Below are positions 1-64,000 of a DNA stretch of 64,000 nucleotides, in pieces; position 1 is the first letter of the stretch, and each line of letters starts with the position of its first letter. Made by a program: the position numbers and the translations under genes. Where the stretch lies: the NCBI GenBank assembly GCA_902783835.1, contig CACZSN010000013.1, positions 1-64,000 on the forward strand. Reading direction: 5' to 3'. Below the pieces are notes generated by a model. That model saw only the letters and a program-made list of their open reading frames with translations. It had not been told where the DNA came from and made no database searches. Origin of the DNA: an uncultured bacterium (lineage in GTDB: Bacteria; Cyanobacteriota; Vampirovibrionia; Gastranaerophilales; Gastranaerophilaceae).

Positions 1-576
1 CAAAACGAGCGTGGTACGCACATTTTAAGCCCGAAAGATTTGGCATTGATTAATTATATTCCGCAACTTATCGATGCGGGTGTCGATTCGCTCAAAATTG
101 AGGGTCGAACCAAAAGTCTTTACTACGTTTCAGCAGCTGCAAGAACTTACCGTCACGCAATCGATGAATACTTCGAAACGGGAAAACAAAGTGAACAGGC
201 GAACCTTGAACAACTTGCTAAAATTGGCAACCGTGGCTATACGACAGGATTTTATGTCTCTAAACCGGATAGTGACGGATATAGTTACGATATCTCAAAA
301 GGCTTGGCCGGAGCGGATTTCCTCTGCATGTTTTTGAACGAAAACAGAGACGGAATGCAAAAAGTTTTGACAAAAAATAAATTTTATGTCGGCGATGAAA
401 TCGAAATTATTTCTCCTGACGAACTTTTTACAACAAAAGTTTTGAAAGTGGTCGATTTTAATACCGAAGAAGAAAAAGATTTTTCAAATACAAATGATAC
501 ATCTTGGATTGAGTTTGAAAGAGTGCCGAAAGACACTAAATATGCACTCGCAAGAACAGTGGGGATAAAAAACTAA
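1..576 (+). CDS. Peptidase U32 family protein (TrhP/YegQ-like), C-terminal part, cut by window start
   Basis: The frame is open from base 1, so the true start lies upstream and only about 191 C-terminal residues are seen. The stretch around residues 20-40 contains the U32 signature (AGVDSLKIEGRTKS, followed by a Tyr-rich YYVSAAARTYR segment), which places it in the U32 family. Members of this family that resemble TrhP/YegQ and B. subtilis YrrN/YrrO take part in 5-hydroxyuridine formation at tRNA position 34; others are collagenase-like proteases. The later GNRGYTTGFY motif and a C-terminal beta-rich extension fit the tRNA-modification branch better, but that is inference. The gene is followed two bases later by the YqeG phosphatase gene, so the two are probably co-transcribed. 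Confidence 0.85.
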   Translation, partial: QNERGTHILSPKDLALINYIPQLIDAGVDSLKIEGRTKSLYYVSAAARTYRHAIDEYFETGKQSEQANLEQLAKIGNRGYTTGFYVSKPDSDGYSYDISKGLAGADFLCMFLNENRDGMQKVLTKNKFYVGDEIEIISPDELFTTKVLKVVDFNTEEEKDFSNTNDTSWIEFERVPKDTKYALARTVGIKN

Positions 577-578
577 AG

Positions 579-1055
579 ATGTTAGTAAAACCTGATTACA
601 ACGTTGAAAGCCTTGAAAATATTGACTTTGATGCTCTTAAATCAGAGGGAAAATCTGTCTTGATGTTTGACCTCGATTCGACTTTGATGCCGTCAAAATC
701 AGGCGATTATTTGCCCAAAACTAAAGAGTTGCTCAAAAAATTACAACAGGATTTCACCGTGGTCGTTTTGAGTAATAATACAAATCAAAATTATATCGAC
801 AAAGTCCGCTCGGTTACTGATTTTGAGGTTATTTCTCATGCCCGTAAACCCGATACGAAAATTATGCTCGACTATTTGAACAGAATCGGAAAATCGGTCG
901 ATGAAGCCGTGATGATTGGCGATAGACCGCTTACGGATATTTTGTGCGGTCAAAATGCAAACGTTACAACGATTTTGGTCGATTCAATCACTAAAGATAC
1001 CGAACATAAAATCGTTCGATTTGTTCGCTTTTTGGAACGATTATTCGTAAAATAA
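579..1055 (+). CDS. YqeG family HAD-IIIA phosphatase
   Basis: A 158-residue protein of the HAD superfamily. Motif I is FDLDST at residues 30-35, with Asp31 as expected nucleophile and Asp33 as general acid. Motif II is the VVLSNN segment near residue 65. Motif III/IV is the ARKPD lysine followed by MIGDRPLTD near residue 112, whose aspartates would bind Mg2+. This arrangement and the length match the YqeG family (TIGR01668) of Firmicutes and cyanobacteria. Its substrate is not established, although the HAD-IIIA class contains small-metabolite and lipid-phosphate phosphatases. ATG start two bases after the U32 gene stop. An AT-rich 5-bp hairpin followed by T residues at about 1067-1085 could be a weak terminator. 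Confidence 0.85.
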   Translation: MLVKPDYNVESLENIDFDALKSEGKSVLMFDLDSTLMPSKSGDYLPKTKELLKKLQQDFTVVVLSNNTNQNYIDKVRSVTDFEVISHARKPDTKIMLDYLNRIGKSVDEAVMIGDRPLTDILCGQNANVTTILVDSITKDTEHKIVRFVRFLERLFVK

Positions 1056-1182
1056 ATTTTTTCCGTAACATTTAAAATGTTTTTTAAATGCCGAAAACCC
1101 TTGCTATTACAGGGATTATGGCAGAGCATTTTGAATGACGGTTGATATTATTCTCAAAAATGTAAAATTGTTAAAATAAAGA

Positions 1183-1211
1183 TTGTAATTTTTGAGTGTT
1201 CGACGTACAAT
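1183..1211 (+). promoter_or_regulatory. Predicted sigma70-type promoter for glyQ
   Basis: TTGTAA at 1183-1188 and TACAAT at 1206-1211 are separated by exactly 17 bases. The initiation site would fall near 1218, about 25 bases before the TTG start of glyQ. The rest of the 187-base gap (1056-1242) shows a short hairpin (CCCT...AGGG near 1098-1113) but no riboswitch or T-box that I can recognise. Confidence 0.5.
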
Positions 1212-1242
1212 TATAAACGACAATCAAAAAAGGAATTAAGTT

Positions 1243-2124
1243 TTGGGACTCACTTTTCAAGAATTAGTTTTAAATTTATCAAAATATTGGTCGGATTACG
1301 GTTGTATTATTCAACAACCTTATGATATCGAAAAGGGTGCAAGTACAATGAACCCTGCAACGTTTTTGCGTTCATTGGGCCCTGAACCTTGGCACACGGC
1401 GATGATTGAACCTTGCCGTCGTCCTACGGATTCTCGATATGGCGAAAATCCGAACCGACTCGGACATTATTATCAATATCAGGTTATTTTGAAACCGTCA
1501 CCTGAAGATGCTCAAGAAGTTTATCTCAGAAGCCTTGAGGCGATGGGAATTGATTTGACAAAACATGATGTCAGATTTGTAGAAGATAACTGGGAATCAC
1601 CTACATTAGGTGCGGCAGGTGTCGGCTGGGAAGTTTGGCTTGACGGTATGGAAATTACTCAATTTACATATTTCCAACAAGTTGGCGGTGTCGAAGTCAA
1701 ACCGGTTGCTTTGGAACTTACATACGGTCTTGAAAGAATTGCGATGTATCTCCAAAATGTTGATTCCGTTTATGATGTCATGTGGAATGATAAATTAAAA
1801 TACGGGGAAATTTTCCTGCAAAATGAAATAGAAATGTCAAAATATAACTTTGAATATTCAAACGCTGAAAGACTTTTCAAGTTGTTCGATATTTTCAAAG
1901 AAGAAGCTGAAGATTGTATGGCTGCAAAGTTGGTGCTTCCTGCTTATGATTATGTTTTGAAATGTTCACATACATTCAATTTGCTTGATGCAAGAGGTGT
2001 AATCGGTAAAGACGAACGTATGAATTTCATTAACAGAATAAGAAAATTAGCGTCGGCGGTTGCTCGGTTATATGTTGAGCAAAGAGAAGTTCTCGGTTTC
2101 CCGTTATTAAAAAATAAAGGCTAA
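1243..2124 (+). CDS. glyQ: Glycyl-tRNA synthetase alpha subunit
   Basis: The 293-residue class II synthetase alpha chain of the bacterial alpha2beta2 glycyl-tRNA synthetase, which catalyses glycine activation. It is full length for the family and near-canonical throughout: [17 protein letters not shown]-like start (here [17 protein letters not shown]), the [15 protein letters not shown] block and the [18 protein letters not shown] block that forms class II motif 2. The start is TTG at 1243, preceded by AAAAAAGGA at about 1226-1233. The beta-subunit gene glyS does not follow; an amino acid permease begins two bases after the stop. Separate glyQ and glyS loci are the usual arrangement in cyanobacteria, in contrast to the glyQS operon of Proteobacteria and Firmicutes. 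Confidence 0.97.
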
Positions 2125-2126
2125 AG

Positions 2127-3728
2127 ATGGAAAAGGTACCCCTCGGGTTTGTTGCAAATATTTTCAAAAGGCGGTCGCCCGATGAAATTATTGCACGCTC
2201 AAAATCCGACTCACTTGCAAAAACTTTGAACTGGACAGACATTCTTATTTTGGGAATTAGTGCTGTCATTGGTTCGGGCATATTTGTTATGGTCGGAGAG
2301 GCTGCTTGCGGAAATGCAGAGCATGTCGGAGCAGGGCCTGCACTCGTATTTTCGGTGTTTTTGGGTGCTTTAGCGTGCGTATTTCCTGCATTTTGTTTTG
2401 CGGAATTCGCATCGACGATTCCTGATTCGGGCTGTTCTTATACCTATACATATTCAACGTTGGGAGAATTTCCTGCTTGGATAATGGGAACGGTATTGGT
2501 TTTGGAATATGCAATCAGCAACGTTACGGTGTCGGCAGCGTGGTCGGGATATTTCTTCCAGTTTTTGGAAGGATTTTCACATGTTTTGCCGGATTGGCTT
2601 GTCCACCCACCGTTGTGGTTAATTCACGATTATGGGACTGCTGTTTTGAAATATCAAGCGGCCGGACTTGACCCAATCGTGCAAATACCGCATGTTTTCG
2701 GTATTCCGATAGCGTTTAACCTTCCTGCAATTTTCATTATGATTGTTATGGCAATTATTTTGACAAGAGGAACGCTTGAATCAAAAAGGACGGCAACTTT
2801 GATGGTTATAATCAAAATGCTCGTCATCTTTTTGTTTATCGGGGTTGGAATGTTTTATGTTCAACCTGATAATTGGGGTCATAACTTTGCGGAATTTGCT
2901 CCGAACGGGTTTGAGGGCATTACAATCGGTGCGTTTATTATTGTTTACGCATATTTAGGTTTTGATGCACTTGGGACTACGGCCGGTGAGTCGAAAAATC
3001 CGCAAAAAGACTTGCCGATAGGGATTATCGGTACACTTTTGATTGCGGCATTGGTTTATGCGGGCGTTGCGGCGGTATTTACTGGAATTGTTCCTGTCTC
3101 TGACTATGCAACGGTCAATATTCATGCACCTTTAGCCTATGTTTCAAGATTAATTCATCAAGATTGGATTGCAGGTTGGATTTCGCTTGGTGCTTTGGCT
3201 GGATTAACTTCGGTGCTTTTGGTCTTGCAGTACGCAAATTCGAGAATTTTGTATGCAATGGCAAAAGATAATTTCTTGCCGAAAATTTTGAAAAAACGTC
3301 ACCCGAAATACAAAACGCCTGCTGTCATTATTTGGCTTTCGGCGATTGTCATAATCGTTTCGGGCATGTTTATTGATATGAGCGTCGCAACTCAACTTGC
3401 GATTTGTGGAACATTGACTTGTTTTGTGTTGGTTTGTTTGGAAATCATTATTTTGAGAAAGACACACCCGCACATTAACAGACCGTTCAGAGTTCCTTTT
3501 TATCCGTTATTTCCGATTTTGGGAATTATTGTCAGTGCGTTGTTGATGATTCAGTCTTTGCCACAACTTGAGAAGGCTTCGTTTCTTTTCCCGTTGTGGT
3601 TGCTTGGCGGAGCGTTGATTTATACTGTTTACGGATACAGACAACACAGAAATGCAGAAGAAAAAGATAAGATGTTAAAGCAAAGATTTATGGAAAAAAC
3701 ACAAGGGGAAGAAAATGGCGGACAGTAA
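2127..3728 (+). CDS. APC-superfamily amino acid permease, paralogue 1 of 3
   Basis: A 533-residue integral membrane protein with about 12-14 hydrophobic segments, of the amino acid-polyamine-organocation superfamily, YfnA/cationic amino acid transporter-like group. The TM1 substrate-site motif reads GSGIF at residues 49-53, followed by GAGPALVFSVFLGAL, and the ESKNPQKDLPIG loop typical of this group lies near residue 290. It starts two bases after glyQ, with a Shine-Dalgarno AAAGG inside the last glyQ codons, and its end overlaps the next paralogue by 14 bases, so glyQ and all three transporters look like one transcript. The substrate cannot be read from sequence; an amino acid is expected. 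It differs from the next two copies by GEA in place of GPA after TM1 and by a shorter N-terminus. Confidence 0.88.
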   Translation: MEKVPLGFVANIFKRRSPDEIIARSKSDSLAKTLNWTDILILGISAVIGSGIFVMVGEAACGNAEHVGAGPALVFSVFLGALACVFPAFCFAEFASTIPDSGCSYTYTYSTLGEFPAWIMGTVLVLEYAISNVTVSAAWSGYFFQFLEGFSHVLPDWLVHPPLWLIHDYGTAVLKYQAAGLDPIVQIPHVFGIPIAFNLPAIFIMIVMAIILTRGTLESKRTATLMVIIKMLVIFLFIGVGMFYVQPDNWGHNFAEFAPNGFEGITIGAFIIVYAYLGFDALGTTAGESKNPQKDLPIGIIGTLLIAALVYAGVAAVFTGIVPVSDYATVNIHAPLAYVSRLIHQDWIAGWISLGALAGLTSVLLVLQYANSRILYAMAKDNFLPKILKKRHPKYKTPAVIIWLSAIVIIVSGMFIDMSVATQLAICGTLTCFVLVCLEIIILRKTHPHINRPFRVPFYPLFPILGIIVSALLMIQSLPQLEKASFLFPLWLLGGALIYTVYGYRQHRNAEEKDKMLKQRFMEKTQGEENGGQ

Positions 3729-5313
3729 GATTAAGACATTTTTTTCCAATATATGCAAAACCGTAAAGACCGAGGAATTGGTTGCGAAGGCTCAGAGCAA
3801 TACGTTCAACAAGACGCTTAGTGCGTTTGACCTTATTGTTCTTGGGATTGGGGCAATTATTGGTTGCGGAATTTTCGTAATGATAGGACCTGCAGTTTGC
3901 GGAAGTCATGGAAACATTGGAGCAGGGCCTTCGGTTGTGTTATCGATTTTGCTTGCAGCATCGGTTTGTATCTGTCCTGCACTTTGTTATGCGGAATTTG
4001 CCTCAATGATACCTGTTTCGGGAAGTGCCTACACATACACTTATGCAACAATGGGTGAGTTTGCGGCATGGATAATGGGTTGGATTTTGATGCTTGAGTA
4101 TGCAATCGGGGATATCACGATTGCGGTTAGTTGGACAGAGTATTTGCTCCAATTCTTGCAAGGATTTGACAAATATCTTCCGACTTGGCTTACAAACCCG
4201 CCAATGTGGCTTATCAACGATATTCCGAGTGCATTGGCAAAATGTAAGGAATTAAATCTTGACCCTCATACACAACTTCCTTATATTTTCGGTATGCCTT
4301 TCAGTATGAACCTTCCGGCGGTATTTATCGTATTTGTTTTGGGTTTAATTTTGTTGAAAGGTATGAAAGAATCGACCAAAGCGACTGCACTTATGGTTGT
4401 TATTAAACTTGCCGTAATTTTCATATTTGTTGCGGTTGGTATGTGCTTTGTAAATCCTGCAAATTGGGGTATTTCTTTGAGCGGAATCGATATGAAAACG
4501 GTTGCCCCCGGGGGATTTGACAGCATTGTTTTGAGTGCATTTATTATTTTCTATGCTTATATAGGTTTTGATACGATTTCGACAGCGGCAGAGGAAACAA
4601 AAAATCCTCAAAAGAACTTGCCTATCGGACTTTTAGGTTCTTTGATTGTTTGTTCGATTTTGTATGGATTGGTTGCAATCGTATTTACGGGCATTATTCC
4701 CGTTTCGCAATATGGGGAGGTGGATATTCTTGCACCGATTGCACATGCGGTAAGATTAATTAATCAACCGTGGATTGCAACTTGGATTTCGTTAGGTGCT
4801 TTGGCAGGCTTGACGTCTGCTTTATTGGTTTTCCAATATGGAAATACGAGAATTTTGTATGCGATGACGAGAGATAATTTCTTGCCGAAATCGTTGCAAA
4901 AAATTCACCCTGTTCACAAGACACCTCACGTCACGACTTGGATAACGACGATTGTTGTTATGTTAGGTTGTATTTTTATGGACGCACACGTTGCAGCAGA
5001 ACTTTGTATTTTCGGAACGTTGGCTTGCTTCATTATGGTAAGCGTCGGAGTTTTGATTATGAGAAGGACAAATCCGAATTTGCAAAGACCTTTTAGAGTG
5101 CCTTTCTGCCCGTGGTTGCCGTTAATCGGAATAGGATTTTGCACATACTTAATTGTAAGAGCGATTCCGCAACTTGCGACATCTGCGATGCTTTTCCCTG
5201 CTTGGTTGTTACTCGGTGTGGGAATTTATTTGGCATACGGTTACAGAATGAACCGAAAGGCAGAGGCTGAAGGAACTGCACAAACAATTTTGAGAAATGA
5301 AGATGATGATTAA
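3715..5313 (+). CDS. APC-superfamily amino acid permease, paralogue 2 of 3
   Basis: A 532-residue transporter closely similar to its two neighbours. The TM1 motif is GCGIF at residues 50-54, so the residue that is Ser in copy 1 and Ala in copy 3 is Cys here. The GPAVCGSHGNIGAGPS stretch follows, and the EETKNPQKNLPIG loop is intact. ATG start with AAGGGGAAG just upstream, inside the end of copy 1 (14-base overlap). It overlaps copy 3 by 17 bases. Copies 2 and 3 share long identical stretches, such as the region around the YLLQFLQGFDKYLPTW segment, and are the more recent duplicates. Role: amino acid uptake or exchange across the cytoplasmic membrane. Confidence 0.88.
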   Translation: MADSKIKTFFSNICKTVKTEELVAKAQSNTFNKTLSAFDLIVLGIGAIIGCGIFVMIGPAVCGSHGNIGAGPSVVLSILLAASVCICPALCYAEFASMIPVSGSAYTYTYATMGEFAAWIMGWILMLEYAIGDITIAVSWTEYLLQFLQGFDKYLPTWLTNPPMWLINDIPSALAKCKELNLDPHTQLPYIFGMPFSMNLPAVFIVFVLGLILLKGMKESTKATALMVVIKLAVIFIFVAVGMCFVNPANWGISLSGIDMKTVAPGGFDSIVLSAFIIFYAYIGFDTISTAAEETKNPQKNLPIGLLGSLIVCSILYGLVAIVFTGIIPVSQYGEVDILAPIAHAVRLINQPWIATWISLGALAGLTSALLVFQYGNTRILYAMTRDNFLPKSLQKIHPVHKTPHVTTWITTIVVMLGCIFMDAHVAAELCIFGTLACFIMVSVGVLIMRRTNPNLQRPFRVPFCPWLPLIGIGFCTYLIVRAIPQLATSAMLFPAWLLLGVGIYLAYGYRMNRKAEAEGTAQTILRNEDDD

Positions 5314-6916
5314 ATCAATACATGAAATACTGAAAAATATGGGTAAAACCGCAAATATGGACGAGTTAATCGCTCGTTCGCAAAGTCACGGCTTGAAAAA
5401 GACGTTGAGTGCGTTTGACCTTATTGTTTTAGGCATAAGTGCAATTATCGGTGCGGGAATTTTCGTAATGATTGGACCTGCAATTTGCGGAAGTCACGGA
5501 CAAATAGGGGCAGGCCCGTCGGTTGTAATTTCAATCATATTGGCGGCTTTGGTTTGCGTTTGTCCTGCACTTTGTTATGCCGAATTTGCATCAATGATTC
5601 CTGTTGCGGGAAGTGCCTATACGTATACATACGCAACAATGGGTGAGTTTGCGGCTTGGATAATGGGTTGGATTTTAGTCTTTGCCTATGCAATCGGAAA
5701 CATCACAACAGCAGTCAGCTGGACGGAATATTTGCTTCAATTCTTACAAGGGTTTGACAAATATCTTCCGACTTGGGTTACAAATCCTCCCGTTTGGCTT
5801 GTAAATGATGCAGTCAGTGCAATCGACAAGTGCAATAAAACCGGAATTGACCCTAATCAAGCGATACCGCACGTTTTTGGAATTCCGATAAGCGTGAACG
5901 TTCCGGCATTGTTAATTGTTTTGGTTTTGGGCTTTATTCTTTACAGAGGAATGAAGGAATCGGCTAAAACAGCAGCGTTGATGGTAGTTATCAAACTTTT
6001 GGTAATTTTAATGTTCGTAGCTGTCGGTATGTGCTATGTAAAACCTGAACATTGGGGATTGGCACAAGCTGCGACCGGCGATTGGTCAACTTTTGCCCCT
6101 GCGGGATTTGGCGGAATTATTTTGAGTACGTTCATTATTTTTTATGCCTATATCGGTTTTGATGCAATTTCGACTGCGGCAGAAGAAACCAAAAATCCGC
6201 AAAAAAACTTGCCGATAGGGATTGTCGGTTCGCTTGTAATTTGTTCGATTTTGTACGGTTTGATTGCGATTGTGTTTACGGGTATTATTCCTGTTGAACA
6301 TTACGGTCAAATCGAATCGTTAGCACCGATTGCACATGCGGTAAGATTAATCCACCAAGATTGGATTGCCGGTTGGATTTCAATCGGTTCATTGGCTGGT
6401 TTAACTTCGGTACTTTTGGTGTTCCAATACGGCACGACGAGAGTTTTGTATGCGATGACGAGAGATAATTTCTTCCCGAAATCGTTGCAAAAAATTCACC
6501 CCGTTTATAAAACTCCGTACAAGATTATTTGGTGGACGACGATTTTGGTAATGTTAGGCTGTATCTTTATTGATGCACACGTTGCCGCAGAACTCTGTAT
6601 TTTCGGTACATTTGGTTCGTTCATCATTGTTTGCCTCGGAATTATAATTTTGAGAAAAACAGAACCCGACAGAGAAAGAGCATTCAAAGTTCCATTCTGT
6701 CCGTGGTTACCGATTTTCGGAATTTTGTTCTGCATTTATCTGATTATCGAAGCGGCAAAAACTCTTACAACTTCGGCAACTTTATTCCCGTTGTGGATTG
6801 TTGCGGGTATTTTGATTTATGCATTCTTCGGATACAGACAAAACAGACGCGTTGAACGAGGCGAACTCGTCGTCGAAGAAGACGAGGCAGGCAAAGAAAT
6901 AACGGATACGTTCTAA
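5297..6916 (+). CDS. APC-superfamily amino acid permease, paralogue 3 of 3
   Basis: A 539-residue transporter, the last of the tandem set. The TM1 motif is GAGIF at residues 52-56. About 12-14 membrane segments, conserved EETKNPQKNLPIG loop, and a charged acidic C-terminal tail (VVEEDEAGKE) not seen in the other copies. Three in-frame ATG codons (5297, 5303, 5306) compete for the start; all lie inside the end of copy 2, so translation is probably coupled. The stop codon sits inside the loop of a hairpin that looks like the operon terminator. Confidence 0.88.
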   Translation: MKMMIKSIHEILKNMGKTANMDELIARSQSHGLKKTLSAFDLIVLGISAIIGAGIFVMIGPAICGSHGQIGAGPSVVISIILAALVCVCPALCYAEFASMIPVAGSAYTYTYATMGEFAAWIMGWILVFAYAIGNITTAVSWTEYLLQFLQGFDKYLPTWVTNPPVWLVNDAVSAIDKCNKTGIDPNQAIPHVFGIPISVNVPALLIVLVLGFILYRGMKESAKTAALMVVIKLLVILMFVAVGMCYVKPEHWGLAQAATGDWSTFAPAGFGGIILSTFIIFYAYIGFDAISTAAEETKNPQKNLPIGIVGSLVICSILYGLIAIVFTGIIPVEHYGQIESLAPIAHAVRLIHQDWIAGWISIGSLAGLTSVLLVFQYGTTRVLYAMTRDNFFPKSLQKIHPVYKTPYKIIWWTTILVMLGCIFIDAHVAAELCIFGTFGSFIIVCLGIIILRKTEPDRERAFKVPFCPWLPIFGILFCIYLIIEAAKTLTTSATLFPLWIVAGILIYAFFGYRQNRRVERGELVVEEDEAGKEITDTF

Positions 6917-6926
6917 TATCCGTTTT
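6901..6926 (+). terminator. Hairpin terminator of the glyQ-permease operon
   Basis: Perfect 8-bp inverted repeat AACGGATA / TATCCGTT (6901-6908 and 6917-6924), with an 8-base loop that contains the stop codon of permease 3, followed by a short T run. The T tract is only four bases within the stem end and tail, so efficiency is uncertain. Confidence 0.5.
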
Positions 6927-6962
6927 GATAAAATTTAATCAGTCCGTAGTGAACCAAAAAGG

Positions 6963-7364
6963 TTATGCGACGGGCTGTTTTATTAATTCTTCAATTATTT
7001 CCGCACAAGTTTCAACCATTTTTACACAATGTTGTTTGCGTTCGGACGAAGCCATATCATAGCCTGCTGTGAGTGCTTTGCAGCAGGTGTATTTGTTTTT
7101 TTCTTTGAACATTTCAATTGATTTTTTGGCAAGTTTACGTGCAATCATACCGTTTCTGTCTTTGTCATCACGTCCGAACATTGAACCGAAAACAAGTTGC
7201 ATACCAGCAACTGCACCGCAAAGACAGCCTGATGAAAGTCCGCCTGAAAACGGTGATGCTAAAGGAAGAATGTTTTCGTTGACCAAACCTTTTTCGATTG
7301 CCGCTTTGACGATTGATTCTGAGCAGGAGTAACCTTGCATAAAATATTCTGTTGCTTTTTTCAT
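6963..7364 (-). CDS. C_GCAxxG_C_C family redox-active protein
   Basis: A 133-residue protein with the cysteine spacing of the C_GCAxxG_C_C family (TIGR01909, PF09719): Cys14 in YSCSES, then SGCLCGAVAG with Cys47 and Cys49, then a Cys94-Cys95 pair, and Cys113 and Cys120 near the end. The family is described as putatively redox-active, often in anaerobes, with no assigned substrate. ATG start preceded by GAGGA at a 7-base distance on the minus strand. It is transcribed towards the permease operon and away from the coiled-coil gene at 7514, with a 149-base divergent spacer. Its operon is just itself as far as can be seen. Confidence 0.85.
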   Translation of the reverse strand: MKKATEYFMQGYSCSESIVKAAIEKGLVNENILPLASPFSGGLSSGCLCGAVAGMQLVFGSMFGRDDKDRNGMIARKLAKKSIEMFKEKNKYTCCKALTAGYDMASSERKQHCVKMVETCAEIIEELIKQPVA

Positions 7365-7513
7365 AAAAAATCCTCATTTTTTGATAATTGTTTGAATATT
7401 TTAGCATATTTTTCTCTAAAAAATCATCAAATCGATAACTTTTAAATATAAATTGTATTTTTTTTTGAAATATTATAAAATGAAAATAATTCAATTGTGC
7501 TTGGGAGAATTTC

Positions 7514-8839
7514 ATGGCTGATAAAAAAATAAATGGCAATAATGACGATATTTATGAGTATATTAGGGTTGTAGATGATAAGGTTACACAAAACGAAAAG
7601 ACCTTGAAATTCATTACTGCACAGCAATCCGAACAAATGAAAGAACTTATAGGTTCAAAAACCGAAAATCTCAGAAGATTTTTTGAAGAAGCTATCAGAA
7701 TGCAAACCGAAATAGTCAGAAATGCTTATGAAGAGATAATTACGGAACTTAAAAATACTTATGAAAATGATTTGAAAAACAGGGAAGTTGAAAATATTAA
7801 ACTTCTCAATCAAAAAGAAGAAATGCTCAAATCAGTTTATGATGCACAAGTGAAAGCATTGAAAGAATCTTTTGAAAGCGATTGCCAAAAAAGAATCAAT
7901 GAATGCTATATCAAAACAAAAAGCGAGAGCGAAGAAGAAAAAATAGAACTTATAACAAAATATAAACAAGAAATTCAAGCTACTGCCGATAAGGTTTATC
8001 AGGATGCAAAAAAAGAATTTTCTTCGGAATTGCAAGCTACGGCGGATAAAGTTTATTTTGATTCCAAAGCAGAGTTCGAAAAAACTCTTGAGTCTGAAAA
8101 ACAGGCTGTTTACGATGCGGCAAAAGCTGAATTTGAAGCTAAATTACAAGCCACAGCAGAAGAATATGAAGACAGAATTGAAGAAATTAAGGCTTGGAAT
8201 GCAAAAAATCTTCAGACAAAAATAGCAGAAACGGAAGATTTCTTTAAAAAAGCTGAACAACAAATTGCCGATGAAGCTTATGCGAATGGAAAAGCAGATA
8301 CGGAAGCTTGGCACGATGATGTTGTGAGACAAAAACTTGAAATACAGGCTCAGTATTTCCAAGAAGAACTTCAAAATCAGGAACAACGCTTGAAATCAGA
8401 AATTTCACAAACGGTTTCCGATGAAGTTTATCAAAATACAAAAAAAGAATATGAAGACAGAATTGCGGAAATAAATGCTTGGCACGCAAAAAATCTTGCT
8501 GAAAAACTCGAAGAAATGAAAAATTATTATGAGGGCAAAATTCAGCAAAATTGGTCTGAACACGAAGATATCGTAAGACAAAAACTTGAAGTTCAGGCTC
8601 AATATTTCCAAGAAGAAATTGAACACGCAAAAGAAGAAACAAAAGCGGAAATGATGTCTCAAATGGATGAGGCTGCAAGAAGAAATGAAGAAGAATTAAA
8701 ATTGTTCCTCGATTTTTATGAAGCAAAAATTAAGCCGTTCAAAAAACTTATAAACATCCACGAAACAACGGATAAACGCATAAAAGATATTCAACAAAGA
8801 TTGCAAAACAGATTTAATAAAACTTTCGGTAATAAATAG
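7514..8839 (+). CDS. Long coiled-coil protein heading a glycosyltransferase operon
   Basis: A 441-residue, highly charged protein with no signal peptide and no membrane segment. From about residue 35 to the end it is nearly continuous heptad-rich helix dominated by Glu, Lys, Ala and Gln. It contains internal repeats: ATADKVY occurs twice (about residues 156-180), and the pair EYEDRI..I.AW.AKNL and DIVRQKLE.QAQYFQEE each occur twice further on. No enzyme motif is visible. SD GGGAGA lies just before the ATG. It precedes the first family 2 glycosyltransferase by 26 bases. The same YE(S/D)RIAE-type coil element occurs at the C-terminus of the second glycosyltransferase, and long coils fill the middle of the third. 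I infer a scaffold that organises these enzymes. It could also be a cytoskeletal or filament-forming protein. Confidence 0.75.
   Translation: MADKKINGNNDDIYEYIRVVDDKVTQNEKTLKFITAQQSEQMKELIGSKTENLRRFFEEAIRMQTEIVRNAYEEIITELKNTYENDLKNREVENIKLLNQKEEMLKSVYDAQVKALKESFESDCQKRINECYIKTKSESEEEKIELITKYKQEIQATADKVYQDAKKEFSSELQATADKVYFDSKAEFEKTLESEKQAVYDAAKAEFEAKLQATAEEYEDRIEEIKAWNAKNLQTKIAETEDFFKKAEQQIADEAYANGKADTEAWHDDVVRQKLEIQAQYFQEELQNQEQRLKSEISQTVSDEVYQNTKKEYEDRIAEINAWHAKNLAEKLEEMKNYYEGKIQQNWSEHEDIVRQKLEVQAQYFQEEIEHAKEETKAEMMSQMDEAARRNEEELKLFLDFYEAKIKPFKKLINIHETTDKRIKDIQQRLQNRFNKTFGNK
8161..8619 (+). repeat. Internal tandem repeat in the coiled-coil gene
   Basis: The block that starts GAATATGAAGACAGAATTG at 8161 recurs at about 8447. 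The block encoding RQKLE(I/V)QAQYFQEE at about 8325-8370 recurs at about 8575-8619, with mostly silent or conservative changes. The gap between the two blocks differs between copies (about 157 against 119 bases), so there was an insertion or deletion after duplication. Confidence 0.6.
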
Positions 8840-8865
8840 CTTAAAAGCTTTACGGGAAAAGAAAA

Positions 8866-10086
8866 ATGACAAATTCTGATATCAAAGTTTCGGTAATCGT
8901 ACCAATTTATAACGTAAAAAAATATCTTGCAAAATGTTTGGACAGCATAATTGCCCAAACGTTGAAAGATATAGAAATTATTTGTGTTAACGACGGTTCA
9001 ACGGACGGTTCCGATAAAGTACTTGCCGAATATGCAAAAAAAGATTCAAGAATAAAAATTGTTAACCGGAAAAACGGCGGTTTGTCCGCGGCAAGAAATA
9101 CGGGCATGCCTTATGCAAAGGGTAAATATATCGGATTTGTGGATTCAGATGATTATATTGAACCTACAATGTATGAGTTAATGTATTATAATGCCGAGCA
9201 TTTCAACTCACAAATGGTGATATGTGCGGTGCATAAGCTTGACGATTCAACAAATACCGTATTTGATGATGATCCGTATTATACATTGGGTTACTTTCCG
9301 AAAGAACTTGATAACAGAGCGTTTTCGCATTATGACACAAAAGATTTCTTTCAGGATTTTTGTGTAATGGCTTGGAATAAACTTTATCTCAGAAGTTTTT
9401 TGGAAGAAAAACAGGCAAGATTTCCTGACGGATATGTTTTTGAAGACGGACCGTTCTTTACGGATATTTACTTCGATATGGACAGAGTAACCATAGTTCG
9501 AGATTTCTTGTATTATTATCGTGTGAACAGAGCCAACTCAATCGTTGCAAAAGGAGATAAAAACTTTACCGATATTTTCTTCGTTGTGAATAAAATGCTT
9601 AATAATTTGCGAAAAACAAGCTATTTTGACGAAGTTAAAGCATATTTTTTGAGAAAAAAATTTAAGGATATGCGTTATCGTTATCAGGTTATCCAAAACA
9701 GATACAAAAAATATTATTATGACAGATGGCGGAAGTTTTGGCTTGATATTGACCACGACACACTTGAGGATGAAAAATTTAAAGAAAAATACCCTTATAC
9801 GTACAGAAATATAAGATTGGTAAGGGAAAACGATTATTGGCATTACCAAAAAGAATTTTTCATAGAAAAATGTAAACATAAAATTATGGAAATTTTGTAC
9901 ATGAATCCGAAAGTTTATACTTTTAAAATCGGAAAATTTCATGTTTGCATAAAAAAACGCCCGAAAATCTTTGATTGGTGGTACGAAACAAACAAAATGG
10001 TAATAGCTGTATATTGGCTAAAGTTAAAATTTGAGTTTCCGTTTATGTATACGGAACTTGAAGATTGGGAAGATTCGGTTAAATGA
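8866..10086 (+). CDS. Family 2 glycosyltransferase
   Basis: A 406-residue GT-A fold glycosyltransferase (GT2, PF00535). The catalytic domain occupies residues 6 to about 110: VSVIVPIYN at 8-16, the NDGS nucleotide-binding motif at 42-45, GGLSAARN at 71-78, and the DXD motif Asp93-Ser-Asp95 within FVDSDD. The C-terminal half (YRVNRANS region and beyond) is rich in aromatic and basic residues and resembles the accessory domain of polysaccharide and teichoic-acid-type glycosyltransferases; it has no membrane span. A weak SD (GGGAAAAG) precedes ATG 8866. It overlaps the next glycosyltransferase by four bases (ATGA), so translation is coupled. It probably adds a sugar to a surface glycan or protein; donor and acceptor are unknown. 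Confidence 0.88.
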   Translation: MTNSDIKVSVIVPIYNVKKYLAKCLDSIIAQTLKDIEIICVNDGSTDGSDKVLAEYAKKDSRIKIVNRKNGGLSAARNTGMPYAKGKYIGFVDSDDYIEPTMYELMYYNAEHFNSQMVICAVHKLDDSTNTVFDDDPYYTLGYFPKELDNRAFSHYDTKDFFQDFCVMAWNKLYLRSFLEEKQARFPDGYVFEDGPFFTDIYFDMDRVTIVRDFLYYYRVNRANSIVAKGDKNFTDIFFVVNKMLNNLRKTSYFDEVKAYFLRKKFKDMRYRYQVIQNRYKKYYYDRWRKFWLDIDHDTLEDEKFKEKYPYTYRNIRLVRENDYWHYQKEFFIEKCKHKIMEILYMNPKVYTFKIGKFHVCIKKRPKIFDWWYETNKMVIAVYWLKLKFEFPFMYTELEDWEDSVK

Positions 10087-11339
10087 AGCAACCTGCCGTA
10101 AAATCTAAAAAGTCAAAGACAAAAACGGAAAAAACTGTTGCTAAAAATACAGAGATTTCAAACAAACCCGAAAAAGAAATAAAAGTTTCCGTAATAATGT
10201 CGCTTTATAATGTCGAACTTTATATGCGAGTTGCGATAGAAAGTGTGCTGAAACAAACACTTTCGGATATAGAATTGATTTGTATAAATGACGGTTCATC
10301 CGATTATTCTCTCCAAACGGCACAAGAATATGCCGAAAAAGATGACAGAGTGAAGATTATAACTTATGAAGAAAGTAAAGGTCAGGCTTTTGCTCGAAAT
10401 CGGGGAATAGACATCGCAAGGGGTAAATATATCGGATTTGTGGACGGTGACGATTGGGTTGAACCTACAATGTTTGAAAAATTGTACGAAAATGCCGAAA
10501 AAAATAATACCGATGTCACTTGCTGTGCCGCAATTCTTTATAATGAATTGATGCAAGAATGCGATTTCAAAAATGCGTACTATAACATGAGTTTAATGCC
10601 GCCTGATTTAGACAACCGTGTATTTAGTCATGAAGATACAAAAAGTCTCTTGACGGGCTGTATAAACGTCGCTCTGTGGAATAAAATCTATCGTCTTGAT
10701 TTTATGAATGAAAATAAAATCAGATTTCCTGAATATTTTATCTATGAAGATATGCCGTTCTTTTATGAAGTATGGTTCAAAGCCAAGAGAATTACGTTAA
10801 TTCGCGATTTTTGTTATTATTACAGAATAAACAGAAACGGTTCAACAATGTCAAAAGTCGGAAATAAAGTCCTCGACAGACCGGAGATGATGGCATTAGC
10901 GTATGAAATGTTTAAAAAACTTCCGTATTTTGCAGAGATTAAAACGCAGACGGCTGCTTGGGTTATCGACGATTTGTTCCACAGATTTACGCTTGTTGAG
11001 GCAAGATATCGGAAGGAATTTTTCTTCTTGATGAAAAAACTTTTCAAAAATCTTGATTTAGATGGTGTTGATATGGAAAAACTCTCGAAATGCTACTGTT
11101 ACAAGGAATATTGTAATTGTATCGAGATGAAGTACGATGATTTCACGAGAACTTTGTGTGATACTTATGTTCGGGCAAAAAAGGCCGAAAATGAGCTTCG
11201 CAGTGAAAAAATGAATATTAAATATCAAACGCAAACTTTCTATGAAGGATTAATTGAAAAAATTAAGAATGAATATGAGAGCAGAATTGCGGAATTATAT
11301 GAAAAAATTGGCGGATTAGGAGGAAATAATGACGAATAA
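10083..11339 (+). CDS. Family 2 glycosyltransferase with C-terminal coiled coil
   Basis: A 418-residue GT2 enzyme with a Lys/Thr-rich N-terminal extension of about 30 residues. The catalytic domain runs from about residue 32: VSVIMSLYN at 35-43, NDGSSD at 69-74, GQAFARNRG at 100-108, and the DXD motif Asp121-Gly-Asp123. The last 60 residues are a charged helix (KAENELRSEK ... NEYESRIAELYEKIG) that ends in a Gly/Asn tail. The YESRIAEL element resembles the repeats of the coiled-coil protein at 7514. It overlaps the previous gene by four bases and the next by eleven. Family 2 membership is clear; substrate is not. Confidence 0.88.
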   Translation: MKQPAVKSKKSKTKTEKTVAKNTEISNKPEKEIKVSVIMSLYNVELYMRVAIESVLKQTLSDIELICINDGSSDYSLQTAQEYAEKDDRVKIITYEESKGQAFARNRGIDIARGKYIGFVDGDDWVEPTMFEKLYENAEKNNTDVTCCAAILYNELMQECDFKNAYYNMSLMPPDLDNRVFSHEDTKSLLTGCINVALWNKIYRLDFMNENKIRFPEYFIYEDMPFFYEVWFKAKRITLIRDFCYYYRINRNGSTMSKVGNKVLDRPEMMALAYEMFKKLPYFAEIKTQTAAWVIDDLFHRFTLVEARYRKEFFFLMKKLFKNLDLDGVDMEKLSKCYCYKEYCNCIEMKYDDFTRTLCDTYVRAKKAENELRSEKMNIKYQTQTFYEGLIEKIKNEYESRIAELYEKIGGLGGNNDE

Positions 11340-13983
11340 AAAAACTCCTAAAGTTTCAATAATTGTACCTGTTTACAATGCCGATTTGTATTTGGAAAAA
11401 TGTTTGAATTCTCTTGTTAATCAGACTTTGCAAGATATTGAAATTATTTGCGTTAATGATAATTCCAAAGATAAATCACTCAAAATTTTACAAAAATTTG
11501 CGAAAAATGATAACCGTATAAAAATTATTAATTTTAAGGAAACAAACGGTCAATCTAAGGCGAGAAATATTGCGATTGAGAGTGTTTCAGGTGAATATAT
11601 CGGGTTTGTTGATGCCGACGATTTTGTCGACATTGATATGTTTGAAAAAATGTATAAAAAGGCTCAAAAGTCCGATATGGTAATGTGTCAGACAAAAGTT
11701 TTTGATGAAAAAGTTCAATCTTATAAAGATGATGCTTATTTTGCTCTTGATTGTTTTGATGATAAATTTACCGAAAAGCCTTTTAATCACGAGGATACAA
11801 AAGATTTTATAACTGAAATTAACGTTTCTGTTTGGAATAAAATTTATCGTACGGAATTTTTGAAAAAATGCGGTGTTAAATTCCAAGAAGGCTTTATTTA
11901 TGAAGATTTGCCGTATTTTTATGAAGTTTATACCTTGGCAAAAAAAGTTGTTTTGCTGAAAGAATTTTTATACACATATCGGATAAATAATAAAAATTCA
12001 ACGATGACGAGAACGGATAAGAATGTGAAAGACAGAGTTGATATGGCTTCGCAAACTTATGATGTGTTGAAAAAACAGAAATATTTTTCCGAAATTAAGT
12101 CAAATGTTGTCAATGCAATAATTCACGATTTGTTTTATCGATACTTGATAATAGATTCCCGTTATCAAAAAGAATATTTTTTCAGAATGCAAAAATTCTT
12201 CAAAATGATTGATACGACTGATATTGATGACACTTTGATTAAGAGCGTGTATTATCCTTATTTTTGCGAAATTAAAAAACGTTCTTATGATGAAACAATA
12301 AAATATTTTTCTAATCAGGAAACGCTTGGTTCCGCGTATGTTGAGCATGCAAAATTGATATTTAAAAGAGATTTTGAAAAATTAAATGCTCAAAAACAAG
12401 AATTTTTGGAAACAAAAGATTTTCAATTGGCTGAAATTGAACGTCAACGTTTGATTTGCGAAAAAGAAAAATCAGAAAATGAAAAAAATAAAAATGATTT
12501 AACAATATCAAAACAAAACCTTGATAACAGTTGGGCGGATTTTGAAAAAATAAAAGCGGAAAAACTTGCGGAATTGGATAAATTACAAGAAAGAATTTTG
12601 CAGGATGAAAAGATTCGTTGGAAAAAATACGAACTTAAAGTTGCTGATTTAGAACATCAGAAAGAAGAATTTAAAAAAGAAAAAGATTTTAAAGATTCCG
12701 AAATCGCTCATCAATGGGAAGATTTCGAAAAGGAAAGAGAGTTGCAGCTTTGTGAACTTGACAGAAAGCATAAGCTTGAAAAATTGACGGTTGAAAAAAC
12801 GAAAAACTATCTTACAAACAGATATCTTGAAGATGTTGAAAGTGAGAAATCCAAACTTGCGAGTGATTTTGCGGAAGAATTGGAAAAGCAGCAAGCGTAT
12901 TATTCTGATTTGCTGGAAAAGCAGTTAAAAATGCAAGAAGAAAATTATAAAAAAACGGATATTTTCAAAAAAAAAATGAAGGAAGAAACAATGCAAAGAC
13001 CTAAAGTTTCAATAATTTTACCGGTATATAATGTTGCACCGTATTTGAGACAGTCATTGGACAGTATAATCGGACAAACGCTTAAAGATATTGAAATTAT
13101 TTGTGTTGATGACGGTTCGACGGATGAAAGCGGCAAAATTCTTGATGAATACAAGGAGAAAGATTCAAGAATTAAGGTAATTCACAAGAAAAATGCCGGT
13201 ACGGGGGCCGCAAGAAATGACGGTTTGAAAATTGCAACTGGTGAATGTATAGGCTTTGTTGATCCCGATGATTGGATTTTGCCCAATATGTATGAACGAC
13301 TTTATAATATCTTGCAGGAAAAAGAGCTTGATATTGTTATGTTTACACCGGATGTATTTAATGACCAAACCCAAAAACACGAAGGATTTTTGTATTTTCA
13401 AGATTCAAATTTTCCGAAATTTTTGGATGATAAAATTTTCAATAAAGACGATATTTCTCCATTTTCATATCCTATGTGCGTATGGAATAAACTTTATCGT
13501 AAAAAACTTTTTGATGATAATAATATTGATTTTGCCGAAGGATTGGATTTTGAAGATCACAAAGTTATTTTTAAATCTTTATTTACGGCAAAAAGAATTT
13601 ATTTTATCCGTGAAAAATTATATGTTTACAGACATTCAAGACAAGGTTCGATATTGTCCGACAATGATACAAGAATGTTTGACCACATAAAAATTTACGA
13701 TATTGTTGAAAACATCCTTAAAGAAACGGGCAATTGGGAAAAATTCCACCTCGATTTTTTGAGATATAAAGTACATAATATTCTTTATTATTACACTATG
13801 ATTAAACCGCAATATAAGGATGAATACTATAAAAAAATGGTAAAATCTTTGCAATCTACCAAAATGAGCCAAGATGAACTTTCCGTTTTGGAAAAAGATT
13901 ATCCTGATTTGAAGCCAATAATGGAAGATACGTTGTCTCACAAAATTAAACGTGCGGTGAATAAAATAATTAAACGTAAGTAA
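11329..13983 (+). CDS. Double-domain family 2 glycosyltransferase with central coiled coil
   Basis: An 884-residue protein with two complete GT2 catalytic domains. Domain 1 starts near residue 8 (VSIIVPVYN at 9-17, DXD motif Asp95-Ala-Asp97). Residues about 345-553 form a charged coiled coil of Glu/Lys-rich heptads. Domain 2 begins right after it (VSIILPVYN near 560, DDGSTDESG, DXD motif Asp645-Pro-Asp647). The junction carries a run of ten A residues at 12967-12976, followed by AAGGAAG and an in-frame ATG at 12991, so the second domain could also be made as a separate protein, or the gene may be an old fusion. SD AGGAGG precedes ATG 11329. The stop abuts the stop of the convergent GNAT gene. 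Bifunctional two-domain GT2 proteins are known in capsule and glycosaminoglycan polymerases; this inter-domain coil is not usual. Confidence 0.88.
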   Translation: MTNKKTPKVSIIVPVYNADLYLEKCLNSLVNQTLQDIEIICVNDNSKDKSLKILQKFAKNDNRIKIINFKETNGQSKARNIAIESVSGEYIGFVDADDFVDIDMFEKMYKKAQKSDMVMCQTKVFDEKVQSYKDDAYFALDCFDDKFTEKPFNHEDTKDFITEINVSVWNKIYRTEFLKKCGVKFQEGFIYEDLPYFYEVYTLAKKVVLLKEFLYTYRINNKNSTMTRTDKNVKDRVDMASQTYDVLKKQKYFSEIKSNVVNAIIHDLFYRYLIIDSRYQKEYFFRMQKFFKMIDTTDIDDTLIKSVYYPYFCEIKKRSYDETIKYFSNQETLGSAYVEHAKLIFKRDFEKLNAQKQEFLETKDFQLAEIERQRLICEKEKSENEKNKNDLTISKQNLDNSWADFEKIKAEKLAELDKLQERILQDEKIRWKKYELKVADLEHQKEEFKKEKDFKDSEIAHQWEDFEKERELQLCELDRKHKLEKLTVEKTKNYLTNRYLEDVESEKSKLASDFAEELEKQQAYYSDLLEKQLKMQEENYKKTDIFKKKMKEETMQRPKVSIILPVYNVAPYLRQSLDSIIGQTLKDIEIICVDDGSTDESGKILDEYKEKDSRIKVIHKKNAGTGAARNDGLKIATGECIGFVDPDDWILPNMYERLYNILQEKELDIVMFTPDVFNDQTQKHEGFLYFQDSNFPKFLDDKIFNKDDISPFSYPMCVWNKLYRKKLFDDNNIDFAEGLDFEDHKVIFKSLFTAKRIYFIREKLYVYRHSRQGSILSDNDTRMFDHIKIYDIVENILKETGNWEKFHLDFLRYKVHNILYYYTMIKPQYKDEYYKKMVKSLQSTKMSQDELSVLEKDYPDLKPIMEDTLSHKIKRAVNKIIKRK

Positions 13984-14550
13984 TTAATTTACGGATAAAA
14001 TTTTTTCAAGCTCATCTTGATTTGTTTTATGAATAGGAACAACATCTTGCGGATTGATTTCGCAAGGTGAAAGGTTCTTCTCAAACCAAACAATATCAAG
14101 CCATTTGCCGTTTTTGTAACCTGCTTTTGTAAATCTTCCGACATTTTTAAATCCTAATTTTTCGTGTAAATTTTCGGATTTTTCATTGGGCATTGTTACG
14201 CAACCGTAAACAGTTTTAATTTCTTGTAATTTAAGGCATTGAAGCAATTTTTCATAGAGAATTTTGCCATAACCTTTTGACGTTGAATTTTTGTCAAAAT
14301 AAATCGATAATTCGGCAATCCATTGATATGCGGCACGTTCCCGGAGTCTGTGAGCATATGCATAACCGATAATTTTTTCCTTTTCTTCCAAAATCAGGTA
14401 CGGATAAAATTCATTGATTTCTTCAATTCTTTTCAAAAAATCATTTTCACTCGGCAGTTCATCTTCAAATGTAATTTCAGTATTAATATATTGATGATAA
14501 ATTTCCAATATTTGCTTACAATCAGATGGTTTTACCAATCTTATTTTCAT
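13984..14550 (-). CDS. GNAT family N-acetyltransferase (phosphinothricin acetyltransferase-like)
   Basis: A 188-residue GNAT-fold protein. The N-terminal IRLVKPSDCKQILEIY segment, the central IIGYAYAH strand, the SIYFDKNSTSKGYGKILYEKL acetyl-CoA loop region (with a KGYGK variant of the Q/R-x-x-G-x-G/A pyrophosphate-binding motif) and the NEKSENLHEKLGF segment with GKWLDIVW match the PAT/YncA group. Members acetylate amino groups of small molecules such as methionine sulfoximine or related amino acid analogues; the substrate here is unknown. The C-terminal 20 residues (DVVPIHKTNQDELEKIL) extend past the usual end. It is the last gene of the five-gene minus-strand operon, two bases after the TIGR02757 gene. 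Confidence 0.85.
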   Translation of the reverse strand: MKIRLVKPSDCKQILEIYHQYINTEITFEDELPSENDFLKRIEEINEFYPYLILEEKEKIIGYAYAHRLRERAAYQWIAELSIYFDKNSTSKGYGKILYEKLLQCLKLQEIKTVYGCVTMPNEKSENLHEKLGFKNVGRFTKAGYKNGKWLDIVWFEKNLSPCEINPQDVVPIHKTNQDELEKILSVN

Positions 14551-14551
14551 T

Positions 14552-15343
14552 TTATAAATTTACTCCGTTTACACCTATTCCGAAAAGTGCGAAATCGTAT
14601 TTTGTCGGGTCTTTAGGGTCTAATTTGCGAAGATTTTCCGTAATTTCCAATGCACTTTTCATGTCGTTGTTTTTTCTTGATAATAAACCTATTTGCCGGG
14701 AAATATTCCCCACGTGAACATCAAGCGGAATAATTAATTCCGATTTGTCGATAAAGTCCCAAATCCCTACATCAACGGGAGATTTGCGGACAAACCACCT
14801 GAGCATCATGTTTAATCTTTTTACTGCTCCTCCCTTTTTCGGATTGGGCAAAAGATGGTAAAATCCTTGTGTAACGTCCATTGTCACGTTTGAATAAAAA
14901 TAATCCGTTACTCTGCAAAGCATTTTTATTATGTCATGATTTTGTTCGTAATGATATTTGAAAAGACTTTGCAGGCTTTCGTTTTCCGCTTGTAATTTCT
15001 GTAAAATTTTTAAAATTTGTATAAAATCAACACCTTTTGAAAAACGATAGTTAAATTTTTTCAAAATTTCATCATTTTCGTCAAAATTCTTGATGTATTC
15101 AGATAAATTTTTATCAGGTGTCAAAAAAGTTTTAAGTTGTCTGATAAAAAGTTCACGTTTACCGTAAGCGAACATTGAGGCGATAAATCCTGCAATTTCA
15201 ATGTTTGCGGGGTTTTGATAAAGATGAATAAATTGCACGGGATCGTCTTTAATAAAATCAGGTGTGTCGTATTTTTCGGCATAATTGTCCAAAAGATTTT
15301 TTATCTTATCGTTTTGAAATAATTTTTCAGCAGTGTTGAACAT
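14552..15343 (-). CDS. TIGR02757 (DUF2400) family protein
   Basis: A 263-residue protein of the TIGR02757/DUF2400 family (PF09674), a conserved bacterial family of unknown function. Family landmarks seen are DPVQF near residue 35, GFIASMFAYGKRE near 52-64, KRLNMMLRWFVRK near 173-185 and the IIPLDVHVG...R segment near 207. Residue patterns around the LDVH and the end FALFGIGVNG recall helix-hairpin-helix DNA glycosylases, and a nucleic-acid role has been suggested on that ground, but this is not demonstrated. The chosen ATG overlaps the end of tadA by 43 bases; no later ATG leaves the conserved N-terminus intact, though a TTG about 45 bases downstream is possible. Confidence 0.82.
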   Translation of the reverse strand: MFNTAEKLFQNDKIKNLLDNYAEKYDTPDFIKDDPVQFIHLYQNPANIEIAGFIASMFAYGKRELFIRQLKTFLTPDKNLSEYIKNFDENDEILKKFNYRFSKGVDFIQILKILQKLQAENESLQSLFKYHYEQNHDIIKMLCRVTDYFYSNVTMDVTQGFYHLLPNPKKGGAVKRLNMMLRWFVRKSPVDVGIWDFIDKSELIIPLDVHVGNISRQIGLLSRKNNDMKSALEITENLRKLDPKDPTKYDFALFGIGVNGVNL

Positions 15344-15726
15344 TCTTCTTCCTTTATACCGCCGATGATTTCGGTTTTTGAGTTCAAGTATTTTCTTAAG
15401 TCAGTTGCAGAGCCTAACGCACCATATATTGTATCATAAGCACCAAAAAAAACTTTTGAAATTCTTGAATTTAAAATTGCCCAAGCACACATCGGGCATG
15501 GTTCCAAAGTTACATAAAGTTGGCAATCAGTTAAAACAGTTGTGTTTAAAACCTTTTGACCTTCTTGAATTACAAGCATTTCCGCATGAGATGTGACATC
15601 TTTTTTCAGTTCTTTTTCGTTATGTGCTTTTGCGATAATTTTGCCGTTTTTAACGAGAACAGCACCGATTGGCAGGTCTTTGCCCGAACTTTGGGCAATA
15701 TTTATCGCTTCTTGCATAAAATCCAT
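15301..15726 (-). CDS. tadA: tRNA-specific adenosine deaminase
   Basis: A 141-residue zinc-dependent deaminase. The zinc and catalytic motif is His47-Ala-Glu49, with Cys77 and Cys80 in LEPCPMCAWAI. GAV near 21-23 and the SRISKVFFGAYD segment follow the TadA pattern rather than that of free cytidine deaminases. TadA converts A34 to inosine in tRNA-Arg(ACG). It is slightly short at the N-terminus compared with E. coli TadA. The ATG overlaps the stop of the histidine kinase gene by one base (TAATG), so it belongs to the same operon. A related CMP/guanine deaminase cannot be fully excluded. Confidence 0.88.
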   Translation of the reverse strand: MDFMQEAINIAQSSGKDLPIGAVLVKNGKIIAKAHNEKELKKDVTSHAEMLVIQEGQKVLNTTVLTDCQLYVTLEPCPMCAWAILNSRISKVFFGAYDTIYGALGSATDLRKYLNSKTEIIGGIKEEECSTLLKNYFKTIR

Positions 15727-17426
15727 TATTCTTCCTCGGAAGGTAAAGTTATGTATGTGAAAAATTCATTTTGCGGGGTGGATTTAATGAAAATTGTTCC
15801 TCCCATCGCCGACAGTAAACCTTTAACGATGAACAGACCCAAACCTGTTCCCCGTGTCGTTCTTGTCGTTTTGTCATCCAGTCTTACAAATTTTTCAAAT
15901 AATTTGTTAACAGTTTGCTTATCAATATACGGTGCATAATTTTTCAAAATAACCGTAACTTTCCCCTTTGTTTTAATTGCATCAATGATAAGAGGAGTGT
16001 TTTCCGTACCGTATTTATTTGCATTTTCGATTACGTTAATCAAAACTTGTTCAAATCTGTCTTTGTCGGCACAAATGTGAAAATTTTTGTCCGCAACATT
16101 GTTTATGACTTCTCTGTTTTCAATGTTCTTAACCGAAATTAAAGAGAGTTCAAGGCTTTCGGCAACATTTACGGATTCAAAAGTCATATTAAGATGAGCA
16201 CCTTCGATATCAGGAATAACGAGCAAATCTTCGACCATTCTGCTCAAACGTTCTGTCTGTTGTTTTATGACTTTTAATGATTTATTCCAAGTTGCTTTAT
16301 CGATTGTAATATCGGTTCGCATAAGTCTTGAAGAATAACCTTTTATGCTTGTCAGAGGGGTTCTGAATTCATGGCTGACGGTGTCGATAAGATTTGAGCG
16401 GAAATTGTCCAAAATTTCCAATTCTTCTTTTTGTTTTGCAAGTTTTGAGTATGCATCGTTAATTTCATCCGCCGCTTTATTAAATTCATTGGCAAGATAA
16501 ACCAATTCATACGGTGTCAAAATATTCTTCAAAAGTCTGATTTTACGGGAATAATTCCCTTTCGTAAGTGCGTTAATTCCTTTGAACAACTGCCTGATGT
16601 TGAGGTACAAATATGAGAGATACATTGTTATGAAAAGCAAACTGGCGATTGCCGAAACAATCATGGCTGTAAGTATTTGCCAAGCGGAAAAATAAATCGT
16701 TCTTTCCATAATTTCAGTTGTGGTGTTTACGATAATTGTCACATCCATCGATTTCATTTTTGTGCAAATTACAGGCTGGTTGTGGTTTTTGCCGATAGAT
16801 GCAATTGTTCCGTTTTCCATATTTGCGGGAATTAAAGGATATAAAGTTTGGAAATCTTTTTCGTTGTAATTTATTGAGGAAACAAGTTTTCCTTTTTCCG
16901 AAATGACAAAAATTTCTCTGATTGGTTCATTTATCCCTTTAAATATCTGATTATGCAAATATTCCTTGTTCATTGTTCCGACAAGATAGTGATTTTTGTC
17001 CAATTTTTCTGAAACGGTTATCGTTCCTGATGTCGGATTAAGGTGTCCTGATTCCGAAATGTAATCCGGAAGATGGTGAGGATTAACCTTTTCAATGTGC
17101 AAATTTGAGAAAATTTCCGTTGCTTTTACATAATCTTTCAAGTATTTGTCAATCATTTCTTTGCTTGGCAAATATTTGATAGACAAAGCGATTTCTTTAA
17201 TTTTGGCATCGTCGGATTTGAACATATCATAAATGTTTCGGTCAACATTTTTAGCAATAATCAAGGCCGTATTTCTTAATTCACGTGCCAAAGCCTGACG
17301 GTTGATATTGTTTACGATAATTCCTGTTACGATAAGAGGAATGATAAGTGAAAAAATTGCAACAACGACAACCTGTTCGACAATTTTTAATCTGTGAATA
17401 CGAAAAATTCTTAAAAATTTTCTCAC
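15726..17426 (-). CDS. Membrane sensor histidine kinase
   Basis: A 566-residue sensor kinase. TM1 lies at about residues 18-43, then an extracytoplasmic sensor of about 200 residues (Cache-like in size; not named further), TM2 near residues 248-275, a HAMP-like linker, and a short coiled coil. The phosphoacceptor motif SHEFRTPL has His352. The ATPase part shows the N box (INVIENANKYG), the G1/F region (LFEKFVRLDD) and the G2 box (GTGLGLFIVKGL). The start codon is GTG at 17426 and overlaps the response regulator stop by four bases (GTGA). It phosphorylates the neighbouring OmpR-type regulator; the signal is unknown. tadA follows with a one-base overlap. Confidence 0.93.
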   Translation of the reverse strand: MRKFLRIFRIHRLKIVEQVVVVAIFSLIIPLIVTGIIVNNINRQALARELRNTALIIAKNVDRNIYDMFKSDDAKIKEIALSIKYLPSKEMIDKYLKDYVKATEIFSNLHIEKVNPHHLPDYISESGHLNPTSGTITVSEKLDKNHYLVGTMNKEYLHNQIFKGINEPIREIFVISEKGKLVSSINYNEKDFQTLYPLIPANMENGTIASIGKNHNQPVICTKMKSMDVTIIVNTTTEIMERTIYFSAWQILTAMIVSAIASLLFITMYLSYLYLNIRQLFKGINALTKGNYSRKIRLLKNILTPYELVYLANEFNKAADEINDAYSKLAKQKEELEILDNFRSNLIDTVSHEFRTPLTSIKGYSSRLMRTDITIDKATWNKSLKVIKQQTERLSRMVEDLLVIPDIEGAHLNMTFESVNVAESLELSLISVKNIENREVINNVADKNFHICADKDRFEQVLINVIENANKYGTENTPLIIDAIKTKGKVTVILKNYAPYIDKQTVNKLFEKFVRLDDKTTRTTRGTGLGLFIVKGLLSAMGGTIFIKSTPQNEFFTYITLPSEEE

Positions 17427-18136
17427 GATTCTTCAGCCTCAAAAGGTGTCAATTTATAACCGACATTTGTCACTGTTTGCAAGTATATCGGATGTTTCGG
17501 GTCATCTTCGATTTTTTGTCTCAAACCGCCTACATGAACTCTCAACATTCTGACATCTTCATCGCTGTCGTAGCCCCAAACTTCGTTCAGTAAAACAGCC
17601 AATGTGACTGAATTGTCGAAATATTGCATTAAGCAGTATAAAATTTCGAATTCCGTCGGGGTTAATTTAATTTTTTTATCTTTAATTGCAACTTCCAAAT
17701 AATCCGGAAAAAGCTCGAATACACCGACTTTCAGGATTTCTTTGCTGTTTTTTGCCTGCGGTTCATTTTTAGAATTTCTGCGTAACAAAACACGAACTCT
17801 GAGAAGAACTTCCTGTACGTCAAAAGGTTTTACGATGTAATCGTCAGCTCCTGAGTTGAAACCTGTCGTTTTGTCTGTAATTGTACCTTTTGCGGTTAAT
17901 AATAAAATCGGAATATCAGGTTTTTTATCACGGATGCTTTTGCAAACGTCGAAACCGTTAATTTTCGGCATCATAACGTCTAATAGAATAAGGTCATAAT
18001 CGTTTGACAGTGCTTTTTGGAGTCCTTCGCTACCGTCTTTTGCCGTATCAACATCATAACCGCTTTGAGCAAGGTCAAACTCTAAAAGTTCTCTGATATC
18101 TGTATCATCATCAACAACTAAAAGTCTTTTGTTCAT
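17423..18136 (-). CDS. OmpR/PhoB family response regulator
   Basis: A DNA-binding response regulator of 237 residues from the ATG at 18136. The receiver domain (residues about 4-118) has the acidic pair Asp9-Asp10, phosphoacceptor Asp53 in LLDVMMP, a conserved Thr in LLLTAKG and Lys in YIVKPFD. The C-terminal winged helix (about 140-235) has the LTPTEFEIL start, the RMLRVHVGGLRQKIEDD recognition helix region and the TVTNVGYKL hairpin. A longer GTG start at 18184 would add 16 residues unlike the family and has no ribosome site, so I prefer 18136. First gene of the operon with its kinase, tadA, TIGR02757 and GNAT genes. Confidence 0.93.
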   Translation of the reverse strand: MNKRLLVVDDDTDIRELLEFDLAQSGYDVDTAKDGSEGLQKALSNDYDLILLDVMMPKINGFDVCKSIRDKKPDIPILLLTAKGTITDKTTGFNSGADDYIVKPFDVQEVLLRVRVLLRRNSKNEPQAKNSKEILKVGVFELFPDYLEVAIKDKKIKLTPTEFEILYCLMQYFDNSVTLAVLLNEVWGYDSDEDVRMLRVHVGGLRQKIEDDPKHPIYLQTVTNVGYKLTPFEAEES

Positions 18137-18264
18137 GGTCTTTTCGCTTTCGCAAGTATTATCGCATATTTTTATCTTATTCACAAGATTATTTTTGTTT
18201 TATCACAAAATTATGTATAATCCGAGAAAATATGTTATTATGTATATATATTTCGGGAGAATAT

Positions 18265-18956
18265 ATGCAAAAAGGTTTTACATTAGCTGAAGTTTTGATA
18301 ACGCTTGTAATAATCGGAATTATTGCAGCGATAACAATCCCTTCATTGATGAATAAAACAAATGAGCAAGAGACGGTTGTTGCGGTTAAAAAAGCATATT
18401 CCGTCTTCGGACAAGCTTTTCAAAGAATGGTTGCCGAAAATGGAGAGATTTATCCTTCGACCCTTGGGGCAGACAGCATAGAAGCAACTACTAATTTTGC
18501 TGAAAAATTTATTCCGTATTTAAATACACAAACATTTGCGGAATTAAAACAGGTGAAGATTGCTGGGCAACAAGTAATAACGGTGTTTATAAGTTTTTAG
18601 ACGGAAGCGAATGGGCTGATTGGAACAATGTTGCTACGGAGTATAAATTTGTTTTAGGGGACGGTACTTTTGTCGGTATTCATAGTGATAATGTTTATGA
18701 CAGCAGAGGCACAAGTGAGGCTTTGCAATATTCTTTCGCAACCATAAATGTTGATATTAACGGTGATAAAGGTCCAAATGTTTGCGGTATCGACGTTTTC
18801 GGTTTTATTGTGACAAAATATGGTATTGTTCTGACCGGTCTGCCTGATTCAACTTACGGTACAATTTCCGATTGCCGTCAATTTGGCAAATATTGCTCCG
18901 CTTGGATTGTTACAAAAGGCAATATGGATTATTTGAAAAAGGATATTTCCTGGTAA
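18265..18956 (+). pseudogene. Type IV pilin-like protein gene, frameshifted
   Basis: The N-terminus is a class III signal with leader MQKG, then FTLAEVLITLVIIGIIAAI with Phe+1 and Glu+5, as cut and methylated by PilD. ATG 18265 is preceded by GGGAGA; an upstream ATG at 18232 lacks this. A TATAAT lies at 18216-18221. The frame ends at 18600, but a second frame from about 18552 to the TAA at 18954-18956 continues the same protein (GEDCWATSNNGVYKFLDGSE onward, ending MDYLKKDISW). Adding one A to the short A run at 18546-18549 (GAATTAAAACAGG) restores a single protein of about 230 residues with paired cysteines near the end. The loss is either real decay, phase variation or a sequence error. Pilin or minor pseudopilin function is inferred. 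Confidence 0.75.
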
Positions 18957-18959
18957 GGT

Positions 18960-19598
18960 TTATAACGGTTGTTTGCGAGCGGTATTGTTTGGTCTCGGGT
19001 ATTTTTTCGGAGTCGGTTTGATTTTTTTGAAAATCAACAGACAACGATATTCATCTTCCGTTTTTGAAACATCTTTTTTTTCAATGAATTTTAATCCCAA
19101 AATTTTTATGGCATTTTCTGCTGAAATCAGCTCCTCATCAGCGGTTTTGGATTTATATGCTATAAAATATCCGTTTTGTTTTATGTACGGTGCGGAATAT
19201 TCCAAAATTACCGATAAATCAGCCACTGCACGACTTGTTGCCGCATCAAAAAATTCTTTTTTATCGAAATCTTCAATCCTTGTGCAAATCGGAAAAAGAT
19301 TTTTGAGATGAAGATTTTCTTTAACAATTTCTATAAATTTAATTTTTTTGGAAATTGAATCGAGAGCGTAAACATTGATTTCCGGATGTTTTATGGCAAT
19401 CGGAACAGAGGGAAATCCGCCGCCTGTGCCTATATCAAGTATATTTTTCGGAGTTTCGTATTTTTCGAAAAATTTTTCAATTGCGAGGCTATCCGGAATA
19501 TGTTTTTCCTCAAGTTTTTGCACATCATTTTTGCTCATCAAGTTTGTATGAGAATTATATTCTTCAAAAAGTTTTATAAATTCATTAAAATCACTCAT
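18960..19598 (-). CDS. rsmG: 16S rRNA (guanine527-N7)-methyltransferase
   Basis: A 212-residue RsmG/GidB protein. The AdoMet site LDIGTGGGFPSVPIA is at about residues 54-68, followed by LDSISKKIKF and the ATSRAVADLSVILEYSAPYIKQ block typical of the family. It methylates N7 of G527 in 16S rRNA. The C-terminal tail is basic (PKKYPRPNNTARKQPL), as commonly seen. The ATG overlaps the last eight bases of the upstream ATPase/TPR gene and has no clear ribosome site of its own, which suggests translational coupling. Convergent with the pilin pseudogene, only three bases apart. Confidence 0.93.
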   Translation of the reverse strand: MSDFNEFIKLFEEYNSHTNLMSKNDVQKLEEKHIPDSLAIEKFFEKYETPKNILDIGTGGGFPSVPIAIKHPEINVYALDSISKKIKFIEIVKENLHLKNLFPICTRIEDFDKKEFFDAATSRAVADLSVILEYSAPYIKQNGYFIAYKSKTADEELISAENAIKILGLKFIEKKDVSKTEDEYRCLLIFKKIKPTPKKYPRPNNTARKQPL

Positions 19599-22272
19599 TG
19601 TGCGATTGAATCTCCGATGCGATTTTTTCGAATGTTGACGTGCCTAATTTCGTTCGCATATCGTTAATTCTTACATCGATTTTGCGGACATTTTCGGGGT
19701 TAGGTTGTTTGATAAGAAGAGCTTTTGCAAGCAAATATGATTTTAAAGCATCTTTTGTTTGGTTTGATTGATAATAATAATCGCCTATTTGAATGTAAGT
19801 TGAGGCTGTGTAAACATTGTCGTTAAGTTTTTTCGCCGCATCTAATGCTTTAAACGAATAATCAAGAGCAAATGTTAATGATTTTGTTTGATAAATTGTT
19901 GCCAATTTTGAGTAAGCAAAATATAATCCGTCCCAATTTTCGTGAGCTTTATCGACTTTTACGGAAAGTTCATAATATTTTGCGGCTTTGTCGGTTAAAT
20001 TTTGATCTTCGTATATTCCCGCGATGTTTGAATATGCTGAAGAAATATATGAATTTATCTCGTAGACATTTGATGTTTGAATACATTGAGCATACATTTT
20101 GAAAGCTTTTTCAACATTTCCCGCATCATCGTATGCAAGTCCGAATTTGAAACAAGTTTCGCAAATGAGTTTTTTATCATCAAGATTTAAAGCATAACTC
20201 AATGCTTCGTTGTAATAAACTGTTGCTCTTTCGATATTTGAATTATTTGATTCAATTTCCGCAAGATTTAAGAGTACACGGATATTGAAAGCTATGTCGG
20301 ATTTTTGTTTTGAGTGCAAAATCCTTTCATACATTGTTTTTGCCTGATTAATATTGTACGTTTCCGTATAAATTTCCGCCATATTGAATAATGCTTTATT
20401 TGCATTTTCGGGGTTTATATCGCAATAAAGTTTGTATGCAATTTCAAAACATTTTAATGCTTCATCGTTGTTTTGCATTTTTCTGTGGCAATATGCCGTT
20501 TGCATCATAATAATCGGCTTAGCTTCGTTGTAGCCTGCAGATTCAGTCATATTATAGGCTTTGCTGTATATTTTTAATGCACGCTCAAAATCAAATTCCT
20601 GTTCTGCTACACTTGCTTCATTCATTACAGTGGCAAGTGTTTCAATCTGCTGAACAGGTTCAGGTTGCGGTTTTTGACCGTTATTGTAATTCTTGTCCAT
20701 TTGATTTAATGCAGGATTCATATACGGCTGAATGCTTCTGCCCAATTGATTTCTCGGGTCATAATCATATGGTGAATCATTTCTGTCATCCCGTATTAAT
20801 TCTGCATTTGGCACTTTAAGATTGAGTTTGTTTAAAAGATTTAATTCTTCATTTGAAAGTTCAAATTTTTTGGCTCTCAAATTGTTGTTAATTCTTGTTG
20901 CCATTCCTCTCGGTGCAGGTTTGACAAATCGTTTCGGTTGTTTATTTCCGACGGATGATTCCGCAAAATTCCAATCACTTTTGTTGCTGTTTGAATAACT
21001 GAGATAGTTGTAATCGAGACCGTTTTGTTTTGATTGCGGTTGGGAATTGCTGACAACGGTCTTTTCTGCTTGTTCCTTATGATATGTGGCTTCTCGACGC
21101 ATTGTGCTTCTTGAAATCATCAAGTCACGTTCCGAAGGTTTTTTCGGAAGTTGTGATTCATATAATTCCGATAAATAAACATTGATGTTTTTGAATGTTT
21201 GAGGATTTATTGTTTCGATAACGGTACTCTTAACATAATCTTTTAAGTATATGTTTATTCCTTCCCGACAGAGCAACATTCTTTCTTCAAGATATGCAAG
21301 TTCATCGGGGGTTGAGAGCTTTTGTTTTATCAAAAAGTTTTCGCTTACACCTGTTCTTATAAGTGCAAGAAACCATAATGTTTTGAAAAATCTTTCGGGA
21401 ATTAAAGTTAAAACCTTTGAAATCAAAAAGTCAAAAATCGTTTTTTTCTTTTTTGAATAATCGTTATAAACGCTTTTTAAATTTAGGTTTAATAACTTAA
21501 TAACATTTATTAACAACGAAATATACAGATAGTGTCCTTTCGTTGCCACAAAAGCGTTTTCGTATGTTTCTTCATCCGATGTAATATCGTTTTTATTTAA
21601 AATTTCAATAAACTCTTCTTTTCCGCAAAGTTTTATTATTGCGTAATTTGAGTTTGATTCATTTGATAAATCGTCGCTTGCAAGGTTTCTTGACGTTACG
21701 ACAACTTTAATTCTTCCGATTTGAGAAAGGTGTTTTATGAAGTTTGAAATTTCGCTGTGGAACGGATATTTTTCTGCATTTACGGAATCAAAAACAAACA
21801 ACATCGGCATATTTATGTTTTTCAAATAAGCATTAATTCTGTCCGTAAATCCTGCCGAATCAACTTTTGGAAGCGTGATTTTTCTTTGGTTGTGGAAGTT
21901 TACGAAATCCGTGTGAATTGAAAGCAAAACATCGTCTAAATTTGTGGATTCAAAACAATTTATTCTGAAATAAAGAACGTCAGGATTGATTATTTTGGGC
22001 AAACAATCCACCATTGTTGACTTTCCGCTGCCCATAAAGCCGTGTAAAACAAAAAAAGATTCCTCGGAATTTACAAAATTTACAAGCCTTGAGAAAGTTT
22101 CAAAATCATGGCTTATTATTTGTTCGGCTTGAGCAGATAAATTTCCGTTCAAGGCATTTTTTAAACCGTCAAAAGTTAACCCTCTCGAAAAGACGAAACT
22201 GCCCATTCCCGTCATCCCCGAGGGATTACTCAATAAATTTTCGATTTTTTCCGATAAAAATCTGTATGCCAT
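19591..22272 (-). CDS. STAND-like P-loop ATPase with C-terminal TPR repeats
   Basis: An 893-residue protein. The NTPase domain has Walker A GFMGSGKS at residues 78-85, Walker B MLFVFDS with Asp162, and a sensor-1-like VVVTSR at 190-195, followed by a helical region with a winged-helix feel (about 270-380). A low-complexity linker rich in Asn, Ser, Pro and Gln covers about 400-560. From about 560 to 880 there are at least seven TPR-like helix pairs (for example AYCHRKMQNNDEALKCFEIA, with repeats at about 40-residue intervals). The layout resembles STAND ATPases that act as oligomerising switches in regulation or defence. No effector domain (TIR, nuclease, protease, HTH) is seen. It overlaps rsmG by eight bases and appears to be transcribed from its own promoter directly at the ATG. 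Confidence 0.8.
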   Translation of the reverse strand: MAYRFLSEKIENLLSNPSGMTGMGSFVFSRGLTFDGLKNALNGNLSAQAEQIISHDFETFSRLVNFVNSEESFFVLHGFMGSGKSTMVDCLPKIINPDVLYFRINCFESTNLDDVLLSIHTDFVNFHNQRKITLPKVDSAGFTDRINAYLKNINMPMLFVFDSVNAEKYPFHSEISNFIKHLSQIGRIKVVVTSRNLASDDLSNESNSNYAIIKLCGKEEFIEILNKNDITSDEETYENAFVATKGHYLYISLLINVIKLLNLNLKSVYNDYSKKKKTIFDFLISKVLTLIPERFFKTLWFLALIRTGVSENFLIKQKLSTPDELAYLEERMLLCREGINIYLKDYVKSTVIETINPQTFKNINVYLSELYESQLPKKPSERDLMISRSTMRREATYHKEQAEKTVVSNSQPQSKQNGLDYNYLSYSNSNKSDWNFAESSVGNKQPKRFVKPAPRGMATRINNNLRAKKFELSNEELNLLNKLNLKVPNAELIRDDRNDSPYDYDPRNQLGRSIQPYMNPALNQMDKNYNNGQKPQPEPVQQIETLATVMNEASVAEQEFDFERALKIYSKAYNMTESAGYNEAKPIIMMQTAYCHRKMQNNDEALKCFEIAYKLYCDINPENANKALFNMAEIYTETYNINQAKTMYERILHSKQKSDIAFNIRVLLNLAEIESNNSNIERATVYYNEALSYALNLDDKKLICETCFKFGLAYDDAGNVEKAFKMYAQCIQTSNVYEINSYISSAYSNIAGIYEDQNLTDKAAKYYELSVKVDKAHENWDGLYFAYSKLATIYQTKSLTFALDYSFKALDAAKKLNDNVYTASTYIQIGDYYYQSNQTKDALKSYLLAKALLIKQPNPENVRKIDVRINDMRTKLGTSTFEKIASEIQSHNE

Positions 22273-22278
22273 ACTTAT

Positions 22279-22308
22279 ATATTACAATAATTTCTTAACT
22301 ATTTGAAC
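22279..22308 (-). promoter_or_regulatory. Predicted promoter placing the transcript start at the ATPase/TPR gene ATG
   Basis: On the minus strand TTCAAA (22308-22303), an 18-base spacer and TAATAT (22284-22279) are followed by six bases and then the ATG at 22272. No Shine-Dalgarno sequence fits in between. If the promoter is real, the mRNA would be leaderless or nearly so. Confidence 0.4.
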
Positions 22309-22314
22309 ACATAA

Positions 22315-22338
22315 ATAAAAAAGACCGACTAATCGGTC
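22315..22338 (-). terminator. Rho-independent terminator of the putative small RNA
   Basis: On the minus strand AGACCGA-TTAG-TCGGTCT is a perfect 7-bp hairpin with a four-base loop, followed by TTTTTT. The T run is on the minus strand, so it serves a transcript coming from about 22470, not rpiB or a plus-strand gene. Confidence 0.75.
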
Positions 22339-22470
22339 TAAAATTCACACACTTTACAATACACATTTTTGTTAGGCACAATCCCTGTGCCAAGGTTTTT
22401 TGTTTTTCACTTTTACACATGAGGTCGCCTCACATCTTGCGAGGTAACTGTTTCGGACTTCTCGTCCGCA
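22315..22470 (-). ncRNA. Putative small structured RNA with its own terminator
   Basis: Between the divergent ATPase and rpiB genes the minus strand shows a compact transcript-like unit of about 150 bases. A TATATA lies at 22478-22473. Then come a CGGAC/GTCCG hairpin with a GAGAA loop, a TGAGG/CCTCA hairpin, a GGCAC/GTGCC hairpin, and finally a 7-bp terminator hairpin. I do not recognise it as 6S, SRP, tmRNA, RNase P or a known riboswitch. A 61-codon reading frame (22372-22557) covers the same bases but has no ribosome site and no recognisable family. Confidence 0.4.
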
Positions 22471-22593
22471 CTTATATAAAGTCGTTTTTTGCATGAAAAT
22501 TGCCATTTTTGAAAAAATAATGTGAATTTTTGTAAAGACTTGTTTTAAAAAAAACAAAATGATAAACTTGTATTGACGAAAGGACGGCTTAAT

Positions 22594-23034
22594 ATGACGA
22601 AAAAATTAAAAATCGGATTTGGTTGTGACCATGGCGGAATTAACCTCAAAAATAAACTTATTGAAATTTTTAAAGATGAATATGAATATGTTGACTATGG
22701 AACATATACAGCAGATTCTGTTGATTACCCTGTTTATGCAAAAAAAGTTGCGGATGCGGTAGTTGCGGGCGAAGTTGACAGAGGAATTATCTGTTGCGGT
22801 TCCGGAATCGGTGTTTCTATCGCAGCTAACAAGGTTAAAGGTATCAGAGCGGTAGTTTGTTCGGATACAACATCCGCAAGATATTCAAGACTTCACAACG
22901 ATGCAAACGTTCTCTGTATGGGTGAAAGAATCATCGGTGCTTTGACGGCGGAAGATATTTGCAGAATTTGGCTTGATACGGAATTTGAAGGCGGTCGTCA
23001 CCAACGTCGTGTCGATATGCTCAATAATATGTAA
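22594..23034 (+). CDS. rpiB: Ribose-5-phosphate isomerase B
   Basis: A 146-residue RpiB/LacAB family isomerase that interconverts ribose-5-phosphate and ribulose-5-phosphate in the pentose phosphate pathway. Seen: the CDHGG substrate motif near residue 11, the active-site Cys in GIICCGSGIG, the IRAVVCSDTTSARYSRLHNDANVLCMG block and the final EGGRHQRRVD with the phosphate-binding His/Arg residues. Start chosen at ATG 22594, which has AAAGGA at 22579-22584; the in-frame TTG at 22573 lies before that site. Followed by a strong terminator, so it is probably monocistronic. Confidence 0.95.
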   Translation: MTKKLKIGFGCDHGGINLKNKLIEIFKDEYEYVDYGTYTADSVDYPVYAKKVADAVVAGEVDRGIICCGSGIGVSIAANKVKGIRAVVCSDTTSARYSRLHNDANVLCMGERIIGALTAEDICRIWLDTEFEGGRHQRRVDMLNNM

Positions 23035-23054
23035 TCGACTAAAATATGGTTTTT

Positions 23055-23083
23055 AAAAAGCAGGTCTCATAGCCTGCTTTTTT
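23055..23083 (+). terminator. Rho-independent terminator of rpiB
   Basis: Perfect 10-bp stem AAAAAGCAGG / CCTGCTTTTT with the 8-base loop TCTCATAG, ending in a T run. Confidence 0.9.
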
Positions 23084-23106
23084 GTTTATTAAAGTTTTAA
23101 GTTTAC

Positions 23107-23169
23107 TGTCACCCTGAACCCGTTTCAGGGTCTTTGATATGCAGATTCTTAAACAAGTTCAGAATGACA
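23107..23169. repeat. REP/MITE-like palindromic intergenic repeat
   Basis: A 63-base element bounded by TGTCACCCTGAAC and GTTCAGAATGACA. The left end matches the reverse complement of the right end at 11 of 13 positions. Inside, GAACCCGTTTCAGGGTC forms a further hairpin arm. Its layout resembles the widely distributed TGTCATCCTGAA-type intergenic palindromes; copy number in this genome cannot be judged from one window. Confidence 0.6.
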
Positions 23170-23223
23170 ATTAAATACCTACCGCCAGGTGGTTTTTTCG
23201 GGCAATAAAAGTTGCCCTTATTG

Positions 23224-23555
23224 TTATTTATAATAAGGTTTGAAATTTTCAATTTTTTCAATCAAACCGTCAAATTTGCCGTTGAAATTTATGCACCTGT
23301 CATCAATATAGACCCAACAAGGTTCTTTGACATTTGTAATATCTTCAATAAAATTTTCTAATCCGTTATCAATAACCCATTTTGATACAAGCAATCTGTT
23401 TCTTGTGCTAAAGATTTTTATCACATACTTTTTTGCTAAAACATTAAAAACTCTTTTGCTCCTTGCTTTATCGGTGGAATAAATTCTTTATCAAAATTCC
23501 CGACATACTCATTTAAAACACCATCTAAATCAATAAGTATTGTTTTTTTGCTCAT
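23224..23555 (-). pseudogene. HAD-like hydrolase gene, frameshifted
   Basis: The minus strand from ATG 23555 encodes MSKKTILIDLDGVLNEYVG, a HAD motif I with the two aspartates, then runs into TAG after 39 codons (at 23438-23436). Shifting by one base near 23443-23449, where GAGTTTTTAATG would need one more A or T, gives an uninterrupted continuation: NVLAKKYVIKIFSTRN with the motif II Thr/Ser region, then the WVIDNGLENFIEDITN segment and YIDDRCINF, ending at the TAA at 23224. The repaired protein would have about 110 residues, similar in size to small phage- and plasmid-type HAD phosphatases. Whether the lesion is real or a sequence error is not decidable here. Confidence 0.65.
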
Positions 23556-23679
23556 TTTTGTACAACCTCACTTGTCTTTTAATTTTAAACTATATAACTT
23601 AATTATGTCAAGGTTTTACAGATATTATACACAATCTCACTTGGTAGAATTTTGGCAAAAATAAATTCAAAATATTATT

Positions 23680-23886
23680 ATGAAATTTGCAAAATTAAAA
23701 AAACTTGGCAAATCAATAAAATATGCAAGAAAAGCCAAAGGTTTATCACAAGAAGATTTGGCTGAGTTAATCGATAGAAGCAGGAATTATATAGGAATGC
23801 TTGAACGAGCAGAAATCAACATTCCTATATTGACGTTGTTTGAAATTGCAAACAAATTAGAAATTGATATAAAAGATTTGTTTTAA
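23680..23886 (+). CDS. Small XRE-family transcriptional regulator
   Basis: A 68-residue protein consisting almost only of a Cro/C1-type helix-turn-helix (PF01381): GKSIKYARKAKGLSQEDLAELI for helices 1-2, SRNYIGMLERAEINIPILTLF for the recognition helix and helix 4, and the LEIDIKDLF end. The recognition-helix Glu-Arg pair and length fit small regulators such as those of restriction-modification, toxin-antitoxin or phage modules. No partner gene is adjacent. No clear Shine-Dalgarno precedes the ATG. Confidence 0.82.
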   Translation: MKFAKLKKLGKSIKYARKAKGLSQEDLAELIDRSRNYIGMLERAEINIPILTLFEIANKLEIDIKDLF

Positions 23887-23916
23887 AATTATTTGTTCAA
23901 TATGATGGCAAATTTC

Positions 23917-23938
23917 GGTCGACTAAAGTCGACCCTAC
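23917..23938. repeat. Left 22-bp inverted repeat with palindromic core
   Basis: The 22 bases at 23917-23938 are exactly the reverse complement of 24260-24281. The first 18 bases are themselves a perfect palindrome, GGTCGACT-AA-AGTCGACC, and CTAC follows the core as CCCTAC. The pair encloses the XRE gene at 23987. Confidence 0.85.
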
Positions 23939-23986
23939 ATTCTACGGCGGATACGATGGGTTTAATATAGCATTAGAATTGGAAAT

Positions 23987-24250
23987 ATGCAAGATGAAGA
24001 AAAAATACTCGCAGACACAGTTGCAAAAATTTTGAAAGAAATTCGGCTTGATAAGGGTCAGAGTTTAAATTTGTTTTGTAATGAATATTCAATACCCACA
24101 ACGACATTGAATGATATTGAAAATGGAAAAGTTAATGTTAAATTATTTTCTTTATTGAAAATATTAGGTGCATATAAAATAGATTTTGTTGAGTTTTTTG
24201 AGAAATTAAAAACAAATCTTCCTGCTGATTTTTTAGAACCGGAAGAATAA
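23987..24250 (+). CDS. XRE-like regulator inside an inverted-repeat-flanked cassette
   Basis: An 87-residue protein with a helix-turn-helix of the Cro/C1 type: KILKEIRLDKGQSLNLFC, YSIPTTTLNDIENGKVNV and the LLKILGAYKIDFVEFF end. The N-terminal acidic helix (QDEEKILADTVAKI) extends the domain. There is no obvious ribosome site and no partner gene. It lies alone between two perfect 22-bp inverted repeats, which suggests the gene moves or was inserted with them. The divergent use of helix 3 residues from the neighbour at 23680 suggests a different operator. Confidence 0.75.
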   Translation: MQDEEKILADTVAKILKEIRLDKGQSLNLFCNEYSIPTTTLNDIENGKVNVKLFSLLKILGAYKIDFVEFFEKLKTNLPADFLEPEE

Positions 24251-24259
24251 TAAAAAGAA

Positions 24260-24281
24260 GTAGGGTCGACTTTAGTCGACC
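24260..24281. repeat. Right 22-bp inverted repeat with palindromic core
   Basis: GTAGGGTCGACTTTAGTCGA plus the bases CC, the exact reverse complement of the repeat at 23917-23938. It starts ten bases after the XRE stop codon. It can form an 8-bp hairpin and might double as a terminator, but has no T run. Confidence 0.85.
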
Positions 24282-24315
24282 TGTAGATTGATGAAAACGT
24301 AAAAGGATTGCTAAC

Positions 24316-24346
24316 AAAAAAGAGGGCTTTAAAAAAGTCCTCTTTC
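24316..24346 (-). terminator. Rho-independent terminator of groESL
   Basis: On the minus strand AAAGAGG...CCTCTTT pairs with an internal CTTTTTTAAAG arm and is followed by a T run at 24321-24316, 40 bases after the groEL stop. Confidence 0.7.
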
Positions 24347-24385
24347 TCGTTTTGAGTTAGTTTAATGAATTTCAGTTGACTGAAA

Positions 24386-26056
<1,671 letters not shown>

Positions 26057-26074
26057 TTAAATCTTTTTTAATTC

Positions 26075-26362
26075 TTATTCAAGAATACCCAAAACATCTT
26101 TTACTGAAAGGATTTTGTACATTACGTTGTCAACTTTTACGTCTGTACCTGCATATTTTGCGTACAAAACAATTTCGCCGACTTTAACTTCCATCGGTGC
26201 TTTTTCGCCGCTGTCTAAAGTTTTGCCTGTTCCGATTGCAACAACTTTACCTTTTTGCGGTTTTTCTTTTGCACTGTCAGGAATAAAAATACCGCCTGAT
26301 GTTTGTTCTGCATCATCTATGATTTCAATAACCAAATTATCACCTAAAGGTCTGATACTCAT
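26075..26362 (-). CDS. groS: Co-chaperonin GroES (Hsp10)
   Basis: A 95-residue GroES, full length. The start MSIRPLGDNLVIEI, the mobile-loop region EQTSGGIFIPDSAKEKPQKG (residues about 19-38), GEIVLYAKYAGTDVKVDN and the C-terminal SVKDVLGILE match the family. It caps the GroEL ring. SD AAGGAGA lies nine bases before the ATG. It is the first gene of groES-groEL; the 220-base gap to the divergent gene at 26592 should hold its promoter, but no CIRCE inverted repeat is seen there. Confidence 0.98.
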   Translation of the reverse strand: MSIRPLGDNLVIEIIDDAEQTSGGIFIPDSAKEKPQKGKVVAIGTGKTLDSGEKAPMEVKVGEIVLYAKYAGTDVKVDNVMYKILSVKDVLGILE

Positions 26363-26509
26363 TTTGTTTTCTCCTTTTTATCTGTAACTTTAATACTCAT
26401 TAATAATATATTTTTTTTTGCAAATTTAGGTTTATTTTAACAAAAAATTAATTATTGAGATTTTTAAGTTCCTGTTTTGGGTCTTTAAATCAACAAAATT
26501 TAATTTTTC

Positions 26510-26538
26510 TTGAAAAAATAACATTTTTTGTTTATAAT
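26510..26538 (+). promoter_or_regulatory. Strong predicted sigma70-type promoter
   Basis: TTGAAA at 26510-26515 and TATAAT at 26533-26538 with a 17-base spacer, the best sigma70 match noticed in the window. The start would be near 26545, about 45 bases before the ATG of the gene at 26592. Confidence 0.7.
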
Positions 26539-26591
26539 TTGTGCAAATTTAAAAATTCATGAATGAAATAAATTAAAGAAAGGTATTGGTT

Positions 26592-27209
26592 ATGTCCGCA
26601 AACCAACTCCCCGAAAATATGGGAAAAAAGATAGTAGAAGCCTTGAAAAGACAGGCTATGTACGGAGAAGATTTTTCAACAACAAATGAACAACCCGAAC
26701 AAGAAAAGTTCGTTTTGCCCCAAGAAGATACTATTGTTGAAAATGATACGGATGATTTGAGTACGGTCAATGAAGTTGAAGATGTTCAACCTCAATTGCA
26801 ACCGCAATCGATTGTTAATGAAGAACCGACTCAATTTTCTATCCCTTCTTCATCTCCGGTTACTTTGCAAAATGTTGCATTTAATTCATATGCTCCTGAA
26901 ATGCCCACAAACGTTGCAGTTTTGAAAAAGTTGATTTCTCAACTTCCTGCCGGTGTTTCTAAGCAAATCGGTGCTCAAATTATCAGACAAACTATTGAAG
27001 CATTGGGAATTTCTATGAACAGCGTTCTTCAAGAAGCTCAACAAGTTCAGGATAATTTGAATAATTCCGTTGCGGAATGCACCATGAAAATTCAAGAATA
27101 CAAAAATCAAATTATGCAACTTGAATCAAATGCAAGAGATTATCAACGTCAAATGACTCAAATCAATGATTTAATCAGTCTTTTTATTTTGACGGATAAA
27201 AAACATTAA
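26592..27209 (+). CDS. Hypothetical protein with disordered N-terminus and C-terminal coiled coil
   Basis: A 205-residue protein not recognised by me. Residues 1-20 form a basic helix (NMGKKIVEALKRQAMYG). About 25-100 are acidic and rich in Gln, Pro, Ser and Asn, hence probably disordered. About 105-140 is a conserved-looking segment (VAVLKKLISQLPAGVSKQIG, then AQIIRQTIEALGISMNSVL). About 140-190 is a coiled coil (VQDNLNNSVAECTMKIQEYK). The end is hydrophobic (INDLISLFILTDKKH). ATG 26592 has AAAGAAAGG upstream; the TTG at 26586 does not. It has its own strong promoter and terminator, so it is monocistronic and probably well expressed. Not secreted by signal peptide. Confidence 0.75.
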   Translation: MSANQLPENMGKKIVEALKRQAMYGEDFSTTNEQPEQEKFVLPQEDTIVENDTDDLSTVNEVEDVQPQLQPQSIVNEEPTQFSIPSSSPVTLQNVAFNSYAPEMPTNVAVLKKLISQLPAGVSKQIGAQIIRQTIEALGISMNSVLQEAQQVQDNLNNSVAECTMKIQEYKNQIMQLESNARDYQRQMTQINDLISLFILTDKKH

Positions 27210-27239
27210 TTCCGCAATCCCGAAAATTTACGGAATAAA

Positions 27240-27271
27240 AAAAGAGGAACTTTTGATGAGTTCCTCTTTTA
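27240..27271. terminator. Bidirectional terminator between convergent genes
   Basis: The stem AAAGAGGAACT / AGTTCCTCTTT at 27241-27251 and 27259-27269, loop TTTGATG, has T runs on the plus strand and A runs upstream that give T runs on the minus strand. It serves the gene at 26592 and the M48-like gene at 27290. Confidence 0.85.
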
Positions 27272-27289
27272 CTTTGTTAGAAAGTTTTG

Positions 27290-28102
27290 TTACGGAGTTA
27301 CTGTCATAAGGTCGTAAACAGCGTCCCAGCCGCTCTTTCCGCCGCGAACCTTGAATTTTTGGATACGATTAACAGTTGATTTTCTTAATTTTGCAATAGT
27401 TTTAGTATTTCTTGTTTCCAATTTTTTGTTTTCTTTTCTGAGTTGAAGAACTGAATTTGCGTAAGTTAAGAAGTTTTTGTATTCGTTGCAGTTGTAGCCT
27501 GCTTTAACTTTTGCGGGATATGAATAAGTTGTGTAATCATAAACGTTCATGGCTCTTTCGCTGTTTGCGGGTCTGCCGATGATTGCGTCCCAAGTTGTAC
27601 CTGTTTGTTTTGTCAAAACGACAATCAAGGCAAGCGGGTTGTAGCCGGCATTTGCCATAAGGTTAGTTGCGATAGCATCAGCTTCTTTTTCTTCTTTTGT
27701 TGAACGGTAATTGATAGCTGCCCTTGAGAGCAAACCTGTTGAATCAGAATCTGTTGCAGTTGTTGTGTCTGTTGATTGCAAAGAGTACAAAACTTTTGCT
27801 TTTGATGCGTGACCTGCGATAAGATGACCGAGTTCGTTTCCTACCACTGCTGCAACTTCATTGTCGTTTCCTGCAAATGAAAGTTTTGCTTTTGAAACAT
27901 TTACGGTTTTATTTGTTCCAAAATCAGAGTTATCGACATCATCTGAAACGACTTTGAATTGAACGTTAGTAATGGCGATGCCATTTTTTGTCAATAAAAG
28001 TTTGCCGATTTCGGGAACTCTTGATTCTGCGTTATATGTTGCTGCAAATGAAGGAATTGCGGTAAAAAGTGCAACAAGCATTGTTAAAATAATCTTTTTC
28101 AT
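27290..28102 (-). CDS. Secreted M48-like (Oma1/BepA-type) protein with altered zinc motif
   Basis: A 270-residue protein from ATG 28102, which has AAAGGAG upstream; the ATG at 28123 lies before that site. Residues 1-20 form a signal peptide (MKKIILTMLVALFTAIPSFA). The M48 core is recognisable: NEVAAVVGNELGHLIAGHA at 81-99 and KEEKEADAIATNLMANAGYNP, with the expected third zinc ligand Glu138. However, the usual HExxH reads Asn89-Glu-Leu-Gly-His93, so one zinc-binding His is missing. His98 lies five residues on and could substitute. The end is basic with possible coiled coil (LQLRKENKKLETRNTK). It may be a non-catalytic scaffold or an enzyme with changed metal binding; a quality-control role in the envelope is inferred from the family. 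Confidence 0.78.
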   Translation of the reverse strand: MKKIILTMLVALFTAIPSFAATYNAESRVPEIGKLLLTKNGIAITNVQFKVVSDDVDNSDFGTNKTVNVSKAKLSFAGNDNEVAAVVGNELGHLIAGHASKAKVLYSLQSTDTTTATDSDSTGLLSRAAINYRSTKEEKEADAIATNLMANAGYNPLALIVVLTKQTGTTWDAIIGRPANSERAMNVYDYTTYSYPAKVKAGYNCNEYKNFLTYANSVLQLRKENKKLETRNTKTIAKLRKSTVNRIQKFKVRGGKSGWDAVYDLMTVTP

Positions 28103-28160
28103 TTTTTCTCCTTTTCCTTTCAATAACGAAAATATTGTACCATGGAAAAGTTTAAAAAAG

Positions 28161-29840
28161 TCATTTTCTGTTAAATTTACAGTATTTAAAATGATTTAGT
28201 TTTTCTCCCAAAACAGAAACGTCAATATCTTTGCAATCTGTGATTTTTCTGCTTCTGTCTTTGTTATAAAAATCCAAAACATCGTTGACCATTTCGGAAT
28301 AATCTTCTTTTGCCAAAATAAGATATATGTTTGAATTGTTAGAAATTAAGTCCTGACAATATTTTTCGCCATATTTTGAGAAAAAAGTGTAACTATCGAC
28401 GGTTTTATCTTGTTGTTTTATTTTTTCGTAATATTTATCAAAGATTTCTTTAGGATAGAAAAGGGAAACGTATTTAACATTGGGGTTTTGCTGAATTACC
28501 GTTGCGGAAACTCCTGAGTTTGCGAAAATTACAACTGAGTTGTCTTGGAAATTCATATTGTTAGTCTGAAATGTTGTAAAACTTTCTGTTTTTATTTTTT
28601 CAAATAAGTTTTTATCAAACTTGTTTATTATGCCGTAATTAGTGTTGATATGTATCGATAACAGTAGAATTAGTCCGAATAAATAAATAAAAATTCTTGA
28701 ATGTTTCATTTTCCCAAATAAAAAACACAACAAAGTTGCAAAAAGAATTCCGCCTAAAGCGGTGCTTGATATTACATATCGTTCATTTGCAAAAATTATA
28801 AGGTTAAAAATGCAGGGCAAACTCATAAGTAATATTATGAGGTATAAATTGCCATAAGATATGGTATTTGCAAATGTTTCCGATGTGTTTTTATGTCGAA
28901 ATAATGCAGTGGGTAATAAAATCAAAACAGAAATGTAATTTATGATATTTCGGCAATCTTTTGAATAATTATCGGAAGAAATTGCGTGAATGAAAGGATA
29001 AAAAACAAAGTCGTAAAAATTTTGTGGAAGTTCGTTATATGCCCAATCTTTGTCTGCGAGCCTGATTCTGTCTGCATATTCCGATTTGAAAATATCGTTA
29101 AAATACGGGAAAAACGGATTGTTGTATTTCGCAAAAACTTTGTATAACCAATAACCGTCAAGTATTGAAAAACTTATAATTGCTCCGCATATGTAGTATG
29201 ATAATATTTTCCAAGGATTTTCAATTTTCTTTAATAAAAGCAAAATTATAATCGGTAAAGATATTAACGAGGAGAATGCCGTAAGCTTTAATCCTGTTGC
29301 AATTCCAAGAAATATACCGCAAATAAAAAACATTAAATTTCGAGTTTTTGAGTTTTTTTCAAATATATTTTTTATGAAAATATAAAAACCGATAATTGTT
29401 ATTGCCGCAATTTTTATGTCATTTTGATCAAAGTAAGTCTGTAATAATAATGTCGGCAAAAATACAATATATAAAACAGATAGAGTAATTGTTGCGGTTT
29501 TTTCTTTTGTCTCTTTGAAAATAAAAGTTATAATTTTTATTAAACAATACAAAAAAACGGTGCTGTCTAATAATGAGATTAAAACAAACATAATCGGGTG
29601 ATTTTGCAACTTAAACATCAATAAATAGGACGGAATGTCAACAATCGGATTTATGCAGGTCCTCATATTTGTCGGAATAAAATCCGTATTAAATCTGTCC
29701 GTTAAAAACGAAAAACAGTTGAAAGCTCGGTAATTAAACCAATCCCAGTCTGGCATCGACGGAAATAAAAAATATATTGACGCAACAAAAAGATAAATTG
29801 CCAATATTAAAAATAGTTCTTGCTTCCATTTAGATTTCAT
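28161..29840 (-). CDS. Polytopic membrane protein, GT-C glycosyltransferase-like
   Basis: A 559-residue protein with about 10-12 hydrophobic segments in the first 400 residues and a soluble C-terminal domain of about 150 residues. After TM1 comes PDWDWFNYRAFNCFSF (residues about 30-45), an acidic/aromatic first loop that resembles the catalytic loop of GT-C/GT39 and ArnT-type lipid-linked sugar transferases. A further acidic loop lies near 240-265 (PFFPYFNDIF, ADRIRLADKDW). The family assignment is not certain; O-antigen polymerase-like or other GT-C proteins remain possible. The gene is isolated between the M48-like gene (same strand, 58 bases) and the divergent MFS gene. Confidence 0.65.
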   Translation of the reverse strand: MKSKWKQELFLILAIYLFVASIYFLFPSMPDWDWFNYRAFNCFSFLTDRFNTDFIPTNMRTCINPIVDIPSYLLMFKLQNHPIMFVLISLLDSTVFLYCLIKIITFIFKETKEKTATITLSVLYIVFLPTLLLQTYFDQNDIKIAAITIIGFYIFIKNIFEKNSKTRNLMFFICGIFLGIATGLKLTAFSSLISLPIIILLLLKKIENPWKILSYYICGAIISFSILDGYWLYKVFAKYNNPFFPYFNDIFKSEYADRIRLADKDWAYNELPQNFYDFVFYPFIHAISSDNYSKDCRNIINYISVLILLPTALFRHKNTSETFANTISYGNLYLIILLMSLPCIFNLIIFANERYVISSTALGGILFATLLCFLFGKMKHSRIFIYLFGLILLLSIHINTNYGIINKFDKNLFEKIKTESFTTFQTNNMNFQDNSVVIFANSGVSATVIQQNPNVKYVSLFYPKEIFDKYYEKIKQQDKTVDSYTFFSKYGEKYCQDLISNNSNIYLILAKEDYSEMVNDVLDFYNKDRSRKITDCKDIDVSVLGEKLNHFKYCKFNRK

Positions 29841-29887
29841 ATGTTGATTTTAACATAACTTTTACTTAAAATCGCCTGTTCAATATT

Positions 29888-29917
29888 TTGTAACTAAAAA
29901 TTTTTTGGTAATATAAT
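29888..29917 (+). promoter_or_regulatory. Predicted promoter of the MFS gene
   Basis: TTGTAA at 29888-29893 and TATAAT at 29912-29917 with an 18-base spacer; the start would lie at about 29924, just at the GAGGAG ribosome site of the ATG at 29935, giving a very short leader. Confidence 0.5.
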
Positions 29918-29934
29918 AAAAAAGAGGAGTGCTT

Positions 29935-31056
29935 ATGGATAAAATTAAAGCTATGTTCAGGGCGTTCAAGTATAGAAACTTCAGGCTGTTTTTTCCGGGT
30001 TTAGCGGTTTGCCAAATAGGTATTTGGATTCAAAATATCGCGATAAGTTGGCTCGTCTATGACCTTACAAAGTCTCCTTTTATGATGGGAACGGTAATGT
30101 TTTTCAATGCTATTCCTTTGTTTATTGTAACCCCTTTTGCCGGTGTTTTGGTCGATAAGTTTAATCGTCATAAGCTGCTTTTTGCGGTACAATTGCTTTT
30201 TGCTTTACAAGCTTTACTAATAACTTTATTTACGGTTTTCGATTGCGTGAATATTCCCGTGATTATTGTTCTCGGAGTATTCTTGAACTGTATTGCGGCA
30301 ATTGATGCCCCTTTGAGACAATCAACATTTGTGCTTCTTGTGGACGATAAAAAAGATTTGCCGAACGCAATTTCTTTGAACGCTTCTTGTTTTAATGTCG
30401 CAAGATTTGTCGGTCCTGCAATCGGCGGACTTTTGATAGCTTATACAAATATCGGAATTTGTTTCTTGATTAACTTTTTGTGTATTTTACCGAATATTTT
30501 TCTCGTTAAAATGATGAAAATTGAGGATGTAAAATCTGACTCGGTAGAAAATACATCAATATTGAAAGGATTAAAAGAAGAAATTTCTTATACTTTGCAA
30601 CATCCTGAAATTTCTCTGTCTCAACTGTATTTGGCAATTTTTTGTTTTATGTTGCTCGCATATCCTATGTTAATGCCTGTTTATACTTCTGAAGTTTTGC
30701 ACGCAAATGCGGACGTTTTGGGATTTATTTTGGGGGCAACCGGTGTTGGTTCTTTGCTTGCCTCACTGCTTCTTGCTATGAAAATGACAACCCGTAAAAT
30801 GAGAACAATAATGTTTTGCGGATGTTTGCTGATTTGCAGTGCATATATCGTTTTAGGCTTTACAAATAACAAGATTACGGCAGTTATTTTAATGTTCTTT
30901 GCTGGAGTTGGTATGACAAGCTTTTTAACTCCTCAAAATATGCTTTTGCAAAATATTGTTGCCGATGATAAACGCGGCCGCGTAATGAGCCTCAATGCCT
31001 TGTGTTATGGCGGTACAATATCTTTAAGCAGTTTCGTTGCAGGTTCGATTGCTTAA
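29935..31056 (+). CDS. MFS transporter (EntS/MFS_3-like), truncated by in-frame TAA
   Basis: A 373-residue product up to a TAA at 31054-31056. It has 11 hydrophobic segments and MFS signatures: FRLFFPGLAVCQIGIWIQN in TM1, GVLVDKFNRHKLLF as motif A (loop 2-3), ALRQSTFVLLV-like DAPLRQSTFVLLV near 135, and SFLTPQNMLLQNIV in the second half. This layout is that of the enterobactin exporter EntS/MFS_3 group of drug or siderophore exporters. ATG 29935 follows GAGGAG; the GTG at 29929 overlaps that site. The reading frame continues in phase after the TAA for 35 codons, so the last membrane segment is lost. A CAA-to-TAA change would explain the stop. Function as exporter is uncertain in the truncated form. 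Confidence 0.8.
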   Translation: MDKIKAMFRAFKYRNFRLFFPGLAVCQIGIWIQNIAISWLVYDLTKSPFMMGTVMFFNAIPLFIVTPFAGVLVDKFNRHKLLFAVQLLFALQALLITLFTVFDCVNIPVIIVLGVFLNCIAAIDAPLRQSTFVLLVDDKKDLPNAISLNASCFNVARFVGPAIGGLLIAYTNIGICFLINFLCILPNIFLVKMMKIEDVKSDSVENTSILKGLKEEISYTLQHPEISLSQLYLAIFCFMLLAYPMLMPVYTSEVLHANADVLGFILGATGVGSLLASLLLAMKMTTRKMRTIMFCGCLLICSAYIVLGFTNNKITAVILMFFAGVGMTSFLTPQNMLLQNIVADDKRGRVMSLNALCYGGTISLSSFVAGSIA

Positions 31057-31164
31057 ACACTCGGTATTTCTCATACGTTCATTCTTTTAGGCGGAGTAAT
31101 GCTTATCTTGGGTTGCTATTTTAGTTACAGACTGTCAAAGTTCGATTATGCCCATAAAATATAG
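31054..31164 (+). pseudogene. C-terminal remnant of the MFS transporter
   Basis: In phase with the upstream gene and beginning with its TAA, the bases encode TLGISHTFILLGGVMLILGC followed by YFSYRLSKFDY and a TAG at 31162-31164, exactly the expected last transmembrane helix and tail of an MFS_3 protein. Confidence 0.7.
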
Positions 31165-31310
31165 ATTTCAGACGGTGCAGCCTTTGGTTTACAGATGGTG
31201 ACGTTAATGGTTGACGGATGTGCGAAATAAATTGTTGTCGGGCATTTTTACTTTATTTAAGCATGTTTTTGTTTTTTTTGTTATGATGTAACGTAATATA
31301 TTAAATAAAC

Positions 31311-32939
31311 TTGAAAAATAAATTGAAAGAGTATATTATTTTCCTTGGTATGACTAAAATATGGAATAAAATTATCTCTTATTTTAATAAAACGAACATA
31401 AGTATTTTTTTAGCTTCAGTACTTATTATTTTGGTATTCCATTTTTTGTATCAAGATACATCGCTTACTAATGAAGATTATTTTCTTCCTTTTTTGGATA
31501 ATAAAAATGAGGGATCCGCTTTCAAGGAAATTTTCTTTAGCAGTGATCATATGTGGTACTTGTTGTCGATGTTTAATGCGTTGACATTACGGTTTATGCC
31601 TGTATATTTTGATATTCATCCGCAAGTTTTTATGTCCCAATATGTTGTATATTTTTTAATTGGGATATTTTTGATATTTATTTTTGCTGTTTGTAATGCT
31701 TATTCTAAATATAACAGCGAAAAAACTCCGTTTTATGCGGTTTTAATGCTTATAACGACGTATTTGACCGTATATTTTTTGTATAAAGCAAAATTATTGT
31801 GGATTTTTTATAATGCAACCTGGGCATATTCATATGTTTTAATTCCTTCAATTGCTTTTGTGTTGTGGAGCAGATTGGAATATTTTTATGTTCAAAAAGT
31901 TCCTTTTACAAAAAAAGATTGGGTGATAATTCTCAGTTTGATATTTTTGGTCGGTATTTCGCATGAAATGTATAAGACGGTATTGTGCCTTTCGTTGCCG
32001 ATAGGCTTTTTATTGGATAAATTGATTTTTAATAAAAAGTATGAAGTTAACGAAATAAAAAAATATCTTAAAATGTACATTTTGGTCTTTATTTTTTGTT
32101 CTTTTAACTGTTTTTCTTCGGAAATGTTATACAAGATAAATTATTTTTACAGACCGTATGCTGAAACTCAGTTCTTTGTTGAGTTTTCTAAGTATTTTTG
32201 TGAAGTAATCAGATTTTTTACGATAAAAAATGTTCCGATGCTGATATCTTTATTGGTGTTGATAGAATGTATCGTTAATTTTGTCAAAGATAAAGAAAAA
32301 AACAAACGTTATTTCTTGTTCAATGCTGTTTTTTGTTTTTCATTATTTATATTTTTGATGGGATTATTTTTGGCACAAAAATCGTATTTGCAAGACGGAA
32401 TCAGTTTTATTTTGTACCATCCCGGAATTTGTTTTAACTTGAGAATAATTTATCTTATGTTAATTTTCTCAGCTTGCGGTTATTTGTATACATTTGCAAA
32501 AGATGAATATAAAGTATATGTCAAGAGTTTGTTTACAGTCGGCATAATTATGGTTATTTCAATATGTTTGGTGCATAAACAAGCTTTTTGGGATACGTTA
32601 ATTCATGAACAAAGTTATAAAGTTGAAATCAAGAAAAGTACTTATGTTCTTGAAAAATGCTTCTTGACGACTAAATTCGACAGAGAAGAAAATAAATTTT
32701 ACAATTATTACACAAGTTCTTTGTATACGGATAATGCACTAAAATATTATTTGAATTTGTACGGAGCGGCAAAAACCGGAGATTATGTAACAATTGACGT
32801 TTGTTCAACGAAGGATTCTCTTTATTTTTGCAGAAAAAAATTGATAGAAACCGTTGGTTGTCACTTTAATGCCGGAGAGCTTGAAGACGTTGATTTTAAT
32901 GATTTATACAAGTATAGCATCATTAAAGACAGACGGTGA
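31311..32939 (+). CDS. Polytopic membrane protein of unknown function
   Basis: A 542-residue protein with about 11-12 hydrophobic segments and a soluble tail of about 110 residues (from about 430). The first loop (YQDTSLTNEDYFLPFLDN) is acidic and follows TM1, as in GT-C type enzymes, and the SHEMYKT segment near 220 lies at the start of a membrane segment, but no family is certain. The start is doubtful: TTG 31311 gives the longest product, ATG 31350 is the first ATG, and neither has a good ribosome site. The mix of many Phe, Tyr and Ile residues resembles the neighbour at 28161, but sequence similarity is not evident. The 146-base gap before it (31165-31310) shows no gene or clear motif. 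Confidence 0.65.
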   Translation: MKNKLKEYIIFLGMTKIWNKIISYFNKTNISIFLASVLIILVFHFLYQDTSLTNEDYFLPFLDNKNEGSAFKEIFFSSDHMWYLLSMFNALTLRFMPVYFDIHPQVFMSQYVVYFLIGIFLIFIFAVCNAYSKYNSEKTPFYAVLMLITTYLTVYFLYKAKLLWIFYNATWAYSYVLIPSIAFVLWSRLEYFYVQKVPFTKKDWVIILSLIFLVGISHEMYKTVLCLSLPIGFLLDKLIFNKKYEVNEIKKYLKMYILVFIFCSFNCFSSEMLYKINYFYRPYAETQFFVEFSKYFCEVIRFFTIKNVPMLISLLVLIECIVNFVKDKEKNKRYFLFNAVFCFSLFIFLMGLFLAQKSYLQDGISFILYHPGICFNLRIIYLMLIFSACGYLYTFAKDEYKVYVKSLFTVGIIMVISICLVHKQAFWDTLIHEQSYKVEIKKSTYVLEKCFLTTKFDREENKFYNYYTSSLYTDNALKYYLNLYGAAKTGDYVTIDVCSTKDSLYFCRKKLIETVGCHFNAGELEDVDFNDLYKYSIIKDRR

Positions 32940-33098
32940 CTGGATTGGTTGACAGATTGAATTTATTTTGCTGAAAATTAAAAGCAAATTTTTGTTTCAA
33001 AAAACTGTCAAAAATGGTTGTTTTTTTGATATGTTCACGGTATCTTTATTGTCATAAGACTACATTTATTAGGAAGTATTAAAGGAGGATCTAATAAT

Positions 33099-36000
33099 AT
33101 GGCAGGAAAGACAATAACAGTTGACGGTAACTACGCTGCAGCACATATTGCATATGCACTCAGCGAAGTATCGGCAATTTACCCGATTACACCTTCATCA
33201 ACAATGGGTGAATGGGTTGATGAATGGGCTTCTCAACACAAGAAAAACATTTGGGGCAGAGAAGTTAAAGTTGCTGAAATGCAATCAGAAGCCGGTGCGG
33301 CAGGTGCAGTACACGGTTCATTGGCTGCAGGTTCGTTGACTTCAACTTATACGGCTTCACAAGGTTTGTTGTTGATGATTCCGGTTATGCACAAGGTAGC
33401 AGGGGAAATGATTCCTCACGTAATTCACGTTTCAGCTCGTGCATTGGCTGCTCAATCATTGGCAATTTTCGGTGACCACACAGACGTTATGGGTTGCAGA
33501 AACACAGGTTATGCGATGCTCGCTGCAAACTCAGTTCAAGAAGAAATGGATATGGCTTTGGTTGCTCACTTGTCAACATACAAAGCAAAAGTTCCGTTCT
33601 TGCAATTCTTTGATGGCTTCAGAACTTCTCACGAAATTCACAAAATCGAAGAAATTTCATACGAAGACATCGCAAAATTGGTTGAACCCAAATACATCGA
33701 AGAATTCAGAGCAAGAGCTTTGAGACCTGAAGCTCCGGTATGTAAAGTCGGTGCTCAAAACACAGATGTATATTTCCAAGGTCGTGAAACAGTTAACAAA
33801 TACTACGAAGCTGTTCCTGACATTGTTCAAGAATATATGGATAAAGTTGCAAAAGTAACAGGCAGACAATATCACCCGTTCGATTACGTTGGTGCTCCTG
33901 ATGCAACGGATGTAATCGTAGCAATCGGTTCAGGTTGCGAAACAATCGAAGAAACAATCGATTACTTGAACGCAACAAGAGGAACTAAGTACGGTTTGGT
34001 TAAAGTCAGATTGTACAGACCGTTCGACGTAAAACGTTTCAACGAAGCACTTCCTGCATCAGTTAAACGTATTGCGGTTCTTGACAGAACAAAAGAACCC
34101 GGTTCAATCGGTGAACCTTTATACTTAGATGTAGTTGCAGCACTTGCCGGCAAAGACATCAGAATCATCGGCGGCCGTTACGGTTTGTCTTCAAAAGAAT
34201 TCACGCCGTCAATGGTTTACGCTATTTACAAACACAGCGAAAACAATGGCTTCCACGGATTTACAGTTGGTATCGAAGATGATGTTACAAACAAATCATT
34301 GAAAATTGAAGAACACATCGTTACAGAACCTGAAGGTACTACAAACTGTATGTTCTGGGGCTTGGGTTCAGACGGTACTGTTGGTGCTAACAAAAACTCA
34401 ATTAAAATCATCGGTCAATATACAAACAAAGATGCTCAAGCATACTTTGCTTATGACTCAAAGAAATCTTTCGGTGTAACTGTTTCTCACTTGAGATTTG
34501 GTGACAAACAAATCAAATCAACATATTTGATTACTGCACCTGACTTTGTATCATGCTCAGCACACGCTTATATCGGCAGATATGACTTGTTGAAAGGTAT
34601 CAAAGAAAACGGTACATTCTTGTTGAACTCACCTTATTCAAAAGAAGAAGCATTTGCTCACTTAACAAGAGATATGCAAGAAACAATCATCAACAAGAAG
34701 ATTAAATTCTACAACATTGATGCGGAAAAATTGATTAAGTCACAACCCGGCTTGCGTGGTAAAGGTGCAAACACAGTTATGATGGTTGCATACTTCAAAG
34801 TTTCAGGAATCATTCCGTTCGAACAAGCACTCGAAGGTATGAAAGAAATGACGAAGAAAACATTCAAGAAGAAGGGCGACGATGTTGTTAACATGAACAT
34901 CGCATTGATTGATGCAGCAGTTGATGCTTGCGAAGAAGTTGAAGTTCCTTCATCATTGGACGGTGTTGCACACGCAGAAGTTGTTAAATTGATTTCTGAC
35001 GATGCATCAGACTTCGCTAAGAAGATTATTGAACCTTCAATGAGACAAAAAGGTGATGATATCCCTGTTTCAGCGATGTCAGTTGACGGTGTAATTCCGA
35101 CAGGTACTGCTTGCCTTGAAAAACGTGGTATTGCTCCGAGAGTTCCTCATTGGAACGCTGAATTCTGTTTACAATGCGGTATTTGTGCATCAGCATGTCC
35201 GCACGCTGCAATCAGAACGAAGTTGGTTGAAGCAGAAAACTTGAAAGATGCTCCTGCATCATTCAACACAGTTGATGCTAAACCGAATGCAAACGGTGAA
35301 AAATTCAAAGTTCAAGTATACTGCAAAGATTGTACGGGTTGCGGTGTATGTTTAGATCAATGTCCCGCTATGAAAATCCCCGGCAAAGAAGCATTGGGTT
35401 GGTCATCACTTGAAGCTGAAGAAGCAGCAGGTGAATGCGAAAACGAAAAATTCTTCGACGAATTGCCTGATAACGTAATGGGTAAAAACACAACTAAGAC
35501 AATTAAGGGTGCAATGCTCAGAAAACCGTTGTTTGAATTCTCAGGTGCTTGTGCAGGTTGCGGTGAAACACCTTACGTTAAATTGGTATCACAATTATTT
35601 GGCGACAAAGCAATCGTTGCAAACGCAACAGGTTGTTCATCAATTTACTCAGGTACATTCCCGACAATTCCTTACACAAAAACTAAGGAAGGCAGAGGTA
35701 CTGCTTGGGCAAACTCATTGTTCGAAGACAACGCTGAATTCGGTTTCGGTATGAGATTAGCAGTTGATGCAAACAGAGCAACTTTGAAAACATACGTTGA
35801 AAAAGTTGTTGCTAATGCAGAAGCCCCTCAAGACTTGAAAGATGCTTTGAATGCAGCTATGGCTCACTTCGATAATTCTAAGACAGACGAAGCAATTAAG
35901 GCTCAAGAAGATGCAAAAGCGGTTATCGCAAAATATGCAGATTGCGGATGCCCTGATTTAGCTAAGGTTCGTGAACTTCAAGATTATTTCACGGATAAAT

Positions 36001-36632
36001 CCGTATGGATTATCGGTGGTGACGGTTGGGCAAACGATATCGGATACGGCGGTATTGACCACGTTCTTGCTCAAAACAAAAACGTAAATATCCTCGTACT
36101 TGATACAGAAGTTTACTCAAATACAGGCGGACAAGCTTCTAAGTCAACTCCGACAGCAGCAGTTGCTAAGTTCGCAACAGGTGGTAAACCGACATACAAG
36201 AAGAACATGGGCTTGATGAGCATGTCTTATGGTTACGTTTACGTTGCATCAGTTGCATTGGGTGCTGACAGAAACCAAACATTGAAAGCATTCCAAGAAG
36301 CAGAAGCATACAACGGACCTTCAATCATCTTCGCTTATGCACCTTGTATCGCACACGGTATCGATATGAGCAAAACTCAAACCGAACAAAAACGTGCGGT
36401 TGAAGCAGGATACTTCCCGCTTTACAGATACAACCCCGCAAACGAACAACCTTTCACTTGGGATGCAAAAGATCCGAAAGGAAGCTACCAAGACTTCATC
36501 AGAAGCGAAGGTCGTTACAAATCACTCGTTAAGACTAACCCTGAAGCTGCTGAAGCACTTTACAACCAATCTGAAGCAGATGCTGCTAAGAGAATGGCTG
36601 TTTACAAGTCAGTCGGCGAATTGTTGAAATAG
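33099..36632 (+). CDS. nifJ: Pyruvate:ferredoxin (flavodoxin) oxidoreductase
   Basis: A 1177-residue single-chain PFOR, full length, which oxidises pyruvate with CoA to acetyl-CoA and CO2 and reduces ferredoxin or flavodoxin; cytoplasmic. Domain I starts with the pyruvate-binding YPITPSSTMGEW near residue 28-39. Two 4Fe-4S ferredoxin motifs occur: FCLQCGICASACP at about 688-701 and CKDCTGCGVCLDQCP at about 741-756. A further cluster motif CAGCGETPYVKL lies near 817. The TPP site is GGDGWANDIGYGG near 973, followed by NTGGQASKSTP. A near-perfect ribosome site AAAGGAGGAT precedes ATG 33099. Codon use is markedly more C-ending than in neighbours, as in highly expressed genes. It stands alone and ends in a strong terminator. 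Confidence 0.98.
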   Translation: MAGKTITVDGNYAAAHIAYALSEVSAIYPITPSSTMGEWVDEWASQHKKNIWGREVKVAEMQSEAGAAGAVHGSLAAGSLTSTYTASQGLLLMIPVMHKVAGEMIPHVIHVSARALAAQSLAIFGDHTDVMGCRNTGYAMLAANSVQEEMDMALVAHLSTYKAKVPFLQFFDGFRTSHEIHKIEEISYEDIAKLVEPKYIEEFRARALRPEAPVCKVGAQNTDVYFQGRETVNKYYEAVPDIVQEYMDKVAKVTGRQYHPFDYVGAPDATDVIVAIGSGCETIEETIDYLNATRGTKYGLVKVRLYRPFDVKRFNEALPASVKRIAVLDRTKEPGSIGEPLYLDVVAALAGKDIRIIGGRYGLSSKEFTPSMVYAIYKHSENNGFHGFTVGIEDDVTNKSLKIEEHIVTEPEGTTNCMFWGLGSDGTVGANKNSIKIIGQYTNKDAQAYFAYDSKKSFGVTVSHLRFGDKQIKSTYLITAPDFVSCSAHAYIGRYDLLKGIKENGTFLLNSPYSKEEAFAHLTRDMQETIINKKIKFYNIDAEKLIKSQPGLRGKGANTVMMVAYFKVSGIIPFEQALEGMKEMTKKTFKKKGDDVVNMNIALIDAAVDACEEVEVPSSLDGVAHAEVVKLISDDASDFAKKIIEPSMRQKGDDIPVSAMSVDGVIPTGTACLEKRGIAPRVPHWNAEFCLQCGICASACPHAAIRTKLVEAENLKDAPASFNTVDAKPNANGEKFKVQVYCKDCTGCGVCLDQCPAMKIPGKEALGWSSLEAEEAAGECENEKFFDELPDNVMGKNTTKTIKGAMLRKPLFEFSGACAGCGETPYVKLVSQLFGDKAIVANATGCSSIYSGTFPTIPYTKTKEGRGTAWANSLFEDNAEFGFGMRLAVDANRATLKTYVEKVVANAEAPQDLKDALNAAMAHFDNSKTDEAIKAQEDAKAVIAKYADCGCPDLAKVRELQDYFTDKSVWIIGGDGWANDIGYGGIDHVLAQNKNVNILVLDTEVYSNTGGQASKSTPTAAVAKFATGGKPTYKKNMGLMSMSYGYVYVASVALGADRNQTLKAFQEAEAYNGPSIIFAYAPCIAHGIDMSKTQTEQKRAVEAGYFPLYRYNPANEQPFTWDAKDPKGSYQDFIRSEGRYKSLVKTNPEAAEALYNQSEADAAKRMAVYKSVGELLK

Positions 36633-36659
36633 TCAACGAATTGATTAAAATTTAAGCAG

Positions 36660-36690
36660 AAAGCGGATTTCGAAAGAGTCCGCTTTTTGT
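36660..36690 (+). terminator. Rho-independent terminator of PFOR
   Basis: Stem AAAGCGGA (36660-36667) / TCCGCTTT (36679-36686), loop TTTCGAAAGAG, followed by TT. Confidence 0.85.
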
Positions 36691-36719
36691 TTGACAAAAA
36701 TTTTTACGTTCTATAAAAT
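36691..36719 (+). promoter_or_regulatory. Consensus promoter with start point at the ATG of the next gene
   Basis: TTGACA at 36691-36696, 17-base spacer, TAAAAT at 36714-36719. The start would fall at about 36726, which is the ATG itself. It begins immediately after the PFOR terminator. Confidence 0.6.
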
Positions 36720-36725
36720 TGCTTT

Positions 36726-37187
36726 ATGCCAAACGATGACTATATTTTATTTGAACATAAATTTACTGTTAAAGATTCCAAAAATCTTTTGAATGCTGTC
36801 ATTTTCCTGTTTTTAATCTTGTGTATTTGTTGTTCGTTTTTGTTTTTCAATATCGGTTCAATTTTGCAAACGCAAACATTTTTGAGAACGAATTTGTATT
36901 TTTTCAGTGTGATTATCGAAATAATTTTTGTCGTCGCTTGTTTAATGCTTAGGTTTTCAACCTTCGCAAAAATCGTTTTGACTGAGGATAAAATTATCTA
37001 TAAACCACCGATTGGTTCTCGGTTTTATGAAATGGAGTATTTTTCCATAAAACATTTTTGCTATGAAAAATCAACGTTGTTTGTTTGGGGCGAAAATCAA
37101 CAACGGTTTACCGTTTGTCTTTCTGATGAAATTGCTCACAAAATAATTGCAATAATTGACAAAAAAATTTCGGGACTGAAAAAATAA
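36726..37187 (+). CDS. Small membrane protein with PH-like C-terminal domain
   Basis: A 153-residue protein. Two hydrophobic segments lie at about residues 24-45 and 58-78 (LLNAVIFLFLILCICCSFLF and NLYFFSVIIEIIFVVACLML). The C-terminal 75 residues form alternating short strands (AKIVLTEDKIIYKPPIG, FVWGENQQRFTVCL) and a final helix, similar in layout to bacterial PH-domain membrane proteins (bPH_2), but no clear signature is present. No Shine-Dalgarno precedes the ATG and the predicted transcript starts on it. The stop abuts the end of the convergent radical SAM gene at 37188. Confidence 0.65.
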   Translation: MPNDDYILFEHKFTVKDSKNLLNAVIFLFLILCICCSFLFFNIGSILQTQTFLRTNLYFFSVIIEIIFVVACLMLRFSTFAKIVLTEDKIIYKPPIGSRFYEMEYFSIKHFCYEKSTLFVWGENQQRFTVCLSDEIAHKIIAIIDKKISGLKK

Positions 37188-38627
37188 TTATTTGTTAAAT
37201 AATAGATTTTTAAGCATTTTAATTCCGTATTTGATGTAATTTAAGAACAATGAAGGGGTCATGTCGGCATCTAAAAGCTTTTTGGCTATATATTTAGGTC
37301 TGAGATAATATCTCAGCGTTACGGAGCGTTTAAAGGCTTCTAATTCTTTGCTTGTAAGGTAATCTGTTCCGTTGGAATGATATTTGCAAGCATCTTCTCC
37401 GAGAATATGAACATTTTTGTTGTTAATCATTTTTTGTAATTCACATCCCGCATAAGGTACCAATAGATGAATTTCAATAAAATCGGTATCGGCTTTAAAA
37501 ATGAATTTTTTTGTTTCTTCGAGGTGCTCATTATCTTCCCAGGGAAATCCGATTAAATAAAATCCGAATGTTTTTATTCCGTGCTTTTTAATGAGTTCAA
37601 CGGCTTTCTTGTTAATTTCAACAGTTGTACCTTTTTTCATTTTTAAAAGAGAATCTTCGCTTCCTGATTCCAATCCTATTGCAATTACGGAACATCCTGC
37701 CTGCTTCATTTTTGATAAAATTTCATCATCAATGGTATTAGCTCTTGAATTTGCAACCCAGTTAATCTTGCCTGAAAGTTTTGAATTTATTATCAAATCA
37801 CAAAGATTTAAAACCCAATCTTTGTTAATTGTAAAAGTGTCACTCTTAAAGAAAAAGTCTGTAATGCCGTGTTTTTCAACGCATTCAACCATTTCGTCAA
37901 CCACTGATTGCGGGGAGCGATATCTGACTTTTGTTCCTGAAATTATGGGTGAAAGACAATATATACAATGAGCCGAACAACCTCTTGAGGCGGAAATTGT
38001 CGCCATTGGTTTATTAGTGAGCGGATTTTTGTATAATTTGTTGTTCATAATTGTTCGGTCAGGGAACGGAAGTTTGTCTAAATCTTCTTCAAAACGGATT
38101 ACTTTATTTGTTATTCGTTGACCGTTTTTTAGGTATGTAATTCCTTCTATTTTTTCCAAATTTTCTTTGTTGTAAAAATGGGAATTTAAAAGGTCTTTTA
38201 TTATGAATTCAACCTCTCCGCCGATTAAATAATCTATGTTTGAAAGGTTTAATTGGTCGAGTAATTTTTCGGGCGGATTGAAGAATAAAGCACCTTTGAG
38301 AATAATTACGATATCATTTTTTAAAGATTTGATTTCGTTTGCGAAGTTTATATCCTCATAAATACTTCCTGTTGTTGCACTGATAACAACGACATCCGGA
38401 TTTTCTCTTTTGAAATCGTTTGCAAAATCATTAAAAGATAACTTTTCTCCCGCATAATCTTTCAAAAAAATACCGTAATTTTCTTTTTTGAGAACGGATG
38501 AAATGTACCCTAAATCGTTACAAGCCCGCAAGGAGTTGGCGACAGAGGACGAAACGTTCATTTGACAACGGTCTTCGCCCCTTTGGTAAACTTCTCCCGG
38601 CGGGTATAGTAACATTATTTTGTGCAT
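37188..38627 (-). CDS. B12-binding radical SAM protein
   Basis: A 479-residue enzyme with an N-terminal cobalamin-binding domain (about residues 1-165; the segment GYISSVLKKENYGIFLKDY and PDVVVISATTGS) and a radical SAM core with the 4Fe-4S motif SRGCSAHCIYC at about 213-223. The ASRGC start, the GLESGSEDSLLKMKKGTT segment and FYLIGFPWEDNEH follow the B12-dependent radical SAM class that includes HpnJ and BchE-like enzymes. The C-terminal 100 residues are basic and helical. Members methylate or rearrange unactivated carbons in lipids and natural products; the substrate is not known. It follows the M49-like gene after 12 bases on the same strand. Confidence 0.87.
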   Translation of the reverse strand: MHKIMLLYPPGEVYQRGEDRCQMNVSSSVANSLRACNDLGYISSVLKKENYGIFLKDYAGEKLSFNDFANDFKRENPDVVVISATTGSIYEDINFANEIKSLKNDIVIILKGALFFNPPEKLLDQLNLSNIDYLIGGEVEFIIKDLLNSHFYNKENLEKIEGITYLKNGQRITNKVIRFEEDLDKLPFPDRTIMNNKLYKNPLTNKPMATISASRGCSAHCIYCLSPIISGTKVRYRSPQSVVDEMVECVEKHGITDFFFKSDTFTINKDWVLNLCDLIINSKLSGKINWVANSRANTIDDEILSKMKQAGCSVIAIGLESGSEDSLLKMKKGTTVEINKKAVELIKKHGIKTFGFYLIGFPWEDNEHLEETKKFIFKADTDFIEIHLLVPYAGCELQKMINNKNVHILGEDACKYHSNGTDYLTSKELEAFKRSVTLRYYLRPKYIAKKLLDADMTPSLFLNYIKYGIKMLKNLLFNK

Positions 38628-38639
38628 TTTATTTCACTT

Positions 38640-40463
38640 TTAGTTGTTGAGTAATTTTTTTGCAAGCGGTGCAACGATTTGACCGTTTAATTCATTATCG
38701 ATAATTCTTAATTTTGCTGCAATTTTTTCGCAATTTTCGTCCCAAATGAAGTTGTCGTTAACAAATTTTTCAGCCTTGTTGATATCACCTGACATTTGAA
38801 TTTCCACAATATCTTTGAGCATTTTTTGTGCTGCAAGAACCGCTTTGTCCGGATTTATTACAACTTTATCATCTTTGTTAAGCCATACGGCACCTTCTTT
38901 TTCAAGGTAATGCAATTGCATAACAGAGCGTATTCTGTGAGCTTGAGTCATCATTGGTTTTGCTTTTAAGAAATTGCCCAAAACAGAGGAAACAACGATT
39001 TGATTGCGTTGTTCTTTTGTATACATTCCTTCTTTTGTGAGCAAATCAACAAAGGCCAAAGAACCCATGTCTGCTTTGTTTTCTTCAATGATTGATTGAT
39101 ATTTGCCCAATTTTTCGCAACCTTTGTTAGGTCCTAAAGAGTGCATATTTTCGTGTCCGATTGTAAACCAGTGAACTGCCTCTGTGTTGTAGTATTTGTG
39201 GAGTTCAGGGGCTAAGATTGCATTGATTTTCTTTTGAGTTTTTTCGGGAGAAAACATGTTACGAACTTGTCTATGGTAAACATTTCTGCGTCCGCCACCG
39301 ATTGTCAGGGATAACTTGTCATCATTCGGAAGGTTTTCCGCAATTGTAATACCGCTTCTGTAAGCACCGCAATCTCCTGCCATATCGACTAAATCGACGT
39401 CAACCATTGTTTGCTTAACTTCACCGTTTGCTTTAATATTTTGTTCGTATTTTTCGTGCAACGGCATATTTGCTGCAATTTTCGGTAAATATTTTTTAAT
39501 TTCCAATAATTTTTCTGTCGCCTTTTGGTTGACAATGCCGACTCTGCAACCTAAAGAATCTTTCATTATCGGTGTTATATTGGCTTCTTCAAGCAATTTT
39601 GCGAGTTCGGGATTTAACAAAATAGTTTTAGTCATTCCGTCACTGTAATTTTCTCTTGTTATAGTAAATTCAAGGGGTGTATCCTGAAGTGTCGCCCATT
39701 TCTTGTCAGCATATGCATCAAGCATCGGATCGGCTGTTCTGAGGGCTTTTGCTTGAAGTTTTAAGTATTCGTTAAAATCTTGATTTGTTGATGTTTCGGC
39801 AGCAAGTTCAAGTTCCTCTGCCATTTGTTCAAATTCTGCTTTAAATCTGTCAACATAATCCGTCGCTATTAAAGAAGCACCTTTTCTGTCGACGACCGAA
39901 CGTTGATTAAGGATTTTTTTAACCATATCGTTGTCACCGTTTTTGAGCATTTTGGTTAAAATTTCGTGGAATTCTTCGGGGGTTAAATCAGCGGGATAAA
40001 AACCTTTTCCCATAAGTTCGGGATGGTTTTTTGCCAATTCAATGTGGTTTGTTTCTCTGTCAAGAGCGTTCATTCCTCTTTGTGCATTGAACAAAATTAA
40101 TGTTTTTTCTGCATCTTTGTTGCCTTTTTTAACTTCGTTTACCAAATATTCTCTGAAAGCAATATTGTCTCTGTTGTCAAGTTGTAATTGAATATTTTCA
40201 AGTATATCGGCAGCTTTTACGAGGTGCTTTAAGGCTTGTTTATCTCCGTCTTGGAGAGCTAAATACTCAGGAGAGTTAACATCGAGCAAATTGACATTAA
40301 TCAAATAGTTGCTATCTGTTCTTTTTGTAAGCTCTTCAGTTGAAAGATTAAGAGCAAATGCATCTTCGTTTTTAAATACTTTTGCACCGCAGCAAGCACC
40401 GGCAAATAAAATTGCGGCAACAAATACGGAGCCTAAAACTATTAATTTATTATTCTTTGACAT
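38640..40463 (-). CDS. M49-like zinc metallopeptidase, membrane-anchored
   Basis: A 607-residue protein. Residues 1-27 form a hydrophobic signal that ends in GACCGAK; the Cys pair resembles a lipobox but the -3 position is Ala, so lipidation is uncertain. The catalytic part shows TIGHENMHSLGP with His437-Glu-Asn-Met-His441, then IIEENKADMGSL near residue 460 with the probable third ligand Glu. This HExxH...EExKAD arrangement is that of dipeptidyl-peptidase III-like (M49) domains, as also found fused in plant Nudix hydrolases, and not of thermolysin. The first 250 residues are helical and unassigned. It probably cuts peptides outside the cytoplasmic membrane. It precedes the radical SAM gene by 12 bases. 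Confidence 0.7.
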   Translation of the reverse strand: MSKNNKLIVLGSVFVAAILFAGACCGAKVFKNEDAFALNLSTEELTKRTDSNYLINVNLLDVNSPEYLALQDGDKQALKHLVKAADILENIQLQLDNRDNIAFREYLVNEVKKGNKDAEKTLILFNAQRGMNALDRETNHIELAKNHPELMGKGFYPADLTPEEFHEILTKMLKNGDNDMVKKILNQRSVVDRKGASLIATDYVDRFKAEFEQMAEELELAAETSTNQDFNEYLKLQAKALRTADPMLDAYADKKWATLQDTPLEFTITRENYSDGMTKTILLNPELAKLLEEANITPIMKDSLGCRVGIVNQKATEKLLEIKKYLPKIAANMPLHEKYEQNIKANGEVKQTMVDVDLVDMAGDCGAYRSGITIAENLPNDDKLSLTIGGGRRNVYHRQVRNMFSPEKTQKKINAILAPELHKYYNTEAVHWFTIGHENMHSLGPNKGCEKLGKYQSIIEENKADMGSLAFVDLLTKEGMYTKEQRNQIVVSSVLGNFLKAKPMMTQAHRIRSVMQLHYLEKEGAVWLNKDDKVVINPDKAVLAAQKMLKDIVEIQMSGDINKAEKFVNDNFIWDENCEKIAAKLRIIDNELNGQIVAPLAKKLLNN

Positions 40464-40530
40464 AAAATAACCCTTTCATTCGTCAAAAAAAATTATATTA
40501 TATGAAGAAAAAAATTCAATTATGGGCAAT

Positions 40531-40551
40531 AAAAAAGGGATTTTACTCCCA
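40531..40551 (-). terminator. Possible terminator of the HNH gene
   Basis: On the minus strand GGGA-GTAAAA-TCCC, a 4-bp hairpin, followed by TTTTTT, 20 bases after the HNH gene stop. The stem is short. Confidence 0.45.
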
Positions 40552-40570
40552 TTTTTAAATTATTTATATT

Positions 40571-41731
40571 TTATGCAACTTCTTCTTGTTTGTTTTCTTC
40601 TTTTTCAAGCTCTGCTTTTATGTCAACATCTTGTCCTGCTTGTTTAGCTTCGCGAAGTTCCTTGATTCTTTCCGGATTTAATACTTTTAATTCCATTCTT
40701 CCGTCAGATTCTTTTGAAAGAGTTGCTTTAACCTCAATCGGATACGTATCATATCTTTCGTCGATTTTGCCGTCAACAATTTGTTGTTGGAACCATTCAA
40801 TGTGCTTTTGTGCATTGATTGGATATTCCGGGTGAACCTTTAACCATTCGTGATAAGACATATGTCCTCTCGGATTGTTGCAGTTATAGCATTCTGCAAT
40901 ATAGTTTTCCGTGTTATTCGGACCACCTTGTGATTTCGGGTGAATGTGCTCAATGGTTTGCATTGACGGTCTTATAAGTTCTTTTGCAACTTTTAAAGCC
41001 TTTCCGTATGCATAACCGTAAATTTGTTTTACATCTTTATAGCTTTCCGGAATGTTCATCGCGGATTCAAGCATTTTGTCGTAATCTTCGTGTTTTACTA
41101 AGCCTTCATACATGGCAAGTTTTTCGGTGAATTCAACACGTTCGGTTTTTCCGCTTTGAACTTTTTCAATTTCGGATGCTACTAACGCTGAAATCGGATT
41201 TTTTTCATCGCCGGTTGCTTGTTTTGCAACTTTGTCTATTGCGTTCAAATTTTTTACACAGTAATCAAGTGTTTTTTGTTTTAATGTTTCGGGAGTAAAA
41301 CTTTGAATAGCTTTTCCCATATCATAATCAGGGTTTTGTTCGGCTTCGTCCGCAATAAGGTTGGCAATAAGTCTTTGTGTGCATCTGAAATAATCTTGGT
41401 TGTTTCTTATTTTATCTGCAAGTTCTTGTCCCTTTAAAGCACTGAATTCTCTTGCTTTTGTGCCGATATTTTTATTCAATACCATTTTGCCGCCGCAGCA
41501 ACAACAAGGGACATCATCTATTTCTTTTGTTATAAAGTTTCCCGTAGAACAGTCATAACCGCCAAATGAAACGGCCATTCCGCCTTTGAAATATGCAGAT
41601 AATGCATTTGATGACATTTTATTGTCAATATTCGGTTGCTTTTCCGCAAAAATCGGATTTGTTACTTTCTTCTGATTTGTCGCAAAAGGCTTAAATTCGT
41701 TATTAACTGTCGATACAGGGATAATTGCCAT
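40571..41731 (-). CDS. HNH endonuclease-like protein with Cys-rich N-terminal part
   Basis: A 386-residue protein from ATG 41731 (the upstream GTG at 41740 would add MSY; AAGAAAG lies ten bases before the ATG). The HNH fold is at about residues 258-295: TIEHIHPKSQGGPNNTEN with the catalytic His, then ECYNCNNPRG, a CxxC that would bind a structural zinc. A four-cysteine string with a following GG (VPCCCCGGKMVL) at about residue 75 may be a second metal site. The N-terminal 60 residues are Asn-rich and end in the AVSFGGYD motif. The C-terminus is acidic (KAELEKEENKQEEVA). No signal peptide, no immunity protein, no methylase nearby. Could be a nuclease of a mobile or defence system; family not identified. 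Confidence 0.7.
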   Translation of the reverse strand: MAIIPVSTVNNEFKPFATNQKKVTNPIFAEKQPNIDNKMSSNALSAYFKGGMAVSFGGYDCSTGNFITKEIDDVPCCCCGGKMVLNKNIGTKAREFSALKGQELADKIRNNQDYFRCTQRLIANLIADEAEQNPDYDMGKAIQSFTPETLKQKTLDYCVKNLNAIDKVAKQATGDEKNPISALVASEIEKVQSGKTERVEFTEKLAMYEGLVKHEDYDKMLESAMNIPESYKDVKQIYGYAYGKALKVAKELIRPSMQTIEHIHPKSQGGPNNTENYIAECYNCNNPRGHMSYHEWLKVHPEYPINAQKHIEWFQQQIVDGKIDERYDTYPIEVKATLSKESDGRMELKVLNPERIKELREAKQAGQDVDIKAELEKEENKQEEVA

Positions 41732-42004
41732 ATAACTCACACTTTCTTACACACTTTGTATTTTATTTAAAGCAGTAAATTTCAAAAATTGTCTAATTTC
41801 TTTTAAATGTGAACTTTTCTTAACGATATGTGGTGACGTGTTTGGTTGTCGTTTTCTGTGTCAAGTTATTATTGACGGTCGAGAGTGTAGTTATATCTTG
41901 GTTTTGTAATGCTTGCGTTTGTTTTTTGTTTTTGCTAAAATGTTATCTATATTTATGAATAGATAATCTTTTGTGTTTAAAAAGATTGTGTTTTGGAGTT
42001 TGTT

Positions 42005-42541
42005 ATGAATCAATCATTATTTGAACAGTCAGAAACAGCAAAAAAGTTTGTCAATTATAAGTTGCCCCGTTATGATGAATTAACCCCATTCCCTGTGGTT
42101 ATGAGACAATTGCTTTGTATTCTTGATGAACATCTTTCTGTTTTTTCCGTTCCCGGGGATGAAAAAGTTTTAACTCAATCAATGATTAACAGTTATGTGT
42201 ACAAACGAGTTATTCGTGCTCCCGAAAATAAAGAGTATGACCGACGTCAGATAATTCACCTTTTGTGTATAGGTATTTTGAAACAGGTCCTTTCTCTTTC
42301 TGATATTGCTAAATTGATTGAAATGCAAACTAATCAATACCCTATTGATATTGCCTACAATTACTTTTGTGATGAACTTGAAAATGCATTGAAAGTAACC
42401 TTTGGCTCAAGAAGTTTTTCGGAATTGGAAAGTAAAAAACCTACTGTCAAGAGTCCCTTGACAGAAAATGCCCGTTCTGCCGTAATAGCCTTTGTTAACA
42501 AGGTTTACGTAAAACAAAGTATCTATTTCGCCGAAAATTAA
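42005..42541 (+). CDS. DUF1836 domain protein
   Basis: A 178-residue protein with the DUF1836 (PF08876) pattern: LPRYDELTPFPVVMRQLLCIL near 25-45, TQSMINSYVYKRVIRAPENK near 59-78 and RRQIIHLLCIGILKQVLSL near 83-101, where the family has an N-terminal helix-turn-helix-like domain. Known mostly from Firmicutes, the function is unknown and a regulator is suspected from the helical MerR-like fold. ATG 42005 has GGAG seven bases upstream; a TTG at 41993 is less likely. The 273-base gap to the divergent HNH gene (41732-42004) holds no gene that I can find. Confidence 0.78.
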   Translation: MNQSLFEQSETAKKFVNYKLPRYDELTPFPVVMRQLLCILDEHLSVFSVPGDEKVLTQSMINSYVYKRVIRAPENKEYDRRQIIHLLCIGILKQVLSLSDIAKLIEMQTNQYPIDIAYNYFCDELENALKVTFGSRSFSELESKKPTVKSPLTENARSAVIAFVNKVYVKQSIYFAEN

Positions 42542-42617
42542 TGTCGGTCTTGACTTAATAGCCGTTATCAACCTATAATTGATTTGTAGATAAAGTTAAT
42601 TTGTTTTTGAGGTGTCT

Positions 42618-43241
42618 ATGACAACAGAGGAAGTTAGATATACAGCCGGAGAAGAGTTTTTAAATGCATTTAGCCATGCTTTTGGGGCATTGTTTGCAAT
42701 TTATGCAATAGTTATGCTTGCGGTAAAGTCAGACACACCTGTTGAAAGTTGTACGACCGCAATTTATGGGGCGATGTTATTTACGTTATTTCAGGCATCT
42801 ACTTGTTATCACGCAATGACAAATGAAACTGCAAAAAAAGTTTTCAGAAAAATTGACCATAGTGCGATTTATTTGTTGATTGCAGGAACTTATACTCCGA
42901 TTTTGATGTTGGTATTAGATTTTCCTTATTCCATAGTTTGTCTTGCTATGGTTTGGTATTTGGCTATATCAGGAATTGTTTTTTCTTGTATAACTTTAAA
43001 ATTTAAGTCCTTGTCGACAGCTTTGTATCTTTTGCTCGGTTGGTTATCAATTTTCTTATTTTGGATATTGTGGTCAAAAGGTTTAATTCAGGCACTTGCG
43101 TTCTTGCTTGGGGGTGGTTTATTCTACACTCTCGGAAGTTATTTTTATATGAAAAAGCGTAAGTTTTATCACGGTATTTGGCATTTCTTCGTTTTATTCG
43201 GAGCAATTTGTCATTATATTTCCGTATATTCGCTGCTATAG
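42618..43241 (+). CDS. Hemolysin III family (PAQR-like) membrane protein
   Basis: A 207-residue, seven-helix membrane protein of the hemolysin III/YqfA family (PF03006), related to adiponectin receptors (PAQR). Conserved residues of the metal site are present: EEFLNAFSHAFG with His near residue 20, STCYHA, KIDHSAIYLLIAGTYTP and FYHGIWHFFVLFGAICHY near the end, giving Ser, Asp and three His residues. ATG 42618 follows GAGG by five bases; the GTG at 42612 overlaps that site. Members are linked to membrane fluidity or hydrolytic lipid activity, not proven as hemolysins. Followed by a bidirectional terminator. Confidence 0.9.
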   Translation: MTTEEVRYTAGEEFLNAFSHAFGALFAIYAIVMLAVKSDTPVESCTTAIYGAMLFTLFQASTCYHAMTNETAKKVFRKIDHSAIYLLIAGTYTPILMLVLDFPYSIVCLAMVWYLAISGIVFSCITLKFKSLSTALYLLLGWLSIFLFWILWSKGLIQALAFLLGGGLFYTLGSYFYMKKRKFYHGIWHFFVLFGAICHYISVYSLL

Positions 43242-43304
43242 GTTGACACGGCAAAAGTCTTGTTTTGTTTGGTTTTCCCTGTATGTAAACTTATTGTTGA
43301 CAAC

Positions 43305-43338
43305 AAAAAACGACAAAGCCGAAACCTTGTCGTTTTCT
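43305..43338. terminator. Bidirectional terminator
   Basis: AAAACGACAA (43307-43316) / TTGTCGTTTT (43327-43336), loop AGCCGAAACC, with an A run before and a T run after, so it works in both directions for the hemolysin III gene and the convergent GGDEF/HD-GYP gene. Confidence 0.85.
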
Positions 43339-43355
43339 ATTATAATGAATATTTT

Positions 43356-45167
43356 TTATATCATTGTTCCTAAAGACGGAGCAATTTGTATAAATTGTCT
43401 GACCAAGTCAGCATCCCATTGAATACCGGCACCCATTTTAAGAATTTCGCATGCTTTTTCTACGCTCATACCTTTTCTGTAAGGTCTGTCGCTGATTAAT
43501 GCGTGATAAGTATCTGCAACTGCAACAATTCTTGCCGCTAAAGGTATTTCCTCGCCTTGTAAGCCTTCCGGATAACCTTTACCATTCCATTGTTCATGGT
43601 GATATTTAACTATCGGTATAAGGTCATGTAGCATCGGATTAGGTTGAAGAACTTTTTCAGCACCGATTGTCGGGTGTTGTTTCATGATTTTCCATTCTTC
43701 TTCGTTTAATCCGGCTGTCTTTTTCAAAATATTTTCCGGAATTCCGATTTTTCCTACATCGTGTAATAAACCGCCAAGTTCTATTCTGCTTACTTCTTTT
43801 TCAGGCAAATTCAATGCTCTTGCAAGAGCGACGGCATATCTTGACACTGATGTTGAGTGACCTTTTGTATAGGTGTCTTTTGCATCAATTGCACCTGCCA
43901 ATGATGTTACAACTTCAAGCAAATGGTTGTGAGAATTAATTTCTTCGTTTTGGAATTTATTAACAAGTTCTTCTTCAAAATTTACACCCAAAGAAGCGTG
44001 TCTTTTTGTTAATACCGATGCGAAGGAATTAAGAGCTGTATCATCCCAAAAATCATAATCTTGAGAGCTTACGATTGTTGAAATACCGTTTTTGCAACCT
44101 TTGCTCTTTGAAATGTACATAGCTTGTTCAGCAAGAATTAAGAGTTTTTCCTGATCAACAGATGCTTCGGGATAAGAAGCTAATCCTACGGAAACTCTTA
44201 CGGGGCCTACGCTGTCAATCGAGCAACATGAGATTGAATATGTGATATATTCTGCCAAGTATTTTGCTTCTTCGGTTGACATATTGGGCAAAATGACCGC
44301 AATTTCGTCTCCGCCGTATCTTCCTGCGGAATCTTGCTGTTTAAGATTACTTGCAATTTTGTCGGAAACTGTCTTTATGACTTCATCACCTTTTGCGTGA
44401 CCAAATTCTTTGTTTATTTTTGAAATGTTGTTAACATCAAATAAAACAACAGAAACTGGTGTGTTCTTTGTTTGTGCGTCCTGTAATTCTTTTGCCAAAA
44501 TTTCTTGGAAATGTCTGTGAGAGAATAATCCTGTCAAATTATCCATGTAAGCATTTTGTGATGCTCTGTCTTTCAAATCAAAGTTGTTTATAAATAAACC
44601 GAAATAGTTTGCAACTAATGAGTATAACTCAATTCTGCTGTCTATTTGATAATCTCCGATAATCATTACACCTATCATTTCTCCGAAAGATGCAATAGGA
44701 ATGATTACTGAAGGTGTTGACGCTAAGTACGGAATCTTTAAGAAATCATTGTTTTCGTGTACCGAAATTTTATTTTCATTAATAGCTTTAACTATTTCGT
44801 TCGATTCTTCGTTCAAAAAGACTCTTGATGAAAAAACACTGCCTATTTTATCCGATAATTTGATATTTATACAATTAGACTTTTTGTTAATGATGCCAAG
44901 TGATGTATAAACATTGTTTAACTTGCTTCTGAATAATTTATGGCATGCAAAAAATAAATCATGTGTGTTGTTCTTTGTTGACAAAATATCGCTTAAAAGT
45001 TTGATGAATTCAGGATAATTGATTGCCGTAGAAGGCTTTTCGGTATATGTCGCGTTCGTCGTTTTGTTTGCAACTTTACTGTTCAATGCGTTGATTTTTG
45101 CAACAAGGCCGGTATTCTTTATAGGGTTTGAAACCTTCGCCATTTGCGAAAGTATTGATGTATTCAT
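43356..45167 (-). CDS. Cyclic-di-GMP turnover protein: GAF-like, GGDEF and HD-GYP domains
   Basis: A 603-residue cytoplasmic protein from ATG 45167 (an in-frame GTG at 45191 adds eight residues; neither has a clear ribosome site). About residues 40-195: a GAF-like sensor. About 205-365: a GGDEF domain with RYGGDEI, so the signature Phe is replaced by Ile, with no visible RxxD inhibitory site. About 410-600: an HD-GYP phosphodiesterase with HDVGKIGIPE, HHEQWNGKGYP and the CEILKMGAG end, all catalytic residues present. Such fusions either hydrolyse c-di-GMP with the GGDEF domain binding GTP, or do both reactions. Target could be motility or pili. Single gene ahead of lpxB's downstream gap. Confidence 0.88.
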   Translation of the reverse strand: MNTSILSQMAKVSNPIKNTGLVAKINALNSKVANKTTNATYTEKPSTAINYPEFIKLLSDILSTKNNTHDLFFACHKLFRSKLNNVYTSLGIINKKSNCINIKLSDKIGSVFSSRVFLNEESNEIVKAINENKISVHENNDFLKIPYLASTPSVIIPIASFGEMIGVMIIGDYQIDSRIELYSLVANYFGLFINNFDLKDRASQNAYMDNLTGLFSHRHFQEILAKELQDAQTKNTPVSVVLFDVNNISKINKEFGHAKGDEVIKTVSDKIASNLKQQDSAGRYGGDEIAVILPNMSTEEAKYLAEYITYSISCCSIDSVGPVRVSVGLASYPEASVDQEKLLILAEQAMYISKSKGCKNGISTIVSSQDYDFWDDTALNSFASVLTKRHASLGVNFEEELVNKFQNEEINSHNHLLEVVTSLAGAIDAKDTYTKGHSTSVSRYAVALARALNLPEKEVSRIELGGLLHDVGKIGIPENILKKTAGLNEEEWKIMKQHPTIGAEKVLQPNPMLHDLIPIVKYHHEQWNGKGYPEGLQGEEIPLAARIVAVADTYHALISDRPYRKGMSVEKACEILKMGAGIQWDADLVRQFIQIAPSLGTMI

Positions 45168-45345
45168 AGTCTTTTTTTCTACTTCTTGCACGATATTTGT
45201 CTTTCTTTACACTCTGTCAAAAGCATGAACAAATAAAAAATTGCTACATGAATTTTTTAAAAATCGAAAATTGTTACATTCTTTACAATAATTCCTTTCT
45301 CTTGAATGTGACGGGGTTAGTTTACAGTCAAAACGCTTGCGAATA

Positions 45346-46458
45346 TTAGAGATTTTTTAGTATGATTTTTGCAGTTTCTTCACAAGAAATTTTGTCTGTA
45401 AGAAAATGCTTAACATTTTCTAAATCTTTTTTCATTTCATCATGTTTTTCTTTGTTTGAAAGTAATTCTGATATATGTTTTGCAATAATTTCCGGTTTTG
45501 CTAAATGTTGAACTAATTCCGGAACAATGTCCTTGTCAGAGATGATGTTAGGTAAAGAAACTCTGTTTATGCATCGAACCAATAAATATACCCAATATAT
45601 AAATTCGGGTCCTTTATAGCTTATTATCATCGGGGTTCCGTACAACGCAGCTTCTAATGCCACGGTTCCGGATGCAAGCATAAGAACATCAGAATTTGCT
45701 AAAAGTTCGTAGTTTTTATTTTTTATGATTTTTATATCTTCCGGAATGCCTTGCAATAACTCATCTTTGATAGTTGGTGCCTGACAAATTACAAATTGGG
45801 TGTCAGGATTTTTTTGCTTAATTATTTTTGCTGATTCAATAAATAACTTCAATAAATTTTTTATTTCAAAAACTCTTGATCCGGGGAATATTGATACAAG
45901 TTTTTTTGAATTATCAAGCTGAAATTCTTGATATAACTGCTCTTTTGAGCATACTGTCGGCAATTGGCTGACAAGAGGATGACCTGCAAATTCTGCGTCA
46001 ACTCCTGCCTGACGGTACATATCGATTTCAAACGGGAAAATCGTTATAACCTTGTCAATATAACGTTTTACGGTGTTTATTCTCCATTTTCTTGATGCCC
46101 AAATTTGAGGAGGGATGTAATAGAAAATTTTTAATCCCGCTCTTTTTAAAACTTTTGCAATATTAAGATTAAATCCGCCATAATCCACGAGAAGTACCAA
46201 ATCAGGTTTGTAATCGTTAATAAGGTAATCTGCGATTTTTTTGCCGAGCATAATATGGTCAATTAAAATCTTGAAATTGAATCCCATTGCAGACATTTTT
46301 TCGTGGTTGCAAAACAACTTAACTCCCGCTGCTGCAAGGTTTGAGCCACCGACGGCTTCTATTGACACGTCAGGATTTGCCTTGAAAATTTCACGAGCAA
46401 CGCAAGAAGCATGCTTGTCACCTGAATATTCACCTGTTATTATAAAAATTTTCTTCAT
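45346..46458 (-). CDS. lpxB: Lipid-A-disaccharide synthase
   Basis: A 370-residue LpxB (GT19) that joins UDP-2,3-diacylglucosamine and lipid X to make lipid A disaccharide. Seen: TGEYSGDKHA near residue 7 (family TGExSGD motif), EAVGGSNLAAAGVKLF, LLVDYGGFNLNIAKVLK and YYIPPQIWASRKWR near 117-130, FAGHPLV and FPGSRVFEIKNL, all in family order. Its ATG overlaps the lpxI stop by four bases. The presence of lpxB shows an outer membrane with lipid A. Confidence 0.96.
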   Translation of the reverse strand: MKKIFIITGEYSGDKHASCVAREIFKANPDVSIEAVGGSNLAAAGVKLFCNHEKMSAMGFNFKILIDHIMLGKKIADYLINDYKPDLVLLVDYGGFNLNIAKVLKRAGLKIFYYIPPQIWASRKWRINTVKRYIDKVITIFPFEIDMYRQAGVDAEFAGHPLVSQLPTVCSKEQLYQEFQLDNSKKLVSIFPGSRVFEIKNLLKLFIESAKIIKQKNPDTQFVICQAPTIKDELLQGIPEDIKIIKNKNYELLANSDVLMLASGTVALEAALYGTPMIISYKGPEFIYWVYLLVRCINRVSLPNIISDKDIVPELVQHLAKPEIIAKHISELLSNKEKHDEMKKDLENVKHFLTDKISCEETAKIILKNL

Positions 46459-47270
46459 ATTGCCATAACTACGATGTTGTGAGCATTTGCGTATTCAATA
46501 ACTTTTGCTTTATCCACAATAATTGTATTATTTGCTTCAACCGCAATTACTGACGCTTTGTGCTTTTTCATCATTTTTAACGTTGCAAGTCCGAATGCGG
46601 GAACGTCAAATCTTAAATCTTGTGACGGTTTTGCTGTTTTTACAACAACCGCACCTTTTTTCGCAATTTTTGCTCCTCTTTCAATGCATTTATCCGTGCC
46701 TTCGATTGCCTCAACCGCCATAACCATTTTATTTTTGATTACAACGGTTTGTCCGATATCAACTTGTCCCATGGCTTTTGCAACCCAAAAACCATATCTT
46801 GCATCTTCTTCTTGTTCAGGAGTCGGTTTAATTTTACCTAAAACACCCGTCGGAACCATAAGTTCCTTGATGAATATTGTTTGGTCAATAACAGTTATTC
46901 CTATTTTTTCGAGTTCTGCTACTGCCATAAGCATTACAGCATCATCATTCAATCTTTTTGCTTGTTTTAATAATTCAATTGCTCTCGCATCAAATCTTGG
47001 ACGTCTCAAAACCAAGCCTTTATGGACTTTTCCGATAAATGCAAGTTGTTTGATTCCTTCATTTTGCAAAGTATCTGATATTTTTTGGATTTCTCCCGGA
47101 CCAAAATCAAAAACTTTTGCACTGTGTTTTTTTAATTCTTTTTTATTATCTGCAGAAAGTGAAATCGTAATAACTTCTATACCGTTTAATTTTGCATTTT
47201 TTGCCCAAATTATCGGAAGTTGTCCGTTTCCTGCTATTAATCCTATTTTACTGTCTAATGTAATTGTCAC
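46455..47270 (-). CDS. lpxI: UDP-2,3-diacylglucosamine diphosphatase LpxI
   Basis: A 271-residue LpxI (PF06230, formerly DUF1009), the hydrolase used in place of LpxH by many alpha-proteobacteria and cyanobacteria. It releases lipid X from UDP-2,3-diacylglucosamine. Seen: IGLIAGNGQLPIIWAKNA near residues 9-26, FIGKVHKGL, RARAIELL-like DARAIELLKQAKRLNDDAVM, and the C-terminal DLRFDVPAFGLATLKMM block. The start is GTG 47270 with AAAAAGG upstream. It overlaps lpxB by four bases, making an lpxI-lpxB operon. Confidence 0.94.
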   Translation of the reverse strand: MTITLDSKIGLIAGNGQLPIIWAKNAKLNGIEVITISLSADNKKELKKHSAKVFDFGPGEIQKISDTLQNEGIKQLAFIGKVHKGLVLRRPRFDARAIELLKQAKRLNDDAVMLMAVAELEKIGITVIDQTIFIKELMVPTGVLGKIKPTPEQEEDARYGFWVAKAMGQVDIGQTVVIKNKMVMAVEAIEGTDKCIERGAKIAKKGAVVVKTAKPSQDLRFDVPAFGLATLKMMKKHKASVIAVEANNTIIVDKAKVIEYANAHNIVVMAI

Positions 47271-47331
47271 TTTTGAACCTTTTTCTTACTTCTGATTATA
47301 TTCTCAACAAAAATTTTCCTCAATAGAAATT

Positions 47332-48918
47332 TTAGTCTTGTTTTTTAGCATAAATTATTATGTGTCGCCCATCGCCGTCACCTATGCTTTCACCGGTGAG
47401 ATTGTTTTGGTCAATGAGTTCGTGTTGAAGTTTTCTTATTTGTTGATTTTGCGGTGTCAACTCAACGTTTACACCGTCGTGCAAAACCTTTTCTATTGCT
47501 GCATTTGCTTCATCTAATGCTTTTTCCGCTTCATCGCAATATCCTTGAACGGTTGTTTCTGAATCGGTTATTTTTAAAGCTTCTTTAACAACTTTTTGAA
47601 TTTGAGACATAGAATTTGATTTTACGTAATAAATCGGAAGTCTGTAATCATTTGCGGCACTAAGGATTTTGTTTCCTCCTTTTGAGTATGCTTTGTGAGC
47701 AATTACAACATCCGCATCATCAATTTTTCTTGTGATTTCTGCGTGTAAATCAAGTCTTTCTATAACTTTTTCGATAACGGTTCTGCTTACCGCATAAATA
47801 TAAATTTTCTTGTAATCTTTTACCTGATTAACGTATTCTTGTCTTGAAAAGCTGAACTTCAGGCTTTGGTTTGTCATATCGTTGATTTTGTCGTCTAATT
47901 TTTTCACTTCATCGACGAGTTTGGTTGACGGTTCTTTGTAACCTTCATCAACTTTTCTGATTTCAGGACGGATAGGCCATCCTCTGAGAATATAATCAAC
48001 GGCTTCTGCTGTGTTTTTATATACGGCAAGTGTATTTCTGTCAACAATTTCAATTACAACATCAAATGTCGGTTGCTTTTCTCTTTCGAGGACTGTTTTT
48101 TGCGAACCTCTGCGTTTTGCTTCGTCATCACCTAATGTTACCGAACTTACACCACCAACCAAGTCTGATAAAATGGGGTTCTTAATCAAACTTTCAAGGT
48201 TATTTCCGTGAGCAGTCGCAATAAGCATGACACCACGTTCTGCAATTGTTCTTGCCGCTTGTGCTTCTGCTTCCGTTCCTATTTCATCAACAACGATAAC
48301 TTCGGGGGTGTGATTTTCAACAGCCTCTATCATTATGTCTTTTTGCATTTCCGGTTGAGGAACTTGCATTCTTCTTGCTTTACCGATTGCCGGGTGAGGT
48401 GTATCGCCGTCGCCTGCAATTTCGTTTGATGTATCGATGATTACAACTCTTTTGTGTAAATCATCAGAAACCAATCTTGATATTTCTCTTAGTTTTGTTG
48501 TTTTTCCTACCCCGGGACGACCCAAGAACAAAATACTTTTATTTTGAATGACGATATCTTTAATACATTCGATAGTTCCTGTAACAACACGTCCGATACG
48601 GCAGGTAAGACCGACAACCTTTCCCTGACGGTTCCTAATTGCACTTATTCTGTGTAATGTGCCTGGTAATCCGGAACGATTGTCGTGTGTGAACGGCGGT
48701 ATTAATGAAATTGTATGCTCAATATCTTCATCTGTCACCAATCGGTTGTCAATATATTCAGTTTTGCCGTCGGCATGCCTGATTTCAGGGTTTCGTCCCA
48801 AGTCTAAGACAATTTCGATAATGTCATCAATGTATGTGTTTTTCAAAAAACTGACAATATCTGCCGGCAGTATTTCTATTAGTTTGTTAAAATCGTTGTG
48901 AAATCTGAGTATATCCAT
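47332..48918 (-). CDS. Ycf45-like AAA ATPase with C-terminal R3H domain
   Basis: A 528-residue protein. The ATPase core (about 80-300) has Walker A GRPGVGKT at 133-140, then VVIIDTSNEIAGDGDTPHPAIG and VIVVDEIGTEAEAQAARTI with the Walker B aspartate, as in the Ycf45/stage III sporulation AA-like group. The C-terminal R3H domain includes IRKLQHELIDQNNLTGESIG. The whole layout is that of cyanobacterial R3H-domain ATPases and plastid-encoded Ycf45. Function is unknown; single-stranded nucleic acid binding is inferred from R3H. It sits 61 bases upstream of lpxI on the same strand, with the S41 protease gene 79 bases before it. Confidence 0.9.
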   Translation of the reverse strand: MDILRFHNDFNKLIEILPADIVSFLKNTYIDDIIEIVLDLGRNPEIRHADGKTEYIDNRLVTDEDIEHTISLIPPFTHDNRSGLPGTLHRISAIRNRQGKVVGLTCRIGRVVTGTIECIKDIVIQNKSILFLGRPGVGKTTKLREISRLVSDDLHKRVVIIDTSNEIAGDGDTPHPAIGKARRMQVPQPEMQKDIMIEAVENHTPEVIVVDEIGTEAEAQAARTIAERGVMLIATAHGNNLESLIKNPILSDLVGGVSSVTLGDDEAKRRGSQKTVLEREKQPTFDVVIEIVDRNTLAVYKNTAEAVDYILRGWPIRPEIRKVDEGYKEPSTKLVDEVKKLDDKINDMTNQSLKFSFSRQEYVNQVKDYKKIYIYAVSRTVIEKVIERLDLHAEITRKIDDADVVIAHKAYSKGGNKILSAANDYRLPIYYVKSNSMSQIQKVVKEALKITDSETTVQGYCDEAEKALDEANAAIEKVLHDGVNVELTPQNQQIRKLQHELIDQNNLTGESIGDGDGRHIIIYAKKQD

Positions 48919-48997
48919 TATTGCCCTTCACTGCTCATATTAATTCTTGATGTTATTATAACATTTTTTTAAATTTTTTCTTCAATTTTTTAAAATA

Positions 48998-50293
48998 TCA
49001 ACCGCTAATATGAGCTTTGCTTTTATTCATTTCTTTAATTATTGATATTGCTTTTTCAAGTTGCTTATCTTTTCCGCTAAATATTTCTTTGGGGGTGATT
49101 TTTACTATATAATTAGGGGTTATTTTGCTTGAATTTTTTTCAAAATTGTCTCCAAATGAATAATATGAAGTTGTTAAATTTAAGCAAGTTTTATTTGGAA
49201 GCGGAATCATTTGTTGCATTGCATTTTTGCCATAGGTCGGTTCTCCTATTACGACTGCTCTTTTATTTCGTTGGAGAGCTCCCGCAAGAATTTCCGAGGC
49301 ACTTGCTGTATTTTTATCGACTAAAAAAACAATAGGGATTTTATTGTCGATTATTGTATTGTTTTCGGGGATAATGGGGATTACGGAACCATTTCTGTAT
49401 TTAATTGAAATTATGCATTTAGAAGTGTACAAAAGTTTTTCGGCTATAAAAAGACCGTTTAATGCCTGTCCGCCCGCATCACCTCTAAGGTCTATAATAT
49501 ATCCTTTTGCATCCGGATATTTTAATATTTCGTTATCAAATTGCCCCGGTAAATTTTTACCCATAAATGTATAGATGAAAATGTGAACGATGTTATCATC
49601 AATCATTTTGCTTGCTAACTTGTTGATTTGCAAACATCCTCTCGGCAAATTATAGGTTATAACTTTATTATTTCTTAAAATTTTAACCTTGGAAAGATAA
49701 GTCTTTGTTCCTCTTATGAGGTTTATGGCACTGTTCATTTCCATGCCTTGTAAATTGTAACTGTTTATACTTATAATTTCATCGCCTTCTTTGGGATTCG
49801 GAAAGAAAGGAGAATTCGTCGAAACAGTTGCCTTTGAGACAATTCCGGCAATTGTTTCAAGTTCGACGGTTGCCCCTCTGTATCGCTTTTGAATTTTATC
49901 CAAAATGCTTTTGCTGTCAACGTTTTCTCTTATATACATTTCTTGCAGTTCGTAATTTTTAGCATTGAAAAATTGAGAATACGGATCGTCTAAACTTGCT
50001 AACATTGTGTTTACAGCAACAGTTACATCATCTGTCGTTTTAATTTTTGAAAGGTATTTGTACTTCCATTTGTTCCAATCTTGGTTATTTAGTGAAGAAT
50101 CATAGTACATTGTTTTAATGTTTCTCCACGCGGAAATAAACAATCTTTGAGGAGAAATTGTTTGTTTTGCCGCAAGTTTTCTCACAGAATTTACGTTGTC
50201 TCCGTTAAATAACACCATCGGAGAAATCAGAATCAATATTACAGCTAAAGATGCCGTTATAAAAAGAAACATTTGCAAAAGTCTTCTGCCCAT
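48998..50293 (-). CDS. S41 family C-terminal processing protease
   Basis: A 431-residue periplasmic protease. Residues 1-28 contain an N-terminal anchor or signal (MGRRLLQMFLFITASLAVIL). A PDZ-like region occurs around 130-200, and the catalytic core contains GGQALNGLFIAEKLL, NTASASEILAGALQ with nucleophile Ser333, and GEPTYGKNAM with Lys356 as general base. This is the CtpA/Prc type Ser-Lys dyad; in cyanobacteria CtpA matures photosystem D1, which is not expected here, so its targets are other secreted proteins. SD GGAGA precedes ATG 50293. A 165-base divergent spacer separates it from the small gene at 50459. Confidence 0.9.
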   Translation of the reverse strand: MGRRLLQMFLFITASLAVILILISPMVLFNGDNVNSVRKLAAKQTISPQRLFISAWRNIKTMYYDSSLNNQDWNKWKYKYLSKIKTTDDVTVAVNTMLASLDDPYSQFFNAKNYELQEMYIRENVDSKSILDKIQKRYRGATVELETIAGIVSKATVSTNSPFFPNPKEGDEIISINSYNLQGMEMNSAINLIRGTKTYLSKVKILRNNKVITYNLPRGCLQINKLASKMIDDNIVHIFIYTFMGKNLPGQFDNEILKYPDAKGYIIDLRGDAGGQALNGLFIAEKLLYTSKCIISIKYRNGSVIPIIPENNTIIDNKIPIVFLVDKNTASASEILAGALQRNKRAVVIGEPTYGKNAMQQMIPLPNKTCLNLTTSYYSFGDNFEKNSSKITPNYIVKITPKEIFSGKDKQLEKAISIIKEMNKSKAHISG

Positions 50294-50421
50294 ATGTAAT
50301 CTCCAATGATATATTGTTTGATAATTTTATCATGTTTTTTATGCTTTGTCATTTTGATAAAAAAATTTATAATTGCTACAAAACAGGCAAATATTTTTGA
50401 TATTTTGTTTTATTAATATTG

Positions 50422-50451
50422 TTGGTAAAAATTATAAAAATGGTGTATAAT
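50422..50451 (+). promoter_or_regulatory. Predicted promoter with start point at the ATG of the 57-residue gene
   Basis: TTGGTA at 50422-50427, 18-base spacer, TATAAT at 50446-50451, then AGCAACT and ATG 50459. No Shine-Dalgarno sequence fits; a leaderless transcript is predicted. Confidence 0.55.
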
Positions 50452-50458
50452 AGCAACT

Positions 50459-50632
50459 ATGAGTGACGAAAAAATTATTGATATAACTCCATTTATTAAG
50501 CCGCAAGCAGAAGTTGACAATGTCAAAAAACCTTGTGCTAAACACCATTCTAACCCTATTATGAAAAAACAATTTGTTATTAGTGTGAAGAATAATGTCC
50601 ACAGATTTTCAGTGGCTGATTTGTTTGATTAA
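50459..50632 (+). CDS. 57-residue small protein, leaderless candidate
   Basis: An intact 57-codon reading frame too short for most gene callers. The product starts MSDEKIIDITPFIKPQAEV, continues through VKKPCAKHHSNPIMKKQ and ends VHRFSVADLFD. It is soluble and basic in the centre, with a Cys-x-x-His-His-type cluster (CAKHH) that could bind metal. The TAA overlaps the ATG of the next gene by one base (TAATG), which suggests translational coupling. A TATAAT lies seven bases before the ATG. I do not recognise a family. Confidence 0.6.
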   Translation: MSDEKIIDITPFIKPQAEVDNVKKPCAKHHSNPIMKKQFVISVKNNVHRFSVADLFD

Positions 50633-51135
50633 TGTTTAAATCCTCTTATTCTTCGCTTGATAATCTTACGAAAAACCAAAAATCTTCTTTGGTCTCTTTT
50701 GTGAAAATTTTTGTAAAAAAACATTCTGTATCCTCTTCTGTTGAAGAAATATGGAATGATTTTGTCGAGGATATTGAATATGATTTTGCAATAGATAATC
50801 CTAAGTTCCCTTGGATTAAAGATTTTTTGTATGAATATGATTTTGAAAAAGATATAAAAAATCTGATTAAAAGTACCCTGCAACAAATGATTTACAAAGA
50901 GAAGCAAAAGCCTTATATAGAGAAGCAAAAAGCCATGGCAAAAATTGCAAGAAAAAGAGCAACCGAATGGCGACAGTCTCATGAAAAGCCTACTCGTAAG
51001 CAGGTTTCGTACTATAATGCTCTTTGCGAAAAAAATAAGGTTGCCAAGGTTGATTTATCCGAAAAATCTAAACTCGATTTGAAAAATATGATTGCTGAAT
51101 TGCTCAATGAAAAGCAGGTTTCTGATGAATTATAA
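50632..51135 (+). CDS. Hypothetical basic protein between the small gene and prmC
   Basis: A 167-residue soluble protein. The first 75 residues are helical and acidic/aromatic (EEIWNDFVEDIEYDFAID). From residue 90 it is strongly basic and helical (KAMAKIARKRATEWRQSHE), followed by a segment PTRKQVSYYNALCEKNKVAK near 125-144 that resembles the short 'ptrkQ..yl..L' helical motif of DUF3072-like proteins, though this is only a resemblance. It starts on the stop codon of the 57-residue gene and overlaps prmC by eleven bases, so the three genes form an operon. Nucleic-acid binding is possible from the charge pattern. Confidence 0.65.
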   Translation: MFKSSYSSLDNLTKNQKSSLVSFVKIFVKKHSVSSSVEEIWNDFVEDIEYDFAIDNPKFPWIKDFLYEYDFEKDIKNLIKSTLQQMIYKEKQKPYIEKQKAMAKIARKRATEWRQSHEKPTRKQVSYYNALCEKNKVAKVDLSEKSKLDLKNMIAELLNEKQVSDEL

Positions 51136-51955
51136 ACAAAAATACAAAAATTTATATCAGGCAACCTCTCTCTCTGATTATGATATTTCTTCGGAAATTG
51201 ATTTTGTCATTGAAATGTTGACAGGTCTTTCCTCAACGGATATTTTACTTGGAAAAGAAATTTCATCCGCCGATGATATAAAAATTTCAGAAATATTAAA
51301 AGAAAGAGTTTCCACAAATCGTCCTCTTCAACAAATATTAGGCAAGGCTTATTTTGCGGGAAACATATATTCCGTAAATAAATATACTCTTATTCCGAGA
51401 CCGGAAACGGAATTTTTGGTTGAAAAATGCAAACAAGAGTTTCCAAAAGATAAAATTATAAAAATTTTAGATATCGGAACGGGTTCGGGATGTATTGCTA
51501 TTGAACTTGCAAAGTATTATACAAATGCAAAAGTTACGGCTGTTGATATTTGTCAGGAAGCAGTTGACAAGGCTATCGAAAATGCTCGTAATTTCTGCGT
51601 TTTACCGAAAATTAATTTTCTTATTTCAAATGTGTTCTCAAACGTGCAAGAATCCTTTGACATTATAGTCTCAAATCCTCCATACATCCCGTTTTCGACT
51701 AAAATACAAAATGATGTTTATGATTATGAACCGCACACTGCACTTTTTGCCGAAGATGAGGGTTTGTTCTTTTACAAAAAAATTATTACAGAGGGTAAAA
51801 ATTTTTTGAATAAAAATTCACTTCTTGCTTTTGAAGTAGGTTTTAATCAAGGGCATGACGTTGCTGAAATATTTAAACAAAACGGTTATGTCAACATATT
51901 GTTTACACAAGATTGCGATTCAATAAACAGAGTCGTTTCGGCTAATTACCTTTAG
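51125..51955 (+). CDS. prmC: Peptide chain release factor N5-glutamine methyltransferase
   Basis: A 276-residue PrmC/HemK protein that methylates the GGQ glutamine of RF1 and RF2. The N-terminal helical domain spans about 1-90, with RPLQQILGKAYFAGN and IPRPETEFLVE (family RPxTE motif). The AdoMet site is LDIGTGSGCIAIELAKY near 114-130 and the catalytic NPPY motif is SNPPYIPF near 182-189. ATG 51125 gives the family length; the longer reading frame from 51092 lies inside the preceding gene. It overlaps the preceding gene's stop by eleven bases. Confidence 0.95.
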   Translation: MNYKQKYKNLYQATSLSDYDISSEIDFVIEMLTGLSSTDILLGKEISSADDIKISEILKERVSTNRPLQQILGKAYFAGNIYSVNKYTLIPRPETEFLVEKCKQEFPKDKIIKILDIGTGSGCIAIELAKYYTNAKVTAVDICQEAVDKAIENARNFCVLPKINFLISNVFSNVQESFDIIVSNPPYIPFSTKIQNDVYDYEPHTALFAEDEGLFFYKKIITEGKNFLNKNSLLAFEVGFNQGHDVAEIFKQNGYVNILFTQDCDSINRVVSANYL

Positions 51956-52018
51956 TTATTTACAATATTGTTTTTTTATGATAATCTGATTTTGTGAAAG
52001 TAAAGAGGAGAACAATTT

Positions 52019-52567
52019 ATGGCAAAATTTATATGCTCAGTTTGCGGTTACGTATATGAAGGAGATTCAGCTCCTGAAAAATGCCCTCAATGCGGTGTTC
52101 CTGCATCAAAATTCAACAAAGTTAATGAATCAGCAGAAAAAGTTTATGTTACAGAACACGTTGTCGGCGTTGCAAAAGATGTAGATGCTGAAGTTTTACA
52201 AGGTTTGCGTGACAACTTCAACGGTGAATGCACTGAAGTAGGTATGTATCTTGCTATGTCAAGACAAGCTGAAAGAGAAGGATATCCTGAAATTGCAGAT
52301 GCTTTTAAAAGATATGCTTTTGAAGAAGCTGAACACGCAGCAAAATTTGCGGAATTGCTTGGTGAAGTTTTGACAAATTCAACAAAGAAAAATCTTGAAA
52401 TGCGTGCAGAAGCTGAATGCGGTGCTTGTGCAGGTAAAATGGATATTGCAAAAAGAGCAAAAGAACTCGGTCTTGATGCTGTTCATGATACAGTTCACGA
52501 AATGGCTAAAGATGAAGCTCGCCACGGAAAAGGTTTTGATGGTTTGTTGAAAAGATATTTCAACTAA
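52019..52567 (+). CDS. Reverse-type rubrerythrin
   Basis: A 182-residue rubrerythrin with the rubredoxin-like domain at the N-terminus (CSVCGYVY at 6-13, [11 protein letters not shown] at 26-36), and then a ferritin-like diiron four-helix domain with ligands in [21 protein letters not shown] and DEARHGKGF. This domain order is the reverse of classical rubrerythrin. It reduces hydrogen peroxide with electrons from NAD(P)H via rubredoxin-type partners, typical of obligate anaerobes. GAGGAG lies about ten bases before the ATG. Codon use is biased as in highly expressed genes. Single gene with a strong terminator. Confidence 0.95.
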
Positions 52568-52585
52568 ACTATTCTAAACAATATT

Positions 52586-52616
52586 ATGGGTATGACAGAA
52601 GTCATGCCCATTTTTA
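52586..52616 (+). terminator. Rho-independent terminator of rubrerythrin
   Basis: ATGGGTATGAC (52586-52596) pairs with GTCATGCCCAT (52601-52611) apart from one G-T wobble; loop AGAA, followed by TTTTA. Confidence 0.9.
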
Positions 52617-52643
52617 TTGTGATTTCTTCAAATAATAAGCAAT

Positions 52644-52670
52644 AAAAAAACCACTCAATGAGTGGTTTTA
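52644..52670 (-). terminator. Rho-independent terminator of tRNA-Val
   Basis: On the minus strand AAACCACTCA/TGAGTGGTTT forms a near-perfect hairpin and is followed by TTTTTT at 52649-52644, directly downstream of the tRNA. Confidence 0.85.
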
Positions 52671-52671
52671 A

Positions 52672-52747
52672 TGGTGGGCGTTGAGAGGCTCGAACTCCCG
52701 ACATCCTCCTTGTAAGGGAGGCGCTCTACCAACTGAGCTAAACGCCC
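52672..52747 (-). tRNA. tRNA-Val (anticodon UAC), CCA encoded
   Basis: On the minus strand the sequence folds as a tRNA: acceptor 5' strand GGGCGTT (52747-52741) pairs with AACGCCC (52682-52676), D-arm with AGCTCAGTTGGTAGAGC, anticodon stem CCTCC/GGAGG with loop CTTACAA, T-arm with GGGAGTTCGAGCCTCTC region (GTTCGA loop), and discriminator A followed by genome-encoded CCA. The anticodon TAC reads GUA and other Val codons. Encoded CCA is not universal in cyanobacteria. Confidence 0.95.
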
Positions 52748-53183
52748 TTGCGTAATTCAATTATACATGCACAAAAATAAAATGCAAGTCTTTTTTATAA
52801 AAAATTTTTAAAAGTGTTAAATTTTAGCAAAATTTTCTTGCAGCAATAGATGGTTGTCGCTTTATTTTGCCTTTTATGGTGCGTCAGCAAACGGTTTACA
52901 GTAAAGAAATGTTAACAAAAAGTCTTTAAAATATGATGTCAACTAAAAGTAGCGAAAATTGTTACAAAATACAAATAAATTTTAAAATCATTGTTTTATA
53001 TGCGTTATAGACTGTCGTATTTTGCTTGCTCCTCTGTTTATATGTACTAAAAAAATATCACTATATTTATATTGTTATTCAAAATGCTATAATAAGCAAA
53101 GTATATTGTGGCTCTGAATGTCTGACAGATTCACAAGCGAGTACAAAAATGTTTAAACATAATTACCTATAGGAAGATAAACA
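52748..53183. other. Intergenic leader region of the giant adhesin gene
   Basis: 436 bases without a gene. It is AT-rich with no repeat or clear hairpin until the extended -10 promoter near 53085. No small ORF over 15 codons with a ribosome site was found. Confidence 0.6.
53085..53093 (+). promoter_or_regulatory. Extended -10 promoter of the giant adhesin gene
   Basis: TGCTATAAT at 53085-53093 is a TGN-TATAAT extended -10 element; no good -35 hexamer lies upstream at 15-19 bases, as is usual for this class. The start would be near 53100, leaving an 84-base leader with AGGAAG at 53171-53176 before ATG 53184. Confidence 0.55.
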
Positions 53184-56100
53184 ATGAATTTTAAGAAGAT
53201 TTTGGGTTCTTTTTTGTCGGCGATGACATTATTTACGACATCACCTGTGTCCGTAATGGCTTATGACATAACAGATGAATCGTCATTAAAAGAATTTTTG
53301 ACAAATAAGGACATTAATGAAACCGGTAACCTTAACGATAATATTTCCACGACATCAGAAATTGAAGCAAAATCGGCGGAAATAAAATTATACGCATCCG
53401 GCAACAAAATTTTAACGGGTGAATTGTTGAGATTCACGGGCGGGTCTTTGATATTGGATACGTCTAACAACACCAGTACTCTTTCAATATTAAATGACAT
53501 TCGTTTATCAAGTGGTGTTATTTTAAGAAACAATTCTACGGGTAATTATAATTTCGGAAGAATTTTGGGTTCAGGCACAATTGATTTTGCTGACAAATCG
53601 ACTTTTACCGCTTCTGAAATTAACGCTTCTTCTCTTTCTTTGAGAAGCGGCAGTACTCTTTCCATGTACGAAGATGCAGCAACAGGTGCAGACGGTTCGA
53701 TTTATATAAACGGCACACTTACGTTAAATGGTATGAATAGTGGCGGAAACAGAACGACACTTGAGGCAAACAAGATTGAAGCAACCAATATTGATATGGA
53801 CACGACTTCAACGATTAATGCCTCAGACATCAAAGCAGCATCGACAATTTCGGTAAAAAATAACTCAACAGTTAACGCATCTAACATTGTTGACGGAAAA
53901 AATACGGCGAAAGTAACGGCTGACAAGTTATCTGTTACTGGTCATTCTGATTTATATGCTGATACAATTGAAGCTAATTCCGTTGAGGTTTTGGATTATT
54001 CAAATATTGACTTAGTTGGTGATACGGGAAGAGGTCTTTCGGAAAACGGACTTTTGTCTGTCAACGGTAAGTTGACAATCAACGGAAACTCAACAGTCAA
54101 GGCAAATTCTATCGAAGCTGATATAATTGACAGTTCCGGTACAATTACTATTGGTAATGATCAATCTGTTTCAACAATCAAAGCTGATACAATTAATATT
54201 ACAAAAGGTGATTATACAAACACAGTTATAAGCGGCAAAACGGATGATTATTCAACAATAACTTTTGCTTCAGGCGGTAATGTTAATTTCAGAGGCGATT
54301 TAAACAAATTACAAATTAAAGGCGGTTCAACCTCTTCAAATGCAACAGTCATTGTTAATGATAACAGTGGTTTGACTATTGAAACCGGTCCGACAAATTC
54401 AACAACTAAGGAAGTTACTTTTAATAATACTGAATTCCAACTTGGTGAAAATGCATCATTGAATTTGAATGCAAAAAATACAGATATTGTATTTGCGAAT
54501 GATGCAACTACAGTTGCAAACATTGAAACTGTTGAATCTTCAAAAATTAACATTAAATCAGGCGGAAAGAATAAAGTTGTTCTTGATAATATAAATTTGG
54601 CTTCGGGTCAAAACAACGGTACGCTTACAATTTCCGGAAATGCACAAATCAAAGCGGGTGTACAAGATACATCAGGTGATTTTATCAGCGGACAGGTTTA
54701 TGTTGACAAATTAATGCAAGAATTGGGTTCTTCTTTGACAATGGAGCAAAAATCCACATTGAATGCAAATACTGTAAGCATAACAGGTTCTGACCTTGTA
54801 CTTAAAGATATTTCAAACAGTGGCAGTGATACTCTTAAAGACGGTATCAAAGTTAAAGATACCTTTGATGTTGCAAATTCAAATATCTATGTTTCAGGCA
54901 AATCGAAAATCACATCTGGCGGAAACTTAAATGTAAGTAATACTCATGTTTCTGTTGCAGGCGGTGGTGTTTTAGAATTAGGTTCCGATGCAAACATCAA
55001 CCTTGACAAAGATTCAAATATCGAAACAGACGGAGAATTGAAGATTTCAGGGGATAATGCTTCGTCCGTACACAACCTTTACAGTTCGGTAGCAGGTACC
55101 GGTACTTTAAGAAAAGTCGGTTCAAGCACATTAAACATCGGTGACAAAAATAACAAAAGAACGGTTAAATTAGATTCATTAATTATCGGTGCAAACAACG
55201 ACAGTCAAAAACAAGATTTTGTCGGCGGTACCGTAAATATTAATGAAAATGTTTTTGTTAAAACGACAAAAGTTGTCGGTGATACAAAAGTAAATATTGC
55301 CGACAAGGTAATAGGTATCGTTGATACAAAAAGTTCAGATTTTAGTTCATCATCAATTAGATTTATGAACAACAATTCTTTCAATTCCGCTGCGGATTCA
55401 AAGAGCCAAACCGTTTTGACAATGGGAGAAGGTGCTTTACTCAGTGCCAATACAATTGAATTGAGTGTTTTAGATGCTTATTTGAGTGGTGGTACTATTG
55501 GTACGGATGAAACAACAAAAGTTATTTTTGGTGATAAATCATCAATCTATGTTCAAGATAACCCCGTAACGGTTAAAGTTAAGAATGCAAATAACGGTGG
55601 TTTTGTATCAAACGGTGCAAAAATTTATCTTAAAAACGGTGGTAATATTAATTTCGATAACAAAGCTATCGGTTCGGCTGCTCACTGGAAAATTTCAAAC
55701 GGCAGTACTCAAGAATTTGCCGCAGGCAGCTGGTTTGACGGAATTGTCGGTGAAAACGCAATTGAAGAAGGCGGTATTTTCTACAATGACGGCGGCAACA
55801 TACATATTGGCGATAGTACAATAATCGGTTATTACGAAGGTGAAAAAATCCCTCTTACCGTTACAGATCCTATTAAATATACGGATACAATTACGGGAAA
55901 AGGAAACCTTGTACTTCTTAAAGGTGGTGGGGTTTACAACACGGGATATTTCGGTTCAACAATTACCGGAGGTATTTCTTCACTTGTTTCCTTTATTAAT
56001 AACGCAGCAAACGGACAGATTGAAATTTCTCCAGGTGTATTTGAACTTGTAGGTAAAGGCGGTGCGATTTATAACGCTGCGGACTTAGCTACCGGAACCC

Positions 56101-59100
56101 ACGGTGAAGTTTCACTTGGTGCTCGTACTACGTTTAAACAAAACGGCGCAGGTCTCCAAGGCGGTGCAATCTATAACGAAGCCTCAAATTCACAAAGAGG
56201 CGGAATTGCCGAAGTTAAAAATGCTATTTCTCTCGGTCAGGAAACTTTGTTTGATTTGAACAGAGCAAGATATCAAGGTGGTGCAATTTATACAACAAAC
56301 CTTGACCCGACAAAAGAAAGCGTTATTTCTATCGGCAAAAAATCATCATTTGATAACAGTGATGTAGGTTTCAACATTAATGCAACTGCTCCCACGACTA
56401 CAACACCTGATGAACAATATTTTTACGAAGCAGAAGGCGGTGCACTTTACGTTGATGAAAATGCAACGGTTAATATCGGAGAACATTCAGGTTTCTTTGG
56501 AAACTTCTCAACGTATTCAGGTTCCGCTATTTCAAACCGCGGTACCATAATTTTCAATGATGACGGTCAAGACAATGATGAAGCTTTGAGAAACGGTCAA
56601 GTCGTTCAAGGCTCAATTAAATTTGCAGGCGGTGGTGAACATGAAGATTTAGGTGATGCATCGAACACATTCTATACACACCAAGGTGGTGCAATTTACA
56701 ATTACGGCGGTAAATTCCTTACTAATTTGAGTGACGGTACTCAAAAAAGCGGATTGTATAAAGCTGAATTTGAAAACAACAAGGCATTATTCGGTGGTGC
56801 GATTTATCACTATTCACTCGATACAGCAAACCATGGCGAAAGTGACTTGTTAGCAATTGAAAATTCAACTTTCACAGGTAACCAAGCTGCTAAAGGTATT
56901 GATATTTACAAAAACCCGAAAGATTCAAGTTCACAAGATCACTGGCAAGAAAAAAGCTCCGGCGGTGCAATTTATAACGCAGGCAGAAATACATATTACA
57001 GCATTAGTTATGATCCTGTTCGCGGCTATTATCCGGAAGAACTAACGGATTATAATGCGGGAAGCCAAATGAAGATTACATCTTCGGAATTTTATGATAA
57101 CACTGCGGTAGACAAAGGTGGTGCTATATATAACGACATTATGTCTGCAATCGAAATGTCGGATTTGGACTTCACTTCTAACTCTGCATCAAAAGGTGGT
57201 GCAATTTATAACGCAGGCTCTGACGGAACTCATAGCGGAGCAACCATCACAACGAAACTTGGTGCAAACAATGAAAAAATCGTTTTAGAAAATAACACAG
57301 CAAAAAGACAATTAGATAAAAAAGGAAAGAAACAAACATCTCCTGACGATGAATACTTAGGCGGTGCATTATATAATGCGGGTACAATCAAACAAAGCGG
57401 TTCAACTTCTGCATATGATAATGAAATCATCGGCTTTGAATTTAAAGGAAACGTTGCCGGTGACGGTGTAGGTACCGATGCAACAAAAGATACAATCGGA
57501 CGAGGCGGTGCTTTCTATAACGCATCAAGCGGCACAACTTATGTAGGTAATTCAACATTTGATACCAACAGTACGATTGCATACTCTCAAAAAGAAGAAA
57601 ATGCAAAGTCTGAAGGTGGTGCTATATATAATGAACAAGGTACATTAATCATTGGTGATGATACAAAATTCATCAATAACGGTCGAGAAAAAGATAATTA
57701 TGAATCTGTAACAACCCGTCGTGGCGGTGCGATTTATAACAATACAAACGCAACGACAGAAATCAATTCAACAAAATCATCTTTCCAAGGCAACGCTGCA
57801 TTAAGCGAAGGCGGTGCAATTTACAACGCAAAAGACGGTAATTTATCTATCAAGAGCGGTGTATCAATCGGTGTTAAAGAAGAAAATGCAAACCAAGCTC
57901 AAATGGGTGGCGGTGTATTCAATGCCGGCAATATGACATTGGAAGACAATGTTGCATTTGTAAACAACACAGCGGCAAAAGGTGGCGGTTTGTACCTTAA
58001 AGAAGGTTCAACCGTAAATGCTGATGCTGCCGGATTAAATCATTTGTCAAACGTTACATTTGACAGTAACGATGCTGATTACGGTGCAGGTTTATATGTT
58101 GATAAGAATGTAGATATTGCTCTTGACAATGTAACATTCAAAGGAAACAGCACATCAGGAATAGGTTCTGCATTCTATAATGCGGGCAATATGACGCTTG
58201 GTGCAAATAACAAATTCTCTGATAACAAGGGAAGTTTAATCGGCAACTCAGGTACATTAACATTTAAAGAAGGATTCAAACTTGACGGTTTGGATGCGGA
58301 AAATCAAGGTAATACTTCTTTCATAACAAATGAAAAAGACGGTGTTGTAAATATCACAACGGTAAACGGAAAATCACTGACAATCAGCAGTGTCGGTGAC
58401 GGCAGTGCGGATGGTGCGGCTATTTCATTGAAGGATAATTCCACAATCAATACCGATTCCGTTGCGAATACATTAAAGAATGCTATATTTACTAAAAACA
58501 AAGGTAATAATGGCGGTGCTATATTCAAATCATCAACAGTTGATTTGACAATCGATGATACGGTATTTGACGGAAACATCGCACAAAACGGTGGTGCAAT
58601 ATATAATGATAAAGGCACATTGACAATCGGCAAAAATACCGTATTTTCAAATAACAATTCAGCACAAGAAGGCGGTGCAATATTTAACGCAGCAAACGGA
58701 ACATTGGAATTTGATGCTGATTACACCGGTTTCTCAAGCGGAAACGGCAAAAATTATTCTGTCGGAAACGGCGGAGCTGTTGCTAACTATGGAAAAATGA
58801 ATATCAAATACTCAACGGAAGATTCTAACAGTATTGATTTTTCATACCAAGGTAAAGACTCATCCTCAGGAAACGGCGGAGCATTATATTTAGGTAATAA
58901 CTCACTCGTTACAACGAACGGAGTATCTAAAAAGGATGCAAATAATAACGTATTGAGTTACATCAAAAACGGATTATTTAAAAATAATACAGCACAAAAC
59001 GGCGGTGCATTATTCAACGAATCCAATATTGTAATTGAAGATACTAACTTTACGGGAAACGTAAGCGGTTCTGCAGGTGGTGCAATATACAACAAAGGAA

Positions 59101-62100
59101 CCGTTGTTGACGGAAAAGTTAAATATGGCAATTTGGAATTGATTTTGTCAGAAGACAAAACTCTTTCCGATAATAAATCCGAAGACACAGCCGGAGCTGT
59201 ATTTAACGAAAACGGTGTAGTAACAATTACCGCAAAAGACGGACACAATGCCGTAATCAGCAACAACTATGCTTATAACAGCGGTGGAGCACTTGTTTCT
59301 GAAGGAGAAGACGGAGTTCTTAATATTAACGGAAACGTAATATTTAAAGACAACGGAACAATTGACAGCAACGGAGTAGGCGGAGCAATCCGTATTTCAG
59401 CCGGAACGTTGAATTTTGATACGACAAACGGCGACATTGTATTTGAAGGAAATAAAGCTTCTGCCGGAAGTGCAATATTTGCAAGTGACAATGCAACTAT
59501 TAACTTCAAAGGTGATGACAACCACGGAATTACATTCACAAAAGATCAAACAATTGCTTCAGATGGAACATTGAATAAAATCAAAGTTTCGGGAAGTAAT
59601 ATCAAGTTTGAAAGTGACATGAGTAACTTCAACGGTCAATATAAACAAGACGGCGGTACCGTAACAGTTTCAAATAACTTTATGAGTTTACAGGGTAAAG
59701 ATAATGAAATTTCAGGCGGTACATTTATCTTGGCAGACGGTGCAAAATTAGCTCCGACTAATGATAATGAAGGCAATAATCTTTATGTAAACGGCAAATA
59801 TACGGACAAACCGACAATCAGATTTGAAAAGAATAATTCATCAACTTTAACTGATTTGTCAGCACTTTATAAAGATAAAAATGCAGTTTCAAATTCAGGA
59901 TCATCTTTCACCTATACATCGGATTTGGGAGATGCAAAAATAACTTTCACGAACGCAAAAGTTGATTTAGCATTCAAACAAGGCTTTGTAGATGTTGTTG
60001 ATGAAGGAACAGGCAAAACATACAGAAAAAATTCAGGTATTTATGATCTTGTATTAGACGGTGGTTCAGATGTTGCTGCGGATAAAAAGACGCTCAGCAT
60101 AGGAAGTGATATCAGCCGTTCATATGCAATCGGTGATTTGACTTTAGGTGATGCCGTTAAAATTGATACAAATATAAAAATTGATAGAGACGGTACACTT
60201 TCATTGGAAGGTTCCGGATTATCAGAAAACGTTAAAACTATTGAAATTGCAAAAGACGGCAGACTTAATATCTTTAATGACACTTATGAAACAATAGGTG
60301 CAGACGGTATTACAACAAAATATAATACCGATTTGACATTTACGGGTGAACTCAAAGGAAACGGTACAGTTTTCAAAGGTTATAAAAATTCACCGACTGA
60401 AGACGGATTGGCAGGTCGTGCACAATTGACGTTTGTGAGCGGTTCAACTGCAGAAAACTTCATCGGTAAATATATCCAAAATGCGGGAACGTTGAAATTT
60501 GAACAAGATTCAACATACTTCAACAAATCAGCAGACGTTATATATAAAGGTGATTCAACATTAATCTTGGAAGATGGTGTAAATTACACAGGTAATACAA
60601 CGATTAAATTTGATGAAGAAGCAGGTGGCAGATTTGTTTTAGGTACTGCTACCGATATTAACATGACAAGACCTGATGAAAGCATCAGATTTGAAGGCAC
60701 AAGAAAAGACGGTACAAAAGTAACCAATACGGTAGAACTCGGTAAAGATACAACAATTCAATTTACGCACGGTAAAACGGATGTTGATGCATCTGATGAT
60801 ACTATCAGCATTGGTAAAGATAATGCATTTTCGGGTGTTATTATCGGCGGCGATGAAGATAACGGTTCAGGTCCCATCAGCATTAAAGTAAGTACTGTTG
60901 GCATAGAAGGCAAAGACACTACATTTAACGTTGAAGAAAACGGTAAGTTAGGTTTTGGCGATGTCAAATTTGTAGATACGGCAGGAACTGACGTAACAGG
61001 TATTTATTCTCCGACAGTTACACTTGATAAAAATTCAGAATTTTATCTTGTAAGCGGAAGAGATAATGATTTTAGCAATTTAAATCTTTCGACGAAAGCA
61101 GCGAATTGGTCTCAAACGGCAGGAAGTCTTATTAAGGAAAACTCAAGTAAAACGACATTGACCGGAGATAAGACAGATCTTTCCGGATTCCACGGAACGA
61201 TTGTAATCAAGAACGGTGAAATTGCAGTAGATGATACGATTGCAAATGACAAGAGATTTGCGGAAGATACTCACTTTGATGTATCGAAGTTAGATAGCGG
61301 AGCAATCGCAGTCGTTAAGAATATCACATCAGGTAATGATATGACATTTATTAACGGAATCGGAAACGAGATCACAAGTTCATCAACTGGTGAAGAAAAC
61401 TTTGCTTTATCAATAAAAAATGATAAAGGCGGAATTAACTTTGTAAAAGCGGACGGTACGGAAGACATTCCTGATATTAATGTGAAGAACGGTTCAAAAC
61501 TTTCCGTTGTTGCAAAAGGAGACATTTCAGCAGTAAATGATGTAAATGTTATAAGTAAGTTCTCTCCGTCAGGAATTGCACAAAAATCAGAAGCATTGAT
61601 TAAATCCGACGAAGGAAAAGTAACAACAGGTGCAATCAGTGTTATCGGTGCAACAGACGGTTCGACCATTGTTGAATCCGTATTGGGTATCGGTGCAAAA
61701 GGAGATATTAGCACAAGCAATAAAAATGTAACCGTAAAATACGGTGACTTAAAGATAGTTTCTGATGAAGGTTCAATCACATTGGGCGATTCAACAGATA
61801 CGACAAACCCCGCATTGAAGGTTGAAAAAGGTGCTGCATCCGTAAATGCAGGTGGAAGCTTGAATATTAACGGCAGAGTCGAAATGTCGGAACTTACCGA
61901 TAATATATTATTGGGCGGTTCATCATTGACAACCGGCGGAATTTTAATTGAAAATTCAGTTGGCAAAACAGCTATAATTCAAGCAACCGGAGGTAAAGCA
62001 AACATTTCCGGCGATGTTGATATTGCAAATATTGACAGAGTTCAAATTTCTGCAACAGAAGGTATCAATATTAAAGCAGAAGGTACGGATAAAGGTAATG

Positions 62101-64000
62101 TCGGTGTAAATAATGCACAACTCGATATTATTTCAGCGACAGGAGATATTAATATTGCAGGAAACCTTTCAGCTAACAATTCAAAAGTAACTGTTGGTAT
62201 ACAAGATACCGGTGTTGGCGGAGTTACAATCGGAACAAATGAAGGTTCGGCTGTTTCTGCAGTGAACAGTTCTGTAAATATTATTTCTGAAGGATTAACT
62301 AAGATTAACGGAAGCGTTGATTTCACGAATCTTTCCGATTATTCGGGTATTTACGGTAATTCTGTTGATATCAACGGAGACATAAACGTTTCAAATTCTC
62401 AATATGAAACAAAATTTGTTGCGGATAACGGCTCTATTACATTTGGAGCATTAAATCTCAGCAATAACAAAAACACAACGGGTAACGTTACAACGACGGT
62501 TGCTTCGGTAGATGGTGATATTACCGCAAAATCAAAAGTTACGGTAATTGATTCGGATATACGTATGTCTGCCGTAAACGGAGATATCAATATTGCAAAA
62601 GATGCAGACGGATTAGGTACTGCTTTTGAATTGATAAACGGTAAAGCAGAAGTTATTTCAGACGGAGCATTAAATATTAATGGTGATGTTTCAATGACCG
62701 GCATTACCGATAAATCTCGCTTGCAAGGCGGAACGTTAACAGCAGGAAACTTGTTTGTTCAAGACAACAAATTTGATTCAAACTTTGTTTCTTCCGTTGG
62801 AGATATTTCAACGAAATCAATCAGTTTAGTTAACAATAATGACGGCACTGCAAACAAAACAACGACAATTCAATCAGCAGGCTCTATAAAAACAAATAAC
62901 GGTAATGTTGATGTTATCAATTCAAACATGCATATGAATGCACAAAACGGTTCTGTTGATTTAGGAACAGGAAATATAATAATTGATAATTCAAATTCTG
63001 GTATTCTTGCACAAAACGGCGGAATTACATCAGGCAGCATAACCTTAAAAGATACGGTTGGCGGAAATATTCCTACGAAATTACAAATGTTAGCTATTGA
63101 CGGCAACATTACTTCGGGTGATATTAACTTGTCAAGCAACGCTGAATTGTTACAAAAGACAGAAAATAGCGGTAATGTAGAAGTTAACGGTAATATTTCT
63201 GCATCATACTCCACAATTGGACTTGAAAGTGAAACAGGAATTGCAATCAAAGGAAAAGTTGATTTACAAAACTCTAATGCTGCAATAGTTTCCTTGGGAG
63301 ATGTTGCAATTGATGGTACTGTTACGTTGAAAAATACTGTGGCATCAACGGGAACTACTTCCGCAACTGGTGTTTCAAGATTTTTAAACAACAATAGCAG
63401 CAGTAGTACGTTACGAACGAATAATGATACTCCTGATGCCGAAGTCAATGAGTATATTGCTCAAATTCAGGAGGCAGTGAGTGATATTGATCCTCATTAT
63501 ACAATTGACGGTAATAAGGTTAATATAAAAGGTAATTTAGATGTTGATTTATCTGTTGTGAAAATTGGAGATAATGATAATTTATCAAAACTGGAAGTAA
63601 AAGGAAATACGACAATTGATGATTCCGTTGTGATGATTAATGCAAGCGGAGATGTTGTTACAAACGGATTTACGTCAAAAGATTCTATTATAGGAGTTAA
63701 TGCAAAAAATTTCAAAGCTTCGAATATGAGTATTTCATCATCTTCAAAAGATTCGCCGGCATATTTTGAAATGGCGAATGGCAATGTTGATGTCAAGAAT
63801 AACATGGTGCTTTCGAATACCATATTAAATGCAAAAAATACCACTAATGTAGCAGTTGGCGGAACGGGCAGCTTCAATTATGCGTATTTGAATATTCCAA
63901 ATGCAAGTGCTCAATTTGGAGCATTAAAAACTAAAGATACAGTTGTTAATTTGAGAAATAACGATGCTCATAATACAATAAACGTTGCCGGAAACTATGA
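53184..64000 (+). CDS. Giant secreted Pmp-like repeat adhesin (3' end beyond window)
   Basis: One reading frame runs from ATG 53184 to the window edge without a stop: at least 3605 residues. I checked phase at 56961, 58671, 60060, 62043 and 63843, and all agree. Residues 1-26 form a signal peptide (MNFKKILGSFLSAMTLFTTS then PVSVMA). Residues up to about 900 hold short beta-strand repeats with SxxLxxxxxxxIxxxxI periodicity. From about 914 to 2065 there are some 25 copies of GGA(I/L/V)(Y/F)N, often preceded by FxxN, which are the two hallmarks of chlamydial polymorphic membrane protein repeats (Chlam_PMP, POMP_repeat). After 2065 repeats are Gly/Asn/Ile-rich beta-helix turns. A right-handed beta-helix adhesin on the outside is expected; a translocator domain, if any, lies past the edge. 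Confidence 0.88.
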   Translation, partial: MNFKKILGSFLSAMTLFTTSPVSVMAYDITDESSLKEFLTNKDINETGNLNDNISTTSEIEAKSAEIKLYASGNKILTGELLRFTGGSLILDTSNNTSTLSILNDIRLSSGVILRNNSTGNYNFGRILGSGTIDFADKSTFTASEINASSLSLRSGSTLSMYEDAATGADGSIYINGTLTLNGMNSGGNRTTLEANKIEATNIDMDTTSTINASDIKAASTISVKNNSTVNASNIVDGKNTAKVTADKLSVTGHSDLYADTIEANSVEVLDYSNIDLVGDTGRGLSENGLLSVNGKLTINGNSTVKANSIEADIIDSSGTITIGNDQSVSTIKADTINITKGDYTNTVISGKTDDYSTITFASGGNVNFRGDLNKLQIKGGSTSSNATVIVNDNSGLTIETGPTNSTTKEVTFNNTEFQLGENASLNLNAKNTDIVFANDATTVANIETVESSKINIKSGGKNKVVLDNINLASGQNNGTLTISGNAQIKAGVQDTSGDFISGQVYVDKLMQELGSSLTMEQKSTLNANTVSITGSDLVLKDISNSGSDTLKDGIKVKDTFDVANSNIYVSGKSKITSGGNLNVSNTHVSVAGGGVLELGSDANINLDKDSNIETDGELKISGDNASSVHNLYSSVAGTGTLRKVGSSTLNIGDKNNKRTVKLDSLIIGANNDSQKQDFVGGTVNINENVFVKTTKVVGDTKVNIADKVIGIVDTKSSDFSSSSIRFMNNNSFNSAADSKSQTVLTMGEGALLSANTIELSVLDAYLSGGTIGTDETTKVIFGDKSSIYVQDNPVTVKVKNANNGGFVSNGAKIYLKNGGNINFDNKAIGSAAHWKISNGSTQEFAAGSWFDGIVGENAIEEGGIFYNDGGNIHIGDSTIIGYYEGEKIPLTVTDPIKYTDTITGKGNLVLLKGGGVYNTGYFGSTITGGISSLVSFINNAANGQIEISPGVFELVGKGGAIYNAADLATGTHGEVSLGARTTFKQNGAGLQGGAIYNEASNSQRGGIAEVKNAISLGQETLFDLNRARYQGGAIYTTNLDPTKESVISIGKKSSFDNSDVGFNINATAPTTTTPDEQYFYEAEGGALYVDENATVNIGEHSGFFGNFSTYSGSAISNRGTIIFNDDGQDNDEALRNGQVVQGSIKFAGGGEHEDLGDASNTFYTHQGGAIYNYGGKFLTNLSDGTQKSGLYKAEFENNKALFGGAIYHYSLDTANHGESDLLAIENSTFTGNQAAKGIDIYKNPKDSSSQDHWQEKSSGGAIYNAGRNTYYSISYDPVRGYYPEELTDYNAGSQMKITSSEFYDNTAVDKGGAIYNDIMSAIEMSDLDFTSNSASKGGAIYNAGSDGTHSGATITTKLGANNEKIVLENNTAKRQLDKKGKKQTSPDDEYLGGALYNAGTIKQSGSTSAYDNEIIGFEFKGNVAGDGVGTDATKDTIGRGGAFYNASSGTTYVGNSTFDTNSTIAYSQKEENAKSEGGAIYNEQGTLIIGDDTKFINNGREKDNYESVTTRRGGAIYNNTNATTEINSTKSSFQGNAALSEGGAIYNAKDGNLSIKSGVSIGVKEENANQAQMGGGVFNAGNMTLEDNVAFVNNTAAKGGGLYLKEGSTVNADAAGLNHLSNVTFDSNDADYGAGLYVDKNVDIALDNVTFKGNSTSGIGSAFYNAGNMTLGANNKFSDNKGSLIGNSGTLTFKEGFKLDGLDAENQGNTSFITNEKDGVVNITTVNGKSLTISSVGDGSADGAAISLKDNSTINTDSVANTLKNAIFTKNKGNNGGAIFKSSTVDLTIDDTVFDGNIAQNGGAIYNDKGTLTIGKNTVFSNNNSAQEGGAIFNAANGTLEFDADYTGFSSGNGKNYSVGNGGAVANYGKMNIKYSTEDSNSIDFSYQGKDSSSGNGGALYLGNNSLVTTNGVSKKDANNNVLSYIKNGLFKNNTAQNGGALFNESNIVIEDTNFTGNVSGSAGGAIYNKGTVVDGKVKYGNLELILSEDKTLSDNKSEDTAGAVFNENGVVTITAKDGHNAVISNNYAYNSGGALVSEGEDGVLNINGNVIFKDNGTIDSNGVGGAIRISAGTLNFDTTNGDIVFEGNKASAGSAIFASDNATINFKGDDNHGITFTKDQTIASDGTLNKIKVSGSNIKFESDMSNFNGQYKQDGGTVTVSNNFMSLQGKDNEISGGTFILADGAKLAPTNDNEGNNLYVNGKYTDKPTIRFEKNNSSTLTDLSALYKDKNAVSNSGSSFTYTSDLGDAKITFTNAKVDLAFKQGFVDVVDEGTGKTYRKNSGIYDLVLDGGSDVAADKKTLSIGSDISRSYAIGDLTLGDAVKIDTNIKIDRDGTLSLEGSGLSENVKTIEIAKDGRLNIFNDTYETIGADGITTKYNTDLTFTGELKGNGTVFKGYKNSPTEDGLAGRAQLTFVSGSTAENFIGKYIQNAGTLKFEQDSTYFNKSADVIYKGDSTLILEDGVNYTGNTTIKFDEEAGGRFVLGTATDINMTRPDESIRFEGTRKDGTKVTNTVELGKDTTIQFTHGKTDVDASDDTISIGKDNAFSGVIIGGDEDNGSGPISIKVSTVGIEGKDTTFNVEENGKLGFGDVKFVDTAGTDVTGIYSPTVTLDKNSEFYLVSGRDNDFSNLNLSTKAANWSQTAGSLIKENSSKTTLTGDKTDLSGFHGTIVIKNGEIAVDDTIANDKRFAEDTHFDVSKLDSGAIAVVKNITSGNDMTFINGIGNEITSSSTGEENFALSIKNDKGGINFVKADGTEDIPDINVKNGSKLSVVAKGDISAVNDVNVISKFSPSGIAQKSEALIKSDEGKVTTGAISVIGATDGSTIVESVLGIGAKGDISTSNKNVTVKYGDLKIVSDEGSITLGDSTDTTNPALKVEKGAASVNAGGSLNINGRVEMSELTDNILLGGSSLTTGGILIENSVGKTAIIQATGGKANISGDVDIANIDRVQISATEGINIKAEGTDKGNVGVNNAQLDIISATGDINIAGNLSANNSKVTVGIQDTGVGGVTIGTNEGSAVSAVNSSVNIISEGLTKINGSVDFTNLSDYSGIYGNSVDINGDINVSNSQYETKFVADNGSITFGALNLSNNKNTTGNVTTTVASVDGDITAKSKVTVIDSDIRMSAVNGDINIAKDADGLGTAFELINGKAEVISDGALNINGDVSMTGITDKSRLQGGTLTAGNLFVQDNKFDSNFVSSVGDISTKSISLVNNNDGTANKTTTIQSAGSIKTNNGNVDVINSNMHMNAQNGSVDLGTGNIIIDNSNSGILAQNGGITSGSITLKDTVGGNIPTKLQMLAIDGNITSGDINLSSNAELLQKTENSGNVEVNGNISASYSTIGLESETGIAIKGKVDLQNSNAAIVSLGDVAIDGTVTLKNTVASTGTTSATGVSRFLNNNSSSSTLRTNNDTPDAEVNEYIAQIQEAVSDIDPHYTIDGNKVNIKGNLDVDLSVVKIGDNDNLSKLEVKGNTTIDDSVVMINASGDVVTNGFTSKDSIIGVNAKNFKASNMSISSSSKDSPAYFEMANGNVDVKNNMVLSNTILNAKNTTNVAVGGTGSFNYAYLNIPNASAQFGALKTKDTVVNLRNNDAHNTINVAGNY

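Follow-up and report, generated by a model that had tools for sequence, protein, structure and literature searches.

The four-gene operon at positions 7514 to 13983 of the window, which is the whole 64,000-nucleotide stretch of DNA from an uncultured bacterium analysed here, appears on balance to encode one glycan-assembly machine, in which helical rods co-localise and space enzymes of the GT2 glycosyltransferase family. A multi-enzyme complex is the preferred reading because the rod gene is conserved together with the glycosyltransferase genes, because relatives carry a homologue of the rod joined to a GT2-family domain, and because the fusions vary among sister genera. Physical association of the rod with the enzymes is suggested by gene fusion and co-conservation.

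Organization of the operon

The operon is formed by four plus-strand ORFs (Table 1), which encode a free helical rod protein and three enzymes, called here GT1, GT2 and GT3 (the family is always written GT2 family). The genes are separated by a 26-bp gap and then share overlaps of 4 bp and 11 bp, exactly the layout described in the initial annotation, and the coil of about 200 residues that it had placed between two GT2-family domains of the fourth gene is indeed found there, at residues ~335-552. Genes 2 to 4 match the GT2-family model (PF00535) above the curated cut-off, and gene 4 has two such domains, GT3a and GT3b, which brings the total to four. DxD-type and downstream ED motifs, read from the translations, are present in all of them (VDSDD/EDGPFF, VDGDD/YEDMPFF, VDADD/YEDLPYF and VDPDD/FEDHKVIF). 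Directly upstream lie three tandem, close-packed plus-strand ORFs of 532-539 aa (2127-6916), which resemble paralogous amino-acid permeases, the third being confirmed by Pfam.

Table 1. Features of the rod and glycosyltransferase operon in the window
Feature	Position	Strand	Remarks
Free helical rod ("coil") protein, 441 aa, without catalytic domain	7514..8839	+	period ~3.76 residues/turn
Rod, conserved N-terminal region, residues 1-125	7514..7888	+	conserved in 5/5 genus genomes
Rod, variable middle with degenerate internal duplications	7986..8623	+	33-, 88- and 63-nt families, 67-86% identity between copies
Rod, conserved C-terminal region, residues 351-441, basic end	8564..8839	+	
Rod motif YEAKIKPFKKLI	8717..8752	+	counterpart YE.QLKPFKKLI in the g41 coil fused to a GT2-family domain
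GT1, coil-free GT2-family glycosyltransferase, 406 aa	8866..10086	+	
GT2, GT2-family glycosyltransferase with C-terminal helical tail, 418 aa	10083..11339	+	
Helical tail of GT2, includes YESRIAE	11163..11336	+	resembles the free rod beyond shuffles in the window genome
GT3, whole protein, 884 aa	11329..13983	+	
GT3a, N-terminal GT2-family domain of GT3	11329..12318	+	
GT3 coil, 217 aa in the window, 558 aa in G018	12334..12984	+	period 3.60; 18-aa (54-nt) repeats in G018
GT3b, C-terminal GT2-family domain of GT3	12982..13953	+	orthologue of the g41/g13 helix-GT2 gene
Basic C-terminal helix of GT3, HKIKRAVNKIIKRK	13933..13980	+	possible membrane anchor

Conservation of the gene order in the genus

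A protein search detected the rod gene in every one of the five genomes of g1, the genus of the window, and in none of the other 141 of the 146 family genomes searched. The initial annotation had made its proposal depend on co-conservation, and this is what the genus displays: the three glycosyltransferase genes follow the rod gene in each of the four genomes where the contig continues, all of these relatives being draft, fragmented assemblies, several of them less than 90% complete. A search of related genomes for the order rod, GT1, GT2, GT3 recovers it, with short gaps or overlaps, in G018, G054 and G106 as in the window, while the G081 contig ends within the rod gene. In G106 the GT3 gene leaves one contig inside the coil and the coil-GT2 half leaves another, and these fragments probably represent one gene split by assembly. 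GT1 proteins are 87-93% identical within the genus. A scan of GTDB contigs for the rod returned one relative, L001 (OMSS01000008.1), which is the same locus as that of G018. The amino-acid-permease flank of the window is also present in G018, and the flanks differ in G054, G106 and G081. Genes resembling those of FeoA/FeoB ferrous-iron transporters, recognised by eye, adjoin the operon in G081 (L043, 3361-5745) and G018 (L001, 15507-16748).

Differently fused clusters in related genera

Outside the genus, full-length relatives of GT1 are found only in g13 and g41 (42-49% identity) among the family and class genomes searched. The clusters of these genera encode GT8-coil proteins, GT2-coil proteins of up to 1073 aa, coil-free GT1-type proteins, E proteins (GT2-coil, ~490-510 aa) and F proteins (coil-GT2, ~500-540 aa), as well as short GT2-coil proteins in g41, and no free rod gene was recognised in them. 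A maximum-likelihood tree of 70 glycosyltransferase domains resolves three groups, which are the coil-free GT1 group (support 100/98), a GT-coil clade (100/98) and a coil-GT clade (100/100). GT2 and GT3a of the window fall into the GT-coil clade, as do E, a g13 gene and the long GT2-coil proteins, and GT3b falls into the coil-GT clade beside F and a g13 gene, so that GT3 of g1 corresponds to two neighbouring g41 genes, GT2-helix and helix-GT2, related by fusion or by splitting.

A small HTH-like gene upstream of the cluster is common to the g41, G106 and G054 loci, and the locus is therefore probably orthologous and would have moved in the lineage of the window and G018. This gene is divergent from the first cluster gene (L041, 5317-5661; L048, 363-677; L042, 3156-3587) and possibly encodes a regulator. 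In g41 the cluster lies upstream of genes for a protein of ~180 aa, which has no Pfam match, and for FtsZ (L056, 15330-16487; equivalents in L048, L049, L058, L059 and L060).

Relationships among the helical regions

The claim that the operon proteins share coil elements stands for one pair and falls for another. In the window, the tail of GT2, which contains YESRIAE, aligns with the free rod with a score of 68, against 36±5.6 for shuffled tails and 42±6.1 for shuffles preserving the class pattern, and none of 500 shuffles of either type reaches it. This strength is confined to the window, and the match fades in the relatives, where the fraction of class-preserving shuffles that reach the score is 0.02 in G018, 0.12 in G054 and 0.51 in G106; by profile-profile comparison it is marginal (26 vs 21). 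The GT3 coil resembles the free rod no better than shuffles do in pairwise alignment (88 vs 86±11), and a single element common to all four proteins was rejected on this ground.

The clearest relationship is found between genera. The free rod of g1 matches the N-terminal coil of the g41 enzyme F with a probability of 96% and a score of 66 in profile-profile comparison, with a rod alignment of five sequences, whereas scores do not exceed 25 for reversed sequences, which keep composition and periodicity, and 21.4 for column shuffles. The segments YE..(I/L)KP(F/Y)KKLI and WH..NL are common to both. The E and F coils of g41 are also homologous to each other (42 vs controls of at most 22.5), and none of the remaining coil pairs is clearly above its own controls by this method. 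For the GT8-coil protein, which takes the first place in the g41 cluster as the free rod does in g1, homology to the free rod is not supported (score 13.8 against controls of 19-20). The free rod of g1 thus has its homologue in g41 joined to a GT2-family domain, which is a Rosetta-stone argument that helices and enzymes act jointly.

Periodicity of the helices

The 441-residue protein had been annotated as a coiled coil, and long helices are predicted for it, but its period is 3.76 residues per turn (near 15/4) and not the heptad value of 3.5. On a simple hydrophobicity code, the periodicity of the free coil family reaches 12.6, against a 95th-percentile shuffle maximum of 3.7. Peaks lie at 3.76, 3.60, 3.69, 3.77, 3.65 and 3.69 in the six coil groups, and in none of them does the power at 3.5 reach that of the peak, so a canonical heptad coiled coil was rejected. 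Non-heptad periods of this kind predict straight or right-handed helical bundles. The GT3 coil has a period of 3.60 and is built of 18-residue repeats, which show in G018 as multiples of 54 nt, and the difference between this period and that of the rod makes hetero-coiling between them doubtful. Among the long GT2-coil and GT8-coil proteins of g41 and g13 are examples with repeats of 44, 33 and 48 residues. A literature search for hendecad coils together with glycosyltransferases returned no match.

Predicted structures and closest solved enzymes

AlphaFold models, which are of monomers, predict that the rod is helical over nearly its whole length, with three long helices (residues 9-135, 141-257 and 262-438), at modest confidence (mean pLDDT 69), and no homologue of it is found in the PDB at E<=0.01. 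In GT3, the sole enzyme modelled, the predicted helices span residues 335-386 and 388-551 and separate two GT-A domains, whose fold is backed by Foldseek matches to GT-A enzymes. The C-terminal ends are basic (net charge +4 in the rod, +5 in GT3 and up to +9 in g41), and these helices may hold parts of the system at the membrane.

The closest solved GT2-family domains are those of GalT1 (5hea), 3bcv and K4 chondroitin polymerase; the matches are generic for the family and leave the sugar and the acceptor unsettled. GalT1/CgT of Streptococcus parasanguinis (5hea) is the best PDB sequence match of both GT1 and GT3, but its solved chain has 296 residues, of which only the GT2-family part is matched, and it contains no counterpart of the rod. 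The K4 chondroitin polymerase KfoC (2z86), the top Foldseek match of GT3, likewise has two GT-A domains of the GT2 family per chain. The GT3 domains, however, are parted by a rod of 217-558 aa, and the whole chains share 12-13% identity, with a TM-score of 0.24 by query length.

Comparison with known systems and export

The annotation had assigned the operon to a surface polymer, an assignment that we find unsupported. GT2-family domains are the only domains found by Pfam in the operon proteins, which lack a terminator domain; no transporter, Wzx or Wzy gene is present in the operon, and Wzt_C is found in none of 10 genomes, several of which are incomplete. An ABC transporter-dependent O-antigen polymerase-terminator of the WbdD/WbbB type was rejected, as Pfam finds no terminator domain in the operon proteins and the 10 genomes yield no Wzt_C. 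All six genomes tested encode O-antigen ligase/Wzy-like and flippase-like proteins away from the operon, and five of them also encode Poly_export proteins, so export is possible, yet without a link to the operon.

In the heparosan capsule system of E. coli K5, KfiB is needed for the membrane localisation of KfiC, and KfiA, KfiB and KfiC form a membrane complex (PMC4366286). A non-glycosyltransferase partner is encoded together with glycosyltransferases there as in the window; here, in contrast, the rod has a homologue among the glycosyltransferase-fused coils of relatives, and four glycosyltransferase domains are present. In Klebsiella and E. coli O-antigen systems, coil proteins act as rulers and glycosyltransferase modules are flexibly distributed (PMC11231755). 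WbdD/WbdA, WbbB and the Klebsiella O4/O7 systems resemble the window operon in having coils over single- or multi-module enzymes, variable fusion and a coil spacer (PMC11231755), and differ from it in the terminator and Wzt_C, and in that the helices described here are non-heptad with other repeat lengths.

Rod length and alternative functions

Across the genus, the two ends of the free rod are conserved and its middle varies. The coil of GT3 measures 217 aa in the window and 558 aa in G018, while the flanking domains are 85% (GT3a) and 93% (GT3b) identical between the two, and in g41 the GT2-coil proteins range from 477 to 1073 aa and the GT8-coil proteins from 414 to 827 aa. Changes of this kind are typical of repeat expansion and contraction, and both a ruler function and neutral drift are compatible with them. 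If the helices were mainly molecular rulers or spacers, they would set distances between catalytic sites or to the membrane and thus fix glycan length or branching, as in WbdD/WbbB, and a rod lengthened or shortened by repeat turnover would alter product size. The sharp length shifts beside conserved enzymes, the 54-nt (18-aa) units of the GT3 coil, the length ranges in g41 and the coils that set chain length in WbdD-type systems (PMC11231755) point in this direction. We hold this reading to be unlikely, as neither a kinase, a methyltransferase nor a Kdo transferase is found as a terminator in the operon, no Wzt_C is found in the 10 genomes, and the length drift could be neutral.

Cytoplasmic protein glycosylation is slightly less likely still. 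The enzymes would sequentially build a glycan on a pilin, adhesin or flagellin, with the rods organising the relay. GalT1 and its partners act sequentially on streptococcal Fap1, and the match of GT1 and GT3 to this enzyme and the lack of an exporter gene in the operon would suit such a role, as would a giant adhesin-like ORF with repeats, at least 3605 aa long, in the same window; against it, the GT2-family matches are generic, the operon contains neither an acceptor nor a GtfA/B-like enzyme, and a membrane-linked glycan would be just as compatible with the basic helices and with the match to K4 chondroitin polymerase. The giant ORF (53184-63998, plus strand) leaves the window, has a signal-peptide-like start and repeated GGAIYN motifs, and looks by eye like a beta-helix adhesin or polymorphic outer-membrane-like protein, a conceivable target of glycosylation. 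Finally, the 441-aa protein could be an amphipathic-helix protein with a structural or lipid-surface role of its own that merely lies in the same operon, a reading for which its period near 11/3-15/4 and a Pfam apolipoprotein match below the cut-off (E 1.4e-4) could be invoked but which is very improbable in view of its strict co-linearity in all complete genus loci and its homology to the g41 coil fused to a GT2-family domain.

Proposed assembly

The glycan-assembly machine that we favour would work with GT1, GT2, GT3a and GT3b adding sugars sequentially, in an order that we infer. The non-heptad alpha-helical rods (the free 441-aa protein, the tail of GT2 and the internal helix of GT3) would be the assembly and spacing elements that co-localise these enzymes, and the short basic helices would probably attach the assembly to the cytoplasmic side of the membrane. 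The rod would act as a separate protein (in trans) in g1 and as part of an enzyme (in cis) in g41, with enzymes fused or separate.

The earlier idea of the coil protein as a scaffold thus survives in part: the protein is co-conserved and co-linear with the glycosyltransferases, and its profile matches a coil fused to one of them, but the coils are not one common element. The lack of sequence similarity between the GT3 coil and the rod and the fact that no free rod gene was recognised in the g41 and g13 clusters count against it.

Significance

The known glycosyltransferase complexes held together by coils come from a small number of proteobacterial capsule and O-antigen systems, and the favoured reading, if true, would extend this principle to gut relatives of cyanobacteria. 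It is possible, though we propose it only tentatively, that Gastranaerophilales-like bacteria own a modular assembly line in which right-handed or straight rods, with repeats of 15, 18, 33, 44 and 48 residues, are swapped between enzymes in cis or in trans, and in which in-frame gain and loss of repeats retunes rod length, hence glycan length or pattern, quickly in evolution. The same enzymes occur with a rod that is either part of the chain or a separate protein, and rod lengths differ two- to threefold. These natural experiments make the scaffold and ruler roles directly comparable.

Follow-up and report, generated by a model that had tools for sequence, protein, structure and literature searches.

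A 57-residue protein is encoded at positions 50459 to 50632 on the forward strand of the window, the 64,000-nucleotide stretch of DNA analyzed here. Comparison with related genomes indicates that this gene is real, previously undescribed and conserved family-wide in these gut relatives of cyanobacteria, and that it is probably transcribed without an untranslated leader. The proposal as a whole, which we consider reasonably probable, is that a genuine leaderless small gene heads a unit of small protein, h167 and prmC, that its product docks through its C-terminal half, and that its wider or ancestral control is exerted by RpaB.

Conservation of the small protein

The frame runs from ATG 50459 to a TAA stop at 50630-50632, and the check suggested by the first-pass annotation, conservation of the 57-codon frame in sister genomes, found it kept as protein in four of four congeners. 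A single-sequence search detected the protein in all four of these genomes at E <= 3.1e-11; with the threshold relaxed to E <= 1, a match was obtained in 23 of 59 genomes, in many cases a weak one. A profile of 15 aligned rows matched 44 of the 59 genomes at E <= 0.1. Six of these rows (G010, G012, G018, G021, G030 and G050) had single-sequence E values of 0.0011-0.4 and were included for their common core. Within the same family, 34 of 36 genomes matched this profile at E <= 0.1 and 33 at E <= 0.001, some of them being profile rows themselves, and no match was obtained in G006 and G029. Genomes that contributed no row were also matched, for example G005 (2.6e-19) and G023 (2.9e-15). G050, from a different family of the same order, was a candidate at a single-sequence E of 0.10 before it became a profile row, and it probably carries a member of the small-protein family.

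Wider searches returned almost entirely the same family. In a class-wide draw, 155 of 289 genomes matched at E <= 0.01, 150 of them from the family, and a 43-row profile run across the phylum matched 124 of 292 genomes, 123 of them from the family; the sole exception (E 0.0032) has two internal stops. Three records titled Brachyspira or Heliobacteriaceae (L143, L157 and L177) bear the small gene and may be mislabelled Gastranaerophilales genomes.

Conservation is concentrated in the C-terminal half, with the core [ST]NPIxKK...F...KFSVxDLF. Among 43 sequences P33 is invariant and N32, I34, D54 and L55 are nearly so. The median dN/dS was 0.196 over 118 usable pairs of 132, pairs that overlap in ancestry, and the window gene compared with that of G001 gave a dS of 0.66 and a dN of 0.133. 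These values indicate that the frame is under purifying selection, and together with the conservation at protein level they back the earlier suggestion of a genuine undescribed small protein. The CAKHH sequence that had been singled out as a motif is not one for the family: its C recurs in the G004 row alone among the 15 aligned rows. A metal motif at CAKHH was ruled out, since the C varies even inside the genus.

No family in Pfam, NCBIfam or PHROGs matched the small protein at E <= 1, and a search of the PDB yielded no solved-structure match (best E values 0.39 and 0.45). In a low-confidence AlphaFold model (pLDDT 71.7, pTM 0.38), residues 33-45 and residues 52-55 form helices. The N-terminal half is variable and probably disordered, while the conserved half (NPIxKK...FSVxDLF) would be helical. 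We infer that the protein most likely works by docking this C-terminal half onto a cellular partner.

The start of the small gene

The promoter proposed by the first-pass annotation has the geometry claimed for it: a -35-like TTGGTA (50422-50427) is followed after 18 bases by the -10 element TATAAT (50446-50451), which ends 7 bases before ATG 50459, all on the forward strand. TTGGTA itself is unconserved and missing from the congeners, and its assignment as a -35 element does not hold up. The hexamer is kept in three of four congeners at 6-7 bases from the ATG (TATAAT, TATAAT and TATTAT) and is missing from the fourth, G004. No Shine-Dalgarno sequence precedes the window ATG. RNA synthesis would begin with the A of ATG 50459 or with the base preceding it, and because the -10 element is placed for such a start the mRNA would be leaderless.

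Retention of the -10 position among relatives backs this reading. Of 116 distinct members, which are related loci and not independent, 92 have a TAWAAT whose end lies 6-8 bases from the ATG: the distance is 6 bases in 68, 7 in 23 and 8 in one. Another member has it at 11, and 23 have no TAWAAT between 3 and 11 bases. After similar upstreams were collapsed to 53, a -10 element stood at 5-8 bases in 38, a Shine-Dalgarno-like motif replaced it in 11, and neither was present in four, including L195 with its misassigned start. These -10 counts leave out L032 and upstreams shorter than 60 bases (30 for the 116-member count). L195 was left out of the 116-member counts, the upstream alignment and the HLR1 scoring described below, and the -10 counts are slightly low because L199, which replaces it, appears to be misassigned likewise. 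L012 was left out of the upstream comparison within genus g11. In that genus, G147 reads GAGG-TATAAT-N6-ATG; in G014 and G279, GAGG stands 7 bases ahead of the ATG, with no TATAAT at that place. The two layouts suggest that the gene has changed between leaderless and Shine-Dalgarno starts.

A similar arrangement was detected at other genes. Among 492 starts of other ORFs (120 codons or longer) in L128-L207, which are not independent because these loci are partly homologous, TAWAAT lay at 6-7 bases in 32 (23 at 6 and 9 at 7); positions 2-5 and 8-10 held 0-4 each, and single positions farther upstream reached 11. This sharp peak suggests that the order Gastranaerophilales makes general, though minor, use of leaderless starts. 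In a sample of 348 starts from the window's own genome (G000), 11 had TAWAAT at 6-7 bases, positions 3, 4, 5, 8 and 9 held 1, 0, 0, 0 and 2, single positions farther up, in ordinary promoter range, reached 8, and a Shine-Dalgarno-like tetramer was found at 158. In Deinococcus, experiments are reported to show that a -10 motif lying about 6-7 bp ahead of ORFs drives leaderless mRNAs (PMC12340547), and one survey recognized leaderless genes by a -10-like signal about 10-12 bp upstream of the start (PMC3160421). The small gene resembles the leaderless genes of these accounts in its hexamer, its spacing to the ATG and its lack of a Shine-Dalgarno sequence. It differs in that its leaderless start is read from sequence, whereas that in Deinococcus is reported as validated by experiment, and in that nearly one-third of Deinococcus genes are reported with the motif, against the 11 of 348 starts sampled here. 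We found no publication joining Gastranaerophilales or Melainabacteria with leaderless transcription in the literature searched.

Another possibility, which we judge rather unlikely, is a leadered mRNA, with the ATG-proximal TATAAT being part of an AT-rich leader. Transcription would then start at TTGTCA-N16-TATAAT (50346-50373, forward strand), a pair that scores 11 of 12, better than the proximal one, and implies a leader of about 80 bases; in relatives it would start at a conserved TTTTTTATATAAATATAA element. The upstream pair is however not retained in the congeners, three of which keep the proximal hexamer: nothing comparable was found in G001 and G003, and near its place G002 and G004 have weak pairs (3/6 and 5/6) ending 85-93 bases before the ATG. 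The blocks CAATTTTT and TATATAAATA in relatives, shared among loci whether or not TATAAT precedes the ATG, would suit a leader, as would the 11 of 53 upstreams that look Shine-Dalgarno-led, a signal absent ahead of the window ATG. GAGG (AAGG in one case) precedes the hexamer in 24 of the 38 loci with a -10 element, 12-14 bases from the ATG, and could be a distant Shine-Dalgarno sequence of a leadered mRNA. Against this, the hexamer is kept exactly while the 6-7 bases after it vary, and it stands behind differing contexts, including a canonical extended -10 (TGn before the hexamer) in 6 of the 38. The comparison supports the leaderless start well, and it is the reading we retain.

Neighboring genes and candidate functions

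The small gene is followed on the same strand by h167 (50632-51135), an uncharacterized gene of 167 residues, and its TAA overlaps ATG 50632 by one base as TAATG, just as had been claimed. Homologs of h167 were present in 46 of 59 relatives, and it has no Pfam match above cut-off. prmC (51125-51955, forward strand) begins with ATG 51125 or ATG 51107 and overlaps h167 at its end; read from 51107, its frame matches TIGR03534 with 237.9 bits (cut-off 199.1). A rubrerythrin gene farther downstream (52019-52567, forward strand) is probably outside the unit, and an S41 peptidase gene (48998-50293, reverse strand) diverges from the same intergenic region as the small gene. The small gene would head a unit that continues with h167 and prmC, and translation of h167 probably depends on coupling at TAATG.

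The coupling to h167 and prmC asserted by the first-pass annotation is true of the window and common in relatives. Among 117 distinct loci, h167 lies on the same strand within 1.5 kb of the small gene in 76, both h167 and prmC within that distance in 57, prmC without h167 in two, and neither in 39, some of them with long flanks. Contig ends may conceal neighbors in these counts, and in some of the 39 loci h167 lies about 2.5 kb downstream. No constant partner was found in the 39; their flanking ORFs form several clusters. In L061, from the congener G004, there is no detectable h167 and prmC follows about 130 bases after the small gene. In L070 (G012), the h167 match is interrupted by two TAG and four TAA codons and reads as a decayed copy.

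These distributions bear on what the small gene could be for. It might be a leader peptide or upstream ORF that solely couples or regulates translation of h167 and prmC, for which the TAATG overlap here would speak, as would the first in-frame h167 ATG standing at the same offset in 13 of the loci with h167 within 60 bases. We give this hardly any credence: protein-level conservation, purifying selection and the 39 loci that lack both h167 and prmC within 1.5 kb led us to reject a function as leader peptide only. An action of the protein itself in translation, as a partner of PrmC, release factors or the ribosome, would fit the 57 loci with both genes close by, yet is also very improbable, as the small gene persists away from prmC and its product shows homology neither to a described family nor to a solved structure. 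Because 39 of 117 loci have neither gene within 1.5 kb, the small protein appears to be independent of prmC. The role in translation control that had been suggested earlier is unsupported, since the neighborhood was its sole basis and linkage to prmC is common but dispensable. Docking of the C-terminal half onto a cellular partner would remain the most likely mode of action.

HLR1-like boxes and RpaB

The most interesting lead of this analysis is the putative RpaB box in the relatives. RpaB, a cyanobacterial light-response regulator, is described as reading the HLR1 box, two direct repeats with a 2-base spacer (PMC9241938, PMC6331805). The 53 aligned upstreams contain, besides the blocks CAATTTTT and TTTTTTATATAAATATAA and TATATA stretches, the repeat WWTGTAAM-NN-WWTGTAAM. 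With at most one mismatch the HLR1-like repeat was found in 22 of the 53 (0.45 expected from first-order shuffles) and with at most two in 37 (about 4.9 expected), most matches ending 72-84 bases before the ATG. In 117 upstreams, a TGTWAM-TGTWAM pair had the HLR1 spacing in 53 cases, and no other spacer of 0-12 was seen more than twice. The promoters of the window gene and its congeners have 3-4 mismatches (three in the window), as in shuffles, and an HLR1 box in the window's own small-gene promoter was ruled out as being at chance level. Judged by this comparison, the window's genus has lost the box at the small gene. Because the promoter carries the box in many related genomes, the wider or ancestral control of the small gene would probably be by the OmpR-type regulator RpaB.

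The relatives' upstreams thus resemble the HLR1/RpaB promoters described in the two cited papers in their direct repeats and 2-base spacer, and an RpaB ortholog is encoded. They differ from the promoters described there in that the box lies on the strand opposite to the gene and mostly ends at the distance given above, in that the window promoter has no box, and in that RpaB binding here is putative. AtpTheta (atpT), a small RpaB-bound regulator of ATP synthase (PMC9241938), is likewise a small protein gene with an HLR1-like element; no relation of AtpTheta to the protein studied here emerged, the phylum search having given a single non-family match, at E 0.0032 and with two internal stops. 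No publication joining Gastranaerophilales with HLR1 was found in the literature searched, where a single paper mentioned both Melainabacteria and HLR1, in unrelated places.

G000 encodes RpaB (NF045944.1, 364.9 bits, cut-off 330). It is 70-71% identical to one protein each in three large, presumably photosynthetic genomes from other classes of the phylum and 60% identical to a further copy that one of these genomes carries. G000 has four OmpR-type regulators, and we infer that RpaB, and not the other three, would bind the HLR1-like sites. One of the four, a response regulator encoded in the window at 17450-17677 on the minus strand (PF00486, G000:C13), is not the RpaB ortholog.

Sites of this type may extend to other genes. 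G000 contains 25 copies of WWTGTWAM-NN-WWTGTWAM and 5 of the reversed pattern; the totals for eight genomes are 284 and 68, respectively, with 18 to 52 sites per genome. With one extra spacer base the whole-genome counts were 64 against 30. Without the flanking W the repeat was not enriched over the reversed control in a 423 kb sample of the window's genome (6 vs 7) and weakly so in L128-L207 with small-gene promoters masked (10 vs 6); with the flanking W kept, these counts were 6 vs 1 and 8 vs 2, and a spacer of 1 gave 5 vs 0 in the 423 kb sample. Among the 22 sites listed of the 25 in G000, 21 lie outside ORFs of at least 60 codons, which cover 90% of the sample, and 17 have an ORF start no more than 400 bases away on at least one side. 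This intergenic position may partly reflect AT-richness, since the single reversed-control match in the own-genome sample was also intergenic. The listed sites (L110, L119, L121, L123, L126 and L273-L287) are upstream of various genes. Several of these targets are undescribed proteins whose starts look alike by eye (e.g. L277, L126 and L278); two of the look-alikes have no Pfam match, and one other target has a SIS domain.

Melainabacteria are described as encoding homologs of RpaA, RpaB and NblS without photosynthesis, and another function, left unnamed in the relevant passage, has been suggested for them (PMC3787301; the same subject is treated in PMC5877343 and PMC4040986). A tentative proposition, to which we give somewhat less than even chances, is that an RpaB/HLR1 regulon still functions in the non-photosynthetic gut cyanobacteria, with the small protein, often leaderless behind an HLR1 box, among its most conserved targets. 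A conserved candidate target with an RpaB box in its promoter would make the question of RpaB function in Melainabacteria testable, and such a regulon, if true, would reveal RpaB control apart from photosynthesis.
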